From a virus, in the IMG/VR virus record IMGVR_UViG_3300009506_000006, positions 43,866 through 107,865 of that record: a stretch of 64,000 bases of DNA, one strand, 5' to 3'. Below the pieces are notes generated by a model. That model had not been told where the DNA came from. It searched no databases and was given only the letters and a program-made list of their open reading frames with translations. Within the stretch, counting starts at the first letter, position 1; the number at the start of each line of letters is the position of its first letter. Of this stretch, positions 1-64,000 are shown piece after piece. The position numbers and the translations under genes are program-made.

Positions 1-351
1 CTCTTTAATCTTAGAAAAGACAGCTCCCTTTAATCTTAGATACGCCATGAAGGCCTCGGTCTTGCCGTTAGTATCCCGTTCGAACTTCTTGGTGCGGTAA
101 TGATTGACTCTGGGTCCGCTCCAGCGGTATTGTGATGTACACCGTCGTCCCCAGGCATACCACTCATGCGACACGCTCGATGGGCACCCTACCATGATTC
201 CCCATGGAGACAGATGCATGCCGTACGGATACCCGCAGTTTGCGCATATCTCGAATCTGTCGTGGCGTTTGTATTGGGCATCATTGATAAAGCTTTTGTC
301 GATGGCGATGATTTCAGCAAAAGTTGGCTGCCATTTGATTTTGTCTGCCAT
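1..351 (-). CDS. Zinc-knuckle-like small protein, paralogue 1 (3' end beyond window)
   Basis: I translated this open frame from the ATG at 351, preceded by AGGAGG at good spacing. It runs 117 codons to the window edge without a stop. It contains the signature shared by the small proteins to its right: C-x2-C-x4-G-x-H followed by a further Cys (ICANCGYPYGMH, residues about 36-47), then a C-terminal AFMAYLRLKGA segment. The Cys/His pattern suggests one bound zinc ion. Function is unknown; a nucleic-acid or protein-binding role is inference. It is the most downstream visible member of the array and may be followed by more copies. Confidence 0.7.
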   Translation of the reverse strand, partial: MADKIKWQPTFAEIIAIDKSFINDAQYKRHDRFEICANCGYPYGMHLSPWGIMVGCPSSVSHEWYAWGRRCTSQYRWSGPRVNHYRTKKFERDTNGKTEAFMAYLRLKGAVFSKIKE

Positions 352-363
352 GGTGTTCCTCCT

Positions 364-663
364 TTATTCACAAACCTGAATGCCATGCAATCGCAGCATG
401 GTAATGATCCATGTGACTTGATGCTGGTTGTTAAGTTTAGGTTGAAAATAATTGATCTTAGAAAAGCGTCCATCATAGATGCGCATGACTTTACGATATT
501 TTGGACAGTGTGAAGCATTGTGTTCGCCCTGATGCCAATGGCAATTCCGGCATATTTGAAGCGCTGAAAATTTGATCGGATATTTTCGATAGCCGCAATC
601 GTAATCAAGCAGTATCTGCTGCAGATTGCGCTTGAGGTATTGAGGAACTTGCTTCATTGTCAT
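364..663 (-). CDS. Zinc-knuckle-like small protein, paralogue 2
   Basis: The protein has 99 residues from the ATG at 663, which overlaps the stop of the preceding gene as ATGA, so translation is probably coupled. It carries ICRNCHWHQGEHNASHC (C-x2-C-x4-G-x-H-x4-C) and the family C-terminus MLRLHGIQVCE. The N-terminal third is a basic helical segment. An upstream in-frame start would add 14 residues but lies inside the neighbouring gene. Function unknown; the family resemblance is seen directly. Confidence 0.7.
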   Translation of the reverse strand: MTMKQVPQYLKRNLQQILLDYDCGYRKYPIKFSALQICRNCHWHQGEHNASHCPKYRKVMRIYDGRFSKINYFQPKLNNQHQVTWIITMLRLHGIQVCE

Positions 664-983
664 AGCAACGTTACTCCATGCAGTCGAAACATGGCTATCA
701 GCCAACGTTCTTCGATACTGTCTTCTAACCGGCGGAAATGTGAATCACGCGCGAAGTAAGCACAACCATGTGTGTTGACGATGCAGCGATGCTTTACAAT
801 TGAATGATATCCGTATGAAAACCCACAATTTGCGCAGATCTCGCACCACTTTCGTTTATAAGCTATTTGCCCGGGATAATAGGATCCAATTAAAGCGTGT
901 GCTAAAGCGCCTTGGAAGAATTGACGAACTACAGGTCTAATGATTTGTTTTTCCATAAGATACAACCAATCGCGCAAAATCAC
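660..983 (-). CDS. Zinc-knuckle-like small protein, paralogue 3
   Basis: The protein has 107 residues. The chosen start is a GTG at 983 that overlaps the upstream stop as GTGA; an internal ATG at 956 is the alternative. It contains ICANCGFSYGYH, a later Cys and the C-terminal FRLHGVTLL. Compared with paralogue 1 the Cys pair sits at nearly the same distance from the conserved Arg-Leu-His-Gly end. Function unknown. Confidence 0.68.
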   Translation of the reverse strand: MILRDWLYLMEKQIIRPVVRQFFQGALAHALIGSYYPGQIAYKRKWCEICANCGFSYGYHSIVKHRCIVNTHGCAYFARDSHFRRLEDSIEERWLIAMFRLHGVTLL

Positions 984-1141
984 GCAAACAAATGTATGAT
1001 TTGTATGGCAGTAGATCCGACCAGAATTCCCCAGTAAAATGACTTTCTTTCGAATCTCTTGATCATGGCGATAGCCAGGTCGTCGATATAATACCGGCGT
1101 TGGTTAAATATAATGGTGTCCGGTGTATTCATTCTTAACAT
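980..1141 (-). CDS. Tiny putative membrane protein
   Basis: About 53 residues from ATG 1141 (or 50 from ATG 1132), lying between two zinc-knuckle paralogues and overlapping both by a few bases. It lacks the Cys/His motif. The C-terminal 20 residues (FYWGILVGSTAIQIIHLF) form one hydrophobic segment that could span a membrane, preceded by a basic stretch, which would favour a cytoplasmic N-terminus. No family recognised. The start is uncertain because neither ATG has a strong ribosome binding site. Confidence 0.5.
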   Translation of the reverse strand: MLRMNTPDTIIFNQRRYYIDDLAIAMIKRFERKSFYWGILVGSTAIQIIHLFA

Positions 1142-1404
1142 CCTATACGAGGTGGATTCATTGTAACTTTCTTGCCACGCAAGCGCAGCATGGAAGCTAA
1201 CCATACTTGCTCTTCATCGGTGTCTTGTGGACAAAATCCTTGGCTGCATAAAGGCGTTGAATGAAATCCGTAGCGCTGTCCGCAGTGTTTGCAAATGCAT
1301 AAATGACCATAATAATATGGATGATATACAGTGTTACGATCAATGCCGCGTATAATCTCTTCCAGTATGGCTTTAAGTTTCCGTAAACGATCGTCCGATA
1401 TCAT
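1135..1404 (-). CDS. Zinc-knuckle-like small protein, paralogue 4
   Basis: The protein has 89 residues from an ATG preceded by GGGGGGATAA. It shows ICKHCGQRYGFHSTPLC, matching C-x2-C-x4-G-x-H-x4-C exactly, and WLASMLRLRGKKV near the C-terminus, where Arg replaces the usual His. A helical basic N-terminus precedes the Cys motif. A 120-base gap separates it from the next copy upstream, so it could head its own translational unit. Function unknown. Confidence 0.7.
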   Translation of the reverse strand: MISDDRLRKLKAILEEIIRGIDRNTVYHPYYYGHLCICKHCGQRYGFHSTPLCSQGFCPQDTDEEQVWLASMLRLRGKKVTMNPPRIGC

Positions 1405-1523
1405 TTATCCCCCCCTACCCTGTGCCCCCCCAAATATTTTGTAAACTCCGCTGCCCGGCCGGCCCGGCTAATAGCCTCCCTCCAGTTGTCAGCCTACCCG
1501 GGGGTATCGAACCGGGAAGCGGG
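1405..1523 (-). other. GC-rich intergenic spacer with inverted repeats
   Basis: This 119-base spacer between two paralogues is far richer in G and C than its surroundings. On the minus strand it contains CCCGG...CCGGG and GGCCGGCC-type self-complementary pieces and a fragment reminiscent of a tRNA T-arm. No complete tRNA fold or T-tract terminator can be made. It may be a structured leader of the downstream gene. Confidence 0.35.
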
Positions 1524-1763
1524 TTATTTTTCTACTAATTTAAAGCCATGCAGTCGCAGCAGTGCTTGAAATGCCGTAGTTTTTTCGCGATCATGCTGAT
1601 TTTTAATATCTTCAACGCTATATTGATTACAGCCTTCCCTGTTATGTCGTCCGCTTCGCATGCCGCAGTGGGGACAAATATAGGACCATTTAATAAGATA
1701 TTCCGGATTAGTAAGTTTCAACTCTTTGACCTGCAGCAGTTGTTCGTGTAGAGAATGTTTCAT
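1524..1763 (-). CDS. Zinc-knuckle-like small protein, paralogue 5
   Basis: At 79 residues this is the cleanest short example of the array: an N-terminal helix, ICPHCGMRSGRHNREGC in the middle, a linker, then AFQALLRLHGFKLVEK. The start ATG at 1763 overlaps the end of the previous gene by four bases. The length and motif spacing make it the best reference for the family. Function unknown. Confidence 0.72.
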   Translation of the reverse strand: MKHSLHEQLLQVKELKLTNPEYLIKWSYICPHCGMRSGRHNREGCNQYSVEDIKNQHDREKTTAFQALLRLHGFKLVEK

Positions 1764-2026
1764 TTCAGTTTGACCCCATGCAGCCGCAACAGCGCCCTAA
1801 ACGCTTTGGTTTTTTGGACATCTTCAATAAATGTCGGCTTTTCTTGGTAATAGCAGCGCGCAATGTAACCTTTACCGATGTTGGAATAGTGATCGCCACG
1901 CGTCTTGCCACATAATTTGCAGAGAGCGGAATATTCCAGTCTGTGATCACGCATTCCGTACGGTGGTCTATCAGACATGGCATTTTGAATGTAGTACTGC
2001 ACGAGTTCCTTCAGTGAGCGGTCCAT
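1760..2026 (-). CDS. Zinc-knuckle-like small protein, paralogue 6
   Basis: The protein has 88 residues. It has LCKLCGKTRGDH with a longer loop before the third Cys, and the C-terminus AFRALLRLHGVKLK is nearly identical to that of paralogue 5, suggesting fairly recent duplication. Its 5' end overlaps the upstream paralogue by about 55 bases. Function unknown. Confidence 0.7.
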   Translation of the reverse strand: MDRSLKELVQYYIQNAMSDRPPYGMRDHRLEYSALCKLCGKTRGDHYSNIGKGYIARCYYQEKPTFIEDVQKTKAFRALLRLHGVKLK

Positions 2027-2300
2027 ATATCAATTCGTTCCAATGAGGATTTCGTTCGGTGTAAACCTCGACTCCGTGGATACGCAGATAAGCAATGGCT
2101 ACATTGAGATGTTTTTCAAAATCAATTTCAGGTTTGAATTTTAGTGTCGGATGGCCTCGGGTGCACTGGCCATCACAGTGCGCACCACGCCGCAACCCGC
2201 AATGTGCACACAGCACCAGATAGGCGCTGTTGTACGTCATCCGGCGTATTTTGTTTTCTTCTATAATTTCACCGTACAGCTCACGCAGACTTGCCGCCAT
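1971..2300 (-). CDS. Zinc-knuckle-like small protein, paralogue 7
   Basis: I chose the ATG at 2300 (109 residues) because GGACGGAG lies upstream and the distance to the Cys motif then matches the other copies; ATG 2330 is possible. It contains LCAHCGLRRGAHCDGQC and AIAYLRIHGVEV, then a C-terminal extension of about 28 residues, unlike its neighbours. It overlaps the MazG-like gene upstream by about 20 bases. Confidence 0.66.
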   Translation of the reverse strand: MAASLRELYGEIIEENKIRRMTYNSAYLVLCAHCGLRRGAHCDGQCTRGHPTLKFKPEIDFEKHLNVAIAYLRIHGVEVYTERNPHWNELIYGPLTEGTRAVLHSKCHV

Positions 2301-2784
2301 GCCGATAACTCCGTCCTTGGTTGTATTCATGCTTGGCTTTGATTTCAGCCTCAATATCGATGCCCCAACCGCGGGCAGCGTCCAGAGTGCGAATTATAAT
2401 GTCAGCCAACTCGGCGCCCAGGCTGTTAGTGTTGTCATGCACATCGTTGCGATGGGCTTCGAGAGCTTCGGAAACCTCGCTGTGTATCAGTGCCAGAACT
2501 TCTGGAATATTGCGTTGGCGGGAGATCTGGATCAGATCCAGGAAAGCAGTGAGAATCTTGAGGATTTTATCGACGTTGAGCGTGATGTATTCATCGTCAT
2601 GGCTGCATTCCATGTCTCCACTTGATTGTGGATTTGCTATGCAGTACTGAATCCTGGAGCGGTATTCCATGATTAGTTGATACCACTGTTTCAGATTCAT
2701 GCCGTCGATTTTGATCGGAGAATCCCACCAGCCCTTGTCACGGGCTATTTGATGGATGTCGCTGGCTATGTCGTTGATGTCCAT
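2281..2784 (-). CDS. MazG-like nucleotide pyrophosphohydrolase
   Basis: The protein has 167 residues. The C-terminal two thirds look like an all-alpha NTP pyrophosphatase: an ExxE pair (EVSEALEAHR) followed about 20 residues later by ExxD (ELADIII), the metal-binding arrangement of MazG/dUTPase-2 enzymes, then RTLDAARGWGIDIEAEIKAKHEYN, typical of the last helix. Such enzymes hydrolyse NTPs to NMP and pyrophosphate. Phage versions are thought to alter nucleotide or alarmone pools; which substrate applies here is unknown. The N-terminal 60 residues are less typical. It overlaps both neighbours and belongs to the early operon. Confidence 0.8.
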   Translation of the reverse strand: MDINDIASDIHQIARDKGWWDSPIKIDGMNLKQWYQLIMEYRSRIQYCIANPQSSGDMECSHDDEYITLNVDKILKILTAFLDLIQISRQRNIPEVLALIHSEVSEALEAHRNDVHDNTNSLGAELADIIIRTLDAARGWGIDIEAEIKAKHEYNQGRSYRHGGKSA

Positions 2785-3350
2785 TGGTGTCCTTTAAAGT
2801 TTGGATGTTCATATATGATCCCGCCGTACTTCTTATTGCTATGCCTAATTTGCAAAATGTTTTCAGTTAGAATCAAGTCACCAGTACAACTGCAACGATT
2901 ATATACCATTATGAAGCTTTTCAATGGTCCAGTTGTGTTGCGGACATATCCAGAGCAGATCCCGGAGCCGGGAATTGTATCGAACGGCTCGCCAGTTTCG
3001 AGATTACCGTAAGTAATGGTAAGGCGGTTGTGCAAAAATTTGTTGACAGCAAGATGACGATGGATACTTGGTGGAGTTTTGACTGAAACATAAATAAGCT
3101 CAGGGATGTTGGACACGCCGTACAAGTTATACTTGGTTGCACCGTACATGCCATACTTGGTTGGCGCATAATGCAGATTACCGTTTTGATCGATTAAAAT
3201 GCGCGATTTGCATGCCGGGCACCACCGTGCTTGGAGTTGGTGTTGTTCTAGCTCAGACTTAAGATGTGCAGAGCCATGGAATGTTGAATCAGGAGGTGTT
3301 TCTAACTGATGGAAACCCTTTTCACACAACTTCTTGCGTAGATCACTCAT
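2766..3350 (-). CDS. Hypothetical protein with Cys pairs
   Basis: A 194-residue protein I do not recognise. It has a CPAC pair near residue 45 and a CSC pair near residue 153, which could form a split zinc ribbon, and a central Tyr/Gly-rich stretch (KYGMYGATKYNLYG). No signal peptide or membrane segment. It overlaps the MazG-like gene by 19 bases and the upstream basic protein by 4, so it is part of the same early operon. Confidence 0.6.
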   Translation of the reverse strand: MSDLRKKLCEKGFHQLETPPDSTFHGSAHLKSELEQHQLQARWCPACKSRILIDQNGNLHYAPTKYGMYGATKYNLYGVSNIPELIYVSVKTPPSIHRHLAVNKFLHNRLTITYGNLETGEPFDTIPGSGICSGYVRNTTGPLKSFIMVYNRCSCTGDLILTENILQIRHSNKKYGGIIYEHPNFKGHQWTSTT

Positions 3351-3532
3351 CGTTTACCCAAACGTTTTCGGCGTTCTAGTTTGGCTGCTTTGCGCTCTTC
3401 AAACCGCCTCTGTTTCTCGATGCGACGCGCTTTGTTTTTCTCCCGGCGTCCCTCCAATGTGTAACGCTGGTGGCTGGGTTTGCGTTTGGAGCGTCCTTTC
3501 TTTCTGCCTCCTCCGCCTGCTTTGCTCGCCAT
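3347..3532 (-). CDS. Small highly basic protein
   Basis: Sixty-one residues, about half Lys or Arg, starting at an ATG with a near-perfect GGAGGT ribosome binding site. Composition suggests a disordered nucleic-acid-binding peptide. It overlaps another small gene (3399-3692) in a different frame over most of its length. The strong ribosome binding site is the main argument that this frame is used. Confidence 0.6.
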   Translation of the reverse strand: MASKAGGGGRKKGRSKRKPSHQRYTLEGRREKNKARRIEKQRRFEERKAAKLERRKRLGKR

Positions 3533-3692
3533 GACGTGTACCTCCCTTCTTGAATTTGATATTATCGTAAATCATTCCGCATACCAAGCACAGCTGTTTG
3601 CCATCACACCAGCGTATAGCGCCTATAGCAGGTTTGCCACAGTCGTTACAGATATATGCCTTGCTTGTTGAGCGAGGTTGAGTATCCACCAT
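3399..3692 (-). CDS. Small zinc-ribbon protein overlapping a basic gene
   Basis: Ninety-seven residues. The first 45 contain two CxxC pairs (ICNDCGKP and LCLVCGMI), a plausible treble-clef or ribbon. The C-terminal half is read in another frame over the basic gene 3347-3532 and is low-complexity. Either both frames are used, or the true product is a shorter zinc protein and a frame difference exists. No good ribosome binding site is seen before its ATG. Confidence 0.45.
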   Translation of the reverse strand: MVDTQPRSTSKAYICNDCGKPAIGAIRWCDGKQLCLVCGMIYDNIKFKKGGTRHGEQSRRRRQKERTLQTQTQPPALHIGGTPGEKQSASHRETEAV

Positions 3693-3703
3693 TCGTATTA
3701 AAT

Positions 3704-3730
3704 CGCCGGACTCCGAGACGGAGCCCGGCG
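3704..3730 (-). terminator. Hairpin between early genes, possible terminator
   Basis: CGCCGG and CTCCG arms pair with CGGAG and CCGGCG around an AGA loop with one mismatch. On the minus strand it is followed by ATTTAATA, a weak U-rich tail. It lies 38 bases after the end of the 3768-4556 gene, where a partial terminator would be sensible. Confidence 0.5.
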
Positions 3731-3767
3731 TCTTGTGTAGGTTAACTTTCAGTAAGAACTTAGACCA

Positions 3768-4556
3768 TTAAAAAGCCTGGCTCTCCTCACCTTCAGCCAT
3801 CGGGATGTCTCCCAGCGGATCGAACTCTTCACCGTTTTCAATATTCATTTGGTTGGCCATTTCGTGAATGGCGTTGGTCATGGATGGCGCCATGGATTGA
3901 GCATAGGCATCTACTGCGTCAATATCAGGCACGTCTCCGGCGTAGAACATCTGCAGTTCGGTGTTGCGCTTACCCTTTGCCAAAGTGAACCTGGTGATAA
4001 CATGCGGATAGCGCTTGTGCAATCTGCCAAGATCTTTGCTAAGATAACGCTTAGCACGCTTCAGGGATGTCGGCGGCACGTTGATGATTGTGGGTACGCC
4101 GCCGGTGTTGGGTAGCACGGTGCACAGCAACCGATACATTTTGCAGCCCTGTGCTTTGGTTTTGTTGCCTTTGGCGTCTTCCGCGGATCCAAACCGGCTC
4201 AACGGACAATTGGAACATTTCCCGCCGCACTTGCTGGCCGGTTCACCGTATCCATTGATCCCGTCCGGGCTGAAGCAATCCGGGGGTACGCCTTCACCGC
4301 TGTACGCTTCTCTGTAGTAGCGCCGAATGATGGCGGTGTGGAAGATGATTCCTTGAAATTCATCGACAAATTCTCCGTCCGGGAGTTCGAATTGCAGACC
4401 TTCGCGCGGGATAGTGATGCGATCGAGATCCATAATCCCGAACGTGTCTCCACCCAGATTGTATTGAATGATGTCCTGCACATTACCGTCTTTGTTGACG
4501 ATATCGAACTGATCGAACGGTACCACCGCCATGATTTCTGGTTTGCTGTTTTTCAT
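3768..4556 (-). CDS. Conserved phage early protein with Cys cluster
   Basis: The protein has 262 residues. The middle holds a cysteine-rich segment (KCGGKCSNCPLSRFGSAED) and a run ending GCKMYRLLCTVLPN, followed by a VPPTSLKRAKRYL motif and a strand-rich stretch. I have seen this arrangement in uncharacterised phage early proteins near replication and recombination genes, but cannot name a family. The acidic C-terminal tail, rich in Glu and Asp, resembles tails of single-strand DNA-binding proteins; that role is only a suggestion. It starts at an ATG 80 bases before the lipoprotein gene end. Confidence 0.65.
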   Translation of the reverse strand: MKNSKPEIMAVVPFDQFDIVNKDGNVQDIIQYNLGGDTFGIMDLDRITIPREGLQFELPDGEFVDEFQGIIFHTAIIRRYYREAYSGEGVPPDCFSPDGINGYGEPASKCGGKCSNCPLSRFGSAEDAKGNKTKAQGCKMYRLLCTVLPNTGGVPTIINVPPTSLKRAKRYLSKDLGRLHKRYPHVITRFTLAKGKRNTELQMFYAGDVPDIDAVDAYAQSMAPSMTNAIHEMANQMNIENGEEFDPLGDIPMAEGEESQAF

Positions 4557-4640
4557 GTAGCTGCGACTCCTTTTCTTGTGTTTTGGTTTTTGGATTTCAG
4601 TTCTCAGCTCTCATGGTGTAACTCCGGCACCACCTCCTTT

Positions 4641-5015
4641 TTAATTGATACGCATATCAATATCCGGGACAATCGACTCCGGCTTGAAGATAATACGATA
4701 CCTATATGCATCAGCGACAACCGGATCGATTTGCTCGGCAAAATAAGTCACGTTGTCTGACAACCCGAGAAAATGCTTTTTATAGCTGTCCGGCCCAGTC
4801 TTGCATGTTACTGACAGCTCCCCATTCGGATCGTTGTTCCCAAGTGAGCATTTCCCTTCAATCACAAGCATGTAGTTACCGGTAATACCGTTGTAAAACA
4901 CAATCCGCCGATTGACTTCAAACATATCGGCAGCTTTGGACAGATTGTGGGACGCTATGTCGGCATCGCTGCAGCTGCAAATTGCAATTAGGGCTATAAA
5001 CATTATCTTTTTCAT
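4641..5015 (-). CDS. Small beta-sandwich-type lipoprotein
   Basis: The protein has 124 residues. It begins MKKIMFIALIAICSCSD, a short lipoprotein signal peptide with the modified Cys at about 13 or 15. The body (NLSKAADMFEVNRRIVFYNGITGNYMLVIEGKCS and KKHFLGLSDNVTYFAEQIDP) resembles the beta-sandwich lipoproteins often found in early regions of temperate phages. It should sit at the inner or outer membrane. A superinfection-exclusion role is an inference from lipoproteins of similar size in other phages. Confidence 0.75.
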   Translation of the reverse strand: MKKIMFIALIAICSCSDADIASHNLSKAADMFEVNRRIVFYNGITGNYMLVIEGKCSLGNNDPNGELSVTCKTGPDSYKKHFLGLSDNVTYFAEQIDPVVADAYRYRIIFKPESIVPDIDMRIN

Positions 5016-5065
5016 GCCAAATTTTTCCCTTCACATAAAATTTTTGTTTGAAACAACTGATTTTT

Positions 5066-5230
5066 TTATTTTCCTTCAGTTGCCGGTAATACATCAACAT
5101 ACTTTTGACGATCGTATTGACACATCCAGCATTCGATTGGCTGTTTGAACGGCTTGTCTTTTTTGAGTCGGCTGTTATGCGGACAATTTAGCCAAAGACA
5201 TTCAATATCATAGTTGCTTGATGATTTCAT
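5066..5230 (-). CDS. Small Cys-containing protein
   Basis: Fifty-four residues from ATG 5230. It has CLWLNCP and CWMC, four cysteines consistent with one zinc site. Earlier in-frame starts would run deep into the neighbouring gene. Function unknown. Confidence 0.5.
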   Translation of the reverse strand: MKSSSNYDIECLWLNCPHNSRLKKDKPFKQPIECWMCQYDRQKYVDVLPATEGK

Positions 5231-5231
5231 G

Positions 5232-5414
5232 TCATTGCAATTGGTCCTTGGTTGGATATGTAAACGGCGCCTTGTCGACCAACCGATCGTTGTCGATCCA
5301 GAAATACTTTCCGCATATGATATTGCTGCATTGATACGGTCCATGCTGGGTGCTTTGCTTGTCGCCCCAGCCGGTCTTGACGATTTTGCCTGTACGACAT
5401 TTTGGACAAATCAT
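5232..5414 (-). CDS. Zinc-ribbon protein
   Basis: Sixty residues starting MICPKCRTGKIVKTGWG and ending in KYFWID plus a tail. CPKC and a later Cys pair (QCSNIIC) make a classic zinc ribbon. The ATG overlaps the upstream stop as ATGA. A competing overlapping frame over the same bases (5227-5433) lacks this organisation and I reject it. Confidence 0.65.
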   Translation of the reverse strand: MICPKCRTGKIVKTGWGDKQSTQHGPYQCSNIICGKYFWIDNDRLVDKAPFTYPTKDQLQ

Positions 5415-5605
5415 GACAATTTCCTTTTGACACTCCATGGCCCGGCTTCTTCGCTGTCCGGACTCAGAACCGTATAGTAACGGGTTCGATTGTAATATGT
5501 GCCACCGCCATCCAAGACTTTAGCTATGGCTTCATTTTCATCGACCGCATCGATGAGCACATCCTGAATATGGACTTCTTTGGTACTGACAATAAACTGT
5601 GCCAT
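5411..5605 (-). CDS. Small hypothetical protein
   Basis: Sixty-four residues with a strong AAGGGGGAATAA ribosome binding region. The sequence looks like a small alpha/beta protein (FIVSTKEVHIQDVLIDAVDENEAIAKVLDGGG). It resembles the DpnD/PcfM-like small proteins in which a strand is followed by an AxxEAIAKV helix, but that is only a superficial match. No motif with known function. Confidence 0.6.
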   Translation of the reverse strand: MAQFIVSTKEVHIQDVLIDAVDENEAIAKVLDGGGTYYNRTRYYTVLSPDSEEAGPWSVKRKLS

Positions 5606-5618
5606 TTATTCCCCCTTA

Positions 5619-6197
5619 TTATGATTTTTTGGATTTCATCTGAGTTTTTTCAGTGTATCCAATCACACCTTCAAATTCTTTTGGCAGCGATTCGTCGTTA
5701 TCAACCCATTCCCGGATCAGTGCCGACAAACTCTGGTGGTTGACCTTTTCATTGACATAAATCTCACCATATCCAGCTGCTTTAAGAGCTGCTATCATAT
5801 CGTCATCAGTTACGCCGTCTTCCTTTTTAGCCCAGATTTGTGAATGTGAATATATCGTACGTCCGATGACGTTAGCGTACTTAATTCCGACACTGGCAAA
5901 TTGTTCCTGCAGGATTGGGTCAATCACGGCCTTTCGTTTTTTAAGTATTTTTTCTTTGAAACTGATTGCATCCAATTCGGCATCGATTCTTGCGAATTCT
6001 CTAAGCAACTCGCTATCCAGATTTGGCACCGGTATATGGACGCTGGCATCAATTTTGGCTATCTCCTTCGCAAGCTCCGCGTCTATACGGGCAAACTCAG
6101 CCAGTAAATCAGTACTGAGCGGCGGTTGTTCACTATTGGCTTCTTCGGCATCCAGTCGATTGAGTTCATCGATAATATCGTCTATGTTGTCAGACAT
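5619..6197 (-). CDS. Conserved phage early protein (Gp157/Gam-like position)
   Basis: The protein has 192 residues. The N-terminal half holds two near-identical heptad-like repeats (LLAEFARIDAELAKEIAKID and LLREFARIDAELDAI), predicted coiled coil. The C-terminal half has the pattern WAKKEDGVTDDDMIAALKAAG, then SLSALIREWVDNDESLPKEFEGVIGYTEKTQMKSKKS, which I recognise from uncharacterised phage proteins encoded near recombination genes. A DNA-end-binding or nuclease-inhibitor role is possible but unproven. Confidence 0.6.
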   Translation of the reverse strand: MSDNIDDIIDELNRLDAEEANSEQPPLSTDLLAEFARIDAELAKEIAKIDASVHIPVPNLDSELLREFARIDAELDAISFKEKILKKRKAVIDPILQEQFASVGIKYANVIGRTIYSHSQIWAKKEDGVTDDDMIAALKAAGYGEIYVNEKVNHQSLSALIREWVDNDESLPKEFEGVIGYTEKTQMKSKKS

Positions 6198-6199
6198 CG

Positions 6200-6457
6200 C
6201 TACTCCCTGTAAAAATAGTTTCGTTTTAACAACGCAAATTTAATTTCGCATGCCCGATCCTTATTGGACCCTGTCGAAAAGACACTTTGCTTGTTTTCGC
6301 AGCAGCCACGGATGTGTTCCCCACGCAGGTAGCCGCAATTGACGCATGTGTGATTGGAAAGCACATTCCATTGCTTCATCGGTATTTGTTGCAGATAATC
6401 CAAGTTACCGCTCATCTGATATTGGCGATACAGTTGCAGGGCTATGGCTTTGGTCAT
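6200..6457 (-). CDS. Zinc-knuckle-like small protein, paralogue 8
   Basis: Eighty-five residues from ATG 6457, preceded by AGGAG. It contains TCVNCGYLRGEHIRGCC, the same C-x2-C-x4-G-x-H-x3-C core as the array at 1-2300. The C-terminus (KFALLKRNYFYRE) is a divergent form of the LRLHG end. This shows that the family is dispersed, not confined to the left edge. Confidence 0.65.
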   Translation of the reverse strand: MTKAIALQLYRQYQMSGNLDYLQQIPMKQWNVLSNHTCVNCGYLRGEHIRGCCENKQSVFSTGSNKDRACEIKFALLKRNYFYRE

Positions 6458-6677
6458 GATTTTGCTCCTGTACCAAAAATTGAACCCATGTTTTAAACGA
6501 AAAAAATAGCTGAGAATCATCCGGATAAAGGCAATATGCAGGCCCTGTGTCAGGTCCGCAATGTCTTCCGAGTCTTTGATGACAGCGATCGCATATTGGC
6601 TGCTGGTCGTGTGTCCAGTAGCCCTCCCAGTATTTCTGGAGCAGCCAGCTGTGGTATGCTGCGGTAAGTTTGACCAT
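6405..6677 (-). CDS. Zinc-knuckle-like small protein, paralogue 9 (divergent)
   Basis: Ninety residues from ATG 6677. ICDRCHQRLGRHC followed by a more distant Cys fits the family motif, with an aromatic-rich N-terminal helix (YHSWLLQKYWEGYW). The C-terminal LRLHG element is not preserved. It overlaps paralogue 8 by 53 bases. Confidence 0.55.
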   Translation of the reverse strand: MVKLTAAYHSWLLQKYWEGYWTHDQQPICDRCHQRLGRHCGPDTGPAYCLYPDDSQLFFSFKTWVQFLVQEQNHDQSHSPATVSPISDER

Positions 6678-6678
6678 G

Positions 6679-7389
6679 TCAAGATTTCTTGAACGCATTG
6701 TCTAAGGTCATGACTTGGCCGTTCTGCAGCCGAACGCTGCGTCCTGCCAAGAATTTAGCATCAGTTGCTTGGCGCAGCTTGACGTGTGCCGCTTCGAGCG
6801 CTTCTTCGAGTGCCTTAATCTTCTCCTTGCAGATTTTCAGGCTGTCTTCTTTGTCAGTCAATTGCTGCTTGTAATGACGTATATCACGCTGCAGCTGTGA
6901 TTCCCGACCGCTTTGAGTATATCGGACTTCTTTGAGATCGTCGGAAAGCCTGCGATTTTCGGCACGCAATGCATCGATAGTTTCGATTACGGCATTGCCC
7001 AGCTCTATGGCATTGAAAGTTGTCTGCTGCTCGGAATGGGTGCATGCGCACTCATGTTTGTTGCAATCGATTCGATCGACATTAAGAAGCTCGGCAGCTG
7101 TATCTGCAGTGTCCTGGAGCAGATCTTGCTTGAATTTCGGTCCGCGTTTTTTGTGTTTCAACTCTGTCTTGCCAAGCCATCGATAGACAGCTTTTCTGTT
7201 GCCTTTGGCTTCCGGATTGTCACGTTGGACCCAACCGCGTTTTTTGAGCAACGACAGACGATTTTCAATGGCTTTTTTGTTGTCGTCCTTAAAATGTTCG
7301 CAGAGTTCATTGAACGTGAATACCGGATCTTCGCGTGTTTCCAGATATCTAACCAGAAGATCTGAAGGAAAATTATGTACTGCGCGCAT
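6679..7389 (-). CDS. Winged-helix DNA-binding protein with coiled coil
   Basis: The protein has 236 residues from ATG 7389, where AAAGGAAC gives a good ribosome binding site; a further upstream start is less likely. Residues 1-65 read as a winged helix (FPSDLLVRYLETREDPVFTF, then IENRLSLLKKRGWVQRDNPEAKGNRKAVYRW). Residues about 95-110 contain Cys and His (CNKHECACTH). Residues about 120-210 form a long heptad coiled coil. The layout suggests a dimeric transcription regulator or DNA-organising protein of the early operon. Confidence 0.65.
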   Translation of the reverse strand: MRAVHNFPSDLLVRYLETREDPVFTFNELCEHFKDDNKKAIENRLSLLKKRGWVQRDNPEAKGNRKAVYRWLGKTELKHKKRGPKFKQDLLQDTADTAAELLNVDRIDCNKHECACTHSEQQTTFNAIELGNAVIETIDALRAENRRLSDDLKEVRYTQSGRESQLQRDIRHYKQQLTDKEDSLKICKEKIKALEEALEAAHVKLRQATDAKFLAGRSVRLQNGQVMTLDNAFKKS

Positions 7390-7548
7390 TGTCTTGTTCC
7401 TTTCTTTTAAGAGTTGGGTCCGGTGGAGCAATTACTCATTCAGGCGCCCGGACCCGTCGCACCCATAGGAGGGCAGCCCCGACAACCGCTTTTTACGGAC
7501 GCGAATCGGGAAAGCATGCTCCGCATCGCTCCTAACGGTAATGAATGA

Positions 7549-7578
7549 GATGATACAGTCTTTGGCGCCTGTATCATC
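7549..7578. repeat. Perfect 10-bp hairpin
   Basis: GATGATACAG and CTGTATCATC flank a 10-base loop. There is no T tract on either side, so it is not a simple terminator. It lies inside the candidate structured RNA region. Confidence 0.75.
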
Positions 7579-7631
7579 GCTCGCGTCCAACCTCAGCTGT
7601 TGGGGGATAACTACAGCCAAGGATGACATTA

Positions 7632-7867
7632 TTTCAATTTTCAACCAATCGAAACGGGATGGATAATAACCACAAACCAATACGCTGAATAATAATAAAG
7701 GAGGCACATCCCTATTCCTTGAAGCTTGCTGATGTTTTTGCCAGGGGCCTGTGTCCACGTCAGTTAGGTCCACCATGAAGGTCGCCAATGTCGCCCTGGA
7801 ACGCACCTGCCATCTGGGTACTGGCATCAGTTTACTCCAAAAAACTTCGATTGGTTGAAAATTGAAA
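7632..7867. repeat. Perfect 22-bp inverted repeat pair with 192-base interior
   Basis: The left arm (7632-7653) begins TTTCAATTTTCAACC and ends CAATCGAA. The right arm (7846-7867) is its exact reverse complement. Chance occurrence of a 22-base perfect match this close is very unlikely. The interior is GC-rich and encodes no obvious protein. It could be the closing stem of a folded RNA or the ends of a tiny mobile element; no transposase is nearby and I see no target duplication. Confidence 0.8.
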
Positions 7868-7873
7868 CAATTA

Positions 7874-9283
7874 TTATTGTATCTCCGACAATACCGATTC
7901 AATAACTTTGAACCTGCTCTTAAGTGCATACCAGGTCTTGACGTCAACAGTGCCTTTAGCGATCAGATGATAATAGAACACCTTGCGCATTTGCCCTGGC
8001 CGATGTGTACGTGCCAGGCTTTGTAAATATTGTCCCAGGCTAAAGCCCACAGAGAAATAAATGCAATACCTGGCTCGAGTTAAGTCAATGCCCTCGCCAC
8101 CAGCTTGGATCTGCGCAACAAGCACATTGTACTTCCCGGCTTTCCAATCTGCCAATTCATTGTATCTCCCGGACACTTCAGCGCATGACCTGCCGATTGA
8201 TTGGGCTGCAGTTTTGATGCGTTCAAGCTCATTCACGAAACGTGTGAAGATCACCACCGGCTCATCCAATGGCAAATCCTCGAGTATTTCCGTGCACAAC
8301 TCAATTTTAGAATTATCGATAACCAACTCGCGTCCGTCATCTAGTTTGGCAAACCCGCCAGCAAGCTGTGCCAACCTGAGCAACTTGACCAGGGCATTGT
8401 CCACGCTGATTTCGCCACCGGCTGCACGGGCATCCTGTACTTCCGCAATGAATTCCTGCTCGAGCTCACGGTATAGCGCCATGGTTTGGTCGTCCAGATC
8501 GCAACGTCGTTCGATGTGCTGTGTTTCCGGCAAGTCCAGCACATCAGCTGCTTTGACACGGTATGCCATGGAATAAAACTTCTGATTAAGCTCTTCGATA
8601 TTGGTGAACGCTACGACTTGTTTGTTTTCAAAACCGCCCATTATGCAGTATCGCTTGCGAAACAATTGAAACGATCGCCCGAAGATTGCGTCATTGAGCG
8701 CACGATACTGAGCATAGACATCGATCAGGGATGACGGCATGGGAGTCCCTGAGAGCGCCAGACGATGTTTAGCTTTCTTGGCTATACGTGCTGCACCCCA
8801 ACTGGCACGGCCGCCGGGTGCCTTGATTCTGTGGCATTCGTCAAGTATCAGCAAGTCCCAATCATACTGCATTAACACGCCAAGATCTTTAATGCGGTTT
8901 CGAATATGCGTAGGCCCGAGCGGCGGCCGCCAAAACGCATCGTAATTAAATACCGCCGCAATACGCTGATTGCGTACATTCGCCAGCTGCATAGCCTGCT
9001 GGAGTTCCGCGGTCTTGCGCGCTACCGTGCCTTTTGTTGGTGCAAACACATGGAACGGCTGGTGGCTGTGGAGATCGAACTGCTCCGGCCAAACATCGAT
9101 GACTTTCTTGGGGCATAGGATCAGCACCTTGCTGGCGTTCCAACCATTAGCCATGTCGATTGCTGATTTTGATTTGCCGCAGCCCATTTCGAACGCCAAG
9201 TAGAACGCGTACTTGTGAGCCGCCAGTTTCCAGGCCTCGACTTGATGGCTCCAGGGATCAGTCTTGGTTAGAGGATAATGCAT
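7874..9283 (-). CDS. SNF2-family DEAD/DEAH-box helicase
   Basis: The protein has 469 residues. It has Walker A (FEMGCGKSKS, residues 31-40), a DECH box (LLILDECHRIK), motif III (LSGTPMPSS), a motif V region (QAGGEGIDLTRARYCIYF) and motif VI (ARTHRPGQ). The DECH and RTHRPGQ forms are typical of SNF2-like phage helicases, which move on double-stranded DNA and act in replication, recombination or repair. No nuclease domain is attached. Its ATG lies inside the end of a 28-residue upstream frame, implying coupled translation. Confidence 0.9.
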   Translation of the reverse strand: MHYPLTKTDPWSHQVEAWKLAAHKYAFYLAFEMGCGKSKSAIDMANGWNASKVLILCPKKVIDVWPEQFDLHSHQPFHVFAPTKGTVARKTAELQQAMQLANVRNQRIAAVFNYDAFWRPPLGPTHIRNRIKDLGVLMQYDWDLLILDECHRIKAPGGRASWGAARIAKKAKHRLALSGTPMPSSLIDVYAQYRALNDAIFGRSFQLFRKRYCIMGGFENKQVVAFTNIEELNQKFYSMAYRVKAADVLDLPETQHIERRCDLDDQTMALYRELEQEFIAEVQDARAAGGEISVDNALVKLLRLAQLAGGFAKLDDGRELVIDNSKIELCTEILEDLPLDEPVVIFTRFVNELERIKTAAQSIGRSCAEVSGRYNELADWKAGKYNVLVAQIQAGGEGIDLTRARYCIYFSVGFSLGQYLQSLARTHRPGQMRKVFYYHLIAKGTVDVKTWYALKSRFKVIESVLSEIQ

Positions 9284-9344
9284 TCATTTTCTCGTAGATA
9301 GCAACCATACTGTCGAAATATTCGCCAGTTGCTTTGTCCATCAT
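9258..9344 (-). CDS. 28-residue micro-protein coupled to helicase
   Basis: Translated by eye: MMDKATGEYFDSMVAIYEKM, then NALSSNQD and a stop. GAGGAAAA lies just before the ATG, which overlaps the preceding stop as ATGA, and the frame ends 26 bases inside the helicase gene. It may be a genuine micro-protein or a leader that loads ribosomes onto the helicase start. Confidence 0.45.
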   Translation of the reverse strand: MMDKATGEYFDSMVAIYEKMNALSSNQD

Positions 9345-9598
9345 TTTTCCTCAAGTTCATGTTCTACTTGAATAATTAAATCACTCACCATGTCAAAGTT
9401 GTTGATTTGCTGGTAAGCTTCTATGAACAACTTATCAACTTCCATGTTGTCAGGATCGTAAAGAAGATGTTTTAGATTTTCATTAACTCGAAACGCAATA
9501 GCATGCGTTCGAATTCTTTCAACTGGATCACTGATTTTTTTAAGACATTTTATGAAATCCTGAAGAGTTGCAAAATAGTACTGTTGTTTATCAATCAT
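9341..9598 (-). CDS. Small hypothetical helical protein
   Basis: Eighty-five residues with a good AAAGGAAC ribosome binding site. It appears all alpha-helical and acidic, ending in EHELEEK. No cysteine motif or membrane segment. It overlaps both neighbours by four bases in a string of coupled small genes (9258-10735). Function unknown. Confidence 0.6.
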   Translation of the reverse strand: MIDKQQYYFATLQDFIKCLKKISDPVERIRTHAIAFRVNENLKHLLYDPDNMEVDKLFIEAYQQINNFDMVSDLIIQVEHELEEK

Positions 9599-9825
9599 AC
9601 CCGTTCCTTTTTAATATCACCGCAGTATTCGCATTGCAGTATATAATCGATAGCGCAAGGCCTTTCAATTGACTTGTCAAACTTCTCATGCTTCCAATGG
9701 ATATAGACATTGTATGTCTGAATAGTTATCCATTTATGCGGACATTGCATAACTCGGGCTTGCCCACATTTTGTACAGTACTGGTAGCCCTTCTCAACTT
9801 TATCGTATTTGTGCCTGCAAAACAT
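9595..9825 (-). CDS. Small zinc-ribbon protein
   Basis: Seventy-six residues with three Cys pairs: FCRH..., YCTKCGQ, CPH and QCEYCGDIKKERV. YCTKCG and CEYCG are zinc-ribbon knuckles. Such small ribbon proteins are common in phage early operons, with no established role. Confidence 0.6.
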   Translation of the reverse strand: MFCRHKYDKVEKGYQYCTKCGQARVMQCPHKWITIQTYNVYIHWKHEKFDKSIERPCAIDYILQCEYCGDIKKERV

Positions 9826-9827
9826 GG

Positions 9828-10010
9828 TTACAGCTTTTCAAGTTCGATCGTGATGGCCCTGATATATTTACCGTCTACGTATGCATCAACGGAACAGACG
9901 GGCCGGATGTTGATGATTTCAATGCCAGTTTCTTTGTAGAACTGCTCGATCATGGCATGGATGATATCTTCGAGGTTTTTTTTCTTATTCCTGATTTCTT
10001 GCAGTGTCAT
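9828..10010 (-). CDS. Small hypothetical protein
   Basis: Sixty residues from ATG 10010, which overlaps the upstream stop as ATGA. An N-terminal basic helix (LQEIRNKKKNLEDIIHAMIEQFYKETG) is followed by two strands (EIINIRPVCSVDAYVDGKYIRAITIELEKL). No known motif. Confidence 0.6.
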   Translation of the reverse strand: MTLQEIRNKKKNLEDIIHAMIEQFYKETGIEIINIRPVCSVDAYVDGKYIRAITIELEKL

Positions 10011-10735
10011 TGATGTAATCCAAACTCTTCGCGTTCCTGGCACATGACTTCGTAAGCTGCTGTCAAAGTCGGATACAGCGTATTTTCCGCATGTTCGCCG
10101 GTCCAGTTCAGTAGCGTATATTGAATCTTGTCACCCTGCTGCGCTTGGTCGTCAAATCGAATGCTGGCGATTGACGCACAGATGATTTTTCTGCCATTGA
10201 TAAACCATACGGATTGCCCAAGACTGTACTTGATGTTTGGTAGTAAAGCGGAAACTGTAGCTTTGTCGTCCAAATTGTGCGTAGCGATAGCCGGAGTACC
10301 GAAAAAGTCAGAAGGATGTTCAGTGCATGGGATGCCGTGTTTTTGACAGGTTTCTTGAATGATCTTGGATTTCGAAGTCGTTGATTTGAGAACAACAGAG
10401 GCTGCTATTTCGAGACAATTCAGACTGATAAAATCAGCATATTCCTGTGTGGCAATAATCCCTGGAAACTGGCGATAGATCTGCTGCACAACCCATACTT
10501 GGTTTTCGAGACTCCAATCACTGATTTGATCAATAATCTTGGCCATGTCTTCGATCTTGGCACTTTCTTCAATCGATGGATACGGACAAAGACGTTCCAT
10601 GTTGCGGCAAGACCAGGCGACGAACGCATTCGAACTCAGTGCTTCCGGACTATCTTCGTCAATTCGTCGCGCAATCCAGAGTTGATTCTTAAATTCTAAA
10701 CTGTCCATTTTTTCGAATATTTCTTTCGCATCCAT
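10007..10735 (-). CDS. Hypothetical early protein
   Basis: A 242-residue protein, first gene of the leftward early operon after the immunity region. The ATG follows AGGAAG. The N-terminal half is helical with regularly spaced Trp; the C-terminal half has strand-like segments (GQSVWFINGRKIICASIASIRFDDQAQQGDKIQYTLL) that resemble a small beta-barrel. No catalytic motif seen. Its position suggests immediate-early expression. Confidence 0.6.
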   Translation of the reverse strand: MDAKEIFEKMDSLEFKNQLWIARRIDEDSPEALSSNAFVAWSCRNMERLCPYPSIEESAKIEDMAKIIDQISDWSLENQVWVVQQIYRQFPGIIATQEYADFISLNCLEIAASVVLKSTTSKSKIIQETCQKHGIPCTEHPSDFFGTPAIATHNLDDKATVSALLPNIKYSLGQSVWFINGRKIICASIASIRFDDQAQQGDKIQYTLLNWTGEHAENTLYPTLTAAYEVMCQEREEFGLHQ

Positions 10736-10805
10736 AATTAACTTCCTAACTTAGTAAAATTTATAGGAAAACCAATATCATTGATAAACAAATGTATTTT
10801 TTTTG

Positions 10806-10834
10806 TTGACATTCTTACGGACAGTGCGTAAGCT
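10806..10834 (+). promoter_or_regulatory. Plus-strand promoter with embedded operator
   Basis: TTGACA (10806-10811), a 17-base spacer and TAAGCT (10829-10834). The spacer and -10 box contain TCTTAC and GTAAG halves of the palindrome seen at the other phage promoters. Transcription would run into the Cro-like gene in antisense and on toward the repressor at 11212, an arrangement like an establishment promoter. Confidence 0.6.
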
Positions 10835-10835
10835 T

Positions 10836-11078
10836 TCAAACAAGATCCATTTTTTTGGATTTCTTACTCACACCATTGTAAAACGTCGGATATAAAATGA
10901 CGATTTTGCTGACTTCGCCGCCTGACCATTCCTCAATTTTTTCGGCAATAGCTTTGCCGCCAGCAGCGCCGTTAACCAATGAAGTCAAATACACACGCGA
11001 ACATTTCAATTGCTCAGCGGCTTTGTGGTGGGTCAGATGTTTATCTTTTAGGTACTGCTTGAGGGTTTTCATTGACAT
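10836..11078 (-). CDS. Cro-like HTH regulator
   Basis: Eighty residues from ATG 11078 (ATG 11072 also possible). KTLKQYLKDKHLTHHKAAEQLKCSRVYLTSLVNG is a clear helix-turn-helix of the lambda-repressor/Cro fold. It is divergent from the repressor gene at 11212 and is the first gene from the leftward promoter at 11126-11154. It probably antagonises the repressor to start the lytic early programme. Confidence 0.75.
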   Translation of the reverse strand: MSMKTLKQYLKDKHLTHHKAAEQLKCSRVYLTSLVNGAAGGKAIAEKIEEWSGGEVSKIVILYPTFYNGVSKKSKKMDLV

Positions 11079-11125
11079 GCACCAAGTCTCCAGAAATGTG
11101 TTGATTGATTGGATAATCTTGGTCT

Positions 11126-11154
11126 GTCTTACTATGAGTAAGAATCTTTGTCAA
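11126..11154 (-). promoter_or_regulatory. Early leftward promoter with operator
   Basis: On the minus strand TTGACA (11154-11149) and TAAGAC (11131-11126) are 17 bases apart. The spacer and -10 box form TCTTACT-ATG-AGTAAGA, a perfect 7+7 palindrome, so a bound repressor would cover the polymerase site. It reads into the Cro-like gene 48 bases downstream. Confidence 0.75.
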
Positions 11155-11167
11155 GTTTTTTTTGACA
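11149..11167. repeat. Divergent -35 module, copy 1
   Basis: TGTCAAGTTTTTTTTGACA, with a TTGACA hexamer facing each way. The same 19 bases recur at 18011-18029. The plus-facing hexamer (11162-11167) may serve the repressor gene, although I see only a weak -10 box for it. Confidence 0.65.
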
Positions 11168-11211
11168 ATTTTCTCACTCAAAGAAATTGACTTTAAGAAA
11201 GGACTTAGGAT

Positions 11212-11631
11212 ATGAATACAACGCAATCGCTAATGGTCCATGATTTTCAAACCGGAAAGGCGCACAGTCGGATTGTGATTAAAAAACTTGGGAACTACCG
11301 TCATATTCTTGGCAAAAAGATCCGTATCCTGCGCGAAATGGTTGAGATGACTCAAATGGACCTGGCAAACGCTTTGGGCTATACATCGACTGGCATGGTT
11401 AGCCAAATTGAAACTGGCGCTAAAGGTATGGATCCCGAAAAAATTATCAAAGCTGCCAAAATTTTTGGTGTGCACCCGTCTGTATTGATCTCTGATGTCG
11501 AGATGACCCGGGAGGATGTGGAGATGTTCGTCAATTTGTCTATCATACTTAAATCTAAAGATAAAGCTATTCATTTTAGTGCAATTCGTGAATTACTTAA
11601 GTTAAGCGCTGACAAGACCAAGATAAAATGA
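11212..11631 (+). CDS. XRE-family phage repressor (CI-like)
   Basis: The protein has 139 residues. LGKKIRILREMVEMTQMDLANALGYTSTGMVSQIETG (about residues 29-65) is a textbook XRE helix-turn-helix. There is no LexA-like autoprotease domain; the short C-terminal part is helical and probably dimerises, so induction would not follow the RecA-cleavage route. It faces the Cro-like gene and most likely binds the TCTTAC...GTAAGA palindromes found across the window. Confidence 0.8.
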   Translation: MNTTQSLMVHDFQTGKAHSRIVIKKLGNYRHILGKKIRILREMVEMTQMDLANALGYTSTGMVSQIETGAKGMDPEKIIKAAKIFGVHPSVLISDVEMTREDVEMFVNLSIILKSKDKAIHFSAIRELLKLSADKTKIK

Positions 11632-11673
11632 TAATATGCTTTCTTAAATCAATTCTTTGCGGAGAGACTGGGT

Positions 11674-11922
11674 ATGGAGACAAAATTAAATTGGAAGTTG
11701 GTTGACATTATCCGCAACAAACACAAACACCCTGAACTGTATTATTGGACACAAATTAGACTGCGCATACTAGCCACGCTTTGTCTTGTCGAACGCAATC
11801 ATGAGACTGCTCATGCCAAGAAGACCAACGATCACTCTGTGAGCATGTTGACATCATGGTTTAATTTGTTTTTGGCGTTATCATGGTTACTGTTTGACGC
11901 AACTAATTTGACGTTATTCTAA
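11674..11922 (+). CDS. Small putative membrane protein in lysogeny region
   Basis: Eighty-two residues with GGAG nine bases before the ATG. The C-terminal third (LTSWFNLFLALSWLLFDATNLTLF) is hydrophobic and could insert in the membrane; the N-terminal part is basic and helical. It lies between repressor and excisionase, where lysogenic accessory genes such as exclusion proteins often occur. Function unknown. Confidence 0.5.
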   Translation: METKLNWKLVDIIRNKHKHPELYYWTQIRLRILATLCLVERNHETAHAKKTNDHSVSMLTSWFNLFLALSWLLFDATNLTLF

Positions 11923-11963
11923 ATTTTTTTTCTTGCTTTAAGTAAAGACTTGCGTATTTTTTT

Positions 11964-12224
11964 ATGTCTTCACATCTTACCGAAAGTAAGCGCTGGCTGA
12001 AGCTTAAGGACGCTATCAAGTATTCCGCCATCGGTCGTGATCGACTCAAGCAGCTTGCTCGCAACGGTGTGATCATTGGTTTTCATGACACAGACAATGC
12101 TAGACACGATTGGATTTTCGACCGGCTTTCTATCGACTCGTACAGGCTTACTCAGTATCACCTGCAGTCCACCATAACGACTCAAATAGCTAATGACATA
12201 GCGCTTGAAGTTTTGAATCGGTAA
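11964..12224 (+). CDS. Excisionase-like DNA-binding protein
   Basis: Eighty-six residues. RWLKLKDAIKYSAIGRDRLKQLARNGVIIGFHD resembles the MerR/excisionase winged helix (helix, turn, recognition helix, then a wing before DWIFDRLSID). It ends four bases before the integrase start on the same strand. The likely role is directing excision by the neighbouring integrase, or regulating it. Confidence 0.65.
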   Translation: MSSHLTESKRWLKLKDAIKYSAIGRDRLKQLARNGVIIGFHDTDNARHDWIFDRLSIDSYRLTQYHLQSTITTQIANDIALEVLNR

Positions 12225-12228
12225 TGTT

Positions 12229-13221
12229 ATGGCTGAGACCATGAAACTCTATCGCTATTTCAATGGCTATTGGTATGTGCGCCGACCGGACGGAGCCCGC
12301 AAATCGCTCAAGACTCGTAATGCTGATGAAGCTACTCGCATTTACAAAGCCATGCAACGTGCTGTACTTCAAGGCAAGCTCACTGCCCTGGATTCTGAAC
12401 GCCGTGTAACAATCGCGCAGCTGCAACCAGAATTTTTTGACAGCCGTGATGAACTATCCGCTGATACTGTGGCTGCTTACCGCCTGGCATTTAAACAGCT
12501 GGCTGAATTTTTCGGCGGATCCACCCTAATTTCGCGTATAACTGCACGACGTTTATCTGAATTCAAATATCTGTGCCGTGCTCGCGGTGTTACAGATGTT
12601 TCAATTAACACCTATCTGCGCCATATTCGCAGTATTTTGAACTTTGCTTTTAACTGTGGTTATCTCAAAGACAAGGTATTGGTTCCGATAATTCCAATCG
12701 GTGTGCGTCACCCGCGAATTTTGACTCGGGACGAAATTGATCTGTTGTTATGTCATGCTGCACATTGCCGATCACACATGACACCGATCATTGCTTTTGC
12801 ATTATGGACTGGCTGCCGACGTTATGAAATCTGGTCTCTGTCATGGGAACGCGTGCGTAAAGGCTACTGCACTGTACTTGGCAAGGGACGCCGCGAGCGC
12901 ACGATTCCGTTGCTGCCGGGAGCTGTGGAAGCTATGGGCTCACACAAAGACATTGGCCCGGTATTTTGGCATCCGAACGATATCGACCGATATTCTAAGG
13001 AATTTAAGCGTTTGGCACGTGACTGCGAACTCGAAGGTGTGAGCTTCCACAAATTGCGCCACACCGCAGCCTGCAACATGTTGGCGGCCGGCGTGGAATT
13101 GCGTTACGTGCAAGAGATGCTGGGACACAGCCAAGTAAACACAACTCAGATCTACGTGCAAGTCGTGCGCGATAAACTCAAAGAACAGCTGACTGAAAAA
13201 TTTACGGAATTTGTGCTTTAA
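12229..13221 (+). CDS. int: Tyrosine recombinase integrase
   Basis: The protein has 330 residues. An N-terminal arm-binding region and a SAM-like core-binding domain (about 65-150) precede the catalytic domain, with Arg197 (TGCRRYE), Lys219, His274-x-x-Arg277 (HKLRH), His300 (LGH) and nucleophile Tyr309 (TQIYVQV). All catalytic positions are present, so the enzyme should be active. It should recombine the attP at about 14.7 kb with a host tRNA-Lys gene. A second start, MKLYRYF, lies four codons in. Confidence 0.93.
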   Translation: MAETMKLYRYFNGYWYVRRPDGARKSLKTRNADEATRIYKAMQRAVLQGKLTALDSERRVTIAQLQPEFFDSRDELSADTVAAYRLAFKQLAEFFGGSTLISRITARRLSEFKYLCRARGVTDVSINTYLRHIRSILNFAFNCGYLKDKVLVPIIPIGVRHPRILTRDEIDLLLCHAAHCRSHMTPIIAFALWTGCRRYEIWSLSWERVRKGYCTVLGKGRRERTIPLLPGAVEAMGSHKDIGPVFWHPNDIDRYSKEFKRLARDCELEGVSFHKLRHTAACNMLAAGVELRYVQEMLGHSQVNTTQIYVQVVRDKLKEQLTEKFTEFVL

Positions 13222-13231
13222 ATATGCAATT

Positions 13232-13309
13232 TGGTGATCCTGGTGGGAATCGAACCCACGTTACCGGGATGAAAGCCCGACCTCCTTTCCAATTTGGATG
13301 CACAGGATC
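13232..13309 (-). tRNA. tRNA-Glu (TTC)
   Basis: Acceptor GATCCTG pairs with CAGGATC, followed by A73 and an encoded CCA (13234-13232). The anticodon arm is TCGGG-CTTTCAT-CCCGG, giving anticodon TTC. The T-arm GTGGG-TTCGATT-CCCAC is canonical. The D-arm has one mismatch. It is convergent with the integrase gene. Confidence 0.88.
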
Positions 13310-13318
13310 ATAAGACGT

Positions 13319-13402
13319 TGGTGGACGGGGGAGGAATTCGCACCTCCACAGCAAGCGCGGGGGATTTACAGTCCCTTGGGTTCACTCGTACCCAGCCCGT
13401 CC
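13319..13402 (-). tRNA. tRNA-Tyr (GTA), atypical T- and D-loops
   Basis: GGACGGG/CCCGTCC acceptor plus A73 and encoded CCA. The anticodon arm GGGA-CTGTAAA-TCCC gives GTA. A long variable arm is present, as expected for bacterial Tyr. The T-loop reads TGCGAATT, an eight-base loop with G at position 55 instead of T, and the D-loop lacks the usual GG pair. Its 5' part overlaps the end of the zinc-protein gene 13366-13884 by 37 bases. Confidence 0.82.
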
Positions 13403-13884
13403 AGTTGTTTTGAGTCGATCGTTGTCTGTTTCTTTGTACCAGCTGCAGTCGAGAAACTTAAATCACGTTCGTTATTCATTAAGTCAAAGCCGGATGCCAT
13501 GCATTTGTAACCGTGCTCTTTGAGTAGATCGATGAGATCATCGTCCAGCTTTTCATTGGGCGGACCGTCATAATAGATATTAAGATCTTTCGTTTTGTCT
13601 GCATGCTGCATATTGGGCAGTGTTCGACCAAATGCTCCTATCTCATAGTCGCAATCACATCCTATTGCCTGCATGTCGCATATTGGACAGCGCTCGACAT
13701 CACATCCGGGATGATGTGGCATGCCGTGCTTGGCACCACAATCGTTGCACCGACCATTCGGCTCGTCGAAGTGATCCGTAGACCGCGGCACCCATTTTGA
13801 ACGCTTGTTTTTTCTGGCATGCGTGTATAGACATCCGTCAGCTTTCAGCATGTCTTGTTTACAATACTGACAAATTGCTCCCAT
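13366..13884 (-). CDS. Multi-zinc-ribbon protein overlapping tRNA-Tyr
   Basis: The protein has 172 residues. CQYC near the N-terminus, CNDCGAKHGMPHHPGC and CPICDMQAIGCDCD give eight or more metal-ligand candidates. A later helical segment (DDDLIDLLKEHGYKC) follows. The last dozen codons are read through the 5' half of tRNA-Tyr, so either the real stop is misplaced by an indel or the two genes truly share sequence. No function recognised. Confidence 0.6.
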   Translation of the reverse strand: MGAICQYCKQDMLKADGCLYTHARKNKRSKWVPRSTDHFDEPNGRCNDCGAKHGMPHHPGCDVERCPICDMQAIGCDCDYEIGAFGRTLPNMQHADKTKDLNIYYDGPPNEKLDDDLIDLLKEHGYKCMASGFDLMNNERDLSFSTAAGTKKQTTIDSKQLDGLGTSEPKGL

Positions 13885-13915
13885 TGATTCTTACCTTTCA
13901 TTTAGACGATTTCAA

Positions 13916-14155
13916 TTATGCTGCCTTGCTAGACACAAATTTATCAATTGCAAAGCCTTTTTCCTCCAATTCGCAGGCGGTCAGTTCGAATGTCCGGTAG
14001 CTTTCCCCGCAAGTCTGGCAGCGCCGGGTGCGTCGAACCGCTTCGTTGAAGTTTGTGCCGATCATTTTGTGGTATCGCGAATCTGTAACAGTTGAGCTGC
14101 TGCTGCCGCAATGTGGACAGGTCAGTAGACACCGCAGACCGCCTTGGCTGCTCAT
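13916..14155 (-). CDS. NrdR/Ogr-like zinc-ribbon protein
   Basis: Seventy-nine residues. CPHCGSSSSTVTDSRYHKM...VRRTRRCQTCGESYRTFEL follows the N-terminal zinc ribbon of NrdR and also Ogr/Delta late activators (CPxCG...SR...RRRxCxxCGxxFxTxE). The ATP-cone of NrdR is absent. An Ogr-type transcription activator fits a phage context better than an NrdR repressor, but this is inference. Confidence 0.65.
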   Translation of the reverse strand: MSSQGGLRCLLTCPHCGSSSSTVTDSRYHKMIGTNFNEAVRRTRRCQTCGESYRTFELTACELEEKGFAIDKFVSSKAA

Positions 14156-14287
14156 GGAGTCTCCCTTTTAGTTAGTTTGGCAAACCTACACGGACGCCCC
14201 ATTGCGCCTCGCCTTCGATAACCAATTTAGACGTCGAGCTTATGGTTATCACCCCTCAACCCCCTCAGCTTGCCATTTTGTGCATTG
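14156..14287. other. Intergenic spacer with one hairpin
   Basis: No gene seen. GATAACC and GGTTATC can pair around a 20-base loop. The promoter of the downstream small gene may lie here, but no clear boxes are visible. Confidence 0.3.
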
Positions 14288-14467
14288 CTAATAAATCCAT
14301 ATCCTTATGATATTATTTAAAAAATCATCCAAATAAAAACATTGGCATTGCGGACAATAATAAATGTCGCCAGTATGCTGCCCAGGTTGTGCTCGTTTTG
14401 TGGTTGTGTTTGATTCTGTTCTATCAACAGGATCACCCATATTATACGAACATTTTTCGCAATCCAT
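14288..14467 (-). CDS. Small two-CxxC zinc protein
   Basis: Fifty-nine residues from ATG 14467. MDCEKCSYNMGDPVD at the N-terminus and YYCPQCQCFYLDDF later give a zinc ribbon. A longer upstream extension in the same frame would be read through the tRNA-like element, so the internal ATG is preferred. Confidence 0.6.
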   Translation of the reverse strand: MDCEKCSYNMGDPVDRTESNTTTKRAQPGQHTGDIYYCPQCQCFYLDDFLNNIIRIWIY

Positions 14468-14499
14468 ATTTTTTACCTTTGCCACAGGAGCAATTGTTT

Positions 14500-14607
14500 G
14501 CGCTCGGCAGGGATTTGCACCCTGCATGACTCTATTCTTTTGTCCGTGTAGGGGGTTAACCCGACTGTCAGCCACGGCGCTTCGTCTACCTATTCCGCCA
14601 CGAGCGC
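14500..14607 (-). tRNA. tRNA-like class II element, anticodon unclear
   Basis: GCGCTCG/CGAGCGC form a perfect acceptor stem, GGCGGAATAGGTAGAC matches a Leu-type D-arm and GCAGGG-TGCAAAT-CCCTGC makes a T-arm with one extra pair. The total of 108 bases without CCA is about 20 longer than a normal tRNA-Leu. The only good anticodon stem (CCGTG/CACGG) encloses 24 bases instead of 7. T55 is G, as in the neighbouring tRNA-Tyr. It may be a decayed tRNA, one with an insertion, or a tRNA mimic. Confidence 0.5.
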
Positions 14608-14642
14608 AATTCTCAATTGGCACTTATTTTGCATGACCTACA

Positions 14643-14870
14643 TTTTGGTAAAATCATGGCAAAATTTTTAGCTTTAGATTTGTAACAGTCTGATTTCATT
14701 TTAGTTTTAATTGACGTTCCGCTTAACTCTTAATCAGTAGGTTGATGGTTCGATTCCATCACGGCCCACCAGATTTGCCAATAATTTCAAGACCTATATT
14801 ACTTGTTGTCAAAACTGCAACACGCTAAATTTGACTGTTTTTGACGTTGTTTTGGTAAAAAAACGGCAAA
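14643..14870. other. attP: attP region with tRNA-Lys 3' end core and flanking arm repeats
   Basis: Positions 14725-14771 reproduce the 3' part of a tRNA-Lys(CTT): the CTCTTAA anticodon loop, the T-arm GATGG-TTCGATT-CCATC, acceptor strand ACGGCCC and ACCA. No 5' half precedes it. Direct repeats TTTTGGTAAAA...GGCAAA at 14643-14663 and 14850-14870 (18 of 21 bases equal) flank the core and suit integrase arm sites. Phage genes continue on both sides, so this looks like an intact attP. Confidence 0.8.
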
Positions 14871-14878
14871 GTTGATTC

Positions 14879-15232
14879 TTAATCTGTCAATTCATCAATC
14901 AAATCGTTATACATATCCCATGTTTCAAGCGATGTTGGCAATCCTTTTTCTGTGATCAAATTTCCGTGGTAAGCTGCCATGAAAGCGTTAATCCCGTGTT
15001 TGCCGTAATGGTTTGGATTTTGCTCAGCTTGCTGAATGAATGCAATCGGATCATCGGTTTCAAGCAAAATTTCTCCACGAGGACCACAAGGAAGGCCGCT
15101 ACTAGGTAATTCATAACAAGGATCACCGATTTTCCACCAGCATGTCTGAAGACCATAAACGAGGCGATTTGACCGCAACGCTAATTCTTTGACTGTTTCT
15201 AAACTGGTAAATTGAGTGAGTCTTAAAACCAA
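14879..15232 (-). CDS. Hypothetical protein
   Basis: The protein has 117 residues from a TTG start preceded by AAAGGAAA. Sequence features include WWKIGDPCYELP and PRGEILLETDDPIAFIQQAEQNP, suggesting a small mixed alpha/beta fold. It is the last gene of the operon that begins near 17.9 kb and ends beside attP. No family recognised. Confidence 0.6.
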   Translation of the reverse strand: MVLRLTQFTSLETVKELALRSNRLVYGLQTCWWKIGDPCYELPSSGLPCGPRGEILLETDDPIAFIQQAEQNPNHYGKHGINAFMAAYHGNLITEKGLPTSLETWDMYNDLIDELTD

Positions 15233-15282
15233 TTAAATTTCCTTTCTTTATTGGTTTTTGAACAGGTATTTTGTTTCTCCTG

Positions 15283-15513
15283 TTATGGTTCAACAATTCT
15301 GAAGTGCTGATGAAAAATATGTTTGCTCATGGTAACGCCAGGTGTATCGTAGAATTGATCAGCTGGCATGGATTCACTTCTTGTAACGAAATAATCCCAT
15401 AGTAATCCGAGCGATAGTTCCTTAAAATATGACCGTTTATAGCAATAATACATGCGAGGCTGGTCACATTCTAACTGTACGCTTTCTATTGCGCGAATAC
15501 AAATGACTTTCAT
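15283..15513 (-). CDS. VICIK-family small protein, paralogue 1
   Basis: Seventy-six residues. Starts MKVICIRAIES, has a central MYYCYKRSYF and ends FHQHFRIVEP. These three landmarks recur in four neighbouring genes. Its ATG overlaps the upstream stop as ATGA. Function unknown. Confidence 0.65.
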   Translation of the reverse strand: MKVICIRAIESVQLECDQPRMYYCYKRSYFKELSLGLLWDYFVTRSESMPADQFYDTPGVTMSKHIFHQHFRIVEP

Positions 15514-15782
15514 TTAAGCACCTTGAAAGACCTGTGGAATTCATCGTTTGTGAACCAAAGCGAGTTATCTTCATCATAGATAATGAAATAGAGCATATTG
15601 TCATTATTTGTACAATCGTATAAACCGTAATATTGCTTCAATAAAGTCGGTTTTAACCATGGTTCTGTCATTGCCATTGCATTGAAGCATATTACCTTGA
15701 TTGGCTTGAGTATCGTACCTTGCTTTGCATAATTTCTGATAATTTGATTTTGATATTTTTGTTCAGGACTTAAAATTTTCAT
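15510..15782 (-). CDS. VICIK-family small protein, paralogue 2
   Basis: Ninety residues. A 28-residue N-terminal extension precedes IKVICFNAMAMTEP, then YYGLYDC, LWFTNDEFHRSFKVLK. The order of conserved strand, Tyr-Tyr-x-Cys-like centre and aromatic-rich C-terminal helix matches its neighbours. Function unknown. Confidence 0.63.
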   Translation of the reverse strand: MKILSPEQKYQNQIIRNYAKQGTILKPIKVICFNAMAMTEPWLKPTLLKQYYGLYDCTNNDNMLYFIIYDEDNSLWFTNDEFHRSFKVLK

Positions 15783-16003
15783 TACTCTACAATTTTGAAA
15801 TGCTCTTTGAACAATGTTTCAGAGAGCAGCAGTCCTCTGTTTTGTATGATTTCGGTAAACGTCAATAACTCACTAACTTCGTGATCACATATAAAATACG
15901 CGAATACTGCACTGATGTGTTCTAATGTTGTTGCGTAATACATTTTGCAAAGCACGCATTTGAGAGCAGACGAACAGATGGATTTGATGCAGATGACTTT
16001 CAT
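15782..16003 (-). CDS. VICIK-family small protein, paralogue 3
   Basis: Seventy-three residues. MKVICIKSICSSALKCVLCKMYYATT at the start and LLLSETLFKEHFKIVE at the end. It has extra cysteines near the N-terminus. Overlaps both neighbours by one to four bases. Confidence 0.65.
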   Translation of the reverse strand: MKVICIKSICSSALKCVLCKMYYATTLEHISAVFAYFICDHEVSELLTFTEIIQNRGLLLSETLFKEHFKIVE

Positions 16004-16281
16004 TGAAGTGTTTTAAAATGATACTTAAATTGTTCTTTATGAATCCAAAAACCGTATGTTGGGGATTCAAAGAAAAAATAATAATCTTGTGGAATTTTAT
16101 CAAAATCCATACCATGACAGCATAAAATCCAATATTTTCGCAGTAAAGTGTATGGACTATCAGGCTTAATACAGATCACTTGTACAACTTCTGGTTTGTG
16201 CACGAGTATTGAATGAGAATATAAGTCTGATATTAGTTTTTTATAAATCGGATAGTCCTTGTATGGTTGATTCTCATTCAT
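16000..16281 (-). CDS. VICIK-family small protein, paralogue 4
   Basis: Ninety-three residues. An N-terminal tail (about 33 residues) is followed by VQVICIKPDSPYTLLRKYWILCCHG and by YGFWIHKEQFKYHFKTLQ. The architecture is that of paralogue 5 at 17601-17906. Confidence 0.63.
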   Translation of the reverse strand: MNENQPYKDYPIYKKLISDLYSHSILVHKPEVVQVICIKPDSPYTLLRKYWILCCHGMDFDKIPQDYYFFFESPTYGFWIHKEQFKYHFKTLQ

Positions 16282-16969
16282 AATCTGAGCAGTCTTTGAT
16301 CCATTGTTCCCAGATATTTTCTTCTTGTGGTATAATCTGAAAGCCCAACTCTTTAATTTTTGTCAGCATTCGTTTAGCTGCATTTGAATTATGGTCGTTG
16401 TAATGGATAACTTCGTATGGCGACATGTCGATCATAAAATCTGTTAAATCTGAAGCAAACTCAACAACTTGGTCAAAACTTTTTCCGGAAAGGTTGACTT
16501 CGTATTGTTTAACTTTGATGAATTCTTTTGCAGTCTTGATTCTTCCGGCATTGAATAACTCTCTGAGTCGATCAGTGTCCATTTGCCCATTAATATACCG
16601 CGACCTCCCGTAGTCTCGCTCATAGGCAATTGCGGCACCGTAAATTTTTCCGATACCGGCGTATCCTTGATATTCCAGAATGATATTTTTTTGCATGTCG
16701 ATTACGATCAAGCCGTATTCAACTGGCGCCAGATACGGATGGCCGGCATAGACTGGTGTCATATTAAATTCGAACTGCCGATCGTGCTGGTGTTGTTGCC
16801 AATCTTGACGCATATCATACCAGCGTCCCAGGTATTCATTGAGATGCTCCAGATCTTTTTCGATTAACTTGATATTGTTGATAAACCATGGAATTGGATT
16901 GGTCCAGCGTGACATGCGGTGTTCCATCCCATTTTCTTCGCGAATAGTAACGCCGATATTTCCACCCAT
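16274..16969 (-). CDS. Hypothetical protein
   Basis: The protein has 231 residues from an ATG with GAGGTTAAATA before it. It contains a strand-rich centre (PYLAPVEYGLIVIDMQKNIILEYQGYAG) and a C-terminal helical part with CSDYE at the end. The GLIVIDMQ...ILEYQGY pattern loosely recalls Ntn-hydrolase-like or nucleotide-binding folds, without catalytic residues I can point to. It sits inside the VICIK array. Function unknown. Confidence 0.58.
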   Translation of the reverse strand: MGGNIGVTIREENGMEHRMSRWTNPIPWFINNIKLIEKDLEHLNEYLGRWYDMRQDWQQHQHDRQFEFNMTPVYAGHPYLAPVEYGLIVIDMQKNIILEYQGYAGIGKIYGAAIAYERDYGRSRYINGQMDTDRLRELFNAGRIKTAKEFIKVKQYEVNLSGKSFDQVVEFASDLTDFMIDMSPYEVIHYNDHNSNAAKRMLTKIKELGFQIIPQEENIWEQWIKDCSDYE

Positions 16970-16988
16970 TATTTAACCTCCATTCATT

Positions 16989-17201
16989 TTATTGCGTTGT
17001 CTTAGGTAAAACATATTTTCCGTTTTCTTTTTTGATTACATTTTCTTTGACTAGAAACTCTAAGAACTCGATTATAATGGCTTCATCGCTTGAAGAATCC
17101 TTTGGATGTCTTTTGCGGAAGTCGTTAACAATGTTGCTAAGAATGAATTTCCAATGCAACGCCCATGCGACATAATCTATTTCTTGTTTTTTTTCATTCA
17201 T
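16989..17201 (-). CDS. Small helical protein
   Basis: Seventy residues from ATG 17201, with AGGTGG upstream. Trp-rich first helix (YVAWALHWKFILSNIVNDFRKRHP) and a winged-helix-like end (IEFLEFLVKENVIKKENGKYVLP). It may bind DNA; no family assigned. Confidence 0.55.
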   Translation of the reverse strand: MNEKKQEIDYVAWALHWKFILSNIVNDFRKRHPKDSSSDEAIIIEFLEFLVKENVIKKENGKYVLPKTTQ

Positions 17202-17631
17202 ATTTTCCACCTGTACGCTCATTGAGCTTCTCGACATATTGTTCCCGATTCCAACTGCTCGGCACTTGACTCGGCATTCGTGGATGCACAGCTTGTTCAT
17301 CCGGAGTACGCGCCGGCCGGGTCAGAATTTTAAAGCTGCCATCGATGCCAACCAATCCTGCCAACCGGCTGGCACGAAATACATGCTCACGGCCGTCTTT
17401 ATGCCTCTCGGTAAATCTGTCGGATTTGATAATGACCGGAGTCCATTTGGATGGCGGCCACTGCTGCGCCAGGGTTTTGCGACCGTCTCGAGATCCGTCC
17501 GTGCGCGCAAAGCCGTTCCATTCATATGATCCTTTACCGTAGGGATCTTGTCCTTCAAAATTACTGGCATGTACTTGGGCTCCGATTGAAACCCAGAAAC
17601 CTAATCCTTCAAGTCTGAGTGATCCACACAT
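17194..17631 (-). CDS. SRAP-like protein (HMCES/YedK family)
   Basis: The protein has 145 residues and starts MCG after an excellent GGAGGT site. Cys2, exposed after Met removal, is the residue that SRAP proteins attach to abasic sites in single-stranded DNA. Glu75 in RFTERHK aligns with the Glu of the usual GFYEW motif, and His116 in AVHPRMP with the family His-x-RMP. AGLVGIDGSFKILTRPA matches the core strands. It is shorter than the usual 200-230 residues because the N-terminal half is trimmed. A role in shielding abasic sites during phage replication is inferred from the family. Confidence 0.72.
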   Translation of the reverse strand: MCGSLRLEGLGFWVSIGAQVHASNFEGQDPYGKGSYEWNGFARTDGSRDGRKTLAQQWPPSKWTPVIIKSDRFTERHKDGREHVFRASRLAGLVGIDGSFKILTRPARTPDEQAVHPRMPSQVPSSWNREQYVEKLNERTGGKYE

Positions 17632-17906
17632 TCTACCACCTCCAAAATTTTAAATCTTTTGTTAAAATCAGGTGCATTAAACCATTGATACTTTTCCGGA
17701 TTATAGAGTAGTACAGCATATGGAACGCATTCGTCTCCGCTATCCTCTATACAATAATAAGTATGTATCATACTGAAATTCTGACACGATTTGACGCAGA
17801 TAACACGCATAACTCTGAAGTGTCTGTGGCTTTTTTCGTCCATATCTCTAAAAAGTTTATATATTCGAGTGTTTTTGTAATCATGAGCATCTTGTTCATA
17901 GTTCAT
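17601..17906 (-). CDS. VICIK-family small protein, paralogue 5
   Basis: The protein has 101 residues. A charged N-terminus precedes MRVICVKSCQNFSMIHTYYCIED and YQWFNAPDFNKRFKILEVVEC. It is the first gene after the promoter at 17988-18016 and overlaps the SRAP-like gene by 31 bases. Confidence 0.65.
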   Translation of the reverse strand: MNYEQDAHDYKNTRIYKLFRDMDEKSHRHFRVMRVICVKSCQNFSMIHTYYCIEDSGDECVPYAVLLYNPEKYQWFNAPDFNKRFKILEVVECVDHSDLKD

Positions 17907-17956
17907 AATTATACCTTAAGAAAGAACAAGGAGCTTCTCTTTTTTGCTAAACAAAA

Positions 17957-17986
17957 CGGGGGAGCCGGATGATTCCAACTCCCCCG
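17957..17986 (-). terminator. Rho-independent terminator overlapping a promoter
   Basis: CGGGGGAG pairs with CTCCCCCG (8 bp) around a 14-base loop, and the minus strand continues TTTTGTTT. It should stop transcripts arriving from the lipoprotein gene at 18033-18539. The start point of the adjacent promoter falls inside its first arm. Confidence 0.8.
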
Positions 17987-17987
17987 A

Positions 17988-18016
17988 GTCTTACTTCAGG
18001 CGAGATAATTTGTCAA
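17988..18016 (-). promoter_or_regulatory. Promoter for the 17.9-14.9 kb operon
   Basis: TTGACA (18016-18011), 17 bases, TAAGAC (17993-17988). The -10 half of the palindrome is present but the other half (ATCTCGCC) is degraded, so control may be weaker than at the other sites. Confidence 0.65.
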
Positions 18017-18029
18017 GTTTTTTTTGACA
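18011..18029. repeat. Divergent -35 module, copy 2
   Basis: The same 19 bases as at 11149-11167, again with a TTGACA box facing each way and again beside a TAAGAC -10 box on the minus strand. Confidence 0.65.
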
Positions 18030-18032
18030 TTA

Positions 18033-18539
18033 TTAAATCTTGTTCATTTGCTTTAGCCCGATCAATGAAAGCTTGTGGACGCTGTTATACAGATCGTCTA
18101 AGCTCATTAATGTCAACGTTTTGTCCACCGATCCTTGCAGTTGAATATCATTTTCAAACACAAGGAAGTTGTTCGACAATATCAACAATGTCATACCGGC
18201 TTGCTTGTTGAACTCTGCAACTTTAAGTATGATAGCGCTTTGAAGATCCGACATACTGAGTCCGGCTTCCACGGTGCTTCGAATACGTACATACCATGCG
18301 TCGAATTCAGACAAATATTTTTCACCAGCCCAGATCATGGGTAATTGAGCCGCGGTAACGAAGGCTTTCTGGGCAACACACGGGTTTGCGATCTTAGCTG
18401 CAATGATGCTGTTCTCCGATGTGGCTCCAACCTGTTCGTAGACGTCACAGGGCTGGCTTGTAACCGGCGCGATCTGTAGCATAGAGCCGCAGCCGACAAG
18501 CATAAACAAACTCAATAGAGAAACAATAATTTTTTTCAT
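18033..18539 (-). CDS. Exported lipoprotein
   Basis: The protein has 168 residues. MKKIIVSLLSLFMLVGCGSM is a lipoprotein signal peptide with Cys17. The mature part is helical with two cysteines (QPCDVYE, NPCVAQ). Its place at the end of a cassette with holin-like and membrane proteins fits an envelope or lysis accessory role, but it is longer than typical Rz1 spanins and not Pro-rich. Function unknown. Confidence 0.65.
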   Translation of the reverse strand: MKKIIVSLLSLFMLVGCGSMLQIAPVTSQPCDVYEQVGATSENSIIAAKIANPCVAQKAFVTAAQLPMIWAGEKYLSEFDAWYVRIRSTVEAGLSMSDLQSAIILKVAEFNKQAGMTLLILSNNFLVFENDIQLQGSVDKTLTLMSLDDLYNSVHKLSLIGLKQMNKI

Positions 18540-18589
18540 TTTTTCATTCCTTTCTTCTTTTTCTTTTTGCTTTTACTTTTGCAAGCCAT
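18536..18589 (-). CDS. Lys-rich 17-residue micro-frame
   Basis: MACKSKSKKKKKKGMKK, preceded by GGAGGTACAGC and ending as ATGA on the lipoprotein start. It may be translated mainly to couple ribosomes to the downstream gene. Confidence 0.3.
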   Translation of the reverse strand: MACKSKSKKKKKKGMKK

Positions 18590-18839
18590 GCTGTACCTCC
18601 CGTGCTTTTCTGCGTAGATTTTTGCTTACATTATATTGATTGTCACATACGCGGCATAGATGGCTCAAACCATCGTACCGTGACTTATTTTTATTGAATT
18701 CCTTAATCGACAACGTGCGTCGGCAGCAGTAACAGAATTTTACCAGCTCCAACCCTGTGATGTCTCTTTCGTCTATCTCTATCGATCGACCAAGCGAGAC
18801 ACCATGGCAGCATGATATGTGCGTGCCTGATGACTCCAA
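18573..18839 (-). CDS. HNH/endonuclease VII-like zinc protein
   Basis: Eighty-eight residues. FCYCCRRTLSIKEFNKNKSRYDGLSHLCRVCDNQY has the two Cys pairs and spacing of small phage proteins related to recombination endonuclease VII and HNH nucleases. The catalytic HNH triad after the second Cys pair is not evident, so it may only be a zinc-binding relic. The start is uncertain because the frame begins inside the phosphoesterase gene. Confidence 0.55.
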   Translation of the reverse strand: MESSGTHISCCHGVSLGRSIEIDERDITGLELVKFCYCCRRTLSIKEFNKNKSRYDGLSHLCRVCDNQYNVSKNLRRKAREVQHGLQK

Positions 18840-19582
18840 CCTTCTTCCTCGGTTTCACCGATGATTAAACGAATAACTCCAATATCGATGGATCCGTCAC
18901 ATTCCTCATCGCCATATTTGTCGCCGTATGCTTTCCAGCCTGGCAACGTCATGACAGAGCCCCAGCTATTTTGTGCAAACAGGTAATAGTGCACATGACC
19001 CCAGATTAACAAATCAGCCCACTTGGCACCGGTTTTTTCGTAATGCGCTTTGAGCGCTTTGTTGAGTACTTCCCACATCAGTGATCTTAGCGGGCCTGTC
19101 GCGCGCCCGTGTGGTATGATCGAGCGACTGACTTTGTGTCGACCTTGCATATGAAACCAGCCGTTGATTCTAGTGTTTAACTTGCGCAGGATTGTGACCT
19201 GTACATTTTCGTTCCATATTTCACGGTGTTTTTCCCGGATCATGGATGCTGCGAATTCTTCGAGCTGCTGTTCTTGGAGGTGCGTGTGGATGCGTGTGCC
19301 TGTAAGCAAAATATATTCACGTACGGCGCCCCACATGACAAGAGATGTTACAGATTTTTCATATTGGCTGACCAGGCGTGAATCGTCGATATCGAGCTTG
19401 ATGTTGACCCCTTCGCTGATGTCTCCAAGATGCACGACAACATCTGGACGCTTTCCAAACCAACCAATACAATCAATCCAGGTTTCGAAGATTCTCTTTT
19501 GGATGGGATTTTGAGGATATGGTGTAAGACCAACCGGGCTTCCACAGTGTGTGTCGGAGATCAACGCCCAGGTCTGAGACAT
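18779..19582 (-). CDS. Calcineurin-like metallophosphoesterase
   Basis: The protein has 267 residues from ATG 19582. It contains DTHCGS (D-x-H, residues 10-12), VVVHLGDISEG (GD motif), and GHVHYY near the C-terminus (GHxH), the binuclear-metal ligands of the family. Substrates in this superfamily include nucleic acids, cyclic nucleotides and phosphoproteins; none can be assigned here. It lies directly downstream of the holin-like gene, two bases apart. Confidence 0.82.
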   Translation of the reverse strand: MSQTWALISDTHCGSPVGLTPYPQNPIQKRIFETWIDCIGWFGKRPDVVVHLGDISEGVNIKLDIDDSRLVSQYEKSVTSLVMWGAVREYILLTGTRIHTHLQEQQLEEFAASMIREKHREIWNENVQVTILRKLNTRINGWFHMQGRHKVSRSIIPHGRATGPLRSLMWEVLNKALKAHYEKTGAKWADLLIWGHVHYYLFAQNSWGSVMTLPGWKAYGDKYGDEECDGSIDIGVIRLIIGETEEEGWSHQARTYHAAMVSRLVDR

Positions 19583-19583
19583 G

Positions 19584-19787
19584 TCATTGTCCCTTTTTGG
19601 CCATACCGCGCGAGATCGAATATCCGAAAGCGCTGGCCACCATGGCGACAACACCGCCGATTTGTGTTACAGCTCGTGTGACTGAATCGGCCTTTTCCGG
19701 CGTCAACACATCGGTTGTAGCCAGAATACCGATAATTTGAATGGCGACAGTTACCCAAAATTCAGTAGTACGATATCCGGGGCGCAT
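19584..19787 (-). CDS. Small two-segment membrane protein, possible holin
   Basis: Sixty-seven residues with two hydrophobic stretches (FWVTVAIQIIGILATTDVL and GGVVAMVASAFGYSISRG) and a basic C-terminus (MAKKGQ). Length, topology and location beside another membrane coiled-coil protein suit a class II holin. No canonical endolysin is adjacent, which lowers confidence. Confidence 0.55.
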   Translation of the reverse strand: MRPGYRTTEFWVTVAIQIIGILATTDVLTPEKADSVTRAVTQIGGVVAMVASAFGYSISRGMAKKGQ

Positions 19788-19789
19788 AG

Positions 19790-20170
19790 CTAATCTTTCC
19801 TCATGTTATTCATGTGTTTGATTAGTTGAATTTGTTCTTGACGCAACGACTTGATTTCTTCAAGAATAGCAGTTGTGCGGGTTTCCTGCTTTTGTGATAT
19901 TTGGACTGTAGTTGATACCTGCGTGAGCTCTTTACCGATGCCTTCCAGCTTGTCGGACATTTTACTCATGTAATGCCAATTAAAAATGACTAATCCGATT
20001 AGGATGGGTGCAATGACACTGACGAACCATGTGGCATTGCGAGTTGAAACAGAACGACTTTCGTTTTGAGTTTGCCGCTGTGAGAGATCCTTGACCGTGG
20101 ATTCACAATCATCCAACCGCTTCTTGCATATTGGATGATAGTCGCAGTAGTCCTGTTGTGTGTGTTCCAT
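19790..20170 (-). CDS. Membrane-anchored coiled-coil protein
   Basis: The protein has 126 residues: a soluble Cys-containing N-terminus, one membrane segment (WFVSVIAPILIGLVIFNWHYM) and a long C-terminal coiled coil. It is the first gene from the promoter at 20233-20261. The organisation resembles i-spanin or holin-partner proteins; the role is inferred. Confidence 0.6.
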   Translation of the reverse strand: MEHTQQDYCDYHPICKKRLDDCESTVKDLSQRQTQNESRSVSTRNATWFVSVIAPILIGLVIFNWHYMSKMSDKLEGIGKELTQVSTTVQISQKQETRTTAILEEIKSLRQEQIQLIKHMNNMRKD

Positions 20171-20232
20171 GCCGATTCAAACCCCTTAACGCTCCCGATT
20201 GTGTTTGATGCAGTCACGCTCCCATGTCCAAT

Positions 20233-20261
20233 ATCTTACTCTCAGTAAGATTGTTTGTCAA
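20233..20261 (-). promoter_or_regulatory. Promoter with embedded operator before membrane genes
   Basis: TTGACA (20261-20256), 17 bases, TAAGAT (20238-20233). The spacer and -10 box hold a near-perfect palindrome ATCTTACT...AGTAAGAT. The next gene starts about 55 bases downstream. Confidence 0.75.
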
Positions 20262-20270
20262 ATTAAAAGC

Positions 20271-21473
20271 TTACTGGCGCAATGCGGTAACTGGATTCGC
20301 ATATGTCAGCGGAACTTCACGAAACGCATTCGAATCAATCCAGTTGAGATCAATCGATATGTTGCGGTTGCCTCTGGCTAAATATTCCGGACTGCGTATA
20401 AAGCCAAAATACACATCGCTTGGCCTGATGCCGGCTGTCAAATAATTGCTCCAGTGTTCCAACCCGCCGCTGTCGGGTTCCCGTCCAAGCAAGTAGCGGT
20501 ACAATATAGTTGGGAAATCTGTAACAAATTTAAATCTGGCGGATCTTTGGGCGGTCAGATCGATGTAATAATTTCCATATTCGTAAGATCTGGCAATGTC
20601 ACTGCCTTCATGCCATTCATTCCAAGTTTCTACCAGAACGATATTGCAGTTGCTGATCTTCGACCAGTTGCGTCGATACCATTCTCCGCCTTGTCGATTT
20701 ACATACCCGCGTATTGGTCTTTGCGTTGCCCGATCATCATAACCTGGACTGACAGAACAGACATCATTGATATAATAACCAGGATTTGCAGTATCAAATC
20801 GATAATTCATATCTGCAGTAAACGGACTATTGTCGTCGGCTATAATCCAGGGACTGATTCCAAATTCATTTTGGAAGCATGTCTTGATATGTTGGATGAA
20901 CGCATCATTTGCAGTCTGCATATGAGCAGGATGATAAAATATGATCAGTGGCTTGCCATCGATAAGCATCCAACACCGACGTGGAACATAGTTAAAAAAT
21001 TCCTGGATTTCACGCCAGACGAGGTACCACTCCTTTTCATTGGATAAATCGCGACCTATCATGATCGATGTGTCATAAAACATTCCGACTTTAGGTGTTG
21101 GGCCTGTTCGTTCAATGAGTACCTGGCGTAGTTTAGCCATGCCTACATGAGACCAATCGAAATTATCCCAAGCCTTACCCCACCACACCGGCAGGATGAA
21201 ATCAATATTGGCTAAGACGACCTGATCAAGCATGTCGTTCCACCATTCAGCGGATGCATATGAAAATTGTGGATAATCCAAATAATCCTGTCCGGTCCAG
21301 GTCCAATAGTGTGTGGTGCAAGCATCGGATCCGTCGCTGTTCCAGATGTGCTCATTCGAATCTTTATACCAGTAGAACAGATATGTCCCAACCGATCTGG
21401 TTTCTACGGCTGCAGCGTTAGTTAACAGAATGGAACTGATCAGTAGGATTGCTATCAGGCTTACTTTTTTCAT
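20271..21473 (-). CDS. Secreted glycoside-hydrolase-like protein with DUF4214
   Basis: The protein has 400 residues from ATG 21473. A signal peptide (MKKVSLIAILLISSILLTNAAA) is followed by a TIM-barrel-like region whose VLVETWNEWHEGSDIARSYEYG motif and earlier WHVGxxKLR-type sequence resemble DUF5010/GH99-like proteins. Residues about 320-370 (YRYLLGREPDSGGLEHWSNYL...GFIRSPEYL) are a DUF4214 domain, usually found in secreted or surface-layer proteins. It is unusual for a tail region. It may process host or biofilm polysaccharide, or mark the host surface. Confidence 0.75.
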   Translation of the reverse strand: MKKVSLIAILLISSILLTNAAAVETRSVGTYLFYWYKDSNEHIWNSDGSDACTTHYWTWTGQDYLDYPQFSYASAEWWNDMLDQVVLANIDFILPVWWGKAWDNFDWSHVGMAKLRQVLIERTGPTPKVGMFYDTSIMIGRDLSNEKEWYLVWREIQEFFNYVPRRCWMLIDGKPLIIFYHPAHMQTANDAFIQHIKTCFQNEFGISPWIIADDNSPFTADMNYRFDTANPGYYINDVCSVSPGYDDRATQRPIRGYVNRQGGEWYRRNWSKISNCNIVLVETWNEWHEGSDIARSYEYGNYYIDLTAQRSARFKFVTDFPTILYRYLLGREPDSGGLEHWSNYLTAGIRPSDVYFGFIRSPEYLARGNRNISIDLNWIDSNAFREVPLTYANPVTALRQ

Positions 21474-21645
21474 GTTCGTCAACCTGCTTTCTTAGATCTT
21501 CGATTTGTTGTTGAAGCTGAACAATTTCGTTTTCTTTCTGTTGCAATTTTAATAGCTGCTCCTGGATGACCTCATTTAGGTAAGCGTAGCGCCCGATAAT
21601 TTCAAACGCTTTTTTGATATCGAATTGTATTTGAGATTGTTCCAT
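21418..21645 (-). CDS. Short coiled-coil protein
   Basis: Seventy-five residues, mostly one heptad coiled coil (LLKLQQKENEIVQLQQQIEDLRKQVDEHEKS). It overlaps the secreted protein by 56 bases and touches the stop of the tip protein. Possibly a tail fibre chaperone or structural adaptor; unknown. Confidence 0.55.
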   Translation of the reverse strand: MEQSQIQFDIKKAFEIIGRYAYLNEVIQEQLLKLQQKENEIVQLQQQIEDLRKQVDEHEKSKPDSNPTDQFHSVN

Positions 21646-24600
21646 TACTTAATCCTTTCATTGAGTTCTAGCACTGCTGCCATCAACAGTGACACGGTTG
21701 CTCCAAGATCGCGGCCATACTCGGTTACTGTGCCTTCAGGCATGCTGTCATGATCAAGCTCAGCCCAATTTGAAAGTTCGGTTCCAGGTTTGATAGCGAT
21801 CTTTGAGAGCTCGTTTAATGCCGATTCACCGATATAGACTTTGCAACGATCAGTGATTGACTCGCCTGACACGTCTCCCTTAACCCACAAATTAGCTGTT
21901 CCGGATCCGATATTATTTATAGTAACTGTGCCAGTGCTGTTACTTGATAGAAACATGCGTAAACCGCGCTGATAGCAGTCAAATGTCCAGGTCTCGTAGC
22001 TTCCGGCCCCGGCGAAGCGCATTTCACCACCTTCATTAGTGCCATCCATTGCCTGAAGTTGCAGGATCGCATTGTACAATCGAATATACCCGCCACTGCC
22101 ATCAAATACGAAACGTGCGGAACTGCTGCCAAGACCGATATAAGCGTCTTCTTTCATTCTCAACATTGTAATTCCGCCTGTGTCGGCAAATAGCACAGTA
22201 TATTCTGCAGAACCTGTCCACATACTTAATGTAAGATTTGTGCTGGCGATTACTTGGACATAATCCGCATAGTAAGCAGTTTCGCTTATATCATTATATC
22301 CAATATTAATTGATGATAACCAAGATGACGAATTTGGACCTAGCCTTAAACTGTGGATACCGCCGGATATTGATTTTTTAGAGAACTTGAAATAAACATT
22401 TGTAGGATCATCATTTTTTTCAAATCTGATTTCACTTGGTATAGTACCATCTCGTAAATGCAGGATAGACGGATTTCCGGCAGTGCCTTGCTGCATGGTT
22501 AAGTCACCGCCTGATTCAATTATAATATCGCCGCCAGATTTGATTGTGATAGCGTTTGCCTTAGCTGTGCTGATCGCGACGCCGTTAGCAACTGTATATG
22601 AGAAGTACTCATTGCTGCCGTCTCCAGCATACAATGTTCCGGCATTGCTCATATAGGTTCGCCAGGCAGAGCCATTATAATATCCAGAATAATCCGAGCC
22701 AAGATACAACCCAGCACCGCTTGGCGCAGCCACAGATGCTGGGATGACTTTAGTTTTCAGGTATCCAGTTGCGTCGAGCGCTGTGGATACTCGGCCGTCA
22801 GTGAGTTCAGTGGGACGGCTAGTGAGATTTGTACTCCAATTAGCACCTACTGTAGCCGCATTTTCCACTTTTGATATGTAAATATAGGATACGTACGCTT
22901 CTCCAGATGTCGCAGAGCTTTGCACATAAATTCCGAATGAACCCTGGACGACGTTGTTACCGCCGGTGATGGTAATTGTGGTGGTAACGGTTTTCCAGGT
23001 TGAGTCTCCAGTTGTTAGCTGCCCGGTTCCAGGATATCCAATTGGCGTTCCGTCTTTGTCTTTCGTGTTGAATTGTGCATATAGATAACCACCAGACAGG
23101 CTTGACCAGACTCGAGCTTCGACATAATATGTTTCACCGGACTTTAGCGGAAAATTTGAACCACGTGCGGGATATCCGCCTGGATAATTTCCAAAGTTAG
23201 CTGGCAATCGCAGAACTTTTTCAGTGCCTTCACCATAGCTGTCAGCAATTGCTGCTCCAGAGCTGGTTGTCCAGTAGCTGCTATTCATAAATCGTGGATC
23301 AGCAATGAGATTGCTGTCATTGCGTCCGGCATTATCAGACGGTTTGGTATTGCCGCCAACATCCGCAAAGTCACGTGTGCTGCTGGCAAACATTCGATTA
23401 GTAGCATCGCTCGCCAATTTACCAACTACAATGGAGTTTGCCTGAATTAAACTGGTGACCAGATACCCGCCAGAGATAACCGTAGTCCCAAGTTTGGCGG
23501 TTTCAACTAGATCCTCATAGGCCAGATCTCCGAACGACGGAATATTAGACAGGTTAGTATCCCAGTCGGCACCTACCGTAGCGTTGTTAGCAGGTTTTGT
23601 AGTACCTCCAATATCCGCAAAATCACGTGTTGAGTTTGTGAAAATACGATCGGTGACATTTGATGACATCGCTGACACAGTCAACGATCCGGTTTGTATT
23701 CTATTAGCATCCAGGTATCCTGCATTGATTTTACCTGCATCCAAATCACTGATTTTAGCGTTGCCGATGCAGGCATCCAGGATCCAGGCACTTCCGATCA
23801 TTTGGTTTGCAATCGCATTCCAAGCTAATTGTCCTATGCCTGAATCATTGACCGCAATGATGAAGTCTTCCCCTGGCGCCCAGCCCGATATGCTCCCGGG
23901 ATGCGTAGCTGAGCTAGCAAACGATGCTCCAAGATCTTTCCAGTAAATATATCGATTTCCGCCTGTTGTGTTGCCTGAACTAATTGAGTATGCCGTACCG
24001 TTATAATAGACTGTGCAGGCGCTCCAGGCCACATTACCGGCAGTTGGGGAGTCGTTGGTTAATGTCAATCCCTGAACAACTGGAATTTTAGTGTTGAACT
24101 TACTGGCCGTAATAGCGAAGTCATCAATATCAGTTTCGCCGATTGCAAAGTTTTCCGCATCGGCATTTGTGCTGCTGGCCGACGACTCACGGGCGAAAAT
24201 ATCCACTGTTTTGACTTCAATATAAATTGTGGCCGTGCCGCCGTATGTGCCTTTTTCGGTGTCTGTTAGATTGCGTTCGACCCGCGTGCCGGATGTGCGA
24301 TACCAGCTTGACCAACTGCCAGTTTCAATTTTAAACCGATACAGGAAGTGACTGAAATCCAGGGCTGTATCCTGATCCCAGTTAAATACCACACCGCCTA
24401 TCTTGGTTTCATAGGTCAGATTTTGTGGATTAGTTGGTACGGCGTTAGTGGCCGTTAGACTAACAACTGTGCTTGGCTGATCCCAAAGATTAACTGTATA
24501 CACATTGAACTTAATCGACGGAATTGGCGTACCGCTGTTGTCCTGGCGGTTCATGGACAATGTATAGTTGTATTTGGCATCGGTTACATAGTCAATTCTC

Positions 24601-27600
24601 AGCTGCGTATCGTCAGTTTTGCAGACTTGAACTTTATAATGCTTAAGCCTGGATCCTGCAGTACCGCCCAATGCAGGTCCGGTCCACTCGATTTCGCAGT
24701 CACCTTGACTGAATGTCGAACCACCGCCTTTGACCTGCAAACTGCTGACAGCTGGTGGAGCTAGTGTGGCTAAACTAATTGTGATATCGCTTTCAGTGTC
24801 CCATGGTGAGAAACTGGATCTGCTGGCAAACGATCGCACTCTAAAATCATATGTGGAACCATTGGCAACTTCGAAATTAAACCTGAACGTATGGTCGTCC
24901 ATAACCGGCAGTGATATCCAGGCACCGCCGCTTTCGCGATATTGAGCTTGGTACCCTTGGATAACGGCATCTGACATACTTCGTAATATACGACCAATTA
25001 ATCCAAATCCTGTTGGTGCTGTCAATGTTGGTAACGTGAATGTTACCGTCATGATAACTTGATAGCTATCATCATCACGCCTGCTTACCCAGTGCGCGTC
25101 ATATCGATAATCCACAATGACAGGCGTTGGAGGCACGCGATTAATAATCGGCGGCTTCGTAATATTGGTTACAAACTGTGGGATCAGCCCCTGATCCGCA
25201 CTATGTACAGCAGACGCTGCATGTACGCATGTGATCTTAGCTGTCAGATCTGGACCGGGTTCAATGCGCGTGACAATGCATTCTATAGATTCCAATGACA
25301 GTACGCCGAACTGCATCAGATCTCCAACAGCTGGCGCCGTAGCGGCCGAAATGTCGGGATTAAATTCGATCCGAGTATTGTCTCCCGGGACGTTAACAAC
25401 AGAGGCTGTAATACTGACTCCGTTTGATTTACGGATACGTACGCCATAGCTCGTCCCGCCAGCCATGGTGAACGTGTTGTCTATGCTGGCGGCTGACACA
25501 TCCCCACCGCCGGTTGTCGTGATTTCGGTTATCCTGGCAGCGCCGTAGCCGATGGACAATACATCATGGGACAGTCGAATCAGATCGCCGCGGGTACAGA
25601 CGATATGCTCAACATCGGTGTTAAACGTAAAGACTTCCGGTCTCAGACGTGCACAGGCGATCAGGTAGCGGGCGTCTTTCCAGACATGATCCGAATCAAC
25701 ATATCCCCAGAAGTCCATAGTCTCGAAGCGTGTGGCCTGGTCTTCACAGATCCACAGCACCGAGCCGTCCATTTCGAGCTCTCCGGCTTCCGCCGGCCAT
25801 GTTGGCTGCGTGCCTCCGGTTGTGCCTGCAGTGGTTGCCCGGTAATAATACCCGTCGTCTGGTGTGGCTATGCAGTAATCATTGGTAGCGTATGCTGTAG
25901 AGGCTTGCCAGTAAGTCGTGCCGGATGGTATGATATTGTAATATCCATCGTCACAGACGACCAGTTCGTCTGGCTGGTAATCCTCATCTTCATTTTCGAA
26001 GCGACATTTGAGCGCGTGCGGCTGATCCGGAAATAATTTAGATCCGACGAAGCCCCAACTATTGCGTGGTGTGAAGTGTTGAATCGGTACTGTCTGCGCA
26101 ATATCTTCGACAACCGTGAACAGGTTGTCTTTAATGCCAGGTGTGGCACGGCCGGTTGCAGCTATATTAGTTAACAGCTCAAACACAGTGAACTGAGAAT
26201 CTACAACAGCATCGAATTTGCGTCCTGCGGTTTCGCAGCGTAGATCCCAGGCTCTAAGTGCTGCGATATCGATTTTGCTGTCAGATAACGCACGATGGTT
26301 GCCGGCGCCGCGTAATACGTCAGCATATGCCCATGCAGGACTGCGTGTTTTAACGACATGCCAATCGCTGCCATCGTGTGCAGGTAACAGGGCTTCAGCA
26401 ACGCAGTTGTATTGATCGATAGCTCCCGAGAGTTGATCACTGGCCTTAATGCGCAATGCCACTAGACAACGCCCAGCCAGATTGACAGGATTTGCATATG
26501 ACAGTGATCGTAGCGCTGTGATATATGACGAATCCGAGTAGCTGGACGAACTGTGATCGGCTGTCAGCCTGCGCCAGCGAATATCATATTGTCCGTTTGG
26601 AACTTTAATAGAATATCCGAGTCGATGCAGGTTGTCGTATTTGCCGGTAACATTTAGGGTTGGCGTGGTAGCCCTGTTAACTGTTGGCGTCGCTTTGCCG
26701 ACAACTGTAATAGATCCGACACTAAATACACCGGTTGAAACTGAAACGTTGATTACGGCCGTATAGCGTTCTGTTTCATAGCGCAGGCGTCCGTCACCAT
26801 CATAATACGTATTCCATGTTTTATGGCTTGCCTGTCCTGCGTACGTGATAGTACCGGAAGCGCCAGTAGATGCTTGAGTGACGGAATCTCCAACTGCGAT
26901 AGTTGTTGTGGGATATCCTGAAAACGTTAAAGTTTGAAATGTATTGTCAATAAAATTAATCCAATTTTCGCTGTCTTTAACGGCATACTGGCATTCAAAT
27001 TGTACGTTTGTGGTTTGCCGTTTATTATTGGCATCTGAATAAAACCACAAACCACCTGGGAACGTAATATCAAAACCAAGTTCATCAGTATTGGCTTGCG
27101 TAGTTCGCAGTTGCCATCCTGCAGCTTGAGTTAGTTCGATAGACAGCTGATCTTCATGAACATTATCCGGATAGATGCTGTAGTAATCGTCATCCGGACC
27201 GTCTCCTAAATAATCGTCGTTCTGGTAAGCTTCGTACTGGACTTCGTCGAATTCATCCAGCGCGGTTTCCCCAATTTTGTGATCAGACAACTCGAGAGGC
27301 GCATACCCCACATCAAATAAACACCGTAAATACTGATCCGAACCAACAAGTTCGGTGTATGGCATAGCTGCTAGACGTGGAAACACACGCCGTTTACCGA
27401 AGATTTTTAAACACGGTCCCCACGGATCGGCCTGGTTACGTGCACCGGTGATGCTGTATATTTGATTAGTATCGTAATTATTGACTTTAGATGTCTGTGG
27501 AGGAACTAACGCATTGACTGCCAGCATGCCACCGATTGCTACGCCAAATCCCGCTACGCCTCCCCAGCCAGCCAAGGCACCTTGAGCTCCGAAGACTCCC

Positions 27601-27929
27601 AAATGCGGGACTGCCAGGCTGAGTGCAATGACGGACAGAGTCAGAATGACTCGCATCGGATCTTTCCCGCCGCCGCCACCACCGCCTCCGGGCGCGACAC
27701 GCACGGTTACGACGTTACCGCCTTCGGGAATAAATGCCGACCATTGTTCACGCGGAATTAGCAGATCATCAACATAAACATATGTCGTTAGACTGCGTGT
27801 AGCCGATAGTCCTATACCTGACTCTTCAAGAATTTGCAGGAGGTTGGAGCCCTGTGCAATTTTGCGTTCAATGCGTTGAGTTTTGAACGGATGCGGACAG
27901 GCGAAAAGCTGTATTTTATTTTGGGACAT
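21645..27929 (-). CDS. Lambda gpJ-like tail tip / host specificity protein
   Basis: The protein has 2094 residues. The N-terminus has a beta-grasp-like segment, a run of eight Gly (81-88) and a hydrophobic region (about 92-150) as in gpI/gpJ-type proteins. The middle contains the gpJ baseplate-hub region with fibronectin type III-like modules (for example around PPAVSSLQVKGG). The C-terminal third is repetitive (RIFTNSTRDFADIGG recurs) and ends in a coiled-coil-like LNERIK. It forms the tail tip that recognises the host. It follows the NlpC/P60 gene with a 14-base overlap. Confidence 0.88.
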   Translation of the reverse strand: MSQNKIQLFACPHPFKTQRIERKIAQGSNLLQILEESGIGLSATRSLTTYVYVDDLLIPREQWSAFIPEGGNVVTVRVAPGGGGGGGGKDPMRVILTLSVIALSLAVPHLGVFGAQGALAGWGGVAGFGVAIGGMLAVNALVPPQTSKVNNYDTNQIYSITGARNQADPWGPCLKIFGKRRVFPRLAAMPYTELVGSDQYLRCLFDVGYAPLELSDHKIGETALDEFDEVQYEAYQNDDYLGDGPDDDYYSIYPDNVHEDQLSIELTQAAGWQLRTTQANTDELGFDITFPGGLWFYSDANNKRQTTNVQFECQYAVKDSENWINFIDNTFQTLTFSGYPTTTIAVGDSVTQASTGASGTITYAGQASHKTWNTYYDGDGRLRYETERYTAVINVSVSTGVFSVGSITVVGKATPTVNRATTPTLNVTGKYDNLHRLGYSIKVPNGQYDIRWRRLTADHSSSSYSDSSYITALRSLSYANPVNLAGRCLVALRIKASDQLSGAIDQYNCVAEALLPAHDGSDWHVVKTRSPAWAYADVLRGAGNHRALSDSKIDIAALRAWDLRCETAGRKFDAVVDSQFTVFELLTNIAATGRATPGIKDNLFTVVEDIAQTVPIQHFTPRNSWGFVGSKLFPDQPHALKCRFENEDEDYQPDELVVCDDGYYNIIPSGTTYWQASTAYATNDYCIATPDDGYYYRATTAGTTGGTQPTWPAEAGELEMDGSVLWICEDQATRFETMDFWGYVDSDHVWKDARYLIACARLRPEVFTFNTDVEHIVCTRGDLIRLSHDVLSIGYGAARITEITTTGGGDVSAASIDNTFTMAGGTSYGVRIRKSNGVSITASVVNVPGDNTRIEFNPDISAATAPAVGDLMQFGVLSLESIECIVTRIEPGPDLTAKITCVHAASAVHSADQGLIPQFVTNITKPPIINRVPPTPVIVDYRYDAHWVSRRDDDSYQVIMTVTFTLPTLTAPTGFGLIGRILRSMSDAVIQGYQAQYRESGGAWISLPVMDDHTFRFNFEVANGSTYDFRVRSFASRSSFSPWDTESDITISLATLAPPAVSSLQVKGGGSTFSQGDCEIEWTGPALGGTAGSRLKHYKVQVCKTDDTQLRIDYVTDAKYNYTLSMNRQDNSGTPIPSIKFNVYTVNLWDQPSTVVSLTATNAVPTNPQNLTYETKIGGVVFNWDQDTALDFSHFLYRFKIETGSWSSWYRTSGTRVERNLTDTEKGTYGGTATIYIEVKTVDIFARESSASSTNADAENFAIGETDIDDFAITASKFNTKIPVVQGLTLTNDSPTAGNVAWSACTVYYNGTAYSISSGNTTGGNRYIYWKDLGASFASSATHPGSISGWAPGEDFIIAVNDSGIGQLAWNAIANQMIGSAWILDACIGNAKISDLDAGKINAGYLDANRIQTGSLTVSAMSSNVTDRIFTNSTRDFADIGGTTKPANNATVGADWDTNLSNIPSFGDLAYEDLVETAKLGTTVISGGYLVTSLIQANSIVVGKLASDATNRMFASSTRDFADVGGNTKPSDNAGRNDSNLIADPRFMNSSYWTTSSGAAIADSYGEGTEKVLRLPANFGNYPGGYPARGSNFPLKSGETYYVEARVWSSLSGGYLYAQFNTKDKDGTPIGYPGTGQLTTGDSTWKTVTTTITITGGNNVVQGSFGIYVQSSATSGEAYVSYIYISKVENAATVGANWSTNLTSRPTELTDGRVSTALDATGYLKTKVIPASVAAPSGAGLYLGSDYSGYYNGSAWRTYMSNAGTLYAGDGSNEYFSYTVANGVAISTAKANAITIKSGGDIIIESGGDLTMQQGTAGNPSILHLRDGTIPSEIRFEKNDDPTNVYFKFSKKSISGGIHSLRLGPNSSSWLSSINIGYNDISETAYYADYVQVIASTNLTLSMWTGSAEYTVLFADTGGITMLRMKEDAYIGLGSSSARFVFDGSGGYIRLYNAILQLQAMDGTNEGGEMRFAGAGSYETWTFDCYQRGLRMFLSSNSTGTVTINNIGSGTANLWVKGDVSGESITDRCKVYIGESALNELSKIAIKPGTELSNWAELDHDSMPEGTVTEYGRDLGATVSLLMAAVLELNERIK

Positions 27930-28332
27930 AACGGTAAAATTCCGTAATTCGATTTTTCCAGATTGGTGAGCTCATCCTTTCAATGACAGTGTTTTTATTG
28001 CGCTGTACATGCAGCATGAAATCCTTTGCTATAACGATTCCGGTGTGCTGTGTAACGCCATTTAACCGCATTAGCACTACATCGCCTGGCTGCGGAAGAT
28101 CTACGGGATGCCATGCTTGTGCTTCCCGCTGGCATATGTCTGCAATTGTGAATTTGTCATGTGAGGATTCATATTCCTGCTCAAAACTGTCGACTTGAAT
28201 ATTAAACCGTTCCTTAAGTACCAGTCGTACAAGACCCCAGCAGTCACAACCATCATGGTTGCGGCCATGTTCAGAAAATGGAATGTTGATATATTCGATA
28301 GCCCAATTTGGTATGATATCAACATGACTCAT
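27916..28332 (-). CDS. NlpC/P60 tail peptidase (gpK-like)
   Basis: The protein has 138 residues. DGCDCWGLVRLVL gives the catalytic Cys31, QHTGIVI the catalytic His, and a polar residue follows, as in NlpC/P60 cysteine peptidases. In lambda-like tails this protein sits at the tip and cleaves peptidoglycan stem peptides during DNA entry. The upstream gene order supports this. Confidence 0.88.
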   Translation of the reverse strand: MSHVDIIPNWAIEYINIPFSEHGRNHDGCDCWGLVRLVLKERFNIQVDSFEQEYESSHDKFTIADICQREAQAWHPVDLPQPGDVVLMRLNGVTQHTGIVIAKDFMLHVQRNKNTVIERMSSPIWKNRITEFYRYVPK

Positions 28333-28349
28333 AGTAAGAACTCAAGTCG

Positions 28350-28823
28350 TTAAAAAAGCGCTGGAAAATTTTGAGGAGAATACAAGTCTCCAGGATACGG
28401 CTCGTTAAGAATATTATCAGGCGATATGGTTGCCGTTACTGTCATGGCATCATACTGTGCACTGCGCACCGTAAGATCGACTGGACCATACTCAACGGTA
28501 TTTGGCGAATCTGCTAGGATTACTGACAACGCTATAGTTGGTGGTCCTGTGCATGTACGAATAGCATCAACAATTTGACGATCGACATTATCAATTACCA
28601 GGCTGATCTCGGGAATATTTTCACCAGTGTCTTCCAGCAAAGCAATTTCAAACGGATAACCAGTATACGTATCACCATTGCTTGTGACGTTGCTATAATT
28701 ATTAACTACGCGAATTGGAGACCCCAGATCGTCATGGTCTATTTCTAGTAGGATTAAAAATGTTTGATCTGTTTCCTGTGCGAATATGGCTTGCTTAAGC
28801 GTGCTGCTGACACTGCGGCTCAT
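28350..28823 (-). CDS. DUF1833-type tail protein
   Basis: The protein has 157 residues. EIDHDDLGSPIRVVNNYSNVTSNGDTYTGYPFEIALLEDTGENIPEISLVIDNVD fits the DUF1833 pattern of minor tail proteins lying between distal tail protein and NlpC/P60. It probably forms part of the tail tip. The C-terminus (YSPQNFPALF) is typical too. Confidence 0.75.
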   Translation of the reverse strand: MSRSVSSTLKQAIFAQETDQTFLILLEIDHDDLGSPIRVVNNYSNVTSNGDTYTGYPFEIALLEDTGENIPEISLVIDNVDRQIVDAIRTCTGPPTIALSVILADSPNTVEYGPVDLTVRSAQYDAMTVTATISPDNILNEPYPGDLYSPQNFPALF

Positions 28824-28832
28824 GGCGTTCTC

Positions 28833-29189
28833 CTAACTGGGCAGCATGATGACATCCATGTCAGCGTAATACGACAGTCCGCTGGCGGGTGTGTAGCGTG
28901 GCTGTCCGGTGAACTTGAATGTCTGTGAAGTCTCAAGCCGTGGATGATCTTTTGTAAAAGTCAGGCTCCCGCCTTCCAGCGTGGTGTTGAAGAACTCATC
29001 GAATACCTCGGTTTGAGATTTGGTCATGTATATGCGCCAATGCATTGGAGTCGGTGCGCTGGTAGCTCGACGCCGTGACTTCGGAGGTCCGACATCCATC
29101 TGAGTGTGGATGCTGTTTGTCGGCAGTTCTTCTTCGAATCCGTCCTGCAGAATGTAATCCGGCAGGCATCCCGGCCATGCGCTAGGCAT
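28833..29189 (-). CDS. Minor tail protein
   Basis: The protein has 118 residues directly after the tape measure gene. PPKSRRRATSAPTPMHWRIYMTKSQTEVFDEFFNTTLEGGSLTFTKDHP is the pattern of small lambda gpM-like tail proteins. It likely assembles at the tail tip. Starts at an ATG that overlaps the tape measure stop. Confidence 0.75.
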   Translation of the reverse strand: MPSAWPGCLPDYILQDGFEEELPTNSIHTQMDVGPPKSRRRATSAPTPMHWRIYMTKSQTEVFDEFFNTTLEGGSLTFTKDHPRLETSQTFKFTGQPRYTPASGLSYYADMDVIMLPS

Positions 29190-32100
29190 TAGATATTTCT
29201 CCCTGTACGTCTAAGTCCGTAGACATTTTCCATGGATTGCGCCAGCGGTCCGCGCTTGTAGATGTCCTCAGCGATGCTAACCTGTATTTGCCGGCGGCCT
29301 CCGGGTTGTCTCTGTTCCTGGACTTTGACATTATCGTTACCGTAGTTATTAACCACAATATCAACTGGTGCAGCAGCCATAGCGCCGTTGCGCGGTATGA
29401 CCGTCTCGCCGTGTTGCAGGATCGCTGGATATTCGTCTGCCGCCAGTCCACCATGCAGCCGTGGCGCTCCAGCAAATACGAATGGAGAGATCATGCGGCT
29501 GATGTAAGACTCCTGCCCGCCGGTATGCATGAGTCGATATGGCGAGGTTGACATAGGCCCGGAATATCCAGTAGTTGTTGTTGGGGTGAATAGACTGACC
29601 AACATTGGCAGCAGTCCGCTAGCCATTCCAGCACCTGCGCCGCCTTGCATTAGATTTCCGAAGAGAGACTGCATCAAATTCGCAGCCAGAGCTTTGGCAG
29701 CCATATTTTGGACGACTGACATAAAGTGGTTGCCAAGACTGCTGAGCATATCTTTAGCGTTAGTAATTTCACTTGAAAAGACTTGGCCGAACAGCGATTG
29801 GAATCCGTCTTCGGTTGCTGCCAGAATTTGGTTAAGCGTTTCCATGCCGCGCTGAGCTGCTGTGATTGGTTTGACCATCATCTGTAGACGCCTGGCTTCG
29901 ATGGCATCATATGATTTGGAAGTAGACTTTGCGAGAATTCTTTCCGATTCTAGATCAGCCATTAAACGCTGAAATTTTGTCCAGGCACCAGCGATATCTT
30001 TGGTGGCTTCTATGGTTTCGTCTCTGTCGCGTATAATCAGTTTTTTGCGATGCTCGTAATACGCGTCAGTCATGTCACCGCCTTTTTGATACATGTCTTC
30101 CCACTTGGACACGGCGTATGCTGTGCTTTCATCGTCGAGTTTTTGCATGCGCTTAGCTTTAATTCTGTACGCTTGCGATGCTTTTTGTCCGCCTTTAATG
30201 GCTAGTTCTGTTTCGGTGTTGATCTGAGTAGCCCTGTCTTCGTAGTATTGCGTACTCATAATATTGGTTTCACTGAAGAACTTCTTTTGCAACTCCATGC
30301 GTTTAGCCATGACTTTTTGATCAACTTCGTACATCTCGAGTGCTTCGATATACTCAGCTTCCGGGCGTGCAGATTCACCAAGGCGTTCGATGGTCTCGTA
30401 CTTTTTCATGCTGGCTCTGAGCCGTTCATATTTTTCGAGCCGCGGATCGTAGTACTTTGTGTCTGTGTACATGGACTCCATAGCTTTGACTTGCTTTTCG
30501 CTGAGATATCCAACGTCCTTGAACTCTTTTGAAAGAACGGCTTTTTGTTTCAGTGCGAACATTTGCTGGCGTTCAATGACTTTAGCGGCTTCACCAAAAC
30601 CTAAACGACGCAGTACGTCTGCACCGTGTTTAATGCGTGCGGCTTCTTCGTTGTAGAAAATTTGAGTCAGCTGACCGCGTTCGTCGTAAACCGTTTTGGC
30701 TGCATCGTAGAACGGCTGCATTTGTTTGCGGGTTTGCTGATAGATCAGCTCTGCACGTACGCCGGCAATTGTGCCAATGCTTTCGCCAAATAGCTCCAAG
30801 GCTTCCGTAATTTCACGCAGATTTTCTTTAAAATCGTATATCAACGCTTCATTCATACGCCCGGAGACTTCATGCGCTGTTTTTAAAGCTGCATTGGAAT
30901 TTTGAATAATACGTTGTGTACGTTCGCGTATTGCCTGCTCACCTCGAATATCGGCTTCACTACCGGGAAGTCCGATGTCGATCGGCATACGGATTGCATC
31001 TAAAATTTTTTCCGCATTTTGCATCAAGACGTCGCTTCTCTTATCGACAAATACGTCGAGGCCTCCACGTCTAAATCCCCATTTGCCTTTTGCAGGATAA
31101 TTCCTTTCGAAGTATTCCGGGAACTCCCTTTCGATTCTTTCCTGGGCTGTTTCTTTACGAATGAAATCAAAAACTGTTTTCAGCTCATCGGATATAGTTG
31201 CGCCAAGACCGCGAAATAAATCTCGGATCCCGGCTTTAAACTTTTCCAGTGAACCGGTGACAGTATCTTCCATGGCGGTATCTAATTCGTAGATTTGTGA
31301 CTTGAGTAATTCCATTGCTTCAGCAGAACTAAAACCCTGCTTTTTGAAATCAGCCATTTGTTGTGCTGCTTTGTCAGCATTCATAGCTCCGGAAAAATCT
31401 GCCCGTTCGACTGTCTTCAATAAACTTTTTAATTCAGAACCAGTTGCGCCAAATGACTGCCGTAAATTTATGGCTGCTTTTTCAAGATCGAGAAACGGCC
31501 GCATAATAGCGCCAATTACCTGCACCAGATTTTGAAACACAAATATCGTCGCTGCGATCCCAGACATGTAGACCGCCATCTTAGCGAAGCGTCCGTTAAA
31601 CACGCTCATGCGCTTGTCAGCCTTGCGGGCGCCTTCATCGACTTCTTTGAAGAGCTGATTAGCTTCTCTTCCATAGCGTGACAACGCTTGAGCTCGCACT
31701 AATGGATCCTTAGAGCCTAGTTCTTGCTTAAATATTTGCATACGTGCCAGAATTTCAGACTGTCTGGCCCATTCTTTAGTGCCGACCTCCAATGCTCCAA
31801 CCGTACGGCGCACACGCGTCATTCCAGCTTCGAGTTTGCCGATAGATGGTAGCGTGTCAGCACGAATGATTTTGGTCATTTCGTTTAGACCCATATCGGC
31901 AGTTTCACGTATAGCATCCCTGATATCAGTCCAATCTCTAGTAACGGATTGTAAGACACGATCGTATTCTTTTGTTCCTTGAGCTGAGAATACCTTACCT
32001 TGCAAACTTTTAATTGTATTTAGGTCATCTATTTGTGGGCCGTAGAACGGAGAAGCTGTACCAAGAGGACGCAAATTTGAATATAATTTATTTTGAAGAA

Positions 32101-32638
32101 CCGACATCTCTGTCAATGCGTCATTTGTTTCAGCAGTTGAAAAGGCAACATCGGACATGGTTTGTGCAAATTGCTGTTGTGTGCGTGTCCAGCCAGTTCT
32201 GAATGCCGTTGCAGCTGCTGTTGCCTTCTGCATTCCGGCCGCTGTTTGCTGTGCCGTGCCGGTGACTCCAACTGCTGCGCCCATGAGTCCTGTAGCTCCC
32301 GGGGCACGTACCGCTGATACGGCAGCAAGCTTTTGTTTGGACGCGATCAGTTTGTTAACCACAGCAATTTCTTGCATGGTTTGCGTAATGGCTTGTTTCT
32401 GGGTCTGGACCTGCTGCTTGGTGGCGGCCTCGGTACCGGTAATGGACTTGAGGATTTGCTGATTCATGGTGGCGCGCTTGCTCATTTCGTCAGATGCGCC
32501 CTGCATGGCAGACTTTTTGATTTTTTCCATAGCCTGCATTTTTTGCATAGCCCGCTCAGCCGCGTTTTCGATTTGCTTCAAATCCCGGGTTGCCTGCTCT
32601 TTACCTTGAAGCTCGACCTTGATATAGATGTCAGCCAT
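29189..32638 (-). CDS. Tape measure protein
   Basis: The protein has 1149 residues, rich in helices and coiled coil, with a hydrophobic segment at about 355-390 (MAVYMSGIAATIFVFQNLVQVIGAIM), many Gln/Lys repeats in the N-terminal third, and an Ala/Gly/Met-rich C-terminal part (GGAGAGMASGLLPMLVSLF). It sets tail length and probably enters the host envelope. It follows the frameshifted chaperone gene as expected; 1149 residues imply a tail of roughly 170 nm at 0.15 nm per residue, an estimate only. Confidence 0.92.
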   Translation of the reverse strand: MADIYIKVELQGKEQATRDLKQIENAAERAMQKMQAMEKIKKSAMQGASDEMSKRATMNQQILKSITGTEAATKQQVQTQKQAITQTMQEIAVVNKLIASKQKLAAVSAVRAPGATGLMGAAVGVTGTAQQTAAGMQKATAAATAFRTGWTRTQQQFAQTMSDVAFSTAETNDALTEMSVLQNKLYSNLRPLGTASPFYGPQIDDLNTIKSLQGKVFSAQGTKEYDRVLQSVTRDWTDIRDAIRETADMGLNEMTKIIRADTLPSIGKLEAGMTRVRRTVGALEVGTKEWARQSEILARMQIFKQELGSKDPLVRAQALSRYGREANQLFKEVDEGARKADKRMSVFNGRFAKMAVYMSGIAATIFVFQNLVQVIGAIMRPFLDLEKAAINLRQSFGATGSELKSLLKTVERADFSGAMNADKAAQQMADFKKQGFSSAEAMELLKSQIYELDTAMEDTVTGSLEKFKAGIRDLFRGLGATISDELKTVFDFIRKETAQERIEREFPEYFERNYPAKGKWGFRRGGLDVFVDKRSDVLMQNAEKILDAIRMPIDIGLPGSEADIRGEQAIRERTQRIIQNSNAALKTAHEVSGRMNEALIYDFKENLREITEALELFGESIGTIAGVRAELIYQQTRKQMQPFYDAAKTVYDERGQLTQIFYNEEAARIKHGADVLRRLGFGEAAKVIERQQMFALKQKAVLSKEFKDVGYLSEKQVKAMESMYTDTKYYDPRLEKYERLRASMKKYETIERLGESARPEAEYIEALEMYEVDQKVMAKRMELQKKFFSETNIMSTQYYEDRATQINTETELAIKGGQKASQAYRIKAKRMQKLDDESTAYAVSKWEDMYQKGGDMTDAYYEHRKKLIIRDRDETIEATKDIAGAWTKFQRLMADLESERILAKSTSKSYDAIEARRLQMMVKPITAAQRGMETLNQILAATEDGFQSLFGQVFSSEITNAKDMLSSLGNHFMSVVQNMAAKALAANLMQSLFGNLMQGGAGAGMASGLLPMLVSLFTPTTTTGYSGPMSTSPYRLMHTGGQESYISRMISPFVFAGAPRLHGGLAADEYPAILQHGETVIPRNGAMAAAPVDIVVNNYGNDNVKVQEQRQPGGRRQIQVSIAEDIYKRGPLAQSMENVYGLRRTGRNI

Positions 32639-32991
32639 TATTTGGGAGCCTTGCCTTGGTTGGCAATTTGATTTTGTGCGTCAGAGGTTTTCATCTTTTC
32701 GTGGGCATGCTGTAGATACGCCTGGTCTAGTATCTGCATGCGGCGTAAGAATACCTGCCTTTCTTCGTAGTCGTTCATTTCAAGTATCTGCATATAGGCT
32801 ACAATATCAGCAATTCTTAGCGCACATGGTCCCCAGCCGTTGGATTGCCGACTGGCATGCAGTTGCCCGAAGGCTTTGAAATCCTGTCGCAGATCGTCAT
32901 AAATTTCCGGCTTCTTGTCGAGCGCTGTGATATGACCGCCATCCGCCTCGATCTGCAGGTACCAGTCGACTTTTTCGCCATGATCCAGCAT
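32638..32991 (-). CDS. Tail assembly chaperone, frameshift extension (gpT-like)
   Basis: This frame has no ribosome binding site of its own worth noting, but continues directly from the -1 frame of the gene at 33009-33428. After the slip the ribosome reads KLTEVLRWMLDHGEKVDWYLQI and onward, giving a fusion of about 260 residues (32638-33428). The C-terminal extension would bind the tape measure protein, whose gene starts at its stop. Confidence 0.82.
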   Translation of the reverse strand: MLDHGEKVDWYLQIEADGGHITALDKKPEIYDDLRQDFKAFGQLHASRQSNGWGPCALRIADIVAYMQILEMNDYEERQVFLRRMQILDQAYLQHAHEKMKTSDAQNQIANQGKAPK

Positions 32992-33008
32992 CCAGCGCAG
33001 GACTTCGG

Positions 33009-33428
33009 TTAGTTTTTTTCCGTGTCCTCTTCAGGTGTGGTTTCATCTTCCACAACCGCAAAATTGGACGGATCCCCGGCTTCCTGCATGACTTCTAGAA
33101 ACAACTTGCGGTACTTGGTTAATGCAGTGATCTTGTTTTCCAGTGTGGCTTCGATAGGTTGACCCAGATCGTCGAGTACGCCTTCCCAATCAATCAAGAT
33201 TGACTCGGCCACAATCTTAACTAGCAGCTGCTGCTGCAGATCCTCTTTTTTACGATACCGTTCTAGCTGCCTGGAATACCGGCGCTGGACTTTTTCGTGG
33301 TTCGGATTGCCAATCTCGGCAATATAAAACACCACGTCGTTATCATACTGGTTTGTGCCCACAATGATTGGCACGCCTTTGACCGCTTTGTTCTCATCGG
33401 ATTTGAACAGACTTTCCAGTGTGTTCAT
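33009..33428 (-). CDS. Tail assembly chaperone (gpG-like)
   Basis: The protein has 139 residues ending EEDTEKN. It lies just before the tape measure and ends within the slippery heptamer. The N-terminus has beta strands and the rest is helical, as in gpG-type chaperones. It should coat the tape measure protein during tail assembly. Confidence 0.82.
   Translation of the reverse strand: MNTLESLFKSDENKAVKGVPIIVGTNQYDNDVVFYIAEIGNPNHEKVQRRYSRQLERYRKKEDLQQQLLVKIVAESILIDWEGVLDDLGQPIEATLENKITALTKYRKLFLEVMQEAGDPSNFAVVEDETTPEEDTEKN
33012..33018 (-). promoter_or_regulatory. -1 ribosomal frameshift site A-AAA-AAC
   Basis: In the zero frame the codons are GAA AAA AAC TAA. The heptamer A-AAA-AAC is in the correct X-XXY-YYZ register immediately before the stop. 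A -1 slip gives AAA CTA ACC GAA GTC and fuses the two chaperone frames. Confidence 0.87.
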
Positions 33429-33440
33429 ACGACTTCCTTT

Positions 33441-33641
33441 CTATGATTCGTTTTTTAACTTGCTCAACACCATATTCAAGACCCGCGGGTTATCGCATCC
33501 ATTATCCAAGTCTTCTCGAAAATATATGCAACGATTCTGGTTACTTTCGGGTTTTTGACATTGACGACAATCCACATGTTCGGCCCAACAGCTGCCGGTG
33601 CATTTCACCATTCCTTTGAAGGTGGCGATATGGTCTTTCAT
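33441..33641 (-). CDS. Small Cys-rich protein in tail operon
   Basis: Sixty-six residues from ATG 33641 (a GTG four codons earlier is possible). Six cysteines (KCTGSCWAEHVDCRQCQ and RC...GC). A zinc or Fe-S site is plausible. Lies downstream of the multi-branched RNA element at 33661-33747. Function unknown. Confidence 0.6.
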   Translation of the reverse strand: MKDHIATFKGMVKCTGSCWAEHVDCRQCQKPESNQNRCIYFREDLDNGCDNPRVLNMVLSKLKNES

Positions 33642-33660
33642 CTCATAGGTCACCTTCCAC

Positions 33661-33747
33661 TATGGGATGACAGATTGTGAGAGCCGGGTGCAAGAACCGT
33701 CAGGCGACGGGGTGGCACCTGCCGGGGAGAAGCACCCGGCTCCCATA
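33661..33747 (-). other. Multi-branched RNA structure element
   Basis: A perfect 11-bp stem (GAGCCGGGTGC 33681-33691 with GCACCCGGCTC 33732-33742) encloses two smaller hairpins (CCGTC/GACGG, 33697-33710, and GGC/GCC, 33714-33723). An outer TATGGGA/TCCCATA (33661-33667, 33741-33747) can extend or compete with it. No T tract follows. It fits a three-way-junction RNA in the untranslated gap before the Cys-rich gene. Known riboswitch cores are not apparent to me. Confidence 0.6.
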
Positions 33748-33781
33748 AACCAGGCAGCAGACTATCACTGCCCAGCGGCCG

Positions 33782-33997
33782 TCATATGGCTGTTTCATCA
33801 TTTCTGGTGCTATACCATGTAATGTATGGCCTATTTGGATATGACGGATACAAAGGCACATAGTACGGCGTTACTGGATTGATCGCAATTTCCGACTGAT
33901 CAGACCATTCTTTTCCGCACTGTTTGCAATAGACCTTGCCACACAATGAACAATACTGCACATCTGTATGCAGGCAGTTGTGGTTGCAGTTGTGCAT
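33782..33997 (-). CDS. Small zinc-finger protein of tail operon
   Basis: Seventy-one residues. HNCNHNCLHTDVQYCSLCGKVYCKQCGKEW provides several Cys/His pairs, followed by a Pro/Tyr-rich tail. Similar tiny zinc proteins lie beside the tail tube gene in other environmental siphophages. Starts four bases after the tail tube stop. Confidence 0.62.
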   Translation of the reverse strand: MHNCNHNCLHTDVQYCSLCGKVYCKQCGKEWSDQSEIAINPVTPYYVPLYPSYPNRPYITWYSTRNDETAI

Positions 33998-34000
33998 AGA

Positions 34001-35188
34001 TTACTCCGCAGCGAATTTGTCAATTTGAATCATGCATGCATACGTGGCATGCCGCAGGGCACGCCATGTGAAGTTTTGCATGACATCGGTATTGATACCG
34101 GTTGCGTTGATGTTATTGCTTTCGAACTTGAACCGGTGGAATGTGAATATGTACGTATTACCAGCGATCACACCACCTTCAGATACCCGGAAACTGATCG
34201 AAGACTCCGTACCGGCTGCAAACTTGGTGTACAGATCTTTGTTGGATAAATACAGGTTCATAGACCCGGTTACTTCCAACGCGCCTGCACCGAGATCAGC
34301 ATTACCAAGTACACCAATAGCTTTGAGTCCGCGGATATTGTTATTCAGGGTGAAATCCATACCCTGGATGTATACTCCGGACATCAGACTGCCACCTTCG
34401 CGTACCTGGGCTACGTTAGACACGGAGTTCATGACGTCATTGTTTGTAGCAGTATTGACGGATCCTGAACTCATGGCGCCAGTAGCTACGCTGGTGTCTT
34501 TTCCGATAAATGTCATGTTGCCGGTCAGGATGCTATTGGCTTGTACATTGAACGTCATCTGGTTGACTTTCATGCCGGTAAACTGAAAATACAGCGCTGG
34601 GCTTAAGTCACCGTGATAACGTTCAATCGAGAAAGACCGCTCGGTCGTTCCATTTCGCATCATGCAGGCATTGATTGTAGCGGTGTTATCAGCTGTCGTT
34701 ACGCTGACAGCCGGTGCCGGAGACACCGTGATGTTCTGTGCGGAGGTTTTGGTGGTGATTAGATAATACCCATCATTCAGCGAGTTGGTTGAATTTGCTA
34801 CTTTAATCCACTGGCCAACTGAGAGTGCTGTGAATGGAGAAGTTTCGGATGATGTGATTGTACTGGCGCTGTTGTTGAAGATCAAATCGGCAGTAGCAAT
34901 ACTGATTGAAGACCCCCATGTGGAGAACAGCGCTGCTTGCAGAAAATCATCGAAAGCTGCGTATGACAGCTCGAAGTCAAGACCGCCGCCGCACTCAGCT
35001 CCAGTCTGAACTAAGTCAGATACCATGCGGTCGGAACGAATTTCGTTTGATTGGATGTACTCAATGCCATAGTTTAGAGACTCGGCAGTCAACCGAATCT
35101 CCGTCATATCGGCAGTCGACGGGGTCGTCCCCCAAGTAGCTTCTTCGATATATCGAAGTTGTGTTCTGTTGGCATCAGCTGTGGCCAT
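34001..35188 (-). CDS. Major tail tube protein
   Basis: The protein has 395 residues. ATADANRTQLRYIEEATWGTTP at the start and IRSDRMVSDLVQTGAECGGGLDFELSYAAFDDFL soon after are signatures of the phage tail tube family with TTP fold. The C-terminal part (YIFTFHRFKFESNNINATGINTDVMQNFTWRAL) completes the fold. Immediately upstream are strong hairpins and a GGAAAGGAG ribosome binding site, as expected for an abundant protein. Confidence 0.88.
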   Translation of the reverse strand: MATADANRTQLRYIEEATWGTTPSTADMTEIRLTAESLNYGIEYIQSNEIRSDRMVSDLVQTGAECGGGLDFELSYAAFDDFLQAALFSTWGSSISIATADLIFNNSASTITSSETSPFTALSVGQWIKVANSTNSLNDGYYLITTKTSAQNITVSPAPAVSVTTADNTATINACMMRNGTTERSFSIERYHGDLSPALYFQFTGMKVNQMTFNVQANSILTGNMTFIGKDTSVATGAMSSGSVNTATNNDVMNSVSNVAQVREGGSLMSGVYIQGMDFTLNNNIRGLKAIGVLGNADLGAGALEVTGSMNLYLSNKDLYTKFAAGTESSISFRVSEGGVIAGNTYIFTFHRFKFESNNINATGINTDVMQNFTWRALRHATYACMIQIDKFAAE

Positions 35189-35203
35189 GGCTTGTTATCT
35201 CCT

Positions 35204-35257
35204 TTCCGGCAGTATGACTGCCGGAAATCAGCCCTTGTCATGCTGCAGACATGACAA
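35204..35257 (-). promoter_or_regulatory. Two perfect hairpins before the tail tube gene
   Basis: TTCCGGCAGT-ATG-ACTGCCGGAA (35204-35226) and TTGTCATG...CATGACAA (35235-35257). On the minus strand the first hairpin ends exactly where GGAAAGGAG begins. Likely 5' stabilisers or processing sites of the tail tube message. Confidence 0.6.
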
Positions 35258-35261
35258 AGAC

Positions 35262-35313
35262 AAAAAAACGGCAAATGCGTTGGTTAGGACATTGTGCCCG
35301 CACGCACTGCCGT
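35262..35313 (-). terminator. Terminator after glycosyltransferase gene
   Basis: ACGGCA and GCG arms pair with TGCCGT and CGC across a long loop, followed on the minus strand by seven T. It separates the accessory cassette from the tail tube gene. Confidence 0.6.
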
Positions 35314-35348
35314 TAGCTGTTGATTAAGTTGTCAGGCCGGTGTGAAGA

Positions 35349-37121
35349 TTAGCTGCTTTGAGATGCAACGACTGGCCGAGTCGGCTGCAATCCCAACCTG
35401 CTCATGTTCTGAAACACGTTAGCTGCCAGATTCTGTGCGAATTGTTTGTCCGCACATTGCTGCAAGGCTTGTTGCAGACCCGTTAATGCAATAACGCCCT
35501 TCTCGAGCTGAGTCATGGCCAGATAGTACGCGCACTCACACATAAACTCGGGTCTGAAGTTAAATGTGAAATACCCGTAGCCTTCTTTTTTCTGAGCCAT
35601 TTCCGTATATCTCTGGACGAATTTGGATGCTCCCTCCACGGCGAGTGTATGGTCCTTAGTCGACCGACCCAGATCGAATGCCGCATACATCAGATCCAGA
35701 CTGGTGGGTTCCAGGACCGAGCCGCGATCCAGCCATTCTCTGGCTTTGTCCAGCTTGTTAACTTTCATGTAACGCTTAATCAGCGTGTAATATACAGAAC
35801 GCTGAAATTCGTTTTCAGGGATTATGTCGCGATGCTTTGCGTAGATTTCGGCATACTCCAGACATTTGTCTTCATCGTTAAGCCATCCATGATATTGGCT
35901 TAGATAAAACATCGCTTCGTAATCGTTTGGATTATCTTCCAATCGTTTATTGAGCAGACCCACCGAGCGCTTAAATTTCTTTTTACGCTCTTCAGGACTA
36001 ACGTCGTATCCGTAATGATTGAGTACTAGTTCGACCAGATGCCTGCGTTCACCTTCAACGATTGCTTTGTTATGCACGATGTTAATATAGTGCACGCAGC
36101 CTTTGCGGAATAACCGTGTAGGCGTAAGCGTCGCCATCATTTTTCCGCCTTGGTAATCTCGCAACGCCGGACATATTCCGTTAGCCGTGGTCTCTTTCAG
36201 AAACTTACGGATTTCGTTTGGTGCAGCTCCATCGAGAACCAACTCTTCGTCTGCATCGATCTGAAACAGCCAATTACCAGTACAATATTCCATGCATTTA
36301 TTACGTGCCTTGGAAAAATTGATCTGTGGTCCGAACTCAGTTTCCACGAAATATTCTTTTAAGTTGTCCGGTTGATAAACCCTGGCGCCGAAGTTGCGAC
36401 AGATTTCCATGCTGTTATCGGTTGAACCTGTGTCAAGCACCACCAATTCATCAGCTAATGGCACAATCGACTGCAAACAGCGCGGCAAATTCTTAGCTTC
36501 ATTACGCACGATCATCATGAAGCTGATTTTCACGCCTTTGTGATTGGATTTTTTAACCAGCTTAGCTTCTTTATCGAACAGATCTTTGATCTGGTGCAGA
36601 TGATACATGTACAAACCGGGCATGATATAAAGCTCATAGCCCGCACTGACTAAGCGTTTGTGATAGTCGTTATCGACTCCCATAAATACGTTTTCTGTAA
36701 AGCCATTAACTTTTTCCCAAGCCTCTTTATGCGTTAGAATAAAGAAGCCTGACATTGGCTTGTCTGACTGCGGCTTAATTAACTGTGAACCGTACTGCCG
36801 ATATAACTCATTGGAATATTTAATATGACCGCGGATGTCATCATGAGCACTTTGCGGTGTGAATTTCTGATCATCGCACCAAGTTCGATTCGTTACGCCT
36901 GAGATCCAGCCGGCTTTGTGCCCGACTTGCTCGATGGCGTCCAGGCACATCTCGTACCACTGTGGACGCAGCAGCAAGATATCCGAATCCAGAAACAGCA
37001 CCCAGTCGTCGACTTTGGCCATGGCCTGATTGTACGCCTTGCCGATATTGCCGGGCTCGTACGGAACGATCACATCAATTTTGTGGTCTCTGGCTTTATG
37101 CGAATCAATTTTCCAGGCCAT
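35349..37121 (-). CDS. Tandem GT2 glycosyltransferase with TPR-like tail
   Basis: The protein has 590 residues from ATG 37121 (AAAGG upstream). Residues about 15-200 form one GT-A unit (IDVIVPYEPGNIGKAYNQAMA, then LFLDSDILLL as DxD). Residues about 200-330 form a second GT2 unit (ISFMMIVRNEAKNLPRCLQSI, FQIDADEELV). The remainder is helical TPR-like (NPNDYEAMFYLSQYHGWL). It transfers sugars from nucleotide donors, perhaps to virion proteins or host glycans. The gene has its own operator-type promoter. Confidence 0.85.
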   Translation of the reverse strand: MAWKIDSHKARDHKIDVIVPYEPGNIGKAYNQAMAKVDDWVLFLDSDILLLRPQWYEMCLDAIEQVGHKAGWISGVTNRTWCDDQKFTPQSAHDDIRGHIKYSNELYRQYGSQLIKPQSDKPMSGFFILTHKEAWEKVNGFTENVFMGVDNDYHKRLVSAGYELYIMPGLYMYHLHQIKDLFDKEAKLVKKSNHKGVKISFMMIVRNEAKNLPRCLQSIVPLADELVVLDTGSTDNSMEICRNFGARVYQPDNLKEYFVETEFGPQINFSKARNKCMEYCTGNWLFQIDADEELVLDGAAPNEIRKFLKETTANGICPALRDYQGGKMMATLTPTRLFRKGCVHYINIVHNKAIVEGERRHLVELVLNHYGYDVSPEERKKKFKRSVGLLNKRLEDNPNDYEAMFYLSQYHGWLNDEDKCLEYAEIYAKHRDIIPENEFQRSVYYTLIKRYMKVNKLDKAREWLDRGSVLEPTSLDLMYAAFDLGRSTKDHTLAVEGASKFVQRYTEMAQKKEGYGYFTFNFRPEFMCECAYYLAMTQLEKGVIALTGLQQALQQCADKQFAQNLAANVFQNMSRLGLQPTRPVVASQSS

Positions 37122-37153
37122 GTAATACCTTTCTTCAATTGTTTGATATAAAT

Positions 37154-37181
37154 TTCTTACTTTAGGTAAGATATTACACAA
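37154..37181 (-). promoter_or_regulatory. Operator-type promoter before glycosyltransferase
   Basis: TTGTGT (37181-37176), 16 bases, TAAGAA (37159-37154), with TCTTAC...GTAAGA overlapping the -10 box. The -35 box differs from TTGACA by two bases, so basal strength may be lower. Confidence 0.55.
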
Positions 37182-37205
37182 AAATATGCAATGAATCAAG
37201 ACATT

Positions 37206-37373
37206 TTACGTAGCGATGATTTCTGCACGCGTTTTAGCGATCAGCATTTCTGTGGCTTGTTTCAGTCCGACTTGGTCAACCAGTATATCAAACAGCCGCC
37301 GGTTCTCATCCAGTAGCTGTTGATAGGCTACATTGATACCATTCGGACCGAGCTCTTTACAGTAGTCTCGCAT
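37206..37373 (-). CDS. 55-residue hypothetical protein
   Basis: Read directly: MRDYCKELGPNGINVAYQQL continues to a stop after AEIIAT. GAGG lies nine bases before the ATG and the gene starts four bases after the methyltransferase stop. Helical with two amphipathic segments. It fills an otherwise empty gap. Confidence 0.55.
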   Translation of the reverse strand: MRDYCKELGPNGINVAYQQLLDENRRLFDILVDQVGLKQATEMLIAKTRAEIIAT

Positions 37374-37376
37374 GGC

Positions 37377-38009
37377 TTAAGACCTCATAATAAAAAATCC
37401 GTTGCCACGGTGGTATTCTTTCCAGTTGTCCTTGAACCCGGGGATGTGATAATGCATCTCAATGTTGTAATACCCGCTATCTTCGAATCGCTTCAACCAC
37501 CAGCCCTCTGACTCGGCAATGATGTGCGTGACGTCCTGGTGATACTGCGCAATGCGGTACTTGCCCTGATCTCCGAACGGGACGATAAACATAGCCTGCT
37601 GTGCTTTGTTGCTGAGTTGTCTAAGCACGTCGCATAGAGACTGATATGGAATATGCTCCAGAGTGTCCTTGGCGAACACTATACTAGCTGGTGGACAGTA
37701 TTCAATGTTTTCAAATAAAAATGGCTTGGCATCTGATGGTGCTTTGGAAAGAGCATAACGCGATATATCGATTCCCCAGGCATCGACTGAAAGACAGCGC
37801 AGCGCACGTACCAGGAAACCCTTAGCGCATCCGAAATCAATGACTGATTTGCCGGGGAACATAGCTTTGAGCTGGCGAGCCATTGGCATGGTGCGCTGCG
37901 GCATCCAACGATAGTTTTCGTACAGACTGACTCCGGCTTTAATACCATGCTCGAAATACGTCTGATCAAATCTGCTTCTGTAATTTTTCAGATCGTTATG
38001 CAAATTCAT
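37377..38009 (-). CDS. Class I SAM-dependent methyltransferase
   Basis: The protein has 210 residues. VIDFGCAKGFLVRAL (about 55-69) is motif I, WGIDISRYAL motif II and SIVFAKDTLEHIPY the post-motif IV region of Methyltransf_11/23 enzymes. Its position beside a radical SAM enzyme and sulfotransferases suggests modification of a sugar or small molecule. It overlaps the radical SAM gene by 14 bases. Confidence 0.82.
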   Translation of the reverse strand: MNLHNDLKNYRSRFDQTYFEHGIKAGVSLYENYRWMPQRTMPMARQLKAMFPGKSVIDFGCAKGFLVRALRCLSVDAWGIDISRYALSKAPSDAKPFLFENIEYCPPASIVFAKDTLEHIPYQSLCDVLRQLSNKAQQAMFIVPFGDQGKYRIAQYHQDVTHIIAESEGWWLKRFEDSGYYNIEMHYHIPGFKDNWKEYHRGNGFFIMRS

Positions 38010-38958
38010 TGAATTCAGTTTCCATCAGTAAGTCTTCCAGCAGATCCTGTTGCTTGGAATACTTGCAGTAACTGCAATTATATTGCAGAGCTGTTGGACG
38101 AAGATTACTATAGTATTGAAATATCTCGCTGCTGTGACACAGGCGCGCCTGCGTATTAATTTGCTTATTGTTTTCTACCGCCAACTCCGCACTTGGACAG
38201 GGATATACCCAACCATCGGTGTATAGCGCAGGCTTAATTAGATGAATATAGCAGTTGTTATTGCGGCGTGTCAGTGTGGTATTAAAATCTGATAGGAATA
38301 AATTTGTTGAGTTAACTTGCTGCAGTTTGCGCTTGATGTGCGCCATCTGACGTTTAATTAACTTAGTGTCCATGATGCAGTCGGGTGCTACACGGCAAGT
38401 AATTTGATGTTCATCAGCAAACTGCGCGATTTTTTCAATATTGTCATCCGACAGATCATTCCAGATATAACAAAAGCTGGCTCGGCTGCGATTTTGCACA
38501 GCTTGCACAGCAGATCGTAGATCTTTGGCAGGTCTGTAGTCCAATGTGTTCAAGGATATTCTTACCCAGCTAATGTCATCGAGAAATTCTGCAATGTGGC
38601 TGATTGCGAGCCCGTTAGTGATAAGCCCGATTTTCATTTCGAGCTTGTCAATGAAATAATCTAAACATTTAGCAATATGCGGATACAGAGTTGGTTCTCC
38701 GCCTCCGGTGAGTTCTATGGCACGCACACCTATGTCATGGAACTGTTTCACACCTTCCATATAAACGCTAGGACTGATATCCGTAACTAGATCGCTGCGG
38801 TTTTTGAAACAACAGTGTAAGCAGTTTAGTTGACAGCGATGTGTAGGCATGGTGTGCACCATAATCGGAGACACGCAGCCAGATTGCAGATCTTTGAGCT
38901 TATCCAGATGTTTGAGCAGCTTGGCTGTGTTGGATGTAATGGAATAAGACTGGTTCAT
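37996..38958 (-). CDS. Radical SAM enzyme with C-terminal Cys cluster
   Basis: The protein has 320 residues. RCQLNCLHCC (Cys42, Cys46, Cys49) is the C-x3-C-x2-C cluster ligand set, ELTGGGEPTLYP the SAM-binding GGE motif. C-terminal cysteines (YPCPS, LC, NCSYC) resemble a SPASM or twitch domain holding auxiliary clusters. Such enzymes modify peptides, sugars or alcohols. It lies in a coupled cassette with methyltransferase and sulfotransferase genes. Substrate unknown. Confidence 0.85.
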   Translation of the reverse strand: MNQSYSITSNTAKLLKHLDKLKDLQSGCVSPIMVHTMPTHRCQLNCLHCCFKNRSDLVTDISPSVYMEGVKQFHDIGVRAIELTGGGEPTLYPHIAKCLDYFIDKLEMKIGLITNGLAISHIAEFLDDISWVRISLNTLDYRPAKDLRSAVQAVQNRSRASFCYIWNDLSDDNIEKIAQFADEHQITCRVAPDCIMDTKLIKRQMAHIKRKLQQVNSTNLFLSDFNTTLTRRNNNCYIHLIKPALYTDGWVYPCPSAELAVENNKQINTQARLCHSSEIFQYYSNLRPTALQYNCSYCKYSKQQDLLEDLLMETEFNEFA

Positions 38959-39530
38959 GAATAGTATCTTTCAATAGCTTTGCGCTCTGCTCTAAGTAGT
39001 TTATTGCGGAGCGGCTGGGTTAAACCAGTATCGATATCACGTTCCGTGTCATTGACCAAGACTTCTGGGGCCATGACATCGTATCCCCAAATTCGCAGTA
39101 ATTTGTTTAACTGCGGTGTCAGGTTTTCTTGACGCAAAATATAGTCACAATGTGGTGCGTAATTATCGTATAATTCAGTCACATATCCAGGCCACTTTTT
39201 AATGACATTTTTAATAAATCCTTGGAATGTATCTGACACGCATAGCACATCTAATGGAAAATCATTACGCCAGCTGGTTTTAATACGATAACGATAGTGC
39301 GATCGATACCATTCAATTGGATGTCTGATCGTGCAGAATGTCTCACATTGTTTAAGAATATCTGGCTCGACTTCAAACGGCCGGCAATGAGTTTGTCTTT
39401 GCCATGAGTCTATTACTATTCCGACTTCTTCTGATTTTACTGGCAATCGTTTACGAATTACGTAACGAACATATGAGCCGCCGGTTTTTGGAATGTGAAA
39501 GAACAGTTTATTATCGAATTTAAGCGCCAT
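38955..39530 (-). CDS. Sulfotransferase (family 2-like)
   Basis: The protein has 191 residues. FFHIPKTGGSYVRY (residues 10-23) is the 5'-phosphosulfate-binding loop of PAPS-dependent sulfotransferases and CTIRHPIEWYRSHYRYR the 3'-phosphate-binding region. It would transfer sulfate from PAPS to a carbohydrate or protein. It overlaps both neighbours by 4-11 bases. Confidence 0.8.
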   Translation of the reverse strand: MALKFDNKLFFHIPKTGGSYVRYVIRKRLPVKSEEVGIVIDSWQRQTHCRPFEVEPDILKQCETFCTIRHPIEWYRSHYRYRIKTSWRNDFPLDVLCVSDTFQGFIKNVIKKWPGYVTELYDNYAPHCDYILRQENLTPQLNKLLRIWGYDVMAPEVLVNDTERDIDTGLTQPLRNKLLRAERKAIERYYS

Positions 39531-40059
39531 AATATTCTGACAAGAATTTAATCAGCCGGCTGTTGTATGTATTTGCAATTGCCACACCGCGTTTAATGGA
39601 CATGCTGGGCCGCATGCGCTGCAGGCTTTTAGCGACTTCATATGGATTGCGAAATATTGATATGATATGCAAATTTTGGAGATGCGGCAGGTACAACCGG
39701 ATAGTTAGTGTAGTACGCGGTTCTTTCCAACCCCAGATAGGTTCTCGGGTATTTCTGGCGATAGTGTCAATGATTTCCTGCTTAAACTTTGGATACTGTT
39801 GCAGGATTTTTTCCTCGGCGGGTGGTTGGAATATATTGCCGCCAGCTGCAAACAGGATCCTTTCATTTAGATCTTTAAACTCCAGATTTTCGTAATAACC
39901 CAGAGGATTGGCGATATCACCGGCAAGCAGATGTTCGCCGATATGCACACCAGCTCGCTGCAAACCCAGTCCAACCAAAGACGTCGCGCTTCGGGGCATA
40001 CCAAGCACAACGATAGATTTGACAACGGTTGGTATGTTCTGTGCATCTTCCCCTGGCAC
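39520..40059 (-). CDS. Sulfotransferase-like protein
   Basis: The protein has 179 residues. IVVLGMPRSATSLVGLGLQRAGVHIGEHLL is the nucleotide-binding loop of Sulfotransfer_1/3-like proteins, and IISIFRNPYEVAKSLQRM the second motif. Shorter than full enzymes (usually 250-300 residues), so it may be a minimal catalytic core or a partner of the second sulfotransferase. Confidence 0.75.
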   Translation of the reverse strand: MPGEDAQNIPTVVKSIVVLGMPRSATSLVGLGLQRAGVHIGEHLLAGDIANPLGYYENLEFKDLNERILFAAGGNIFQPPAEEKILQQYPKFKQEIIDTIARNTREPIWGWKEPRTTLTIRLYLPHLQNLHIISIFRNPYEVAKSLQRMRPSMSIKRGVAIANTYNSRLIKFLSEYYGA

Positions 40060-40101
40060 CCTGCGTCCCCTTCTTGTTTGTTGTAAAACTACAAACTTGA
40101 A

Positions 40102-40422
40102 TCAATCATCGTACAACCCGTCCATGTAATTATGGATTTTCTTGATCATATATTCCACCAAACCAAGACAGAACAGTGTTGAGTTTTCGCCGAACCAGTA
40201 GTCAAATATATAATTGAATGCCTCATCCTCATTTTCCGGTTCGGCTTCCACAGTGTAAACCATGACGAGATTTTTGACTTTACCTGCATCATAATGATGT
40301 ATCAATAGATCAACTGCGTCATGTACGACTTCGCTGGGCTTCGGTCTCAATTGAATGACGTTGTTCGACTTCTGCTCTGGTTCCTCGCAGCCATTGGACG
40401 AATTCACGGTATTCTCTGTCAT
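40102..40422 (-). CDS. Small acidic protein, last gene of envelope module
   Basis: The protein has 106 residues. A disordered N-terminus (about 30 residues) precedes a mixed fold with KNLVMVYTVEAEPENEDEAFNYIFDYWFG. No membrane segment. It follows the two-segment membrane protein by 36 bases and may be cytosolic. Function unknown. Confidence 0.6.
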   Translation of the reverse strand: MTENTVNSSNGCEEPEQKSNNVIQLRPKPSEVVHDAVDLLIHHYDAGKVKNLVMVYTVEAEPENEDEAFNYIFDYWFGENSTLFCLGLVEYMIKKIHNYMDGLYDD

Positions 40423-40457
40423 AGTTTGTCTCCGTCATACTGCCTGAACGATCTGGA

Positions 40458-41033
40458 TTATTCTTGGCCATTGCTCTTTTTTAGTACCTCGAGTGGATCG
40501 ATAAGTTCGAATTGAATTGGATCCTGTTCCGATGTATCATTCAAACTTCCGTCTTTGCTGGCTTTTTTGTTGCCTTTTTTATTTGACATAACTTCAATCC
40601 AACTACCGCCTACTTTTTTTTGCAGCTTTTGCAAATCTAAAAGCTTTTTATGCAGTTCTCGATCATATGGCAACTTGAATGCACGTGGCTCCATCTTTCC
40701 GGAATACGTATAACGTTTAAATAAATTAAAAACATTGCGTGCCTGCTGTTGATTATCTGGTTTAATATCGCACCAGAAATAAAACGCACCTGGATTTTGG
40801 TTGTCTGGTTCGCTGATTGTCAAAGATATGATACGACTTTTCTCCGGGATCGCTTGCTCTGCCGGCCATCCTTTTAAGTCAGGCAGTGAATAGAAAAATG
40901 AAATTGAAAACCATAGTGCTATGGCTATACCGACACATTTATAAACAATGCGTCCTTTAGAATAAATGACTGACCAGCATAGAAAAAACATTACTAGCAG
41001 ATAGACAAACATGATTGCAGCGGTTGATATCAT
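40458..41033 (-). CDS. Two-segment membrane protein of envelope module
   Basis: The protein has 191 residues. Two N-terminal membrane segments (AAIMFVYLLVMFFLCWSVIY and VYKCVGIAIALWFSISFFYSL) are followed by a soluble domain with strands (SRIISLTISEPDNQNPGAFYFWCDI) and a Lys-rich, then acidic, tail. Its ATG overlaps the ExbD-like stop as ATGA, tying it to the channel proteins. No family recognised. Confidence 0.65.
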   Translation of the reverse strand: MISTAAIMFVYLLVMFFLCWSVIYSKGRIVYKCVGIAIALWFSISFFYSLPDLKGWPAEQAIPEKSRIISLTISEPDNQNPGAFYFWCDIKPDNQQQARNVFNLFKRYTYSGKMEPRAFKLPYDRELHKKLLDLQKLQKKVGGSWIEVMSNKKGNKKASKDGSLNDTSEQDPIQFELIDPLEVLKKSNGQE

Positions 41034-41623
41034 GGGCTTGCAGTTTCCTTGATTATCACCAATGGTTTAAAAGTCGGATCAAACATCATAATATCACCAT
41101 TGGCGTTCATGGTGAACCGTGTTGCTGTTTCTTCTTGCCACTGTGAAGTTAATGTAATGTCTTTGTAGAAAACTGTCGAAAACGACGGATTGATTTTATC
41201 GATCGTTGCGATAACATGAGTGGGCTCTTTTTCGCGTTTGGTATATGCGTGCACATTTAGAGTCCATTCCCCGGGAATAAATCCTCTGATCGTGGTTAAT
41301 TCCTGGTTGCGGGGACATTTTACAACCAAACCGTCCGGCATGATGATAGTATCATTGATATATCCAAGATCGTCTCTGTCGATGTGCGCAAAATTTTTTT
41401 CTAGACGACGAAACCATACAACTCCTCCAAGCGGATCTTCGAGCCAAGTGTCGATATCGTCTGTATTGTCATTTGGCCAAGTTACCGTAATGATATACTC
41501 AGCCTTGTTTTTCATGTTTGCTTTTTGAGTTTGCGGCCGGATTAACATGAAAGATATGCAAAACAAAATTGTTATGCCAAGCAACATGTTAAATAAGAGA
41601 TCTAGAAATCCTGTATTCCGCAT
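41030..41623 (-). CDS. ExbD/TolR-like stator protein with DUF2135-like domain
   Basis: The protein has 197 residues. A single N-terminal membrane helix starts TGFLDLLFNMLLGITILFCI, with Asp8 at the place of the proton-carrying Asp of ExbD, TolR and MotB. The periplasmic part contains ITVTWPNDNTDDIDTWLEDPLGG, reminiscent of DUF2135/YfaP-type beta domains. It replaces the normal TolR/ExbD or OmpA-like domain. It overlaps the TolQ-like gene by 22 bases. Together they probably form a proton-driven unit. Confidence 0.75.
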   Translation of the reverse strand: MRNTGFLDLLFNMLLGITILFCISFMLIRPQTQKANMKNKAEYIITVTWPNDNTDDIDTWLEDPLGGVVWFRRLEKNFAHIDRDDLGYINDTIIMPDGLVVKCPRNQELTTIRGFIPGEWTLNVHAYTKREKEPTHVIATIDKINPSFSTVFYKDITLTSQWQEETATRFTMNANGDIMMFDPTFKPLVIIKETASP

Positions 41624-42072
41624 GACAGCCCCATCTCCAGGTTATAAATTTGAAGCTTGAGCATGAATGAACAGATAAGTCCAGCTGCTGTTGTGTATAG
41701 TGCTGTTCCCATACCATGCGCCATATTTGCAATTGCCGCCTGCATACTATTAATGTTTGCAGCATCGATCTTGCAGAATACGGTGTCCAATGTGAACAAG
41801 AAACCAAACACGGTCCCGATCATACCAAGAGTCACGAACTTTTCAGCAAACCATTTGGCTGTATTGAGTTGACTTGCAGCAGTTGTTTTAATTTGATATG
41901 TTAAGATACCGAGCTGTATAGAGAATATGATAAACAAGGTGAGGATCACGAAGCTGAGCTTTGTTAGATCTGCCTGGTTGACTTTTTCGAATAGGCTGTA
42001 ATAGTACATCAAAAAAAGTCCGACACCTATCATGCACATACAGAGCCACCATTTCAGAAAATATCTTTTCAT
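41602..42072 (-). CDS. MotA/TolQ/ExbB proton-channel family protein
   Basis: The protein has 156 residues and four membrane segments. GMIGTVFGFLFTLDTVF and HGMGTALYTTAAGLICSFMLKLQIY carry the conserved Thr and Gly residues lining the proton path. The large cytoplasmic loop of TolQ is short here. It would pair with the ExbD-like protein encoded next and convert proton flow into movement at the envelope. Its ATG overlaps the ClpP-like stop as ATGA. Confidence 0.88.
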   Translation of the reverse strand: MKRYFLKWWLCMCMIGVGLFLMYYYSLFEKVNQADLTKLSFVILTLFIIFSIQLGILTYQIKTTAASQLNTAKWFAEKFVTLGMIGTVFGFLFTLDTVFCKIDAANINSMQAAIANMAHGMGTALYTTAAGLICSFMLKLQIYNLEMGLSCGIQDF

Positions 42073-42770
42073 GGTTCACCTTCATACGGGACAATGCCAA
42101 TCTCAATAGCACGTTGCATATTGATCCACTCAGTTTTGCGTTCCCATACTTCCCATTGCTCCTTGTCTTTAAGATTGGTTCTGTCCATCAGGATGTTGAA
42201 ATACTGATCACGCAACAAATCAAACAACGCAGTCTGGCTTCTGAACTCAGAGCTTGATCCTTGAAGAGACGAACTTGCTTCGTGTATCATAAATACCGTG
42301 TTTGCAACCGCTGTGCGATTATCGAACGCTAGGAACACAGGAACCGCGGCACTGGCAATAAGACCGTTGGCGATAGCATGAAATTTAAAACCGTCCTTTT
42401 GGGCTTGTTGAATCAAACCGTACAACGCGAAGCCGACAAAGGCACTGCCTCCATACGAGTTGATAAACACTTCTGCTTCCGTAATGCCTTTAAGTTTTAA
42501 AATCGAAATATCGTTCCAGAAATCTTTATCTTCGAAGTCTAAATTATCGTAGATTTTCATGAACGCTTTGTCATTTGCAATGAATGTCATGCTCGAGAGC
42601 TTTGCTTCAAGCGGATCTTTTTTGCATTCGCATTGCTCCGATGTCGCATCTTTGTCGGAAGTTTCAGTTTCGTAAACTGTGAATAAGCCTCGATTCGCAG
42701 CATCAGCATGACCGTCGTGAACAGTCATCAAACATATAACGATCGATAATGCCAACAATGTCGTTTTCAT
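42069..42770 (-). CDS. Exported ClpP-like protein
   Basis: The protein has 233 residues with a Sec signal peptide (MKTTLLALSIVICLMTVHDGHA). The ClpP fold is clear: FINSYGGSAFVGFALY (oxyanion strand), Ser140 in NGLIASAAVPV and His163 in MIHEA. The third residue of the triad, Asp in normal ClpP, appears as Thr in KTEW. ClpP is cytoplasmic and needs AAA+ partners; this one would act in the periplasm. It is the first gene of the envelope module. Confidence 0.82.
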   Translation of the reverse strand: MKTTLLALSIVICLMTVHDGHADAANRGLFTVYETETSDKDATSEQCECKKDPLEAKLSSMTFIANDKAFMKIYDNLDFEDKDFWNDISILKLKGITEAEVFINSYGGSAFVGFALYGLIQQAQKDGFKFHAIANGLIASAAVPVFLAFDNRTAVANTVFMIHEASSSLQGSSSEFRSQTALFDLLRDQYFNILMDRTNLKDKEQWEVWERKTEWINMQRAIEIGIVPYEGEP

Positions 42771-42789
42771 TCAACTTCCTTTCATATGA

Positions 42790-43188
42790 TTACTCGATTT
42801 CATCACGTTGAAATTCCACACTTACATTGTGCACACGCCACCCGCTATGTTCCCCAAGATCTGTTACACTCGGATCGCGGCAGACAAGTCCGTTGAAGCT
42901 AGCGCTTCTGAATATGGCGGATGCCGTGTCAATATACCCGCGTGCCGTGCGCGTACCGGTGTTGACCGGCACATAGATATTGATAGAAATCAGACCGATA
43001 TAACGGCGTAAATTGGTCGAACCGCCGAGCGATATTTTGCGTGAGAGACCAGATACCACCTGCAGTTCAACCCAGGCGCTATCGGCTGGTGGATCGAAAT
43101 CAACGTTGGCATATTTGATAGCTGTCGTGGATCCCCAATTGGTGGCGAACCGTTGTTCAATATATTTGGCTTCGTTTGAATAGCTCAT
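42790..43188 (-). CDS. Tail terminator-like protein
   Basis: The protein has 132 residues. SNEAKYIEQRFATNWGSTTAIKYANVDFDPPADSAWVELQVVSG and SINIYVPVNTGTRTARGYIDTASAIFRSASFNGLVC match the tail terminator (lambda gpU/DUF4128-like) pattern. It caps the tail tube. Overlaps the upstream gene by four bases. Confidence 0.75.
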   Translation of the reverse strand: MSYSNEAKYIEQRFATNWGSTTAIKYANVDFDPPADSAWVELQVVSGLSRKISLGGSTNLRRYIGLISINIYVPVNTGTRTARGYIDTASAIFRSASFNGLVCRDPSVTDLGEHSGWRVHNVSVEFQRDEIE

Positions 43189-43667
43189 AGCATTTCAGTC
43201 ACTGCAGCAGCCGCTGCCAGACGCAAGATCTCCGGCAAGCGTTGTTTGATTTCTAGGTATGTAAGACCGTAGACATGATATGCCGGTGTCACCGGCCAAC
43301 CGATGTATTCCACATCAATTGCATGCTCGATGGCGTTGGACACAATAATTGACTGCACATGTTGCGCAGTCTTAATGATTGACATGGCCATCATGGCTTG
43401 TTGACGGAGCAGGTGCTTGACGGCTTCGTCTTGGATGCAAATATTTTGTAATTCTTGATTGACGCGTGTTGGTGGTGAGCTGTTCTCAAAGTTTATGCCG
43501 ATACGATGGCTGAGAACATATGATCCAGTGCAGATAGGTGATTTTTTGACTATGCTTTCATAGACTTCCGTTGCAGCGGTTTTGACAATAGCTTCAGCAG
43601 TTTGCGTTATTTCTTTTTTGGCTTGTTCGAACTGTATGCTTAACTGTTGTAAGGTTGTTGCAGCCAT
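43185..43667 (-). CDS. HK97 gp10-like tail component
   Basis: The protein has 160 residues from ATG 43667. ETAEAIVKTAATEVYESIVKKSPICTGSYVLSHRIGIN follows the HK97 gp10 family, where this stretch reads as 'VVKxTPVDTGRxRxS'. It acts in tail completion between terminator and connector genes. Confidence 0.7.
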   Translation of the reverse strand: MAATTLQQLSIQFEQAKKEITQTAEAIVKTAATEVYESIVKKSPICTGSYVLSHRIGINFENSSPPTRVNQELQNICIQDEAVKHLLRQQAMMAMSIIKTAQHVQSIIVSNAIEHAIDVEYIGWPVTPAYHVYGLTYLEIKQRLPEILRLAAAAAVTEML

Positions 43668-43891
43668 GTCCAAGGCGCCTTGTCTATTTCACATCGACCG
43701 CTGTCCAAAAAATCTTTGACGTATTGCGGCAGTTTGTAATCTTCCCGCCAGCATTCTTTTAGATAACGCTTGAAATCTTTTTGGATGACCGGATACATGA
43801 ATCCATAGTGTTCACCGGCAATGTAGAAGAACTCCAGTGTGCTTTTACCGGTAATGTACGTTAGTTTGTACAACCGATCCAGATCATCCAT
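43640..43891 (-). CDS. Small conserved phage protein
   Basis: Eighty-three residues from ATG 43891. YITGKSTLEFFYIAGEHYGFMYPVIQKDFKRYLKECWREDYKLP appears in the head-tail region of several phages as a hypothetical. Overlaps both neighbours. Confidence 0.6.
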   Translation of the reverse strand: MDDLDRLYKLTYITGKSTLEFFYIAGEHYGFMYPVIQKDFKRYLKECWREDYKLPQYVKDFLDSGRCEIDKAPWTWLQQPYNS

Positions 43892-44027
43892 TAACACTTA
43901 TGTCCGCTTTGACCTGACATCCAAGAATTTTGGACACAAGATTAAGCAGTTTGCGCGCTACCCACATGCGCAGTTTAAATTCCCGGGTCAATCGAATACA
44001 TACGTCAACTGTTAAGTTTGCGTTCAA
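43884..44027 (-). CDS. 47-residue conserved phage micro-protein
   Basis: Read from TTG 44027: NANLTVDVCIRLTREFKL, then RMWVARKLLNLVSKILGC and a short tail. The basic amphipathic LRxWxARKLLxL pattern followed by GCxV is one I associate with tiny proteins in phage head-tail regions. The stop overlaps the next gene's ATG. Confidence 0.55.
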   Translation of the reverse strand: MNANLTVDVCIRLTREFKLRMWVARKLLNLVSKILGCQVKADISVNG

Positions 44028-44244
44028 TTTTCGTAGCTTGTAGTCGATTTGTTTCATAACGTTTTTGTATCAGCTTTGGTAGACTGTAGCCTAAATTTCG
44101 CATCTTCAGCGCGATCTCAGCTGTTTCATGCAGCAGCTGCAGACGTCGTGCCGGACTCGCGACCAGCACTTTCAGCTCGATTTCTTTGTATCGATCTGCA
44201 AGTTGCATGGCGCGTGCCCGCGGGCTGATATCGATCACAGTCAC
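44005..44244 (-). CDS. Small helical phage protein
   Basis: Seventy-nine residues from GTG 44244 (TAGTG overlap with the previous stop). Helical and basic: MQLADRYKEIELKVLVASPARRLQLLHETAEIALKMRNLGYSLPKL. Function unknown; lies in the connector gene block. Confidence 0.55.
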   Translation of the reverse strand: MTVIDISPRARAMQLADRYKEIELKVLVASPARRLQLLHETAEIALKMRNLGYSLPKLIQKRYETNRLQATKIERKLNS

Positions 44245-44612
44245 TACGGCAACCTGATTTGAATTATATACATTGCAGCTGCCGGATCTTTGCTGAAATT
44301 CATTACCTGCCAATTTACCGAGCCGATAACGACAACATCGTTAAGTTTTGGTACAACCGCCAAGTCCAGTGCTGGGACCAGCAGTTTCTGATCGGTTGGC
44401 TGAATTACGACATTGTCGATTTCCTGGGACTGATACCGGACCAGCAAACCTGCAACACTATAGCTTGTATAGGATTCGCTAACCGCGCCGGTTGTAGTAT
44501 TGTATGTTGCTGATCCGGAAGATTTGCTGCGATATGTAACCGTGGTCAACATATCGTCCAAAATATCGAAAGCTGCCTGCACGGCTGTTTGTACTGTCGT
44601 GCCGATACCCAT
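44244..44612 (-). CDS. Head-tail joining / neck protein
   Basis: The protein has 122 residues. The beta-rich body (GAVSESYTSYSVAGLLVRYQSQEIDNVVIQPTDQKLLVPALDLAVVPKLNDVVVIGSVNWQVMNF) resembles the stopper/joining proteins of siphophages (Phage_H_T_join-like). It would connect the capsid adaptor to the tail terminator. Confidence 0.7.
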   Translation of the reverse strand: MGIGTTVQTAVQAAFDILDDMLTTVTYRSKSSGSATYNTTTGAVSESYTSYSVAGLLVRYQSQEIDNVVIQPTDQKLLVPALDLAVVPKLNDVVVIGSVNWQVMNFSKDPAAAMYIIQIRLP

Positions 44613-45187
44613 TAAGAATAGTCTCCATATAAATCACGATAGATAGCTGAATCAGTTGCACTAAGCCCGCCACCGCCTGCACCGATTCGCTTGAGTGTGC
44701 GCGCAGCGCTGGTGGCTTTAACAGCATAGTAATTAATTATTGCCCACACGGATGCCGGAATGGTTTCCGTACGATCATGTTTGTCAAATTCGATTTCAAT
44801 GACATCAGCTTTGAGCCGATGTATACCGGCGCTGTCAGGATCATCGGTACGATCGGACAGGATCAGGTATCCGGCAAATTCCGCCGTACCGTTCTTAAGC
44901 CAGATTGGTATGCTGTCCTGTGAAAATAAATAACCATCTCGATCAGTTACGCCGATTCTTGGAAATCGTAGCGCTTGGCTTTCGGAGGTTTTAACGCCTG
45001 TCCAATCAACACGTTCATCAAACAGGCGTGTGGCCCAGACGATTGCAGCATTCTTTGTCGCCGGCAGAGCATTGGTGATTGAGCTGGAGACGTTGACTTT
45101 GCTGTCCCAGTATGTATTGAATTCTGCCAGTGTGCAGTACGCATTGGCGTCAGATGCACCGGCAGTTGCAATTAATGTAATGGCCAT
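44612..45187 (-). CDS. Head-tail adaptor (DnaT-like fold)
   Basis: The protein has 191 residues. AGASDANAYCTLAEFNTYWDSKV at the N-terminus and AIVWATRLFDERVDWTGVKTSESQALRFPR are typical of the DnaT-like or gp6-type adaptor proteins in phage connector modules. Forms a ring beneath the portal. Confidence 0.75.
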   Translation of the reverse strand: MAITLIATAGASDANAYCTLAEFNTYWDSKVNVSSSITNALPATKNAAIVWATRLFDERVDWTGVKTSESQALRFPRIGVTDRDGYLFSQDSIPIWLKNGTAEFAGYLILSDRTDDPDSAGIHRLKADVIEIEFDKHDRTETIPASVWAIINYYAVKATSAARTLKRIGAGGGGLSATDSAIYRDLYGDYS

Positions 45188-45198
45188 AATTCAGTACC

Positions 45199-45507
45199 TC
45201 AAACGTCTTGGACTGTTAACCTAACGATGAACTCTCCATAACTTCCTTCAGCAGTTGTGACATGGCATATAATAAAATATGTTATGCCATCCGTACCGCC
45301 TTGGACATACGGCCGTATCGTGCTTCCAGAATATGTACACTTGACCGCATCAAGCAATGTTTCAGTCACAGTCGTTCCATTTTCATCTTTAGCCACGAAA
45401 GCAACAGCTGATATGGTTTCAGTCGATAACCAACTCGAGATGTCAATATCGATAAACCATTTTTCCCATGAGCCTTTATTTTGTGACAGCGTAAAAGTCT
45501 CGCTCAT
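45199..45507 (-). CDS. Phage structural protein, beta-rich
   Basis: The protein has 102 residues, mostly beta strands: WEKWFIDIDISSWLSTETISAVAFVAKDENGTTVTETLL...YFIICHVTTAEGSYGEFIVRLTVQDV. This is the pattern of small phage proteins with an immunoglobulin-like fold next to connector genes. Overlaps its upstream neighbour by four bases. Confidence 0.62.
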   Translation of the reverse strand: MSETFTLSQNKGSWEKWFIDIDISSWLSTETISAVAFVAKDENGTTVTETLLDAVKCTYSGSTIRPYVQGGTDGITYFIICHVTTAEGSYGEFIVRLTVQDV

Positions 45508-45860
45508 ATGCGGACCTCGTAATCAGATCGCGTCAAAAGCGTGCGTCCGGTTGAGAACACCCACAATCGATAGCGATTTGTCATGCAACAATTAATGTAT
45601 TCGCGCAATTTAATGCCGTCAGATCCTTGGCGTATAATTCCACGTCCGAACCGTTTCACGAACCTCTCGCCATTGGCATGATCGATCAGCACGTCGTGCC
45701 GAGGCAGGATGTTGATCGACGGGACAAATGAAAAGCGAACAATCGCATCCGCATTCACAGATTTCCATGTGTTTTCTTTGCCGTCTTCGTCATACTGTTT
45801 TATGACGACGCCGTCTGCAGTCTCGAGCTCCCATGCATAGACTGTGTTAGGCTTCAACAT
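45504..45860 (-). CDS. Hypothetical protein in structural block
   Basis: The protein has 118 residues from ATG 45860 (GGAG upstream). Strand-rich, with SVNADAIVRFSFVPSINILPRHDVLIDHANGERFVKRFGRGI and C-terminal RSDYEVRI. Probably a structural accessory; no family assigned. Confidence 0.55.
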   Translation of the reverse strand: MLKPNTVYAWELETADGVVIKQYDEDGKENTWKSVNADAIVRFSFVPSINILPRHDVLIDHANGERFVKRFGRGIIRQGSDGIKLREYINCCMTNRYRLWVFSTGRTLLTRSDYEVRI

Positions 45861-47040
45861 ACCAGAAATCTCCGAACGTTTTGATAGTCTTATCAGCGAA
45901 ATATTCGTCGACTGCTTGCTTGACGCCAGGCCATGAATAGTCATGGCCGATAATTAATTGCTTCGTGATAGGTCCCCACATTTGCAAGTCCGCCTTGCAG
46001 CCTTCGTAACTATGGTCACCATCTATGAAGACCATATCGATTTCGCTGTTCGCAAAAATTTTAAACGCATCTTGGCTGTCCATCTCAAGCAACCGCAGAT
46101 TATTGAACATGCCGACATTATCGAGAAACGCCTGCTTGATTTTATCCGGATGCTTGGCTTCGATATGTGCAGCCTGACGTTCGTCAAGCGACCCCATGAA
46201 ATGATCGACAGCATACACAGTGCCTTGCCTGCATCCAGACAGCAGCGCGTGCGTGGAGCGGCCTTTCCAGACACCGATTTCGACGATTATCTTCATCTGC
46301 TTGGCTTTTTTGTACAGCCAATCTAATTCCGGTCCGGTCATCCAGCCCGGAATATCATTGCAATAATGCGTGTCACGCGCAATTTCATTCAAATGCGTTG
46401 ACAAACTGACAATATGACTGCCGACATGCCCAAGCTCGATTGTCGGATCTGCCCATATTTCTATGCCAGCCAAATTACAACGATGACAAAAACTCAAGTC
46501 TTCACCGAGTTGCTCGTGATTAGGCATGGTCCAGTGATTAAACGGATATCCGTATTGCTCTACCATGCTTAAACTCAATACTTGACTGATCAAATCTTTG
46601 CGCAGCAGCATGTATCCGGTAGCCAGGCCTGCCACTTGGAACGGATGATCTGGAATATCATGTGACTTGATACCGGCAAAGGCATTATGCGCCATATTGT
46701 CAGACAGATCTTCCGAGAATACCAATGGCCGGTATTGGGTATCTGATCTGGCATAGTAAATCCCACCGGCTACAGGCTTGTCCAGTGCGATCAATTTCAT
46801 GATGCCGTTTTCTGGCGATACGATATCGGCATCGATAAACATCAGATAATCACACTGTTGTTCTTTGGCCTGCTGTATAATGTAATTTCGCTGGCTTGAC
46901 AGCAGCGCCCCGCGCCGATAGAACGTATTGACCTGGTACCCATTTTCAGCCATGTGGATGCATGCTGTTGATAGCGATGTCACGAACTGGCTGTCGACCT
47001 GACTGTAATGTGGAATACCCACCAAGAGCTTCTTGTTCAT
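45847..47040 (-). CDS. Glycosyltransferase-methyltransferase fusion
   Basis: The protein has 397 residues from ATG 47040. Residues 1-200 form a GT-A domain (TACIHMAENGYQVNTFY..., YLMFIDADIVSP as DxD). Residues about 205-390 form a Methyltransf_24-type domain (IIVEIGVWKGRSTHALLSG, YAVDHFMGS, MVFIDGDHSYEGCKAD). A two-step sugar transfer and methylation on one chain is plausible. It has its own operator-type promoter with a very short leader. Confidence 0.82.
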   Translation of the reverse strand: MNKKLLVGIPHYSQVDSQFVTSLSTACIHMAENGYQVNTFYRRGALLSSQRNYIIQQAKEQQCDYLMFIDADIVSPENGIMKLIALDKPVAGGIYYARSDTQYRPLVFSEDLSDNMAHNAFAGIKSHDIPDHPFQVAGLATGYMLLRKDLISQVLSLSMVEQYGYPFNHWTMPNHEQLGEDLSFCHRCNLAGIEIWADPTIELGHVGSHIVSLSTHLNEIARDTHYCNDIPGWMTGPELDWLYKKAKQMKIIVEIGVWKGRSTHALLSGCRQGTVYAVDHFMGSLDERQAAHIEAKHPDKIKQAFLDNVGMFNNLRLLEMDSQDAFKIFANSEIDMVFIDGDHSYEGCKADLQMWGPITKQLIIGHDYSWPGVKQAVDEYFADKTIKTFGDFWYVEA

Positions 47041-47048
47041 ACGTTCCA

Positions 47049-47076
47049 TTCTTACCGAGAGTAAGAATTTTGTCAA
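47049..47076 (-). promoter_or_regulatory. Operator-type promoter before the fusion gene
   Basis: TTGACA (47076-47071), 16 bases, TAAGAA (47054-47049). Palindrome ATTCTTAC-N5-GTAAGAAT spans the spacer and -10 box. The predicted transcript start lies within a few bases of the ATG at 47040, so the message may be leaderless or nearly so. Confidence 0.7.
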
Positions 47077-47086
47077 TAATTATTGA

Positions 47087-47578
47087 TCAAGTTTCGTCAT
47101 AACTGAAGGTCAATGTCTCGGCTGACAATGTTCCCGGGTTAGCCGTGCTGGCTACACCCATCTGCAAGCGCAGGAAGTCGCCTTTATACCCGGTCCCGGT
47201 ATATGGTCCGGCGTTGTAGGTAGCCAGATTAATAGAACTTCCAGCCGTAGCTCCAAACACATCAGCGCCGGATATATCCGCATCTGTCTGAGTCTGGAAA
47301 CTTGTGTGAGTATCGTAATCAACGGATACGCCAGTACCGAATCCACTGGATCCGTCTGTATACGCCGCCAAATTTTGGATATCCACACTGGGGGCGGAGT
47401 TAAAGTAAAACCGAAGCTGCTTGGTATAACTCCAGTCCTCGCCTCCTGCAGGGATCTGCAGCCGGTTGCTGGTGTCCACCGTGGTTTCATTGGCTGACTT
47501 GAAGCGCACGGTACCGGAGGTCTTGTCGACTCCGGTGTTAGTGTCTGTGACTTCATGAATCTGTACATCTGCGGCCAT
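47087..47578 (-). CDS. Phage structural protein
   Basis: The protein has 163 residues, Thr/Ser/Gly-rich and beta-strand-like (GTVRFKSANETTVDTSNRLQIPAGGEDWSYTKQLRFYFNSAPSVDIQNLAAYTDGSSGFGTGVSVDYDTHTSF). It matches a class of phage virion proteins with jelly-roll-like folds. It stands alone between the repeat protein and the fusion gene. Confidence 0.6.
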   Translation of the reverse strand: MAADVQIHEVTDTNTGVDKTSGTVRFKSANETTVDTSNRLQIPAGGEDWSYTKQLRFYFNSAPSVDIQNLAAYTDGSSGFGTGVSVDYDTHTSFQTQTDADISGADVFGATAGSSINLATYNAGPYTGTGYKGDFLRLQMGVASTANPGTLSAETLTFSYDET

Positions 47579-47689
47579 GAGTATAATCTCCCACTTAATT
47601 TGGATGAATCACGGCAGCGCAGCATTGCAATCTAACCGCATTCAATTTGAATTATATGACGACAGCAAACTGTGCATGCCTGCTGTCAT

Positions 47690-49849
47690 TTAAGTTGACG
47701 TTGCCGTCAAGCCAGGTCGTGTTATTGTTGCCGTAAAACCAGGCAATTCTATAGCTGCTGTGGCACTTGGCCTGCTAATGGACGCTGTCAGACTTTCTTT
47801 GGCTTTTGTCCATGCCAGGCTTAAGACAGTAATTGCGTCAAGCAAGGTCGTAATTCTGGATGTGACCTGTGCCGTAATAGCATCGAGTCCAATGAATTTG
47901 CTGAGTGTGCCGTACGCTATGGCATCCAATGCCGTGGTCTTAATTCGGCCATTATAAAGGCTAGCATCGATTGCCACGGTCTTGGTTAGACCTGTTTTAT
48001 TAAGCAGGCTGTCTATGCCTGTTACAACTGTCATGGCTTTTCTCAGCGCAGCGTCGATCATGGTGTTGATGGTGTTAACCACATACAGGTGCGCATCCAA
48101 CTGCATGGTGTTGATGATTTGAGACTGCTGCAGCATGGCATCGAATGCCAAATCTTTGGTGACCTGCCCGATTAACAGCGCTTCGATCAGAGCCGAAATT
48201 GTTTTCGAGCCTGTATCAGACAGGATTGCGTCCAGAGAAGCCGTGATGGTTAGGCTTTTGTTGAGCAGCGCGTTCAGATCAACTGTGGCAATGACATTAT
48301 TGGCGTTTAGCAGCGTATCGAGACTGACTGTGCGTGCATTCATTTTAAATAACACCGCATCGATGTCGGATGTCACGGTTAATCCAACTGCATGTAGCAG
48401 TGCGTCGATGTTGGACTCCGCAGTTAACCCGAGTTTATTCAACAGCGCGTCTAAGCTGGCGGTTGTTGCCATGCCGGCTTTGTTCAGCAGCGCGTCTATA
48501 CTGGACTCTACGGTTAGACCGCTATTTTGCAGGATCGCATCGATTGCAGCAGTTTTGGTTAAGCCTAGTTTGTTAAGCAGTGCGTCGATTGAGCTTTGCA
48601 CGTAACCGGCTGCCACTTCGTATAGCACGGCATCAAGGCTGTTGGTGATAGTCATACCGGCTTGATTGAGCAGTGCGTCGATTGACAGGCTGGTGGTAAT
48701 GCCGACTTTGTTTAGCAGTGCATCGATGCTGTTGGTAATCGTCGTGCCGGACTTGTTTAACAGTGCGTCCACATCGGTTGTAGTTGTGATCAGCTGCTTG
48801 AGCAGCGCGTCCAGAGACAGTGTGATCGGGATCGAGCCTTGCAGGTAAGCATCGAATGACAGTGTCGATGTAAGTGTCTTCTTGAGCAGTGCATTCAGGT
48901 CAACTGTCTGAGTATATGCAGCTGCTGATATCAGTATTGCATCTAAATCGACAGTTTTGGTTGACCCGACTTTATTAAGCAGCGCGTCCAGATCTGGTGT
49001 TTTGCTGTAAAGTTTGGACAGGATCGCATCGGCATCTGGCGTTTTGAGATTGCCGGCTTTGTTAAGCAACCCATCGATATAAGACGTCTTGAGATTGCCA
49101 GTCTTATTAAGCAGCGCATCGATATCCGGTGTCTTGAGGCTGCCGACTTTGTTAAGCAGCGCATCCAGATCCGGTGTCTTGCTGTAAGTCTTAGACAGGA
49201 TTGCATCGGCATCTGTCGTCTTCAGATTGCCAGTCTTGTTGAGCAGCCCGTCGACATCTGGTGTTTTTAGGTTGCCGGTTTTGTTAAGCAGCCCGTCAAT
49301 CTTCGGTGTTAGCGTGTATGTTGTAGCCTGAGTAGCCGTGAAAACTTGCGGGTATGTGTTGGCGCCGTAGGTCGCAGATGGCGGTGCCAGGACTGTAGCG
49401 GCATAGATCCGAAAGTAGTATGTTGTAGCTTGTGTGACATTCGCCGAGACCGGCACGATAGCGAAGTCTTCTTCATTGACATCGTTTTTGCCAAACTGTG
49501 TTGCGTATGTACCGCTTTCACGATACACACCGCCGTCCAAGGCAGCATCTGCGACTTTAGCGCCGGCTACTGTATTGCCTTCCGTGGCTTGTCCATTGGC
49601 ATAATTAAAATGCGCTGACGGTCCCAATGAGAACCAGTCGGATTGGTTTAGTGAATACTCCAGATACCAGACCGCAGCTGTGCTGTTGGCTCCACCGGTT
49701 TCGACCAGCTCAACACGCAGCCTGATAATACTGGTGTTGTCTGCCAATATTGGCTTGGCGTTTTCGCCGGTCAGCGGAGTCGTGGGCTCAACAGCGTCGT
49801 TAGCGTACCAGCGCCAATCGCCTTGTACGGGTATGTAAGATGATGGCAT
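47690..49849 (-). CDS. LLNK-repeat protein
   Basis: The protein has 719 residues. A beta-rich N-terminal domain (1-175) is followed by about 34 repeats of roughly 15-16 residues with the core (L/I)DALLNK-x-G-x-x-x-T-x-(S/D). The period and alternating pattern suggest a long solenoid or helical stalk. Some later repeats are degenerate (LDAHLYV, LDAIAYG). The C-terminus (about 680-719) is different. It is a likely virion fibre or decoration protein. Nucleotide repeats are diverged, so the array is old. Confidence 0.72.
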   Translation of the reverse strand: MPSSYIPVQGDWRWYANDAVEPTTPLTGENAKPILADNTSIIRLRVELVETGGANSTAAVWYLEYSLNQSDWFSLGPSAHFNYANGQATEGNTVAGAKVADAALDGGVYRESGTYATQFGKNDVNEEDFAIVPVSANVTQATTYYFRIYAATVLAPPSATYGANTYPQVFTATQATTYTLTPKIDGLLNKTGNLKTPDVDGLLNKTGNLKTTDADAILSKTYSKTPDLDALLNKVGSLKTPDIDALLNKTGNLKTSYIDGLLNKAGNLKTPDADAILSKLYSKTPDLDALLNKVGSTKTVDLDAILISAAAYTQTVDLNALLKKTLTSTLSFDAYLQGSIPITLSLDALLKQLITTTTDVDALLNKSGTTITNSIDALLNKVGITTSLSIDALLNQAGMTITNSLDAVLYEVAAGYVQSSIDALLNKLGLTKTAAIDAILQNSGLTVESSIDALLNKAGMATTASLDALLNKLGLTAESNIDALLHAVGLTVTSDIDAVLFKMNARTVSLDTLLNANNVIATVDLNALLNKSLTITASLDAILSDTGSKTISALIEALLIGQVTKDLAFDAMLQQSQIINTMQLDAHLYVVNTINTMIDAALRKAMTVVTGIDSLLNKTGLTKTVAIDASLYNGRIKTTALDAIAYGTLSKFIGLDAITAQVTSRITTLLDAITVLSLAWTKAKESLTASISRPSATAAIELPGFTATITRPGLTATST

Positions 49850-50113
49850 TTAGATATCTTCGTAATGAAAACCGCAGCCATCCGGCTGCTCATCTTCCGG
49901 CATGGGCCATAACGCGCATGCCAACGGCCGTTGTGAATAGATTGCGCAGCGGTATGCTACGACGTTGTCAATGGTTTCATAGACCAGATGCTTGCAGTTC
50001 GATCTTTGGCAACATTGTCCGCAACGGTGACAAGATCCTGTGCGCCGTTTGCTGTCGACATACCGGACACTAATGTTAAACACGCCGTCGTATTCGCATA
50101 TGAGCTGTTTCAT
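49850..50113 (-). CDS. YkgJ-family Cys-cluster protein
   Basis: Eighty-seven residues. SCHRCGQCCQRSNCKHLVYE and YSQRPLACALWP match the CxxCxxCC...CP pattern of YkgJ-like putative zinc or iron-chelating proteins. Function unknown in any phage. Starts at ATG 50113 overlapping the upstream gene by four bases. Confidence 0.75.
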   Translation of the reverse strand: MKQLICEYDGVFNISVRYVDSKRRTGSCHRCGQCCQRSNCKHLVYETIDNVVAYRCAIYSQRPLACALWPMPEDEQPDGCGFHYEDI

Positions 50114-50442
50114 GAATCGCTTTCTTCAAGCATGATAATGATGTCGGCAGCCAGGTAGTTGATTGCTCCCAACAACTCGCGGATTGCAGCTGGATTATTC
50201 ATTCTGGCCGACTCTTTGATTTTTTTGGAGGCCTGCCCGCGGGTAAATCCATGCCCGAATATACGTACGTACTCGCAGATATCCTGTTGTTCAAACGGCT
50301 GGTCTTCCACGAATACATGCCGTTCTTTGCCTTTACCGTTAGCAGCTTGGTCGAGCGCCATGTCAAGGACTTTTTTCAGTGATGCATATGGATCCTGATT
50401 GAAGTCCGGATTAAAGTCCGGTAGAGCACTTGGAATGATCAT
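50110..50442 (-). CDS. Hypothetical phage protein
   Basis: The protein has 110 residues, helical: PYASLKKVLDMALDQAANGKGKERHVFVEDQPFEQQDICEYVRIFGHGFTRGQASKKIKES. I associate this type of sequence with uncharacterised proteins near terminase or portal genes. No catalytic motif. Confidence 0.58.
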   Translation of the reverse strand: MIIPSALPDFNPDFNQDPYASLKKVLDMALDQAANGKGKERHVFVEDQPFEQQDICEYVRIFGHGFTRGQASKKIKESARMNNPAAIRELLGAINYLAADIIIMLEESDS

Positions 50443-50468
50443 GATAAGCTTTCTATGTAAGTAAGATA

Positions 50469-51206
50469 TTATTCAATTACGTCAACTAGTCCCCAAACTC
50501 TGGCTTGATCCGCATCGAACCAAGTTGTTTTGGTTTCCAGTGCTTCCCACTGGTCTTTCGACAATTTGGAATTTTGTACCAATTTGCCGATATAGCGGTC
50601 GCGTAGCAGTCCCATCAGCTCGTTCTGCGACCGGATATCCGAGGCGGTTTCACGTCCCGGCCATTTCCACAGAGCAGCTTCGTGCACCATGAAAATCGTT
50701 CCGGGTGCGGCCAGGCGATTGTTGCATACAGCAAATACCGGAACTGCTGCGCTGGCGATAATGCCGGACGCATGGGCCGTGACACGAAATCCCTTACGCT
50801 GTGCACGTTCTATTTCGTCGGCTAATGCCAACCCTGAAAACGCATCGCCTCCAGATGAATTGATAAATAAATTGATATCCCGAATGTCAGTCATGTGATA
50901 CAGATAGCATAAATCGTTCCATAGACGCGTTACGTCAGCAACCGACAACCCGGAAAAAATCTTGACAAAGGCTTGATCCTTGGCGATGAAAGACAGTTGA
51001 GACAAAGACCCTTCCGGATTGGGAACCTCCATTGATTTGTTGATTTTTTGACTTCCGCTATCAGTGGAACTGACTTCAACATTGGCAGGTTCGCTGGCTT
51101 GGACCTTGACGATGACTTCTTGCGGTTGACGTTTTTGAATCGGAACAGTTGCCGCACATCCCACAAATAGACACAATGCACCGATAAAGATAATGAGTTG
51201 TTTCAT
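50469..51206 (-). CDS. ClpP-like lipoprotein
   Basis: The protein has 245 residues. MKQLIIFIGALCLFVGCAAT is a lipoprotein signal with Cys17. A 45-residue linker precedes a ClpP-like domain: FINSSGGDAFSGLALADEI, Ser152 in SGIIASAAVPV, His175 in MVHEA. As in its paralogue at 42069-42770, Thr stands where the catalytic Asp is expected (KTTWFDADQA). It would be tethered to the membrane and act on periplasmic or envelope proteins, or has lost activity. Confidence 0.82.
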   Translation of the reverse strand: MKQLIIFIGALCLFVGCAATVPIQKRQPQEVIVKVQASEPANVEVSSTDSGSQKINKSMEVPNPEGSLSQLSFIAKDQAFVKIFSGLSVADVTRLWNDLCYLYHMTDIRDINLFINSSGGDAFSGLALADEIERAQRKGFRVTAHASGIIASAAVPVFAVCNNRLAAPGTIFMVHEAALWKWPGRETASDIRSQNELMGLLRDRYIGKLVQNSKLSKDQWEALETKTTWFDADQARVWGLVDVIE

Positions 51207-51232
51207 GACGCCTTGCCTTTCATAGTTTGATG

Positions 51233-54200
51233 TTATTTTATAGTTACTCCGTTAAATAGTACACCCGAGCTTGCTGAGTCCCACCACTCGCATGCTCCAG
51301 TATCGATAGTGTGCCATGGTTCTTTACCGTAATAATCGGTTTGCCCCGAGATTCCGGTTGGGGTTCCAGCGTCAACGCTTGGATCGGTGGATGAATCGGA
51401 GCAGTAGTTCGAGTCAAGAGAAGGATTGGCGGATGCCTCGTCTGATACTATAATTTCAGCGGCACTTTCTCCGTTCCACGCGCTTATGGAAGTATAGTCC
51501 ACAGAATTTGATGTCCATTTGGGGCTGGCCATTCCATAATACAAATTGTGGTTGAACGTATTCGCCCCTCCGTCGCCAGCATCAGCATCCACAAAGACGT
51601 AGTAATCCATCTTGTCGCCCCAGATGATATTATTTATGATGGTATTACTATCGGTCCCCGCGTCTGCGACCCTGATGCCATAGTCATCGTATCCAACACG
51701 TCTATCAACTGTATAGATGATTGTATTATTTGCAATTATATTCGATGCATCCCGCAAATGAATTCCTGATACAGACGGGTTTTTAATTATATTTCCGTAT
51801 ACATTAAAATTCTGCGAATTAATGGTCAAACCATATCCATTGCCGACATGATCTACTACAGCACCTGGATTTTCAACATAATTCCTTGCAACCTCTCCTG
51901 ACGTGGCATAAATCACAGATATTCCGCCTTCGCCGGAATTCACGACGCTGTTATCGGTTATATTTACCGTCCCGCCTTCTGTTTCTGATGCAGTCACAAC
52001 TATTCCAAGATCACCGTAGCCTCCACTGCAAATATTTATTGTGTTATTTGTTACGGACACTGTCGGTGCTACGGTATTGGGACTAAGATCAAGATCGATG
52101 CAATCAGTACTATATGCAGGACAACTGCTGCCTTCCGTTGATATAGTGTTATTATTAACAGATATGGAAGTTATATTGCCTACTGACCATCCTTTAATAA
52201 CGTAATTGTTTCCCCAATCTCCAACAAAAGTATTGTTGTCTATTACTGCTGTGCCAGAATAGACAATAGCCATATTTCCATTATTGGTGAATGTGCTGTT
52301 CTTTAATTGATGCCCAGTTCCATAAAACATTACTCCGTTATTTGTGTTTCCGGAAAATTCACACCCATCTATCACTACGTTTTCATGGGCAGCGTTCGAA
52401 AGGGAGACGGCGTAGTTTGTAGAATTCTTTATTGCACAGTCATTTAGTTCAAAATCATTTACCGGATCGACTGAAGCCGCGAACACCAGTGCCTGAGTGT
52501 TTGTCTTATTATTCGCATCGAACTCAATACCTTCGATATGCCAATAATCGCAACTGTTGAACGTAATAAAAGTTGTTCGGTCTGTGCTTAGTTTCAGAAT
52601 GGGACGTGCGCCAGATCCATATGTAGTAACAGTAATGGGATTTAGTGCTGTCCCGTCTTTATCCACATAAGCGTCGTAATCTTCAGTGAAGGTATCTCCC
52701 TTGTTGACATGAAGTTTATCCCCAGCACTTAATGCGTCAAATGCGTTGTGGAAATTGTTCCAGGCATATCCGGCACCTTCTCCGCAGAGCTGTCCTGTGC
52801 CGTCACCATTGCTAGCGCAATATCGGAGATAATAAAGTGCCTGCCATTCGCAAGCACCAATATCAATAGTGTTTACAATCGGATTTTCATAGTAATCTGT
52901 CTGTCCACTGATTCCCGTTGGAGTGCCAGCATCAACACCGGGATCGGTGGGGGAGTCTGGGCAATAACCGGAAAGGGATGGATTGCTTAGAAATGAGTTG
53001 GTGGTATCTTGGCTGCTTGCAGATTGCCACTCTGACAAATCGTCTATGTCAGTAGTCGCGCCCCAGGTCCAGTTATCGTCTCCATCTCCTCCGTAATAAC
53101 CATTGGCATTGATGTTTCCTGCAGATGGCTGATGATTTGCGGAAGCTGCCGAAACGTATTGAGCATCTAAATCGCTGTCGTCTAAATAGACGATATTGTT
53201 TTTCGCAACCGTACTTGAACTTCCGTAAGATTCAAATTTAATTCCAACTTCGTATATGTTGATTAGAAGATTATTATATATCGACACCGCTCCAACATAG
53301 TAAGTTCCATTTTGTCCATATAAATCAAAGCCATTCGGTGCGCCATCCACTACGTTATTATGGAAGACGTTACCACTCATAATATCGCGGCCATTATCTA
53401 AATCATAACAATACAGAACAAACCCTGCTTTCCGTGACGAAGCGGCTGCTTCAATCACGCTGGCTTTGTTTCTTCTCCAGATTCCATTTGTCCCACCAAC
53501 TATCCAGAATCCACTTTTGCGAGCGTTAATAACCGTGTTGTCTTCTACAACCACTCCGGTTTGTGCAGCATCCAGGTCCGTAACGATCCCCGTATCACCA
53601 CAATTTCCCGTAATGTTCACAGTGTTATTTTTGACGGTAAAACTTGTTGACGGCGTCTGCGAGACATTAAAAGATACTTCAATACCGTCGCAGTTCCCGT
53701 TAGGGCTTGACAGGTCGTTATCATCTAAGACAATTCCATTCCCGTATACCTGCGTCAGGTGGATGCCGTACCCACTGCAATCATAGCATGAATCATCTTG
53801 CGGATCAGTTGTTGTCGCACTTCCGGTTATTGGGTCCGTAATTGTTTCAGCGTTATCGAATTCACCAGATTGACTTTTTAGATATAACGTCCCCGATGTT
53901 CCGTTATCTACCTGCGCTACTATCGTAGCACTTGCTCCGGAAGAACTTCCGGTTACGGTTTGACCAACCGTAAAGTTTCCATTAGGTTCTTCCGCTTGCA
54001 ATTCAAAAGCTAAAGACGAATACCAGCCCCATCCCGTAATTGTGTTTCCAATGACTGTGGTATTCGGGACGTTGCCACTTAATACAATGCCTTTGCCGCA
54101 ATCCGTGGCAATATTGTTGCTGACTGTGGCACTGCTTGCCATATTTTGAAGACGCGCACCCTGCAAGCAATTCGTGAACTGGTTATCGTCTATCAGGTTT

Positions 54201-54706
54201 GTGCCGCCCCCTGTGGCTGTAATTGCCAGAGCGTAGGCATACCCGACATAGAAATTCTGAAACGTACAACTCTGGACCGTAACATTGCTGGTCGTTCCAG
54301 TTATAATCAGGCCCTGTCCATTTCCGCCGGTTATACCCGATCCATCAAACGTGACATTATCCCAAATCGTGGTGGTTCTGTTTGTAACTTGAGCCGTATA
54401 ATTAATGCTTCCAACTCCACTGATCTGCCCATTTTGCCATTTTTGATTATTAGCCTGGACGGTCAAGATAGAATCGGCATCAAGTTCTACTCCAGAATAG
54501 GTACAATCACATAGATCAAAAACATTATCTGCCCCGAGTGTTGAGGATACTGCTTCTAAATCGGTCGCTCCAGTCCACGAACCTTCGTAAGAGCATGACG
54601 TGCTGTTATACTCAACGTTGCTTGCGCCGTCGCGGATATAGTATGTCGCTCCCCACCCATTAGCGGCAAATAGCAGGATACCTAATATGTAGATATATTT
54701 TCTCAA
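51233..54706 (-). CDS. Secreted double beta-helix protein
   Basis: The protein has 1157 residues. Signal peptide MRKYIYILGILLFAANGWG. Two tandem right-handed parallel beta-helix modules, each ending in a similar segment (DAGTPTGISGQTDYY...IDIGACEW at about 600 and 1135), with many NNT, DNN and NGI-type turns. Related proteins bind or cleave polysaccharides. No catalytic triad can be named. The C-terminus GVLFNGVTIK differs from the tag on the two preceding proteins. Confidence 0.78.
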   Translation of the reverse strand: MRKYIYILGILLFAANGWGATYYIRDGASNVEYNSTSCSYEGSWTGATDLEAVSSTLGADNVFDLCDCTYSGVELDADSILTVQANNQKWQNGQISGVGSINYTAQVTNRTTTIWDNVTFDGSGITGGNGQGLIITGTTSNVTVQSCTFQNFYVGYAYALAITATGGGTNLIDDNQFTNCLQGARLQNMASSATVSNNIATDCGKGIVLSGNVPNTTVIGNTITGWGWYSSLAFELQAEEPNGNFTVGQTVTGSSSGASATIVAQVDNGTSGTLYLKSQSGEFDNAETITDPITGSATTTDPQDDSCYDCSGYGIHLTQVYGNGIVLDDNDLSSPNGNCDGIEVSFNVSQTPSTSFTVKNNTVNITGNCGDTGIVTDLDAAQTGVVVEDNTVINARKSGFWIVGGTNGIWRRNKASVIEAAASSRKAGFVLYCYDLDNGRDIMSGNVFHNNVVDGAPNGFDLYGQNGTYYVGAVSIYNNLLINIYEVGIKFESYGSSSTVAKNNIVYLDDSDLDAQYVSAASANHQPSAGNINANGYYGGDGDDNWTWGATTDIDDLSEWQSASSQDTTNSFLSNPSLSGYCPDSPTDPGVDAGTPTGISGQTDYYENPIVNTIDIGACEWQALYYLRYCASNGDGTGQLCGEGAGYAWNNFHNAFDALSAGDKLHVNKGDTFTEDYDAYVDKDGTALNPITVTTYGSGARPILKLSTDRTTFITFNSCDYWHIEGIEFDANNKTNTQALVFAASVDPVNDFELNDCAIKNSTNYAVSLSNAAHENVVIDGCEFSGNTNNGVMFYGTGHQLKNSTFTNNGNMAIVYSGTAVIDNNTFVGDWGNNYVIKGWSVGNITSISVNNNTISTEGSSCPAYSTDCIDLDLSPNTVAPTVSVTNNTINICSGGYGDLGIVVTASETEGGTVNITDNSVVNSGEGGISVIYATSGEVARNYVENPGAVVDHVGNGYGLTINSQNFNVYGNIIKNPSVSGIHLRDASNIIANNTIIYTVDRRVGYDDYGIRVADAGTDSNTIINNIIWGDKMDYYVFVDADAGDGGANTFNHNLYYGMASPKWTSNSVDYTSISAWNGESAAEIIVSDEASANPSLDSNYCSDSSTDPSVDAGTPTGISGQTDYYGKEPWHTIDTGACEWWDSASSGVLFNGVTIK

Positions 54707-56492
54707 TTACTCGTAACTCCTGTTCGATATATACCGGTCATGGTTGCAGGAATTGGAGGTTCACCGTCTCCTGGGTTTCCTTCAATGACTCCTTCTATCG
54801 CAGCATTGAGCAAGTCTATATCTGCGCCCAAGTCCTCGCTATCCGTTCCAGCGTTCAGATAGGGACTACCACTGTCTAAATGGTAATCACCACTGCCATC
54901 CGCCTGATAATTCACAAATTGAATTGCAGCGACATTTTCTGGTGTTGTAACTCCTTGTGATGGATAACCCGATGCAGGCCATCCAACAGCGGCATTTTTT
55001 GTGCATGACCAACCAGAATCCTGGCCACCGGGATAGGCAGCGTTCAGTGAAGCAGTCCCAGCAACCGAACCGTCTGCTTTGATCCCGTACGTACCCATAT
55101 CTACGGTAATGTTATTAATAAAATCAAAACCATCAGCGCTGCTCTCATAAAGATACACCAAACGATTGCCGACATCATTGATGACCGTATTATGGTTTAC
55201 GATTGTATCATTCACAGTCAGATTTTGTAAAAATATTCCGTTGCCGAGTGAGGTATTAATCATAAAAAGATTGTCGTGAAAATTAACACGTTCCATCGCT
55301 ACCGACGTATACGCGCCGGCCTTTGGTGTTATGTTAATTCCAAAACTCACATTAAGAATCTTGTTATATCGTATTGTCCAATCAGCAGATTCGGCCCAGT
55401 TATTGTTTCCTCCTTGATTTTCGCTTTTAAGGCGTATCGCATTATCCTGCACGTCAGCCCAGCAATTCTGGATGACGTTTCCTTCCACCAAGACCCTCTT
55501 GGCCATTTTGCTTTCAATGACATTTACGCAATTCCAGTGCGCTCCATCCCACGACAGACGCTTGAATAAATAATTTTTTGTTATCGTAATATCAGATGGA
55601 ATCAAGTCTGAGGCTTGGTTATCGGCTCCACCAAAAAAGATATTCATGCCACAAGCCTCAATAAAATTATTATAGATCAAAATCGGTCCGGATGTATTAT
55701 ATGCCCACACGCCCTGATTATCCACATCCGCTTTGATATTATCTATATAGCAGTTTATAACCGCTCCATAGGACACATCGAAACCCAAAGCTCGGGTTGT
55801 ATAATACTCCTCATCAAGAGCGTGAAAATAGCATCTATCTATTGTTATATAGGTAGATTGGTTCGAAGAAGTTGTATTATTAAAACCCATCCACACCAGA
55901 CTTGAATGGGATGAACTTCCTGGGGGCATAAAAGCGATACCTACTAATCGGTAGTGGTGTGAATTTAGGGCAGAAGTCATGCATTTATACCCAGAGCTTC
56001 CGGAAGTTGGTTTTATGGTTGGCATATTAGACACATCGGAAGGGGAAACCCGTACTCCTTCTCCCGGCAAACTCGCAAGAGCGCTCGATATTATGTAGAT
56101 CCATCCTGAACCAGAACTTTTGTTTGGCAGAACATAGCCATTGTCAGATGCTGGCGCTGTATAGCTCGATCCGGCTGTCAGAATTATAACATCATTTAAT
56201 TCCGAATTTGTCAGAGCATATAAAAAACTGCACCCCGTTCTATTGCCTTCTCCGGTGCCAGGCACACTACTACTTGACGTATTAGAGGCTGTCCAGGTGT
56301 TTCCAGTGGGCAATGAATATGTTGTATTCACTTCCAATTGCGGAAGTGTTGCAGAAGTCGCTGTTGCAGCACTGGATATACTTGGAAAGACTAATACAAT
56401 TATAAAAAGTAATGTATAGATATATTTTCTCAATTACTCGTAACTCCTGTTCGATATATACCGGTCATGGTTGCAGGAGTTGGAGGTTCACC
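54690..56492. repeat. 76-bp direct repeat at gene junctions
   Basis: 54690-54765 and 56417-56492 differ at one base. Each copy covers the start of one beta-helix gene (MRKYIY) and the end of the upstream gene (PATMTGIYRTGVTSN). The gene between the copies (54703-56433) is therefore flanked by homology, like an exchangeable cassette. Confidence 0.85.
54703..56433 (-). CDS. Secreted beta-helix protein with C-terminal tag
   Basis: The protein has 576 residues. Signal peptide MRKYIYTLLFIIVLVFPSISSA, then a right-handed beta-helix (ITIDRCYFHALDEEY, VEGNVIQNCWADVQ, NLTVNDTIVNHNTVI). It ends in PATMTGIYRTGVTSN, shared with the upstream gene. The tag may be an export, anchoring or binding motif. Overlaps both neighbours by four bases. 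Confidence 0.78.
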   Translation of the reverse strand: MRKYIYTLLFIIVLVFPSISSAATATSATLPQLEVNTTYSLPTGNTWTASNTSSSSVPGTGEGNRTGCSFLYALTNSELNDVIILTAGSSYTAPASDNGYVLPNKSSGSGWIYIISSALASLPGEGVRVSPSDVSNMPTIKPTSGSSGYKCMTSALNSHHYRLVGIAFMPPGSSSHSSLVWMGFNNTTSSNQSTYITIDRCYFHALDEEYYTTRALGFDVSYGAVINCYIDNIKADVDNQGVWAYNTSGPILIYNNFIEACGMNIFFGGADNQASDLIPSDITITKNYLFKRLSWDGAHWNCVNVIESKMAKRVLVEGNVIQNCWADVQDNAIRLKSENQGGNNNWAESADWTIRYNKILNVSFGINITPKAGAYTSVAMERVNFHDNLFMINTSLGNGIFLQNLTVNDTIVNHNTVINDVGNRLVYLYESSADGFDFINNITVDMGTYGIKADGSVAGTASLNAAYPGGQDSGWSCTKNAAVGWPASGYPSQGVTTPENVAAIQFVNYQADGSGDYHLDSGSPYLNAGTDSEDLGADIDLLNAAIEGVIEGNPGDGEPPIPATMTGIYRTGVTSN

Positions 56493-58226
56493 ACTTGTAT
56501 ATTCGTATGCTCCGATATCTGGATTGGAACCCACGAGTAATATTGTGTCGTAATCATTGAACGAGGCATAGAGGGTCACTGCCGCACCGTTGGACCACGC
56601 GCTGAGGGAAGTATCTAATGACAGGGTTCCGGCCGGTTCGGTGCCGTAGCTTATTCCGGTGATCTTCGCTGTTTCTATTCCACTATTTGTTATCACCGCA
56701 ATTTTGTCACCGACCCCATAAGAGGTGCCGAACTTAGAGTTCCACTCAGTCGCCCAATATGAATACCAGAAAAATCGAGCATCAGCTACCGCAATGCTCG
56801 ATCCGGATGATGCACTCGTCGCGGTCGTTAGCCATCTTCCGGCATTTATCAAACAAGAGGAAGATTGTAGCGTAAAATCTGGAGCATCGGGGTCAGTATC
56901 AGGATCTACAAATTTAGGATCGAGTCCCGAACATCCAGTTGAATTGTGAATGTTCTGGCTCCATGCTGATGGATAACTACTTTCTACTGATGCCACCGTG
57001 ACCATTTCATTCGCATTTATAATTGCTCCGCCGTCCTGCCATCCACTACTATACCCCATAAAGAAATTATTTTTAAACTCGCTCTCTCCGAGACTATCGG
57101 GATAATGCAATGTAACCTCTCCAGCATCCCAATCGTCTCCATAGTGTTGTGAGTTTTTGGCCCATACGTTATTATAAAATTTGTGGTAAATAGTTATATT
57201 GTTATTCCAAAAATGTAGGCCTGCTTGGTCATTGTACCAAAATATGTTATTATACCACCTGTTGGATTCTCCTGTGTATTGATCACAGCCATAAGATCCG
57301 TTATCACTTCCCCCATAAAAATCCTGTGAGCAGTGATGGCCGACATTGTAGCGAATAACATCATGAGACGATCCATAAATTAATATTGGAGATTTTTGAT
57401 GGTTTACCGGACCCTGGTTCATTCCAGTACCGATATTTCGTTCAACCAGAGTTTCATCGGCTTCTATGCTACTCAGATAGCCAATGCCATAACTCACATT
57501 ATTGGCTATCACCTCATTATTAATTCCCGCGCTGCCACTCCCATATATACTGATATTGTCGTGACAGCCTTTTGATAAAGTGTTATTTGATATGCGCGAA
57601 TATCTGCCAAACACTGATATGCCATAGCCAGTGTATCCATCTACGTCGCAGATCCCAACACCTTCCACTTCGTTGTCGTGAACATATGAATAGTCCCCAA
57701 AGATGCAGATGGCAGATTGTACCCATGTAAATGACCAACTATCATTTACACCAATAACCGCACAGTTTTTTATCTCTATATAATCTCCATTGCCATTGGC
57801 GTAAATTCCATAACCAGTTTTGTTTGTACCAGTAGGTCTAAGTTCAATTCCGTCTATTACCCAATATGCGTTCTGGATATTAAATACTCCATCATATGTC
57901 CCGCCAGTACTCATGGTCCTAAATATAGGAGGGCCATAGGTTTCGGTTTGCCATGCTTGGATCGTTATTCTATTGACGGCGGTTCCGCTTGCAGCCGAAG
58001 TAAATTTATCAGTAGTATCGGTATATACCCCACCCCTTACATGCAGCGTTTCCCCTGCACTGAGAAGCGAATCCACATAACCGAGCGTCAGACACGGATT
58101 CGCAGAATTTTGGCAATCGTTTTCAGTATCCGTGCCGATCGGAGACATGTATATGTCATTCTGCGCGAAAACGCGTAGTGACAATAGTAGAAAAATTAGA
58201 AAGATAAAAATTATGATTTTTTTCAT
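56430..58226 (-). CDS. Secreted beta-helix protein with C-terminal tag
   Basis: The protein has 598 residues. Signal peptide MKKIIIFIFLIFLLLSLRVFA. DIYMSPIGTDTENDCQNSANPCLTLGYVDSLLSAGETLHVRGGVYTD is the usual entry to a parallel beta-helix (DUF1565-like), followed by repeated strand-turn units. It ends in the same PATMTGIYRTGVTSN tag. Likely a secreted polysaccharide-binding or degrading protein. Confidence 0.78.
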   Translation of the reverse strand: MKKIIIFIFLIFLLLSLRVFAQNDIYMSPIGTDTENDCQNSANPCLTLGYVDSLLSAGETLHVRGGVYTDTTDKFTSAASGTAVNRITIQAWQTETYGPPIFRTMSTGGTYDGVFNIQNAYWVIDGIELRPTGTNKTGYGIYANGNGDYIEIKNCAVIGVNDSWSFTWVQSAICIFGDYSYVHDNEVEGVGICDVDGYTGYGISVFGRYSRISNNTLSKGCHDNISIYGSGSAGINNEVIANNVSYGIGYLSSIEADETLVERNIGTGMNQGPVNHQKSPILIYGSSHDVIRYNVGHHCSQDFYGGSDNGSYGCDQYTGESNRWYNNIFWYNDQAGLHFWNNNITIYHKFYNNVWAKNSQHYGDDWDAGEVTLHYPDSLGESEFKNNFFMGYSSGWQDGGAIINANEMVTVASVESSYPSAWSQNIHNSTGCSGLDPKFVDPDTDPDAPDFTLQSSSCLINAGRWLTTATSASSGSSIAVADARFFWYSYWATEWNSKFGTSYGVGDKIAVITNSGIETAKITGISYGTEPAGTLSLDTSLSAWSNGAAVTLYASFNDYDTILLVGSNPDIGAYEYTSGEPPTPATMTGIYRTGVTSN

Positions 58227-58846
58227 TGCAAGGTATACAAGGTAAATTGAGCATCACGATCTTGGTCTACACCACCGTAAAATGCGTCGTACGCTGTGGT
58301 AGCATAGCAAGTCGTGGTTAGCGTTGAGTTCCAAAGCAATTCGGCTGGGCTTGCAAATGCCGTTACTAAATGGATGAAATAATTTCCGCTTGGGTCCGGA
58401 TATTCGTGTCCCGTTGTATTATCCCAAGTAAAGACTTTTTCTGTGCAAGGACTTCCGTTGCTTACATCTATATCATTGCTATTTCCTCCATATTTAGTCC
58501 CTGTCGCGTTAATATCGGACCATATTTCTATGTGAGTAGTTATCGTTGATTCGTAGTAGCTTGCGAGCCAATAAGTAATTTTACAAATTTGTATGGCACT
58601 TGCGTTGTTTATTGCCTGTCCCTTTGGTAATGCACCGCCTCGTTCTCCGCTTGATCCACAACCCGACGCATCGATGAGTAGGGTACAGGTTAGCTCTGGT
58701 TCTCCGCCAGGGGGAGGACCTGTTATCAGAATAAACGCAGCAGCGTTCGGGGTTAATGCTGGCAGCTTGTCGGGTGGAGGACTGTAGCCAAGCGCAAACC
58801 CGGTTATCGCACAGACAAAATAGAATATTAAGATTTTCTTTAGCAT
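58223..58846 (-). CDS. Secreted Cys-containing protein
   Basis: The protein has 207 residues. Signal peptide MLKKILIFYFVCAITGFALG, then a Pro-rich linker, then a beta-sandwich-like domain (AIQICKITYWLASYYESTITTHIEIWSDINATGTKYGG) with several cysteines suitable for disulfides, which fits periplasmic or extracellular location. Function unknown. Confidence 0.65.
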   Translation of the reverse strand: MLKKILIFYFVCAITGFALGYSPPPDKLPALTPNAAAFILITGPPPGGEPELTCTLLIDASGCGSSGERGGALPKGQAINNASAIQICKITYWLASYYESTITTHIEIWSDINATGTKYGGNSNDIDVSNGSPCTEKVFTWDNTTGHEYPDPSGNYFIHLVTAFASPAELLWNSTLTTTCYATTAYDAFYGGVDQDRDAQFTLYTLQ

Positions 58847-59235
58847 TACGGCACCTCAATCGTAATGACGGTCGGTTTGGTAGGTCGGATATACATAACC
58901 GATGGCAAGGTGTCAGCTGGAGGGCTATACGGTGTGCCATCTCGCGTCCACAGCAAACGATTTGATCTTTCGCTTTCACCGTAACTGTTATAGGCGGTCA
59001 TTTCAAAAGAGTATTCAACGCCCTGCGCAAAGTACTGCTCTGCCATTGCCATTGTTCTTTCCGTTCCGACGTTTATCGTCTTGTTGTAAACCGTTGTCGG
59101 CTGATTTGTCTGCCAGAAGTATAGCGTGAAACCGGCTACGTTTTGGCCATCGTGGTCCCAAGTAAAGGTTACGTCCGCTGCCTGCGCCGTAAATGTGCAA
59201 GCGATGATTGCCAATGTAATAAGTAGTTTTTTCAT
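58846..59235 (-). CDS. Secreted fibronectin type III-like protein
   Basis: The protein has 129 residues. Signal peptide MKKLLITLAIIACTFTAQA. VTFTWDHDGQNVAGFTLYFWQTN...YSFEMTAYNSYGESERSN is an FN3-type beta-sandwich. First in a row of five exported proteins, coupled by one- to four-base overlaps. Possibly an adhesin or carbohydrate-binding module. Confidence 0.75.
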   Translation of the reverse strand: MKKLLITLAIIACTFTAQAADVTFTWDHDGQNVAGFTLYFWQTNQPTTVYNKTINVGTERTMAMAEQYFAQGVEYSFEMTAYNSYGESERSNRLLWTRDGTPYSPPADTLPSVMYIRPTKPTVITIEVP

Positions 59236-59237
59236 GT

Positions 59238-62200
59238 TTAATCATCCTCATCCATGTCGTCAATCTTATACATAATTTTGATGCCTGTGACTTCTACATC
59301 GTTGGTGTCTGTATCTGTATCAGCATTCCTGTTTACGTAGACAAGCAAAGTATCACCGCCTGCTCCGCTAAGTGCTTCATCGATTGTGATTTCTGTGTAA
59401 TATGTATCATATTGCGACTCTGATGCTCCGAAGGTAGTAGTCGCTGAGTCGGCAGTTGTCCATGTATTGTCTACTTGATCCCCATTCCCACGGGCTTGAA
59501 GCTTGGCCTGGAAAATAACGGTTTGCGTATTCGTTCCAGCTGTTGTTGCAATCCAATGGACACCTACCTTCATTGCACTAGCTGTCCCGCCTTCCCAGTT
59601 TTCGGGCATCGGGATGGCGATTTCCATCGTTCCATCAGTAGCTCCGTCACATGTGCATGCGTAGAGATTGGGTCCGCTATTGATTTGATGTGCTGCCGGA
59701 TCTTCGCAATTCGTGCCGTCTGCAATCAAAGCACCGGCTGAAACGGCAATTGACCTCCAAGATTTTTGGGTTGCAAGCACACTATCTATGGCAGTCGTCA
59801 GCAGCGTTGGGTTATAGTTGGTGTCGTCCGCATAAAGAATATATCCGGCAGTGTTTGTATTCATATACAAATCATCGCCAGATATTCTAAAATCATTGTT
59901 TAGGGTTAGTATATTTTCTCCGTTGTTTACTTGGAGTATGGAAGTAGTATCGTCCGCAGAATCTGAAATACTTAAGGTTGCGCCGTTATGAAGCGCAAGA
60001 TCGATTGCCAAGCTTGCGCTGCCAAGATGGATATCATTCAAATCTCCAAGAGCCGTCATTGTCATGTATGCTTGATAAGTCGGCGTGTCTGCAGATCTGA
60101 GGTAGAATGTTAACGTACCTTCATCACTATCGTTATTCCCAATAAGATAAGCTCCGATATCGTTTCCTTGATCACTGTCTTTGAAGTTAACTGTCGGTGT
60201 TGCTCCGATAATATCAATATCCATCGTAAAATCCGGAGACGTCCCGAAGACCAATGCTCCCGTTCCAGTTTCTCCGGTAACAGCGGAAGCCAGATTAGCG
60301 CTGGACGGAGTACCCAGCCAAGTAGCGACACCACTTCCAAGCGACGTTAGACCCGTACCGCCTTTGGTATCTGGGAGCGCTGAAGTCAAGGCCGAAGCGA
60401 GATTTGCGCCAGATGGCGTACCAAGCCAGGTGGCAACACCAGTACCCAACGCTGCAAGCCCGGTTCCACCTTGGGCAGCTGTCAGTGGAGTCGTTAGTCC
60501 ACTTAGTGCTCCCCCAGTTAACGTTGCCGTACCGTCCGATATGCTGGCTACCACCATGGCTTTGCTGCTTTCCCAGCGATCATCGCTTTCATCGAATCGC
60601 AGTACTTCGGTATTTTCAGATCCGTTTTGAATGACCTCAAATATCAAGTCGCCGTTCTCTTCTGTTTCAATTCCATCTATATATGCACCACGAATCCAGG
60701 CTACACTTTTATCGGTTCCGGGACAATTCGAATCTTTGAACTCAATATTCGGATCTGTGGATGCTGCCTGATCCATTGAACCTGCAGCATATGTGTTGCC
60801 GTCATCATCTACATAGAATTTTGAAGCGCTTGTTTTTTGCAAATCCATCAGATACGACGTTCCCGGGCTGGCTGTATCGGTTTTGTTGATGAGCAAACCC
60901 GTGTCGTTACCAGAGGTGGCTTTGTTGACAGTATACGCAAATGAGAACGCAGTTTCGTCACCCGTTGCTGCGTTTAGGGTTTTACTGAATGATTTACTGT
61001 CAAGTGTTTGCGTTGTAACCAGGTCAACTATCTGACCATTAGCCGAGATATCTGCGAGTTGTGCGTAGTGACTTCCGTTGGTATCGTAAAGCCGATCGAT
61101 ATGTCCGCTGGAGTTGACATCAGCTGCTGCAACTTTTTCAAAACTCGAGCCGTTGGGAATTTTGTCCAACGACATCACAACTTTTTTCTTGGCGTTGGAT
61201 GCCGCGGCATCGTCGATAACCAGCCAGTCGGATGTGGTTGGTGTAGCTTTTTCGGTGAGTCCGGATATAGACGCAGTAATCCCAGTTACATCTGCGGCAA
61301 CCAGGGCTCTAAATGTTGGAACTGCAGCACCGCCAGATACGGGTCCTGCGAATACGTAATTAGCAGTTTGGGTGTCCAGACCGAGTTCCTGGGTAGTTAT
61401 AGATAACAGGGTTTCCGCATTGGAATCCAGCGTGGCAGCCGCGTGTCCGCCAGCTGCTTCGACGGCGGTTTCCAATTCTTGCAAAGCTGATTTAATTGTT
61501 GCTGAACCATCTGTAATAGTATCGCCGGTAAATGTTCCAAGATGTGTTGATCCCTCTGCTACACCGGACAAAGTGATCAGATCATCTATGCTGAGCAGCG
61601 CCTGCGATTCAACAACGCTCATAGCGGCAATACCGCCCGAGGCTTTGCGGCCGACGAAGGTGGATGCTCCGACAGTCAGAGGCGCTGGTGTGTCATCGGT
61701 ATCGGCGTACAAGATGGTGTAAGCATTATAATCAGTTTCCATGACTGCACCGGCTGCATTGACGTTGGTTGAATTGGTGGCATCAGCGCCGTCAGCAACG
61801 TTGAGCAGTGTACGTACCTCTGTAGCGGTCAGTGCCGTGATATTGCCGGACGTGATGCGTCCGACCAGAGTCTGCTCAGCGACTGCCACGGCTGCCGGTG
61901 TGTCGTCTGCCGTAGCGGCTAGAATGGTATTGGCATCATAGGTAGATAGATTGAGCTTGAATGCCAGCTGATCAAAGACTTTATCAGCACTCCAGTATTT
62001 GGTCGTATCGTTATCTCCGGCCGTATCATCCAAAGCGCCCCAGTGCTGATCGCCGTCGACATCTAATGTAACTGTGCGGCTACCGCTGAAATCAAACGCG
62101 TATGTAAAGCTGCCGGTCCCGTCGCCATCAGCCCAAGTGATGCCTTCAGCGATTGACCCAGTTGTAAGTTTACCGGCATCGTCTACCGCGAATTTACTGA

Positions 62201-63125
62201 CGGTGGCTGCCTGCAGATCCATAAGCAAAGACGTGCCTGGCGCACCGCTGCCGGACTCAGTCTTGTTGACTACCAGACCAGTATCGTTTCCGGAGGTGGC
62301 TTTGTTGACATCGTAATTGATGACCACGGCAACTTCATCTCCGGTACCATTATTGATGACAATAGCTGCTGTGGTTGAAACTTTGCCGTCGCCGTCTTCG
62401 GCAAGATTGGCTGTGCTGATCACACCGGCTGCTGTGGTTTTAACGAGACCCGCCGTGGATAGATCGAGTTTGTCCGGGAGTTTGTCTTCATCTGTATCGA
62501 ATACGTTGAAGATGTCATGGAAATCATCTCGTGATAAGGTATGGGTCGTGTCATTATCGTATGTTCCAGGATAATCTTCATCGACGACTTCTACGGTAGC
62601 ACCGGTTGGCCAGTTGGTGTTGATGGCTGCGAACAGTTTGTTGATCGTATCGTCTGACGCATTGTTTGAAAAATTTGGATAGCTGGATCCATTTGTAATA
62701 CCGATATCAGTGGCTGCTCCCACAGCGACTAACTTGTCGCGTACAGCGTTCTTGGACGGTGCGATAGTAGTTACGGTGTCCCAACTTGTGGCATTCCAAG
62801 CCGTATCACTAACTTTAGCATCTACAGCACTGGTGCTGTAAAAATCGGTTCCAGCTTCCAGATCGAGTAAACCGCGAATGGCAGCGTAGTCCGCTGCACC
62901 CAACAGTGATTGGACGTTAGCTGACGGCGTGATCCCGGCAAATGTCTGCAAGTCTGCGTCGAGATCAGACGTAGCCGTGTAATATCCCATCAGTGTTTTC
63001 ATGGCAGCGTAGTCCGCTGCACCCAACAGTGATTGGACATTGGCAGATGGTGTGATCCCGGCAAATGTCTGCAGGTCTGCGTCGAGATCAGACGTGGCCG
63101 TGTAATATCCCATCAGAGTTTTCAT
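59238..63125 (-). CDS. Giant repetitive tail-fibre protein, main part
   Basis: The protein has 1295 residues. N-terminal part has two tandem copies of a 41-residue repeat (MKTLMGYYTATSDLDADLQTF...). Later come many repeats of fibre-like sequence (TKATSGNDTGLLINKT, VLVGRITSGNITALTATEVRTLLNVADGADA) and SGLTTPLTAAQGGTGL modules typical of long phage fibres. The C-terminal 200 residues form a beta-rich head domain ending MDEDD. The true start is upstream; the frame is broken at about 63131. Confidence 0.8.
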   Translation of the reverse strand: MKTLMGYYTATSDLDADLQTFAGITPSANVQSLLGAADYAAMKTLMGYYTATSDLDADLQTFAGITPSANVQSLLGAADYAAIRGLLDLEAGTDFYSTSAVDAKVSDTAWNATSWDTVTTIAPSKNAVRDKLVAVGAATDIGITNGSSYPNFSNNASDDTINKLFAAINTNWPTGATVEVVDEDYPGTYDNDTTHTLSRDDFHDIFNVFDTDEDKLPDKLDLSTAGLVKTTAAGVISTANLAEDGDGKVSTTAAIVINNGTGDEVAVVINYDVNKATSGNDTGLVVNKTESGSGAPGTSLLMDLQAATVSKFAVDDAGKLTTGSIAEGITWADGDGTGSFTYAFDFSGSRTVTLDVDGDQHWGALDDTAGDNDTTKYWSADKVFDQLAFKLNLSTYDANTILAATADDTPAAVAVAEQTLVGRITSGNITALTATEVRTLLNVADGADATNSTNVNAAGAVMETDYNAYTILYADTDDTPAPLTVGASTFVGRKASGGIAAMSVVESQALLSIDDLITLSGVAEGSTHLGTFTGDTITDGSATIKSALQELETAVEAAGGHAAATLDSNAETLLSITTQELGLDTQTANYVFAGPVSGGAAVPTFRALVAADVTGITASISGLTEKATPTTSDWLVIDDAAASNAKKKVVMSLDKIPNGSSFEKVAAADVNSSGHIDRLYDTNGSHYAQLADISANGQIVDLVTTQTLDSKSFSKTLNAATGDETAFSFAYTVNKATSGNDTGLLINKTDTASPGTSYLMDLQKTSASKFYVDDDGNTYAAGSMDQAASTDPNIEFKDSNCPGTDKSVAWIRGAYIDGIETEENGDLIFEVIQNGSENTEVLRFDESDDRWESSKAMVVASISDGTATLTGGALSGLTTPLTAAQGGTGLAALGTGVATWLGTPSGANLASALTSALPDTKGGTGLTSLGSGVATWLGTPSSANLASAVTGETGTGALVFGTSPDFTMDIDIIGATPTVNFKDSDQGNDIGAYLIGNNDSDEGTLTFYLRSADTPTYQAYMTMTALGDLNDIHLGSASLAIDLALHNGATLSISDSADDTTSILQVNNGENILTLNNDFRISGDDLYMNTNTAGYILYADDTNYNPTLLTTAIDSVLATQKSWRSIAVSAGALIADGTNCEDPAAHQINSGPNLYACTCDGATDGTMEIAIPMPENWEGGTASAMKVGVHWIATTAGTNTQTVIFQAKLQARGNGDQVDNTWTTADSATTTFGASESQYDTYYTEITIDEALSGAGGDTLLVYVNRNADTDTDTNDVEVTGIKIMYKIDDMDEDD
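62880..63125. repeat. 123-bp tandem repeat in tail-fibre gene
   Basis: 62880-63002 and 63003-63125 are near-identical units coding 41 residues. A further copy lies at about 63750-63870. Units start at an ATG-GCAGCGTA boundary on the plus-strand reading. Confidence 0.75.
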
Positions 63126-64000
63126 GGCAGCGTATTAGCTGACGGTGTGATCCCGGCAAATGTCTGCAGATCTGTATCGAGCAGGGCATTGTCGATTAAG
63201 TTGTCATCAACAGTATCACCATTCAGTCTGTCTGGGTCGATATTGTCAGAAGTTGCAGATTCATATACACCACTGTGATTATGATCGTCGATAGTATCTA
63301 GTGCTGATTGCACGGTAGTATTGGATCCAGACAGAATTCCGTTGAAACTTCCGGTTGACGTTGCTACTTCAGTTGCAGTTTGATCGTCTGTTGACCCGGG
63401 AAGGTTTCCAATTTGGACCCGTTTTTTACCATACGATGCAGCTGAGTCTTCAACAATTAATTCGTCAGTATTAACAGGACTTGCTTTTTCTGTAACGGCA
63501 TGAATTTCACCGGATACATTGTCGTGTATAGCAGCTGCATCGGTACCTGTGCCGGCAGGAAGATTACCCAGTTGAGCTTTCTTTTTAGCACCGGAAGATT
63601 CGCTGTCTTCAATTAATACCCAGTCTCCGGATACTGGTGAAGCTTTTTCACTGGTTCCCGACAATTCGTTTGAAGTGCTGATATGCCAAGCTGCTGTGTC
63701 AGTATGCACCAAATCAGTGATATCTGACTGTGCAATTGCAAGCAGTGTTTTCATGGCAGCGTAGTCCGCTGCACCCAACAGTGATTGGACATTGGCAGAT
63801 GGTGTGATCCCGGCAAATGTCTGCAGGTCTGCGTCGAGATCAGACGTGGCCGTGTAATATCCCATCAGAGTTTTCATGGCAGCGTACTGCACCCAACAGT
63901 GATTGGACGTTAGCTGACGGTGTGATCCCGGCAAATGTCTGCAGATCTGTATCGAGCAGGGCATTGTCGATTAAGTTGTCATCAACAGTATCACCATTCA
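63122..64000 (-). CDS. Tail-fibre protein, upstream part (partial, frame-broken)
   Basis: Continues the fibre repeats: EKASPVSGDWVLIEDSESSGAKKKAQLGNLP, another copy of the 41-residue unit and NGDTVDDNLIDNALLDTDLQTF. Reading from the right edge the frame breaks near 63883, where five bases are missing relative to the other repeat copies, and again near 63134, where 28 bases are missing. I regard this and 59238-63125 as one gene disrupted by real or assembly-derived indels. Confidence 0.65.
63135..64000. repeat. 91-bp exact direct repeat at window edge
   Basis: 63135-63225 is identical to 63910-64000, offset 775 bases. Adding back the five bases missing near 63883 gives 780, a whole number of codons (260), which supports a protein repeat unit of that size. 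The window ends inside the second copy. Confidence 0.85.

Follow-up and report, generated by a model that had tools for sequence, protein, structure and literature searches.

A conserved three-gene set with a MotA/TolQ-family channel subunit in a phage tail operon and on proteobacterial chromosomes

What is a channel subunit of the MotA/TolQ/ExbB family, together with a stator-like partner and an exported ClpP-like protein, doing inside the tail operon of a phage? The question is raised by a window of 64,000 nt (the whole stretch of DNA analysed), which corresponds to bases 43866–107865 of a viral record of 107,865 bases. An earlier note on this DNA had described five coupled genes as a phage-encoded envelope module. 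ORFs A–D were found as listed below (window coordinates), with a further ORF downstream and a paralogue of A at a distance.

42069–42770, minus strand: A, exported ClpP-like protein, 233 aa, head of the operon (Pfam, PHROG, alignment to PDB ClpP, N-terminus)
41602–42072, minus strand: B, MotA/TolQ/ExbB-family channel subunit, 156 aa (Pfam, PDB profile match, hydropathy, conserved residues)
41030–41623, minus strand: C, stator-like subunit, 197 aa (AlphaFold, conservation across 87 sequences, phage and chromosomal homologues)
40458–41033, minus strand: D, two-helix membrane protein, 191 aa (AlphaFold, homologous neighbour of C)
40102–40422, minus strand: E, ORF of 106 aa, 36 bp downstream of D (no relatives)
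50469–51206, minus strand: lipobox-bearing paralogue of A, predicted lipoprotein (178 aligned residues, 44 % identity to A)

Locus layout and setting in the tail operon

A–D form a tightly coupled run on the minus strand (42770–40458), with overlaps of 4 bp (ATGA) between A and B and between C and D, and of 22 bp between B and C. The coupling described for five genes thus stands for A–D but does not extend to the fifth, which is separated from D by a gap and has no relatives. ORF E (40422–40102) gave no Pfam match and no PHROG match better than 0.02, and counterparts are absent at the other loci examined that carry B, C and D (hereafter the triad); it therefore probably lies outside the module. 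A 50-aa ORF at 40471–40319 overlaps both D and ORF E.

Upstream of A lies a tail terminator gene (phrog_179, 9e-26). Downstream, tail genes resume at 34001–35188 (phrog_290, ‘minor tail protein’), with five further cargo genes in between, so that the described position between tail terminator and tail tube applies in outline only. The intervening genes (35349–40059, minus strand) encode a glycosyltransferase, a methyltransferase-like protein, a radical SAM protein, a weak second sulfotransferase-like protein and a sulfotransferase. As the module and the cargo run both sit between the tail terminator and the next tail gene, we read them as a cargo island within the tail operon. A structural tail role for the module was rejected, because in other phages the triad lies among replication genes and it is also found on chromosomes.

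Protein A matches CLP_protease in Pfam (1.7e-14) and the head maturation protease family in PHROG (4e-25), and its N-terminus reads as signal-peptide-like. When aligned to PDB ClpP, the Ser and His of the catalytic triad align, and the Asp column is occupied by Trp. The product of 50469–51206 carries a lipobox (LFVGC) and an export signal, yet likewise matches head maturation protease families. Although the signal-peptide ClpP-like protein does head the operon in the window, it is not a conserved part of the module: a ClpP-like protein as an essential component was rejected, given that next to the triad other phages encode a trypsin-like protease, a different exported protein or no protease at all.

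Other exported products are encoded elsewhere in the window. Five genes in a run at 51233–59235 (minus strand) encode products with signal-peptide-like N-termini, namely a beta-helix protein of 1157 aa, two unknown proteins of about 580–600 aa, a protein of 207 aa and a fibronectin-III protein of 129 aa, which is unusually much secreted protein for a phage. Additionally, a small predicted lipoprotein (18033–18539, minus strand) weakly resembles the Cor superinfection exclusion family, through its N-terminal part only (E 0.006).

Three conserved membrane proteins

Searches with profiles of B, C and D recovered the order B-C-D at 81 of 87 loci. Of the remaining six, three are situated at contig ends, the genes are ordered B-D-C in one, and the last two, L041 and L042, are overlapping contigs without D. 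This recurrence excludes a chance grouping, which the earlier note had proposed to infer if the set were absent from related phages. A five-gene conserved module was rejected; the conserved unit is B-C-D, neither the five genes nor a unit that includes ClpP. Variants of the triad include a tandem duplication of D (L090) and the B-D-C order (L207).

Protein B matches Pfam MotA_ExbB (PF01618) at 6.4e-7, above the cut-off, and the profile of its family matches MotA (8gqy, 3e-7, the best PDB match), ZorA (4e-7) and TolQ (2e-3). On this profile evidence, B is a homologue of the MotA/TolQ/ExbB superfamily. The TolQ/MotA-family assignment made earlier is thus confirmed, as is the retention of the conserved Thr and Gly positions: Gly83, Gly86, Gly90 and Thr128 are kept in B, and across homologues Gly86 is found in 84/84 and Thr or Ser at position 128 in 84/84. 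Hydropathy indicates four hydrophobic segments and almost no cytoplasmic domain. Chromosomal B proteins have 207–271 residues in most loci, whereas phage copies have about 130–165 and are without the cytoplasmic loop. The window copy is closest to those of small-genome, low-GC alphaproteobacteria (39 %), followed by those of phages L043–L045 (34 %). A tblastn search with B gave zero phage matches, as the protein is too short and divergent; it was recovered only by gene order plus profile.

The AlphaFold model of C (pLDDT 89.5) has an N-terminal helix (residues 3–28) with a beta-sandwich behind it. The membrane Asp reported at residue 8 lies inside this helix; 83 of 85 aligned homologues retain it, the other two being without a membrane Asp. 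Within the beta-sandwich, W49, D56, D58, D84, G87, E108 and G118 are invariant across 87 sequences, and the acidic residues among them might serve as metal ligands. The family to which C belongs is less readily named. No significant match to ExbD, TolR or MotB families was obtained in Pfam or NCBIfam, and MotB_plug matched only 1 of 21 members of the C family (E 0.24). Likewise, no OmpA-like peptidoglycan-binding domain was found by family searches, including PADLOC, and the modelled beta-sandwich differs from one. The periplasmic part is therefore, as had been noted, unlike TolR, ExbD and OmpA-like domains. The DUF2135-like domain that had been assigned to it was not borne out; DUF2135 (PF09906) matched 1 of 21 family members at E 0.08, which is near-zero statistical support. 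A fold search of the PDB with C gave nothing at E<=0.001; the best fold candidate, TTHA1873 (7wwo; probability 0.97, TM 0.31), was rejected as insufficient for assignment.

Protein D, which the earlier note had not singled out, is the third conserved member of the triad and the defining gene of the set. Its AlphaFold model (pLDDT 75.8) comprises helices at residues 2–24 and 29–53 and a small alpha/beta C-terminal domain, which is predicted to be periplasmic since the loop between the two helices is positive. The PDB fold search with D returned nothing at E<=0.001, and neither C nor D has an NCBIfam or PADLOC family or a Pfam match at a meaningful score.

Distribution on chromosomes and in phages

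The module had been taken as phage-specific, and this did not hold: the same triad is a widespread chromosomal system in alpha- and gammaproteobacteria. Profile searches of the classes of two named MAGs (L020 and L012), with E-values calculated per genome, detected C in 33 of 274 gammaproteobacterial and 40 of 289 alphaproteobacterial genomes sampled, or about one in eight. When GTDB genomes were scanned, the set was recovered from marine Gammaproteobacteria as well as from other Pseudomonadota MAGs. Chromosomal triads are nearly all single copy, Azospirillum brasilense having two complete triads on one large replicon. Translations read by eye place them next to the housekeeping genes glnS, birA, coaX, apt and sfsA, and next to acpS in one high-GC genome.

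Several further genes surround the chromosomal triads. A lipoprotein gene is found near them, usually straight after D, and most of its products are weakly DUF3108_like (loci L085, L086, L089, L092–L094, L096 and L097); this lipoprotein is a candidate outer-membrane partner of the chromosomal triad. No outer-membrane partner was identified in phages. At some gammaproteobacterial triads, an exported DUF302 protein is encoded upstream of B, in L087 (by Pfam) and in L088 and L090 (by BLAST relatedness), and a VWA-FHA protein is encoded downstream of D in L087.

Amongst 50,697 named phage records, tblastn found C in 27 (26–27 depending on the search), all from rhizobial phages of unrelated kinds: 16-3 and its relatives (about 60–69 kb), the 68-kb RHph_N3_19 group, a group of about 155 kb, of which AF3 and RHph_Y68 belong to the Pootjesviridae, and the 171-kb RHph_I1_18. 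The phage C genes are all annotated as hypothetical (‘p040’ in 16-3), and the adjoining genes are B- and D-like; in phage 16-3 of Sinorhizobium meliloti the triad is p038, p040 and p042. Single-protein searches of viral contigs with B and C returned nothing, and closer sub-alignments were required; scans of IMG/VR then gave 27 records, partly overlapping the named phages. B-C-D is thus a recurrent group in phages, but ClpP is not common to it. In the rhizobial phage loci L005, L006 and L009 homing endonucleases (GIY-YIG, HNH) and unrelated small ORFs lie between the triad genes, and the gene order survives. Triad carriers include both temperate and apparently lytic phages; T4-like and 68-kb rhizobial phages have it amid replication/middle genes, not lysis genes.

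In a tree of 74 C sequences, window C has a long branch inside a chromosomal clade (support 96/85) and is placed away from both phage clades, the 16-3-type and the T4-like/68-kb. It stands next to L046, a join that the program flagged as unsafe. The 16-3-type phage copies cluster with L102, a chromosomal copy from an alphaproteobacterium, and the starred branches of the tree require two label changes or more. BLAST identities of window C are 41–47 % to the best chromosomal copies versus 24–30 % to those of rhizobial phages. The triad thus appears to be a chromosomal system of bacteria, captured more than once by phages. Given the position of C inside a chromosomal clade and apart from other phage clades, the window copy appears to derive from a chromosomal branch.

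Comparison with known motors and possible functions

As in TolQ-TolR and ExbB-ExbD, a channel fold that retains the conserved Gly and Thr is combined in the triad with a membrane-Asp partner. Unlike in these systems, B shows four hydrophobic segments, C is without an ExbD/TolR match, and a beta-sandwich replaces the small TolR/ExbD domain; no TolA, TonB or Pal-like gene was found beside the triad. The four hydrophobic segments and the best PDB profile match recall the MotA-MotB flagellar stator, but phage B has no torque-generating cytoplasmic domain, C has no OmpA-like domain, and no flagellar genes were recognised near the triad. ZorA-ZorB of the type I–III Zorya anti-phage motors likewise pair a MotA/TolQ-family channel with a one-helix membrane-Asp partner, and the B profile matches ZorA structures at 4e-7. 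Zorya requires a peptidoglycan-binding domain, the ZorA tail and an effector (PMC11890865). The triad, in contrast, is without an OmpA-like domain, a long cytoplasmic tail or ZorC/D/E, has the two-helix D and is phage-borne. Membership in Zorya, ExbBD or TolQR was rejected on these defining features. A 2025 survey of MotAB homologues describes non-flagellar members as generic ion transporters that have many unassigned domains (PMC12505986), and the triad would belong to this broad class. DUF2135 is unmentioned in the text of that survey, and no description of the B-C-D set, of the D subunit or of carriage by phages was found. Likewise, no earlier account of a phage-encoded TolQ/ExbB or of B-C-D was found in the open-access literature, in keeping with the earlier remark that no phage system of such composition had been described.

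We give somewhat better than even credence to the reading that B-C-D is a proton-driven inner-membrane motor of chromosomal origin, captured by phages, with its output in the periplasm. B would be the channel and C the axle of a motor of the MotAB/ExbBD/TolQR superfamily, with D as an obligate third membrane subunit and the beta-sandwich of C (with D) as the working end in the periplasm. The 5:2 stoichiometry, the proton flow and the direction of output are presumed in this model, in which force or signal would emerge in the periplasm via C and D. Phage B has next to no cytoplasmic part, so that the output, unlike that of Zorya, probably lies in the periplasm or at the outer membrane. The lack of a significant ExbD/TolR/MotB match for C and the two homologues that lack the Asp count against the motor reading.

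The window phage would carry the triad as cargo in its tail-operon island, along with the exported ClpP-like protein. The most likely use, put forward tentatively, may be to change the infected or lysogenic cell’s envelope in a way that blocks delivery of a second phage’s DNA. It is ranked ahead of interference with a host triad, and then of cooperation with a protease and lysis, because the triad is cargo, has temperate and apparently lytic carriers, is set among replication genes in several of them and would face the compartment that incoming DNA crosses. The late (tail) operon position in the window counts against this explanation. A review of superinfection exclusion mentions neither TolQ, ExbB nor proton motive force (PMC11436027).

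It is doubtful, though conceivable, that the phage copy acts instead as a substitute or dominant-negative decoy, its subunits mixing with or displacing host B-C-D and so redirecting or disabling an envelope function. The chromosomal occurrence of the triad in many alpha- and gammaproteobacteria, the grouping of 16-3-type copies with L102, the two triads of A. brasilense and phage B as a shortened version of chromosomal B would all suit such a role; yet phages bear the full triad with Asp and Thr intact, and a poison subunit needs one gene only. A joint device, in which the motor formed by the phage triad delivers or activates an exported serine protease (ClpP-like or trypsin-like) in the periplasm, seems unlikely. 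A trypsin-like protease gene precedes B in many triad phages, often adjoining it, and a Trypsin_2 domain is found anywhere in the genome in 20 of 25 triad phage records; where the protease sequence was read, its N-terminus is signal- or TM-like. At the same place, the window has A, and L043–L045 have an exported protein that is ClpP-fold-like by eye (NCBIfam only E 0.09). As a control, 25 long relatives of the 16-3 terminase were used, of which 2 have the triad and 15 the protease. Within the 16-3 group the protease is present in 14/14 phages with the triad versus 13/23 without it (Fisher 0.006, a value that relatedness inflates), so that co-occurrence is suggestive and the link weak. An obligate protease-motor unit was rejected, since the 13 of 23 triad-negative relatives that retain the protease, mostly at the same locus, undercut the 20 of 25 and indicate that the protease has a role of its own. 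In 12 triad-negative loci that were read, the protease is present and a gene of about 411 aa, which elsewhere follows the triad, lies close behind in most. As triad-free 16-3-like phages keep these two genes close together, the triad appears to be a gain/loss cassette beside a resident protease. Furthermore, the protease lies about 73 kb from the triad in two T4-like phages, neither protease family has a match in RHph_I1_18, and the chromosomal triads examined showed no recognisable protease gene.

A lysis module, in which a proton-powered device and the exported protease would break the outer membrane late in infection in place of spanins, is a poor prospect. The late operon position in the window, the periplasmic orientation of all parts and a lysozyme gene 3–4 kb away in two rhizobial phages would fit it; the replication/middle-gene setting in T4-like and 68-kb rhizobial phages does not, close relatives of 16-3 manage without the triad, and a chromosomal origin suggests a compatible rather than lethal activity. 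A Zorya-like defence sensor borne by the phage against competitors is the most improbable of these readings. B does match ZorA models weakly (PADLOC ZorA3, 3.5e-6; NCBIfam ZorA_4, 4.5e-4), but no ZorC, ZorD or ZorE neighbour is present: the genes tested around the window triad are ClpP-like, sulfotransferase-like, radical SAM, glycosyltransferase-like and tail protein genes, none a Zorya effector. With C lacking a peptidoglycan-binding OmpA-like domain and B, at only 156 aa, lacking the cytoplasmic tail, Zorya membership is largely refuted, in agreement with the earlier note’s own observation that ZorC, ZorD and OmpA-like parts are missing.

Flagella, nutrient uptake, outer-membrane constriction, gliding and Zorya defence are all powered by ion-driven motors of this superfamily. 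One more motor family, found in roughly one in eight of the alpha- and gammaproteobacteria sampled and with two subunits unknown to Pfam, would represent a gap in envelope biology. The system is genetically tractable at once, since all named phage carriers are rhizobial, phage 16-3 has the triad, close relatives are without it at the same site, and A. brasilense offers two copies. If the motor reading of B-C-D holds, phages would carry working proton-driven envelope motors, an undescribed family, common on proteobacterial chromosomes, taken up several times by unrelated phages and controlling the envelope of the infected cell, a proposition that we consider about evenly balanced.
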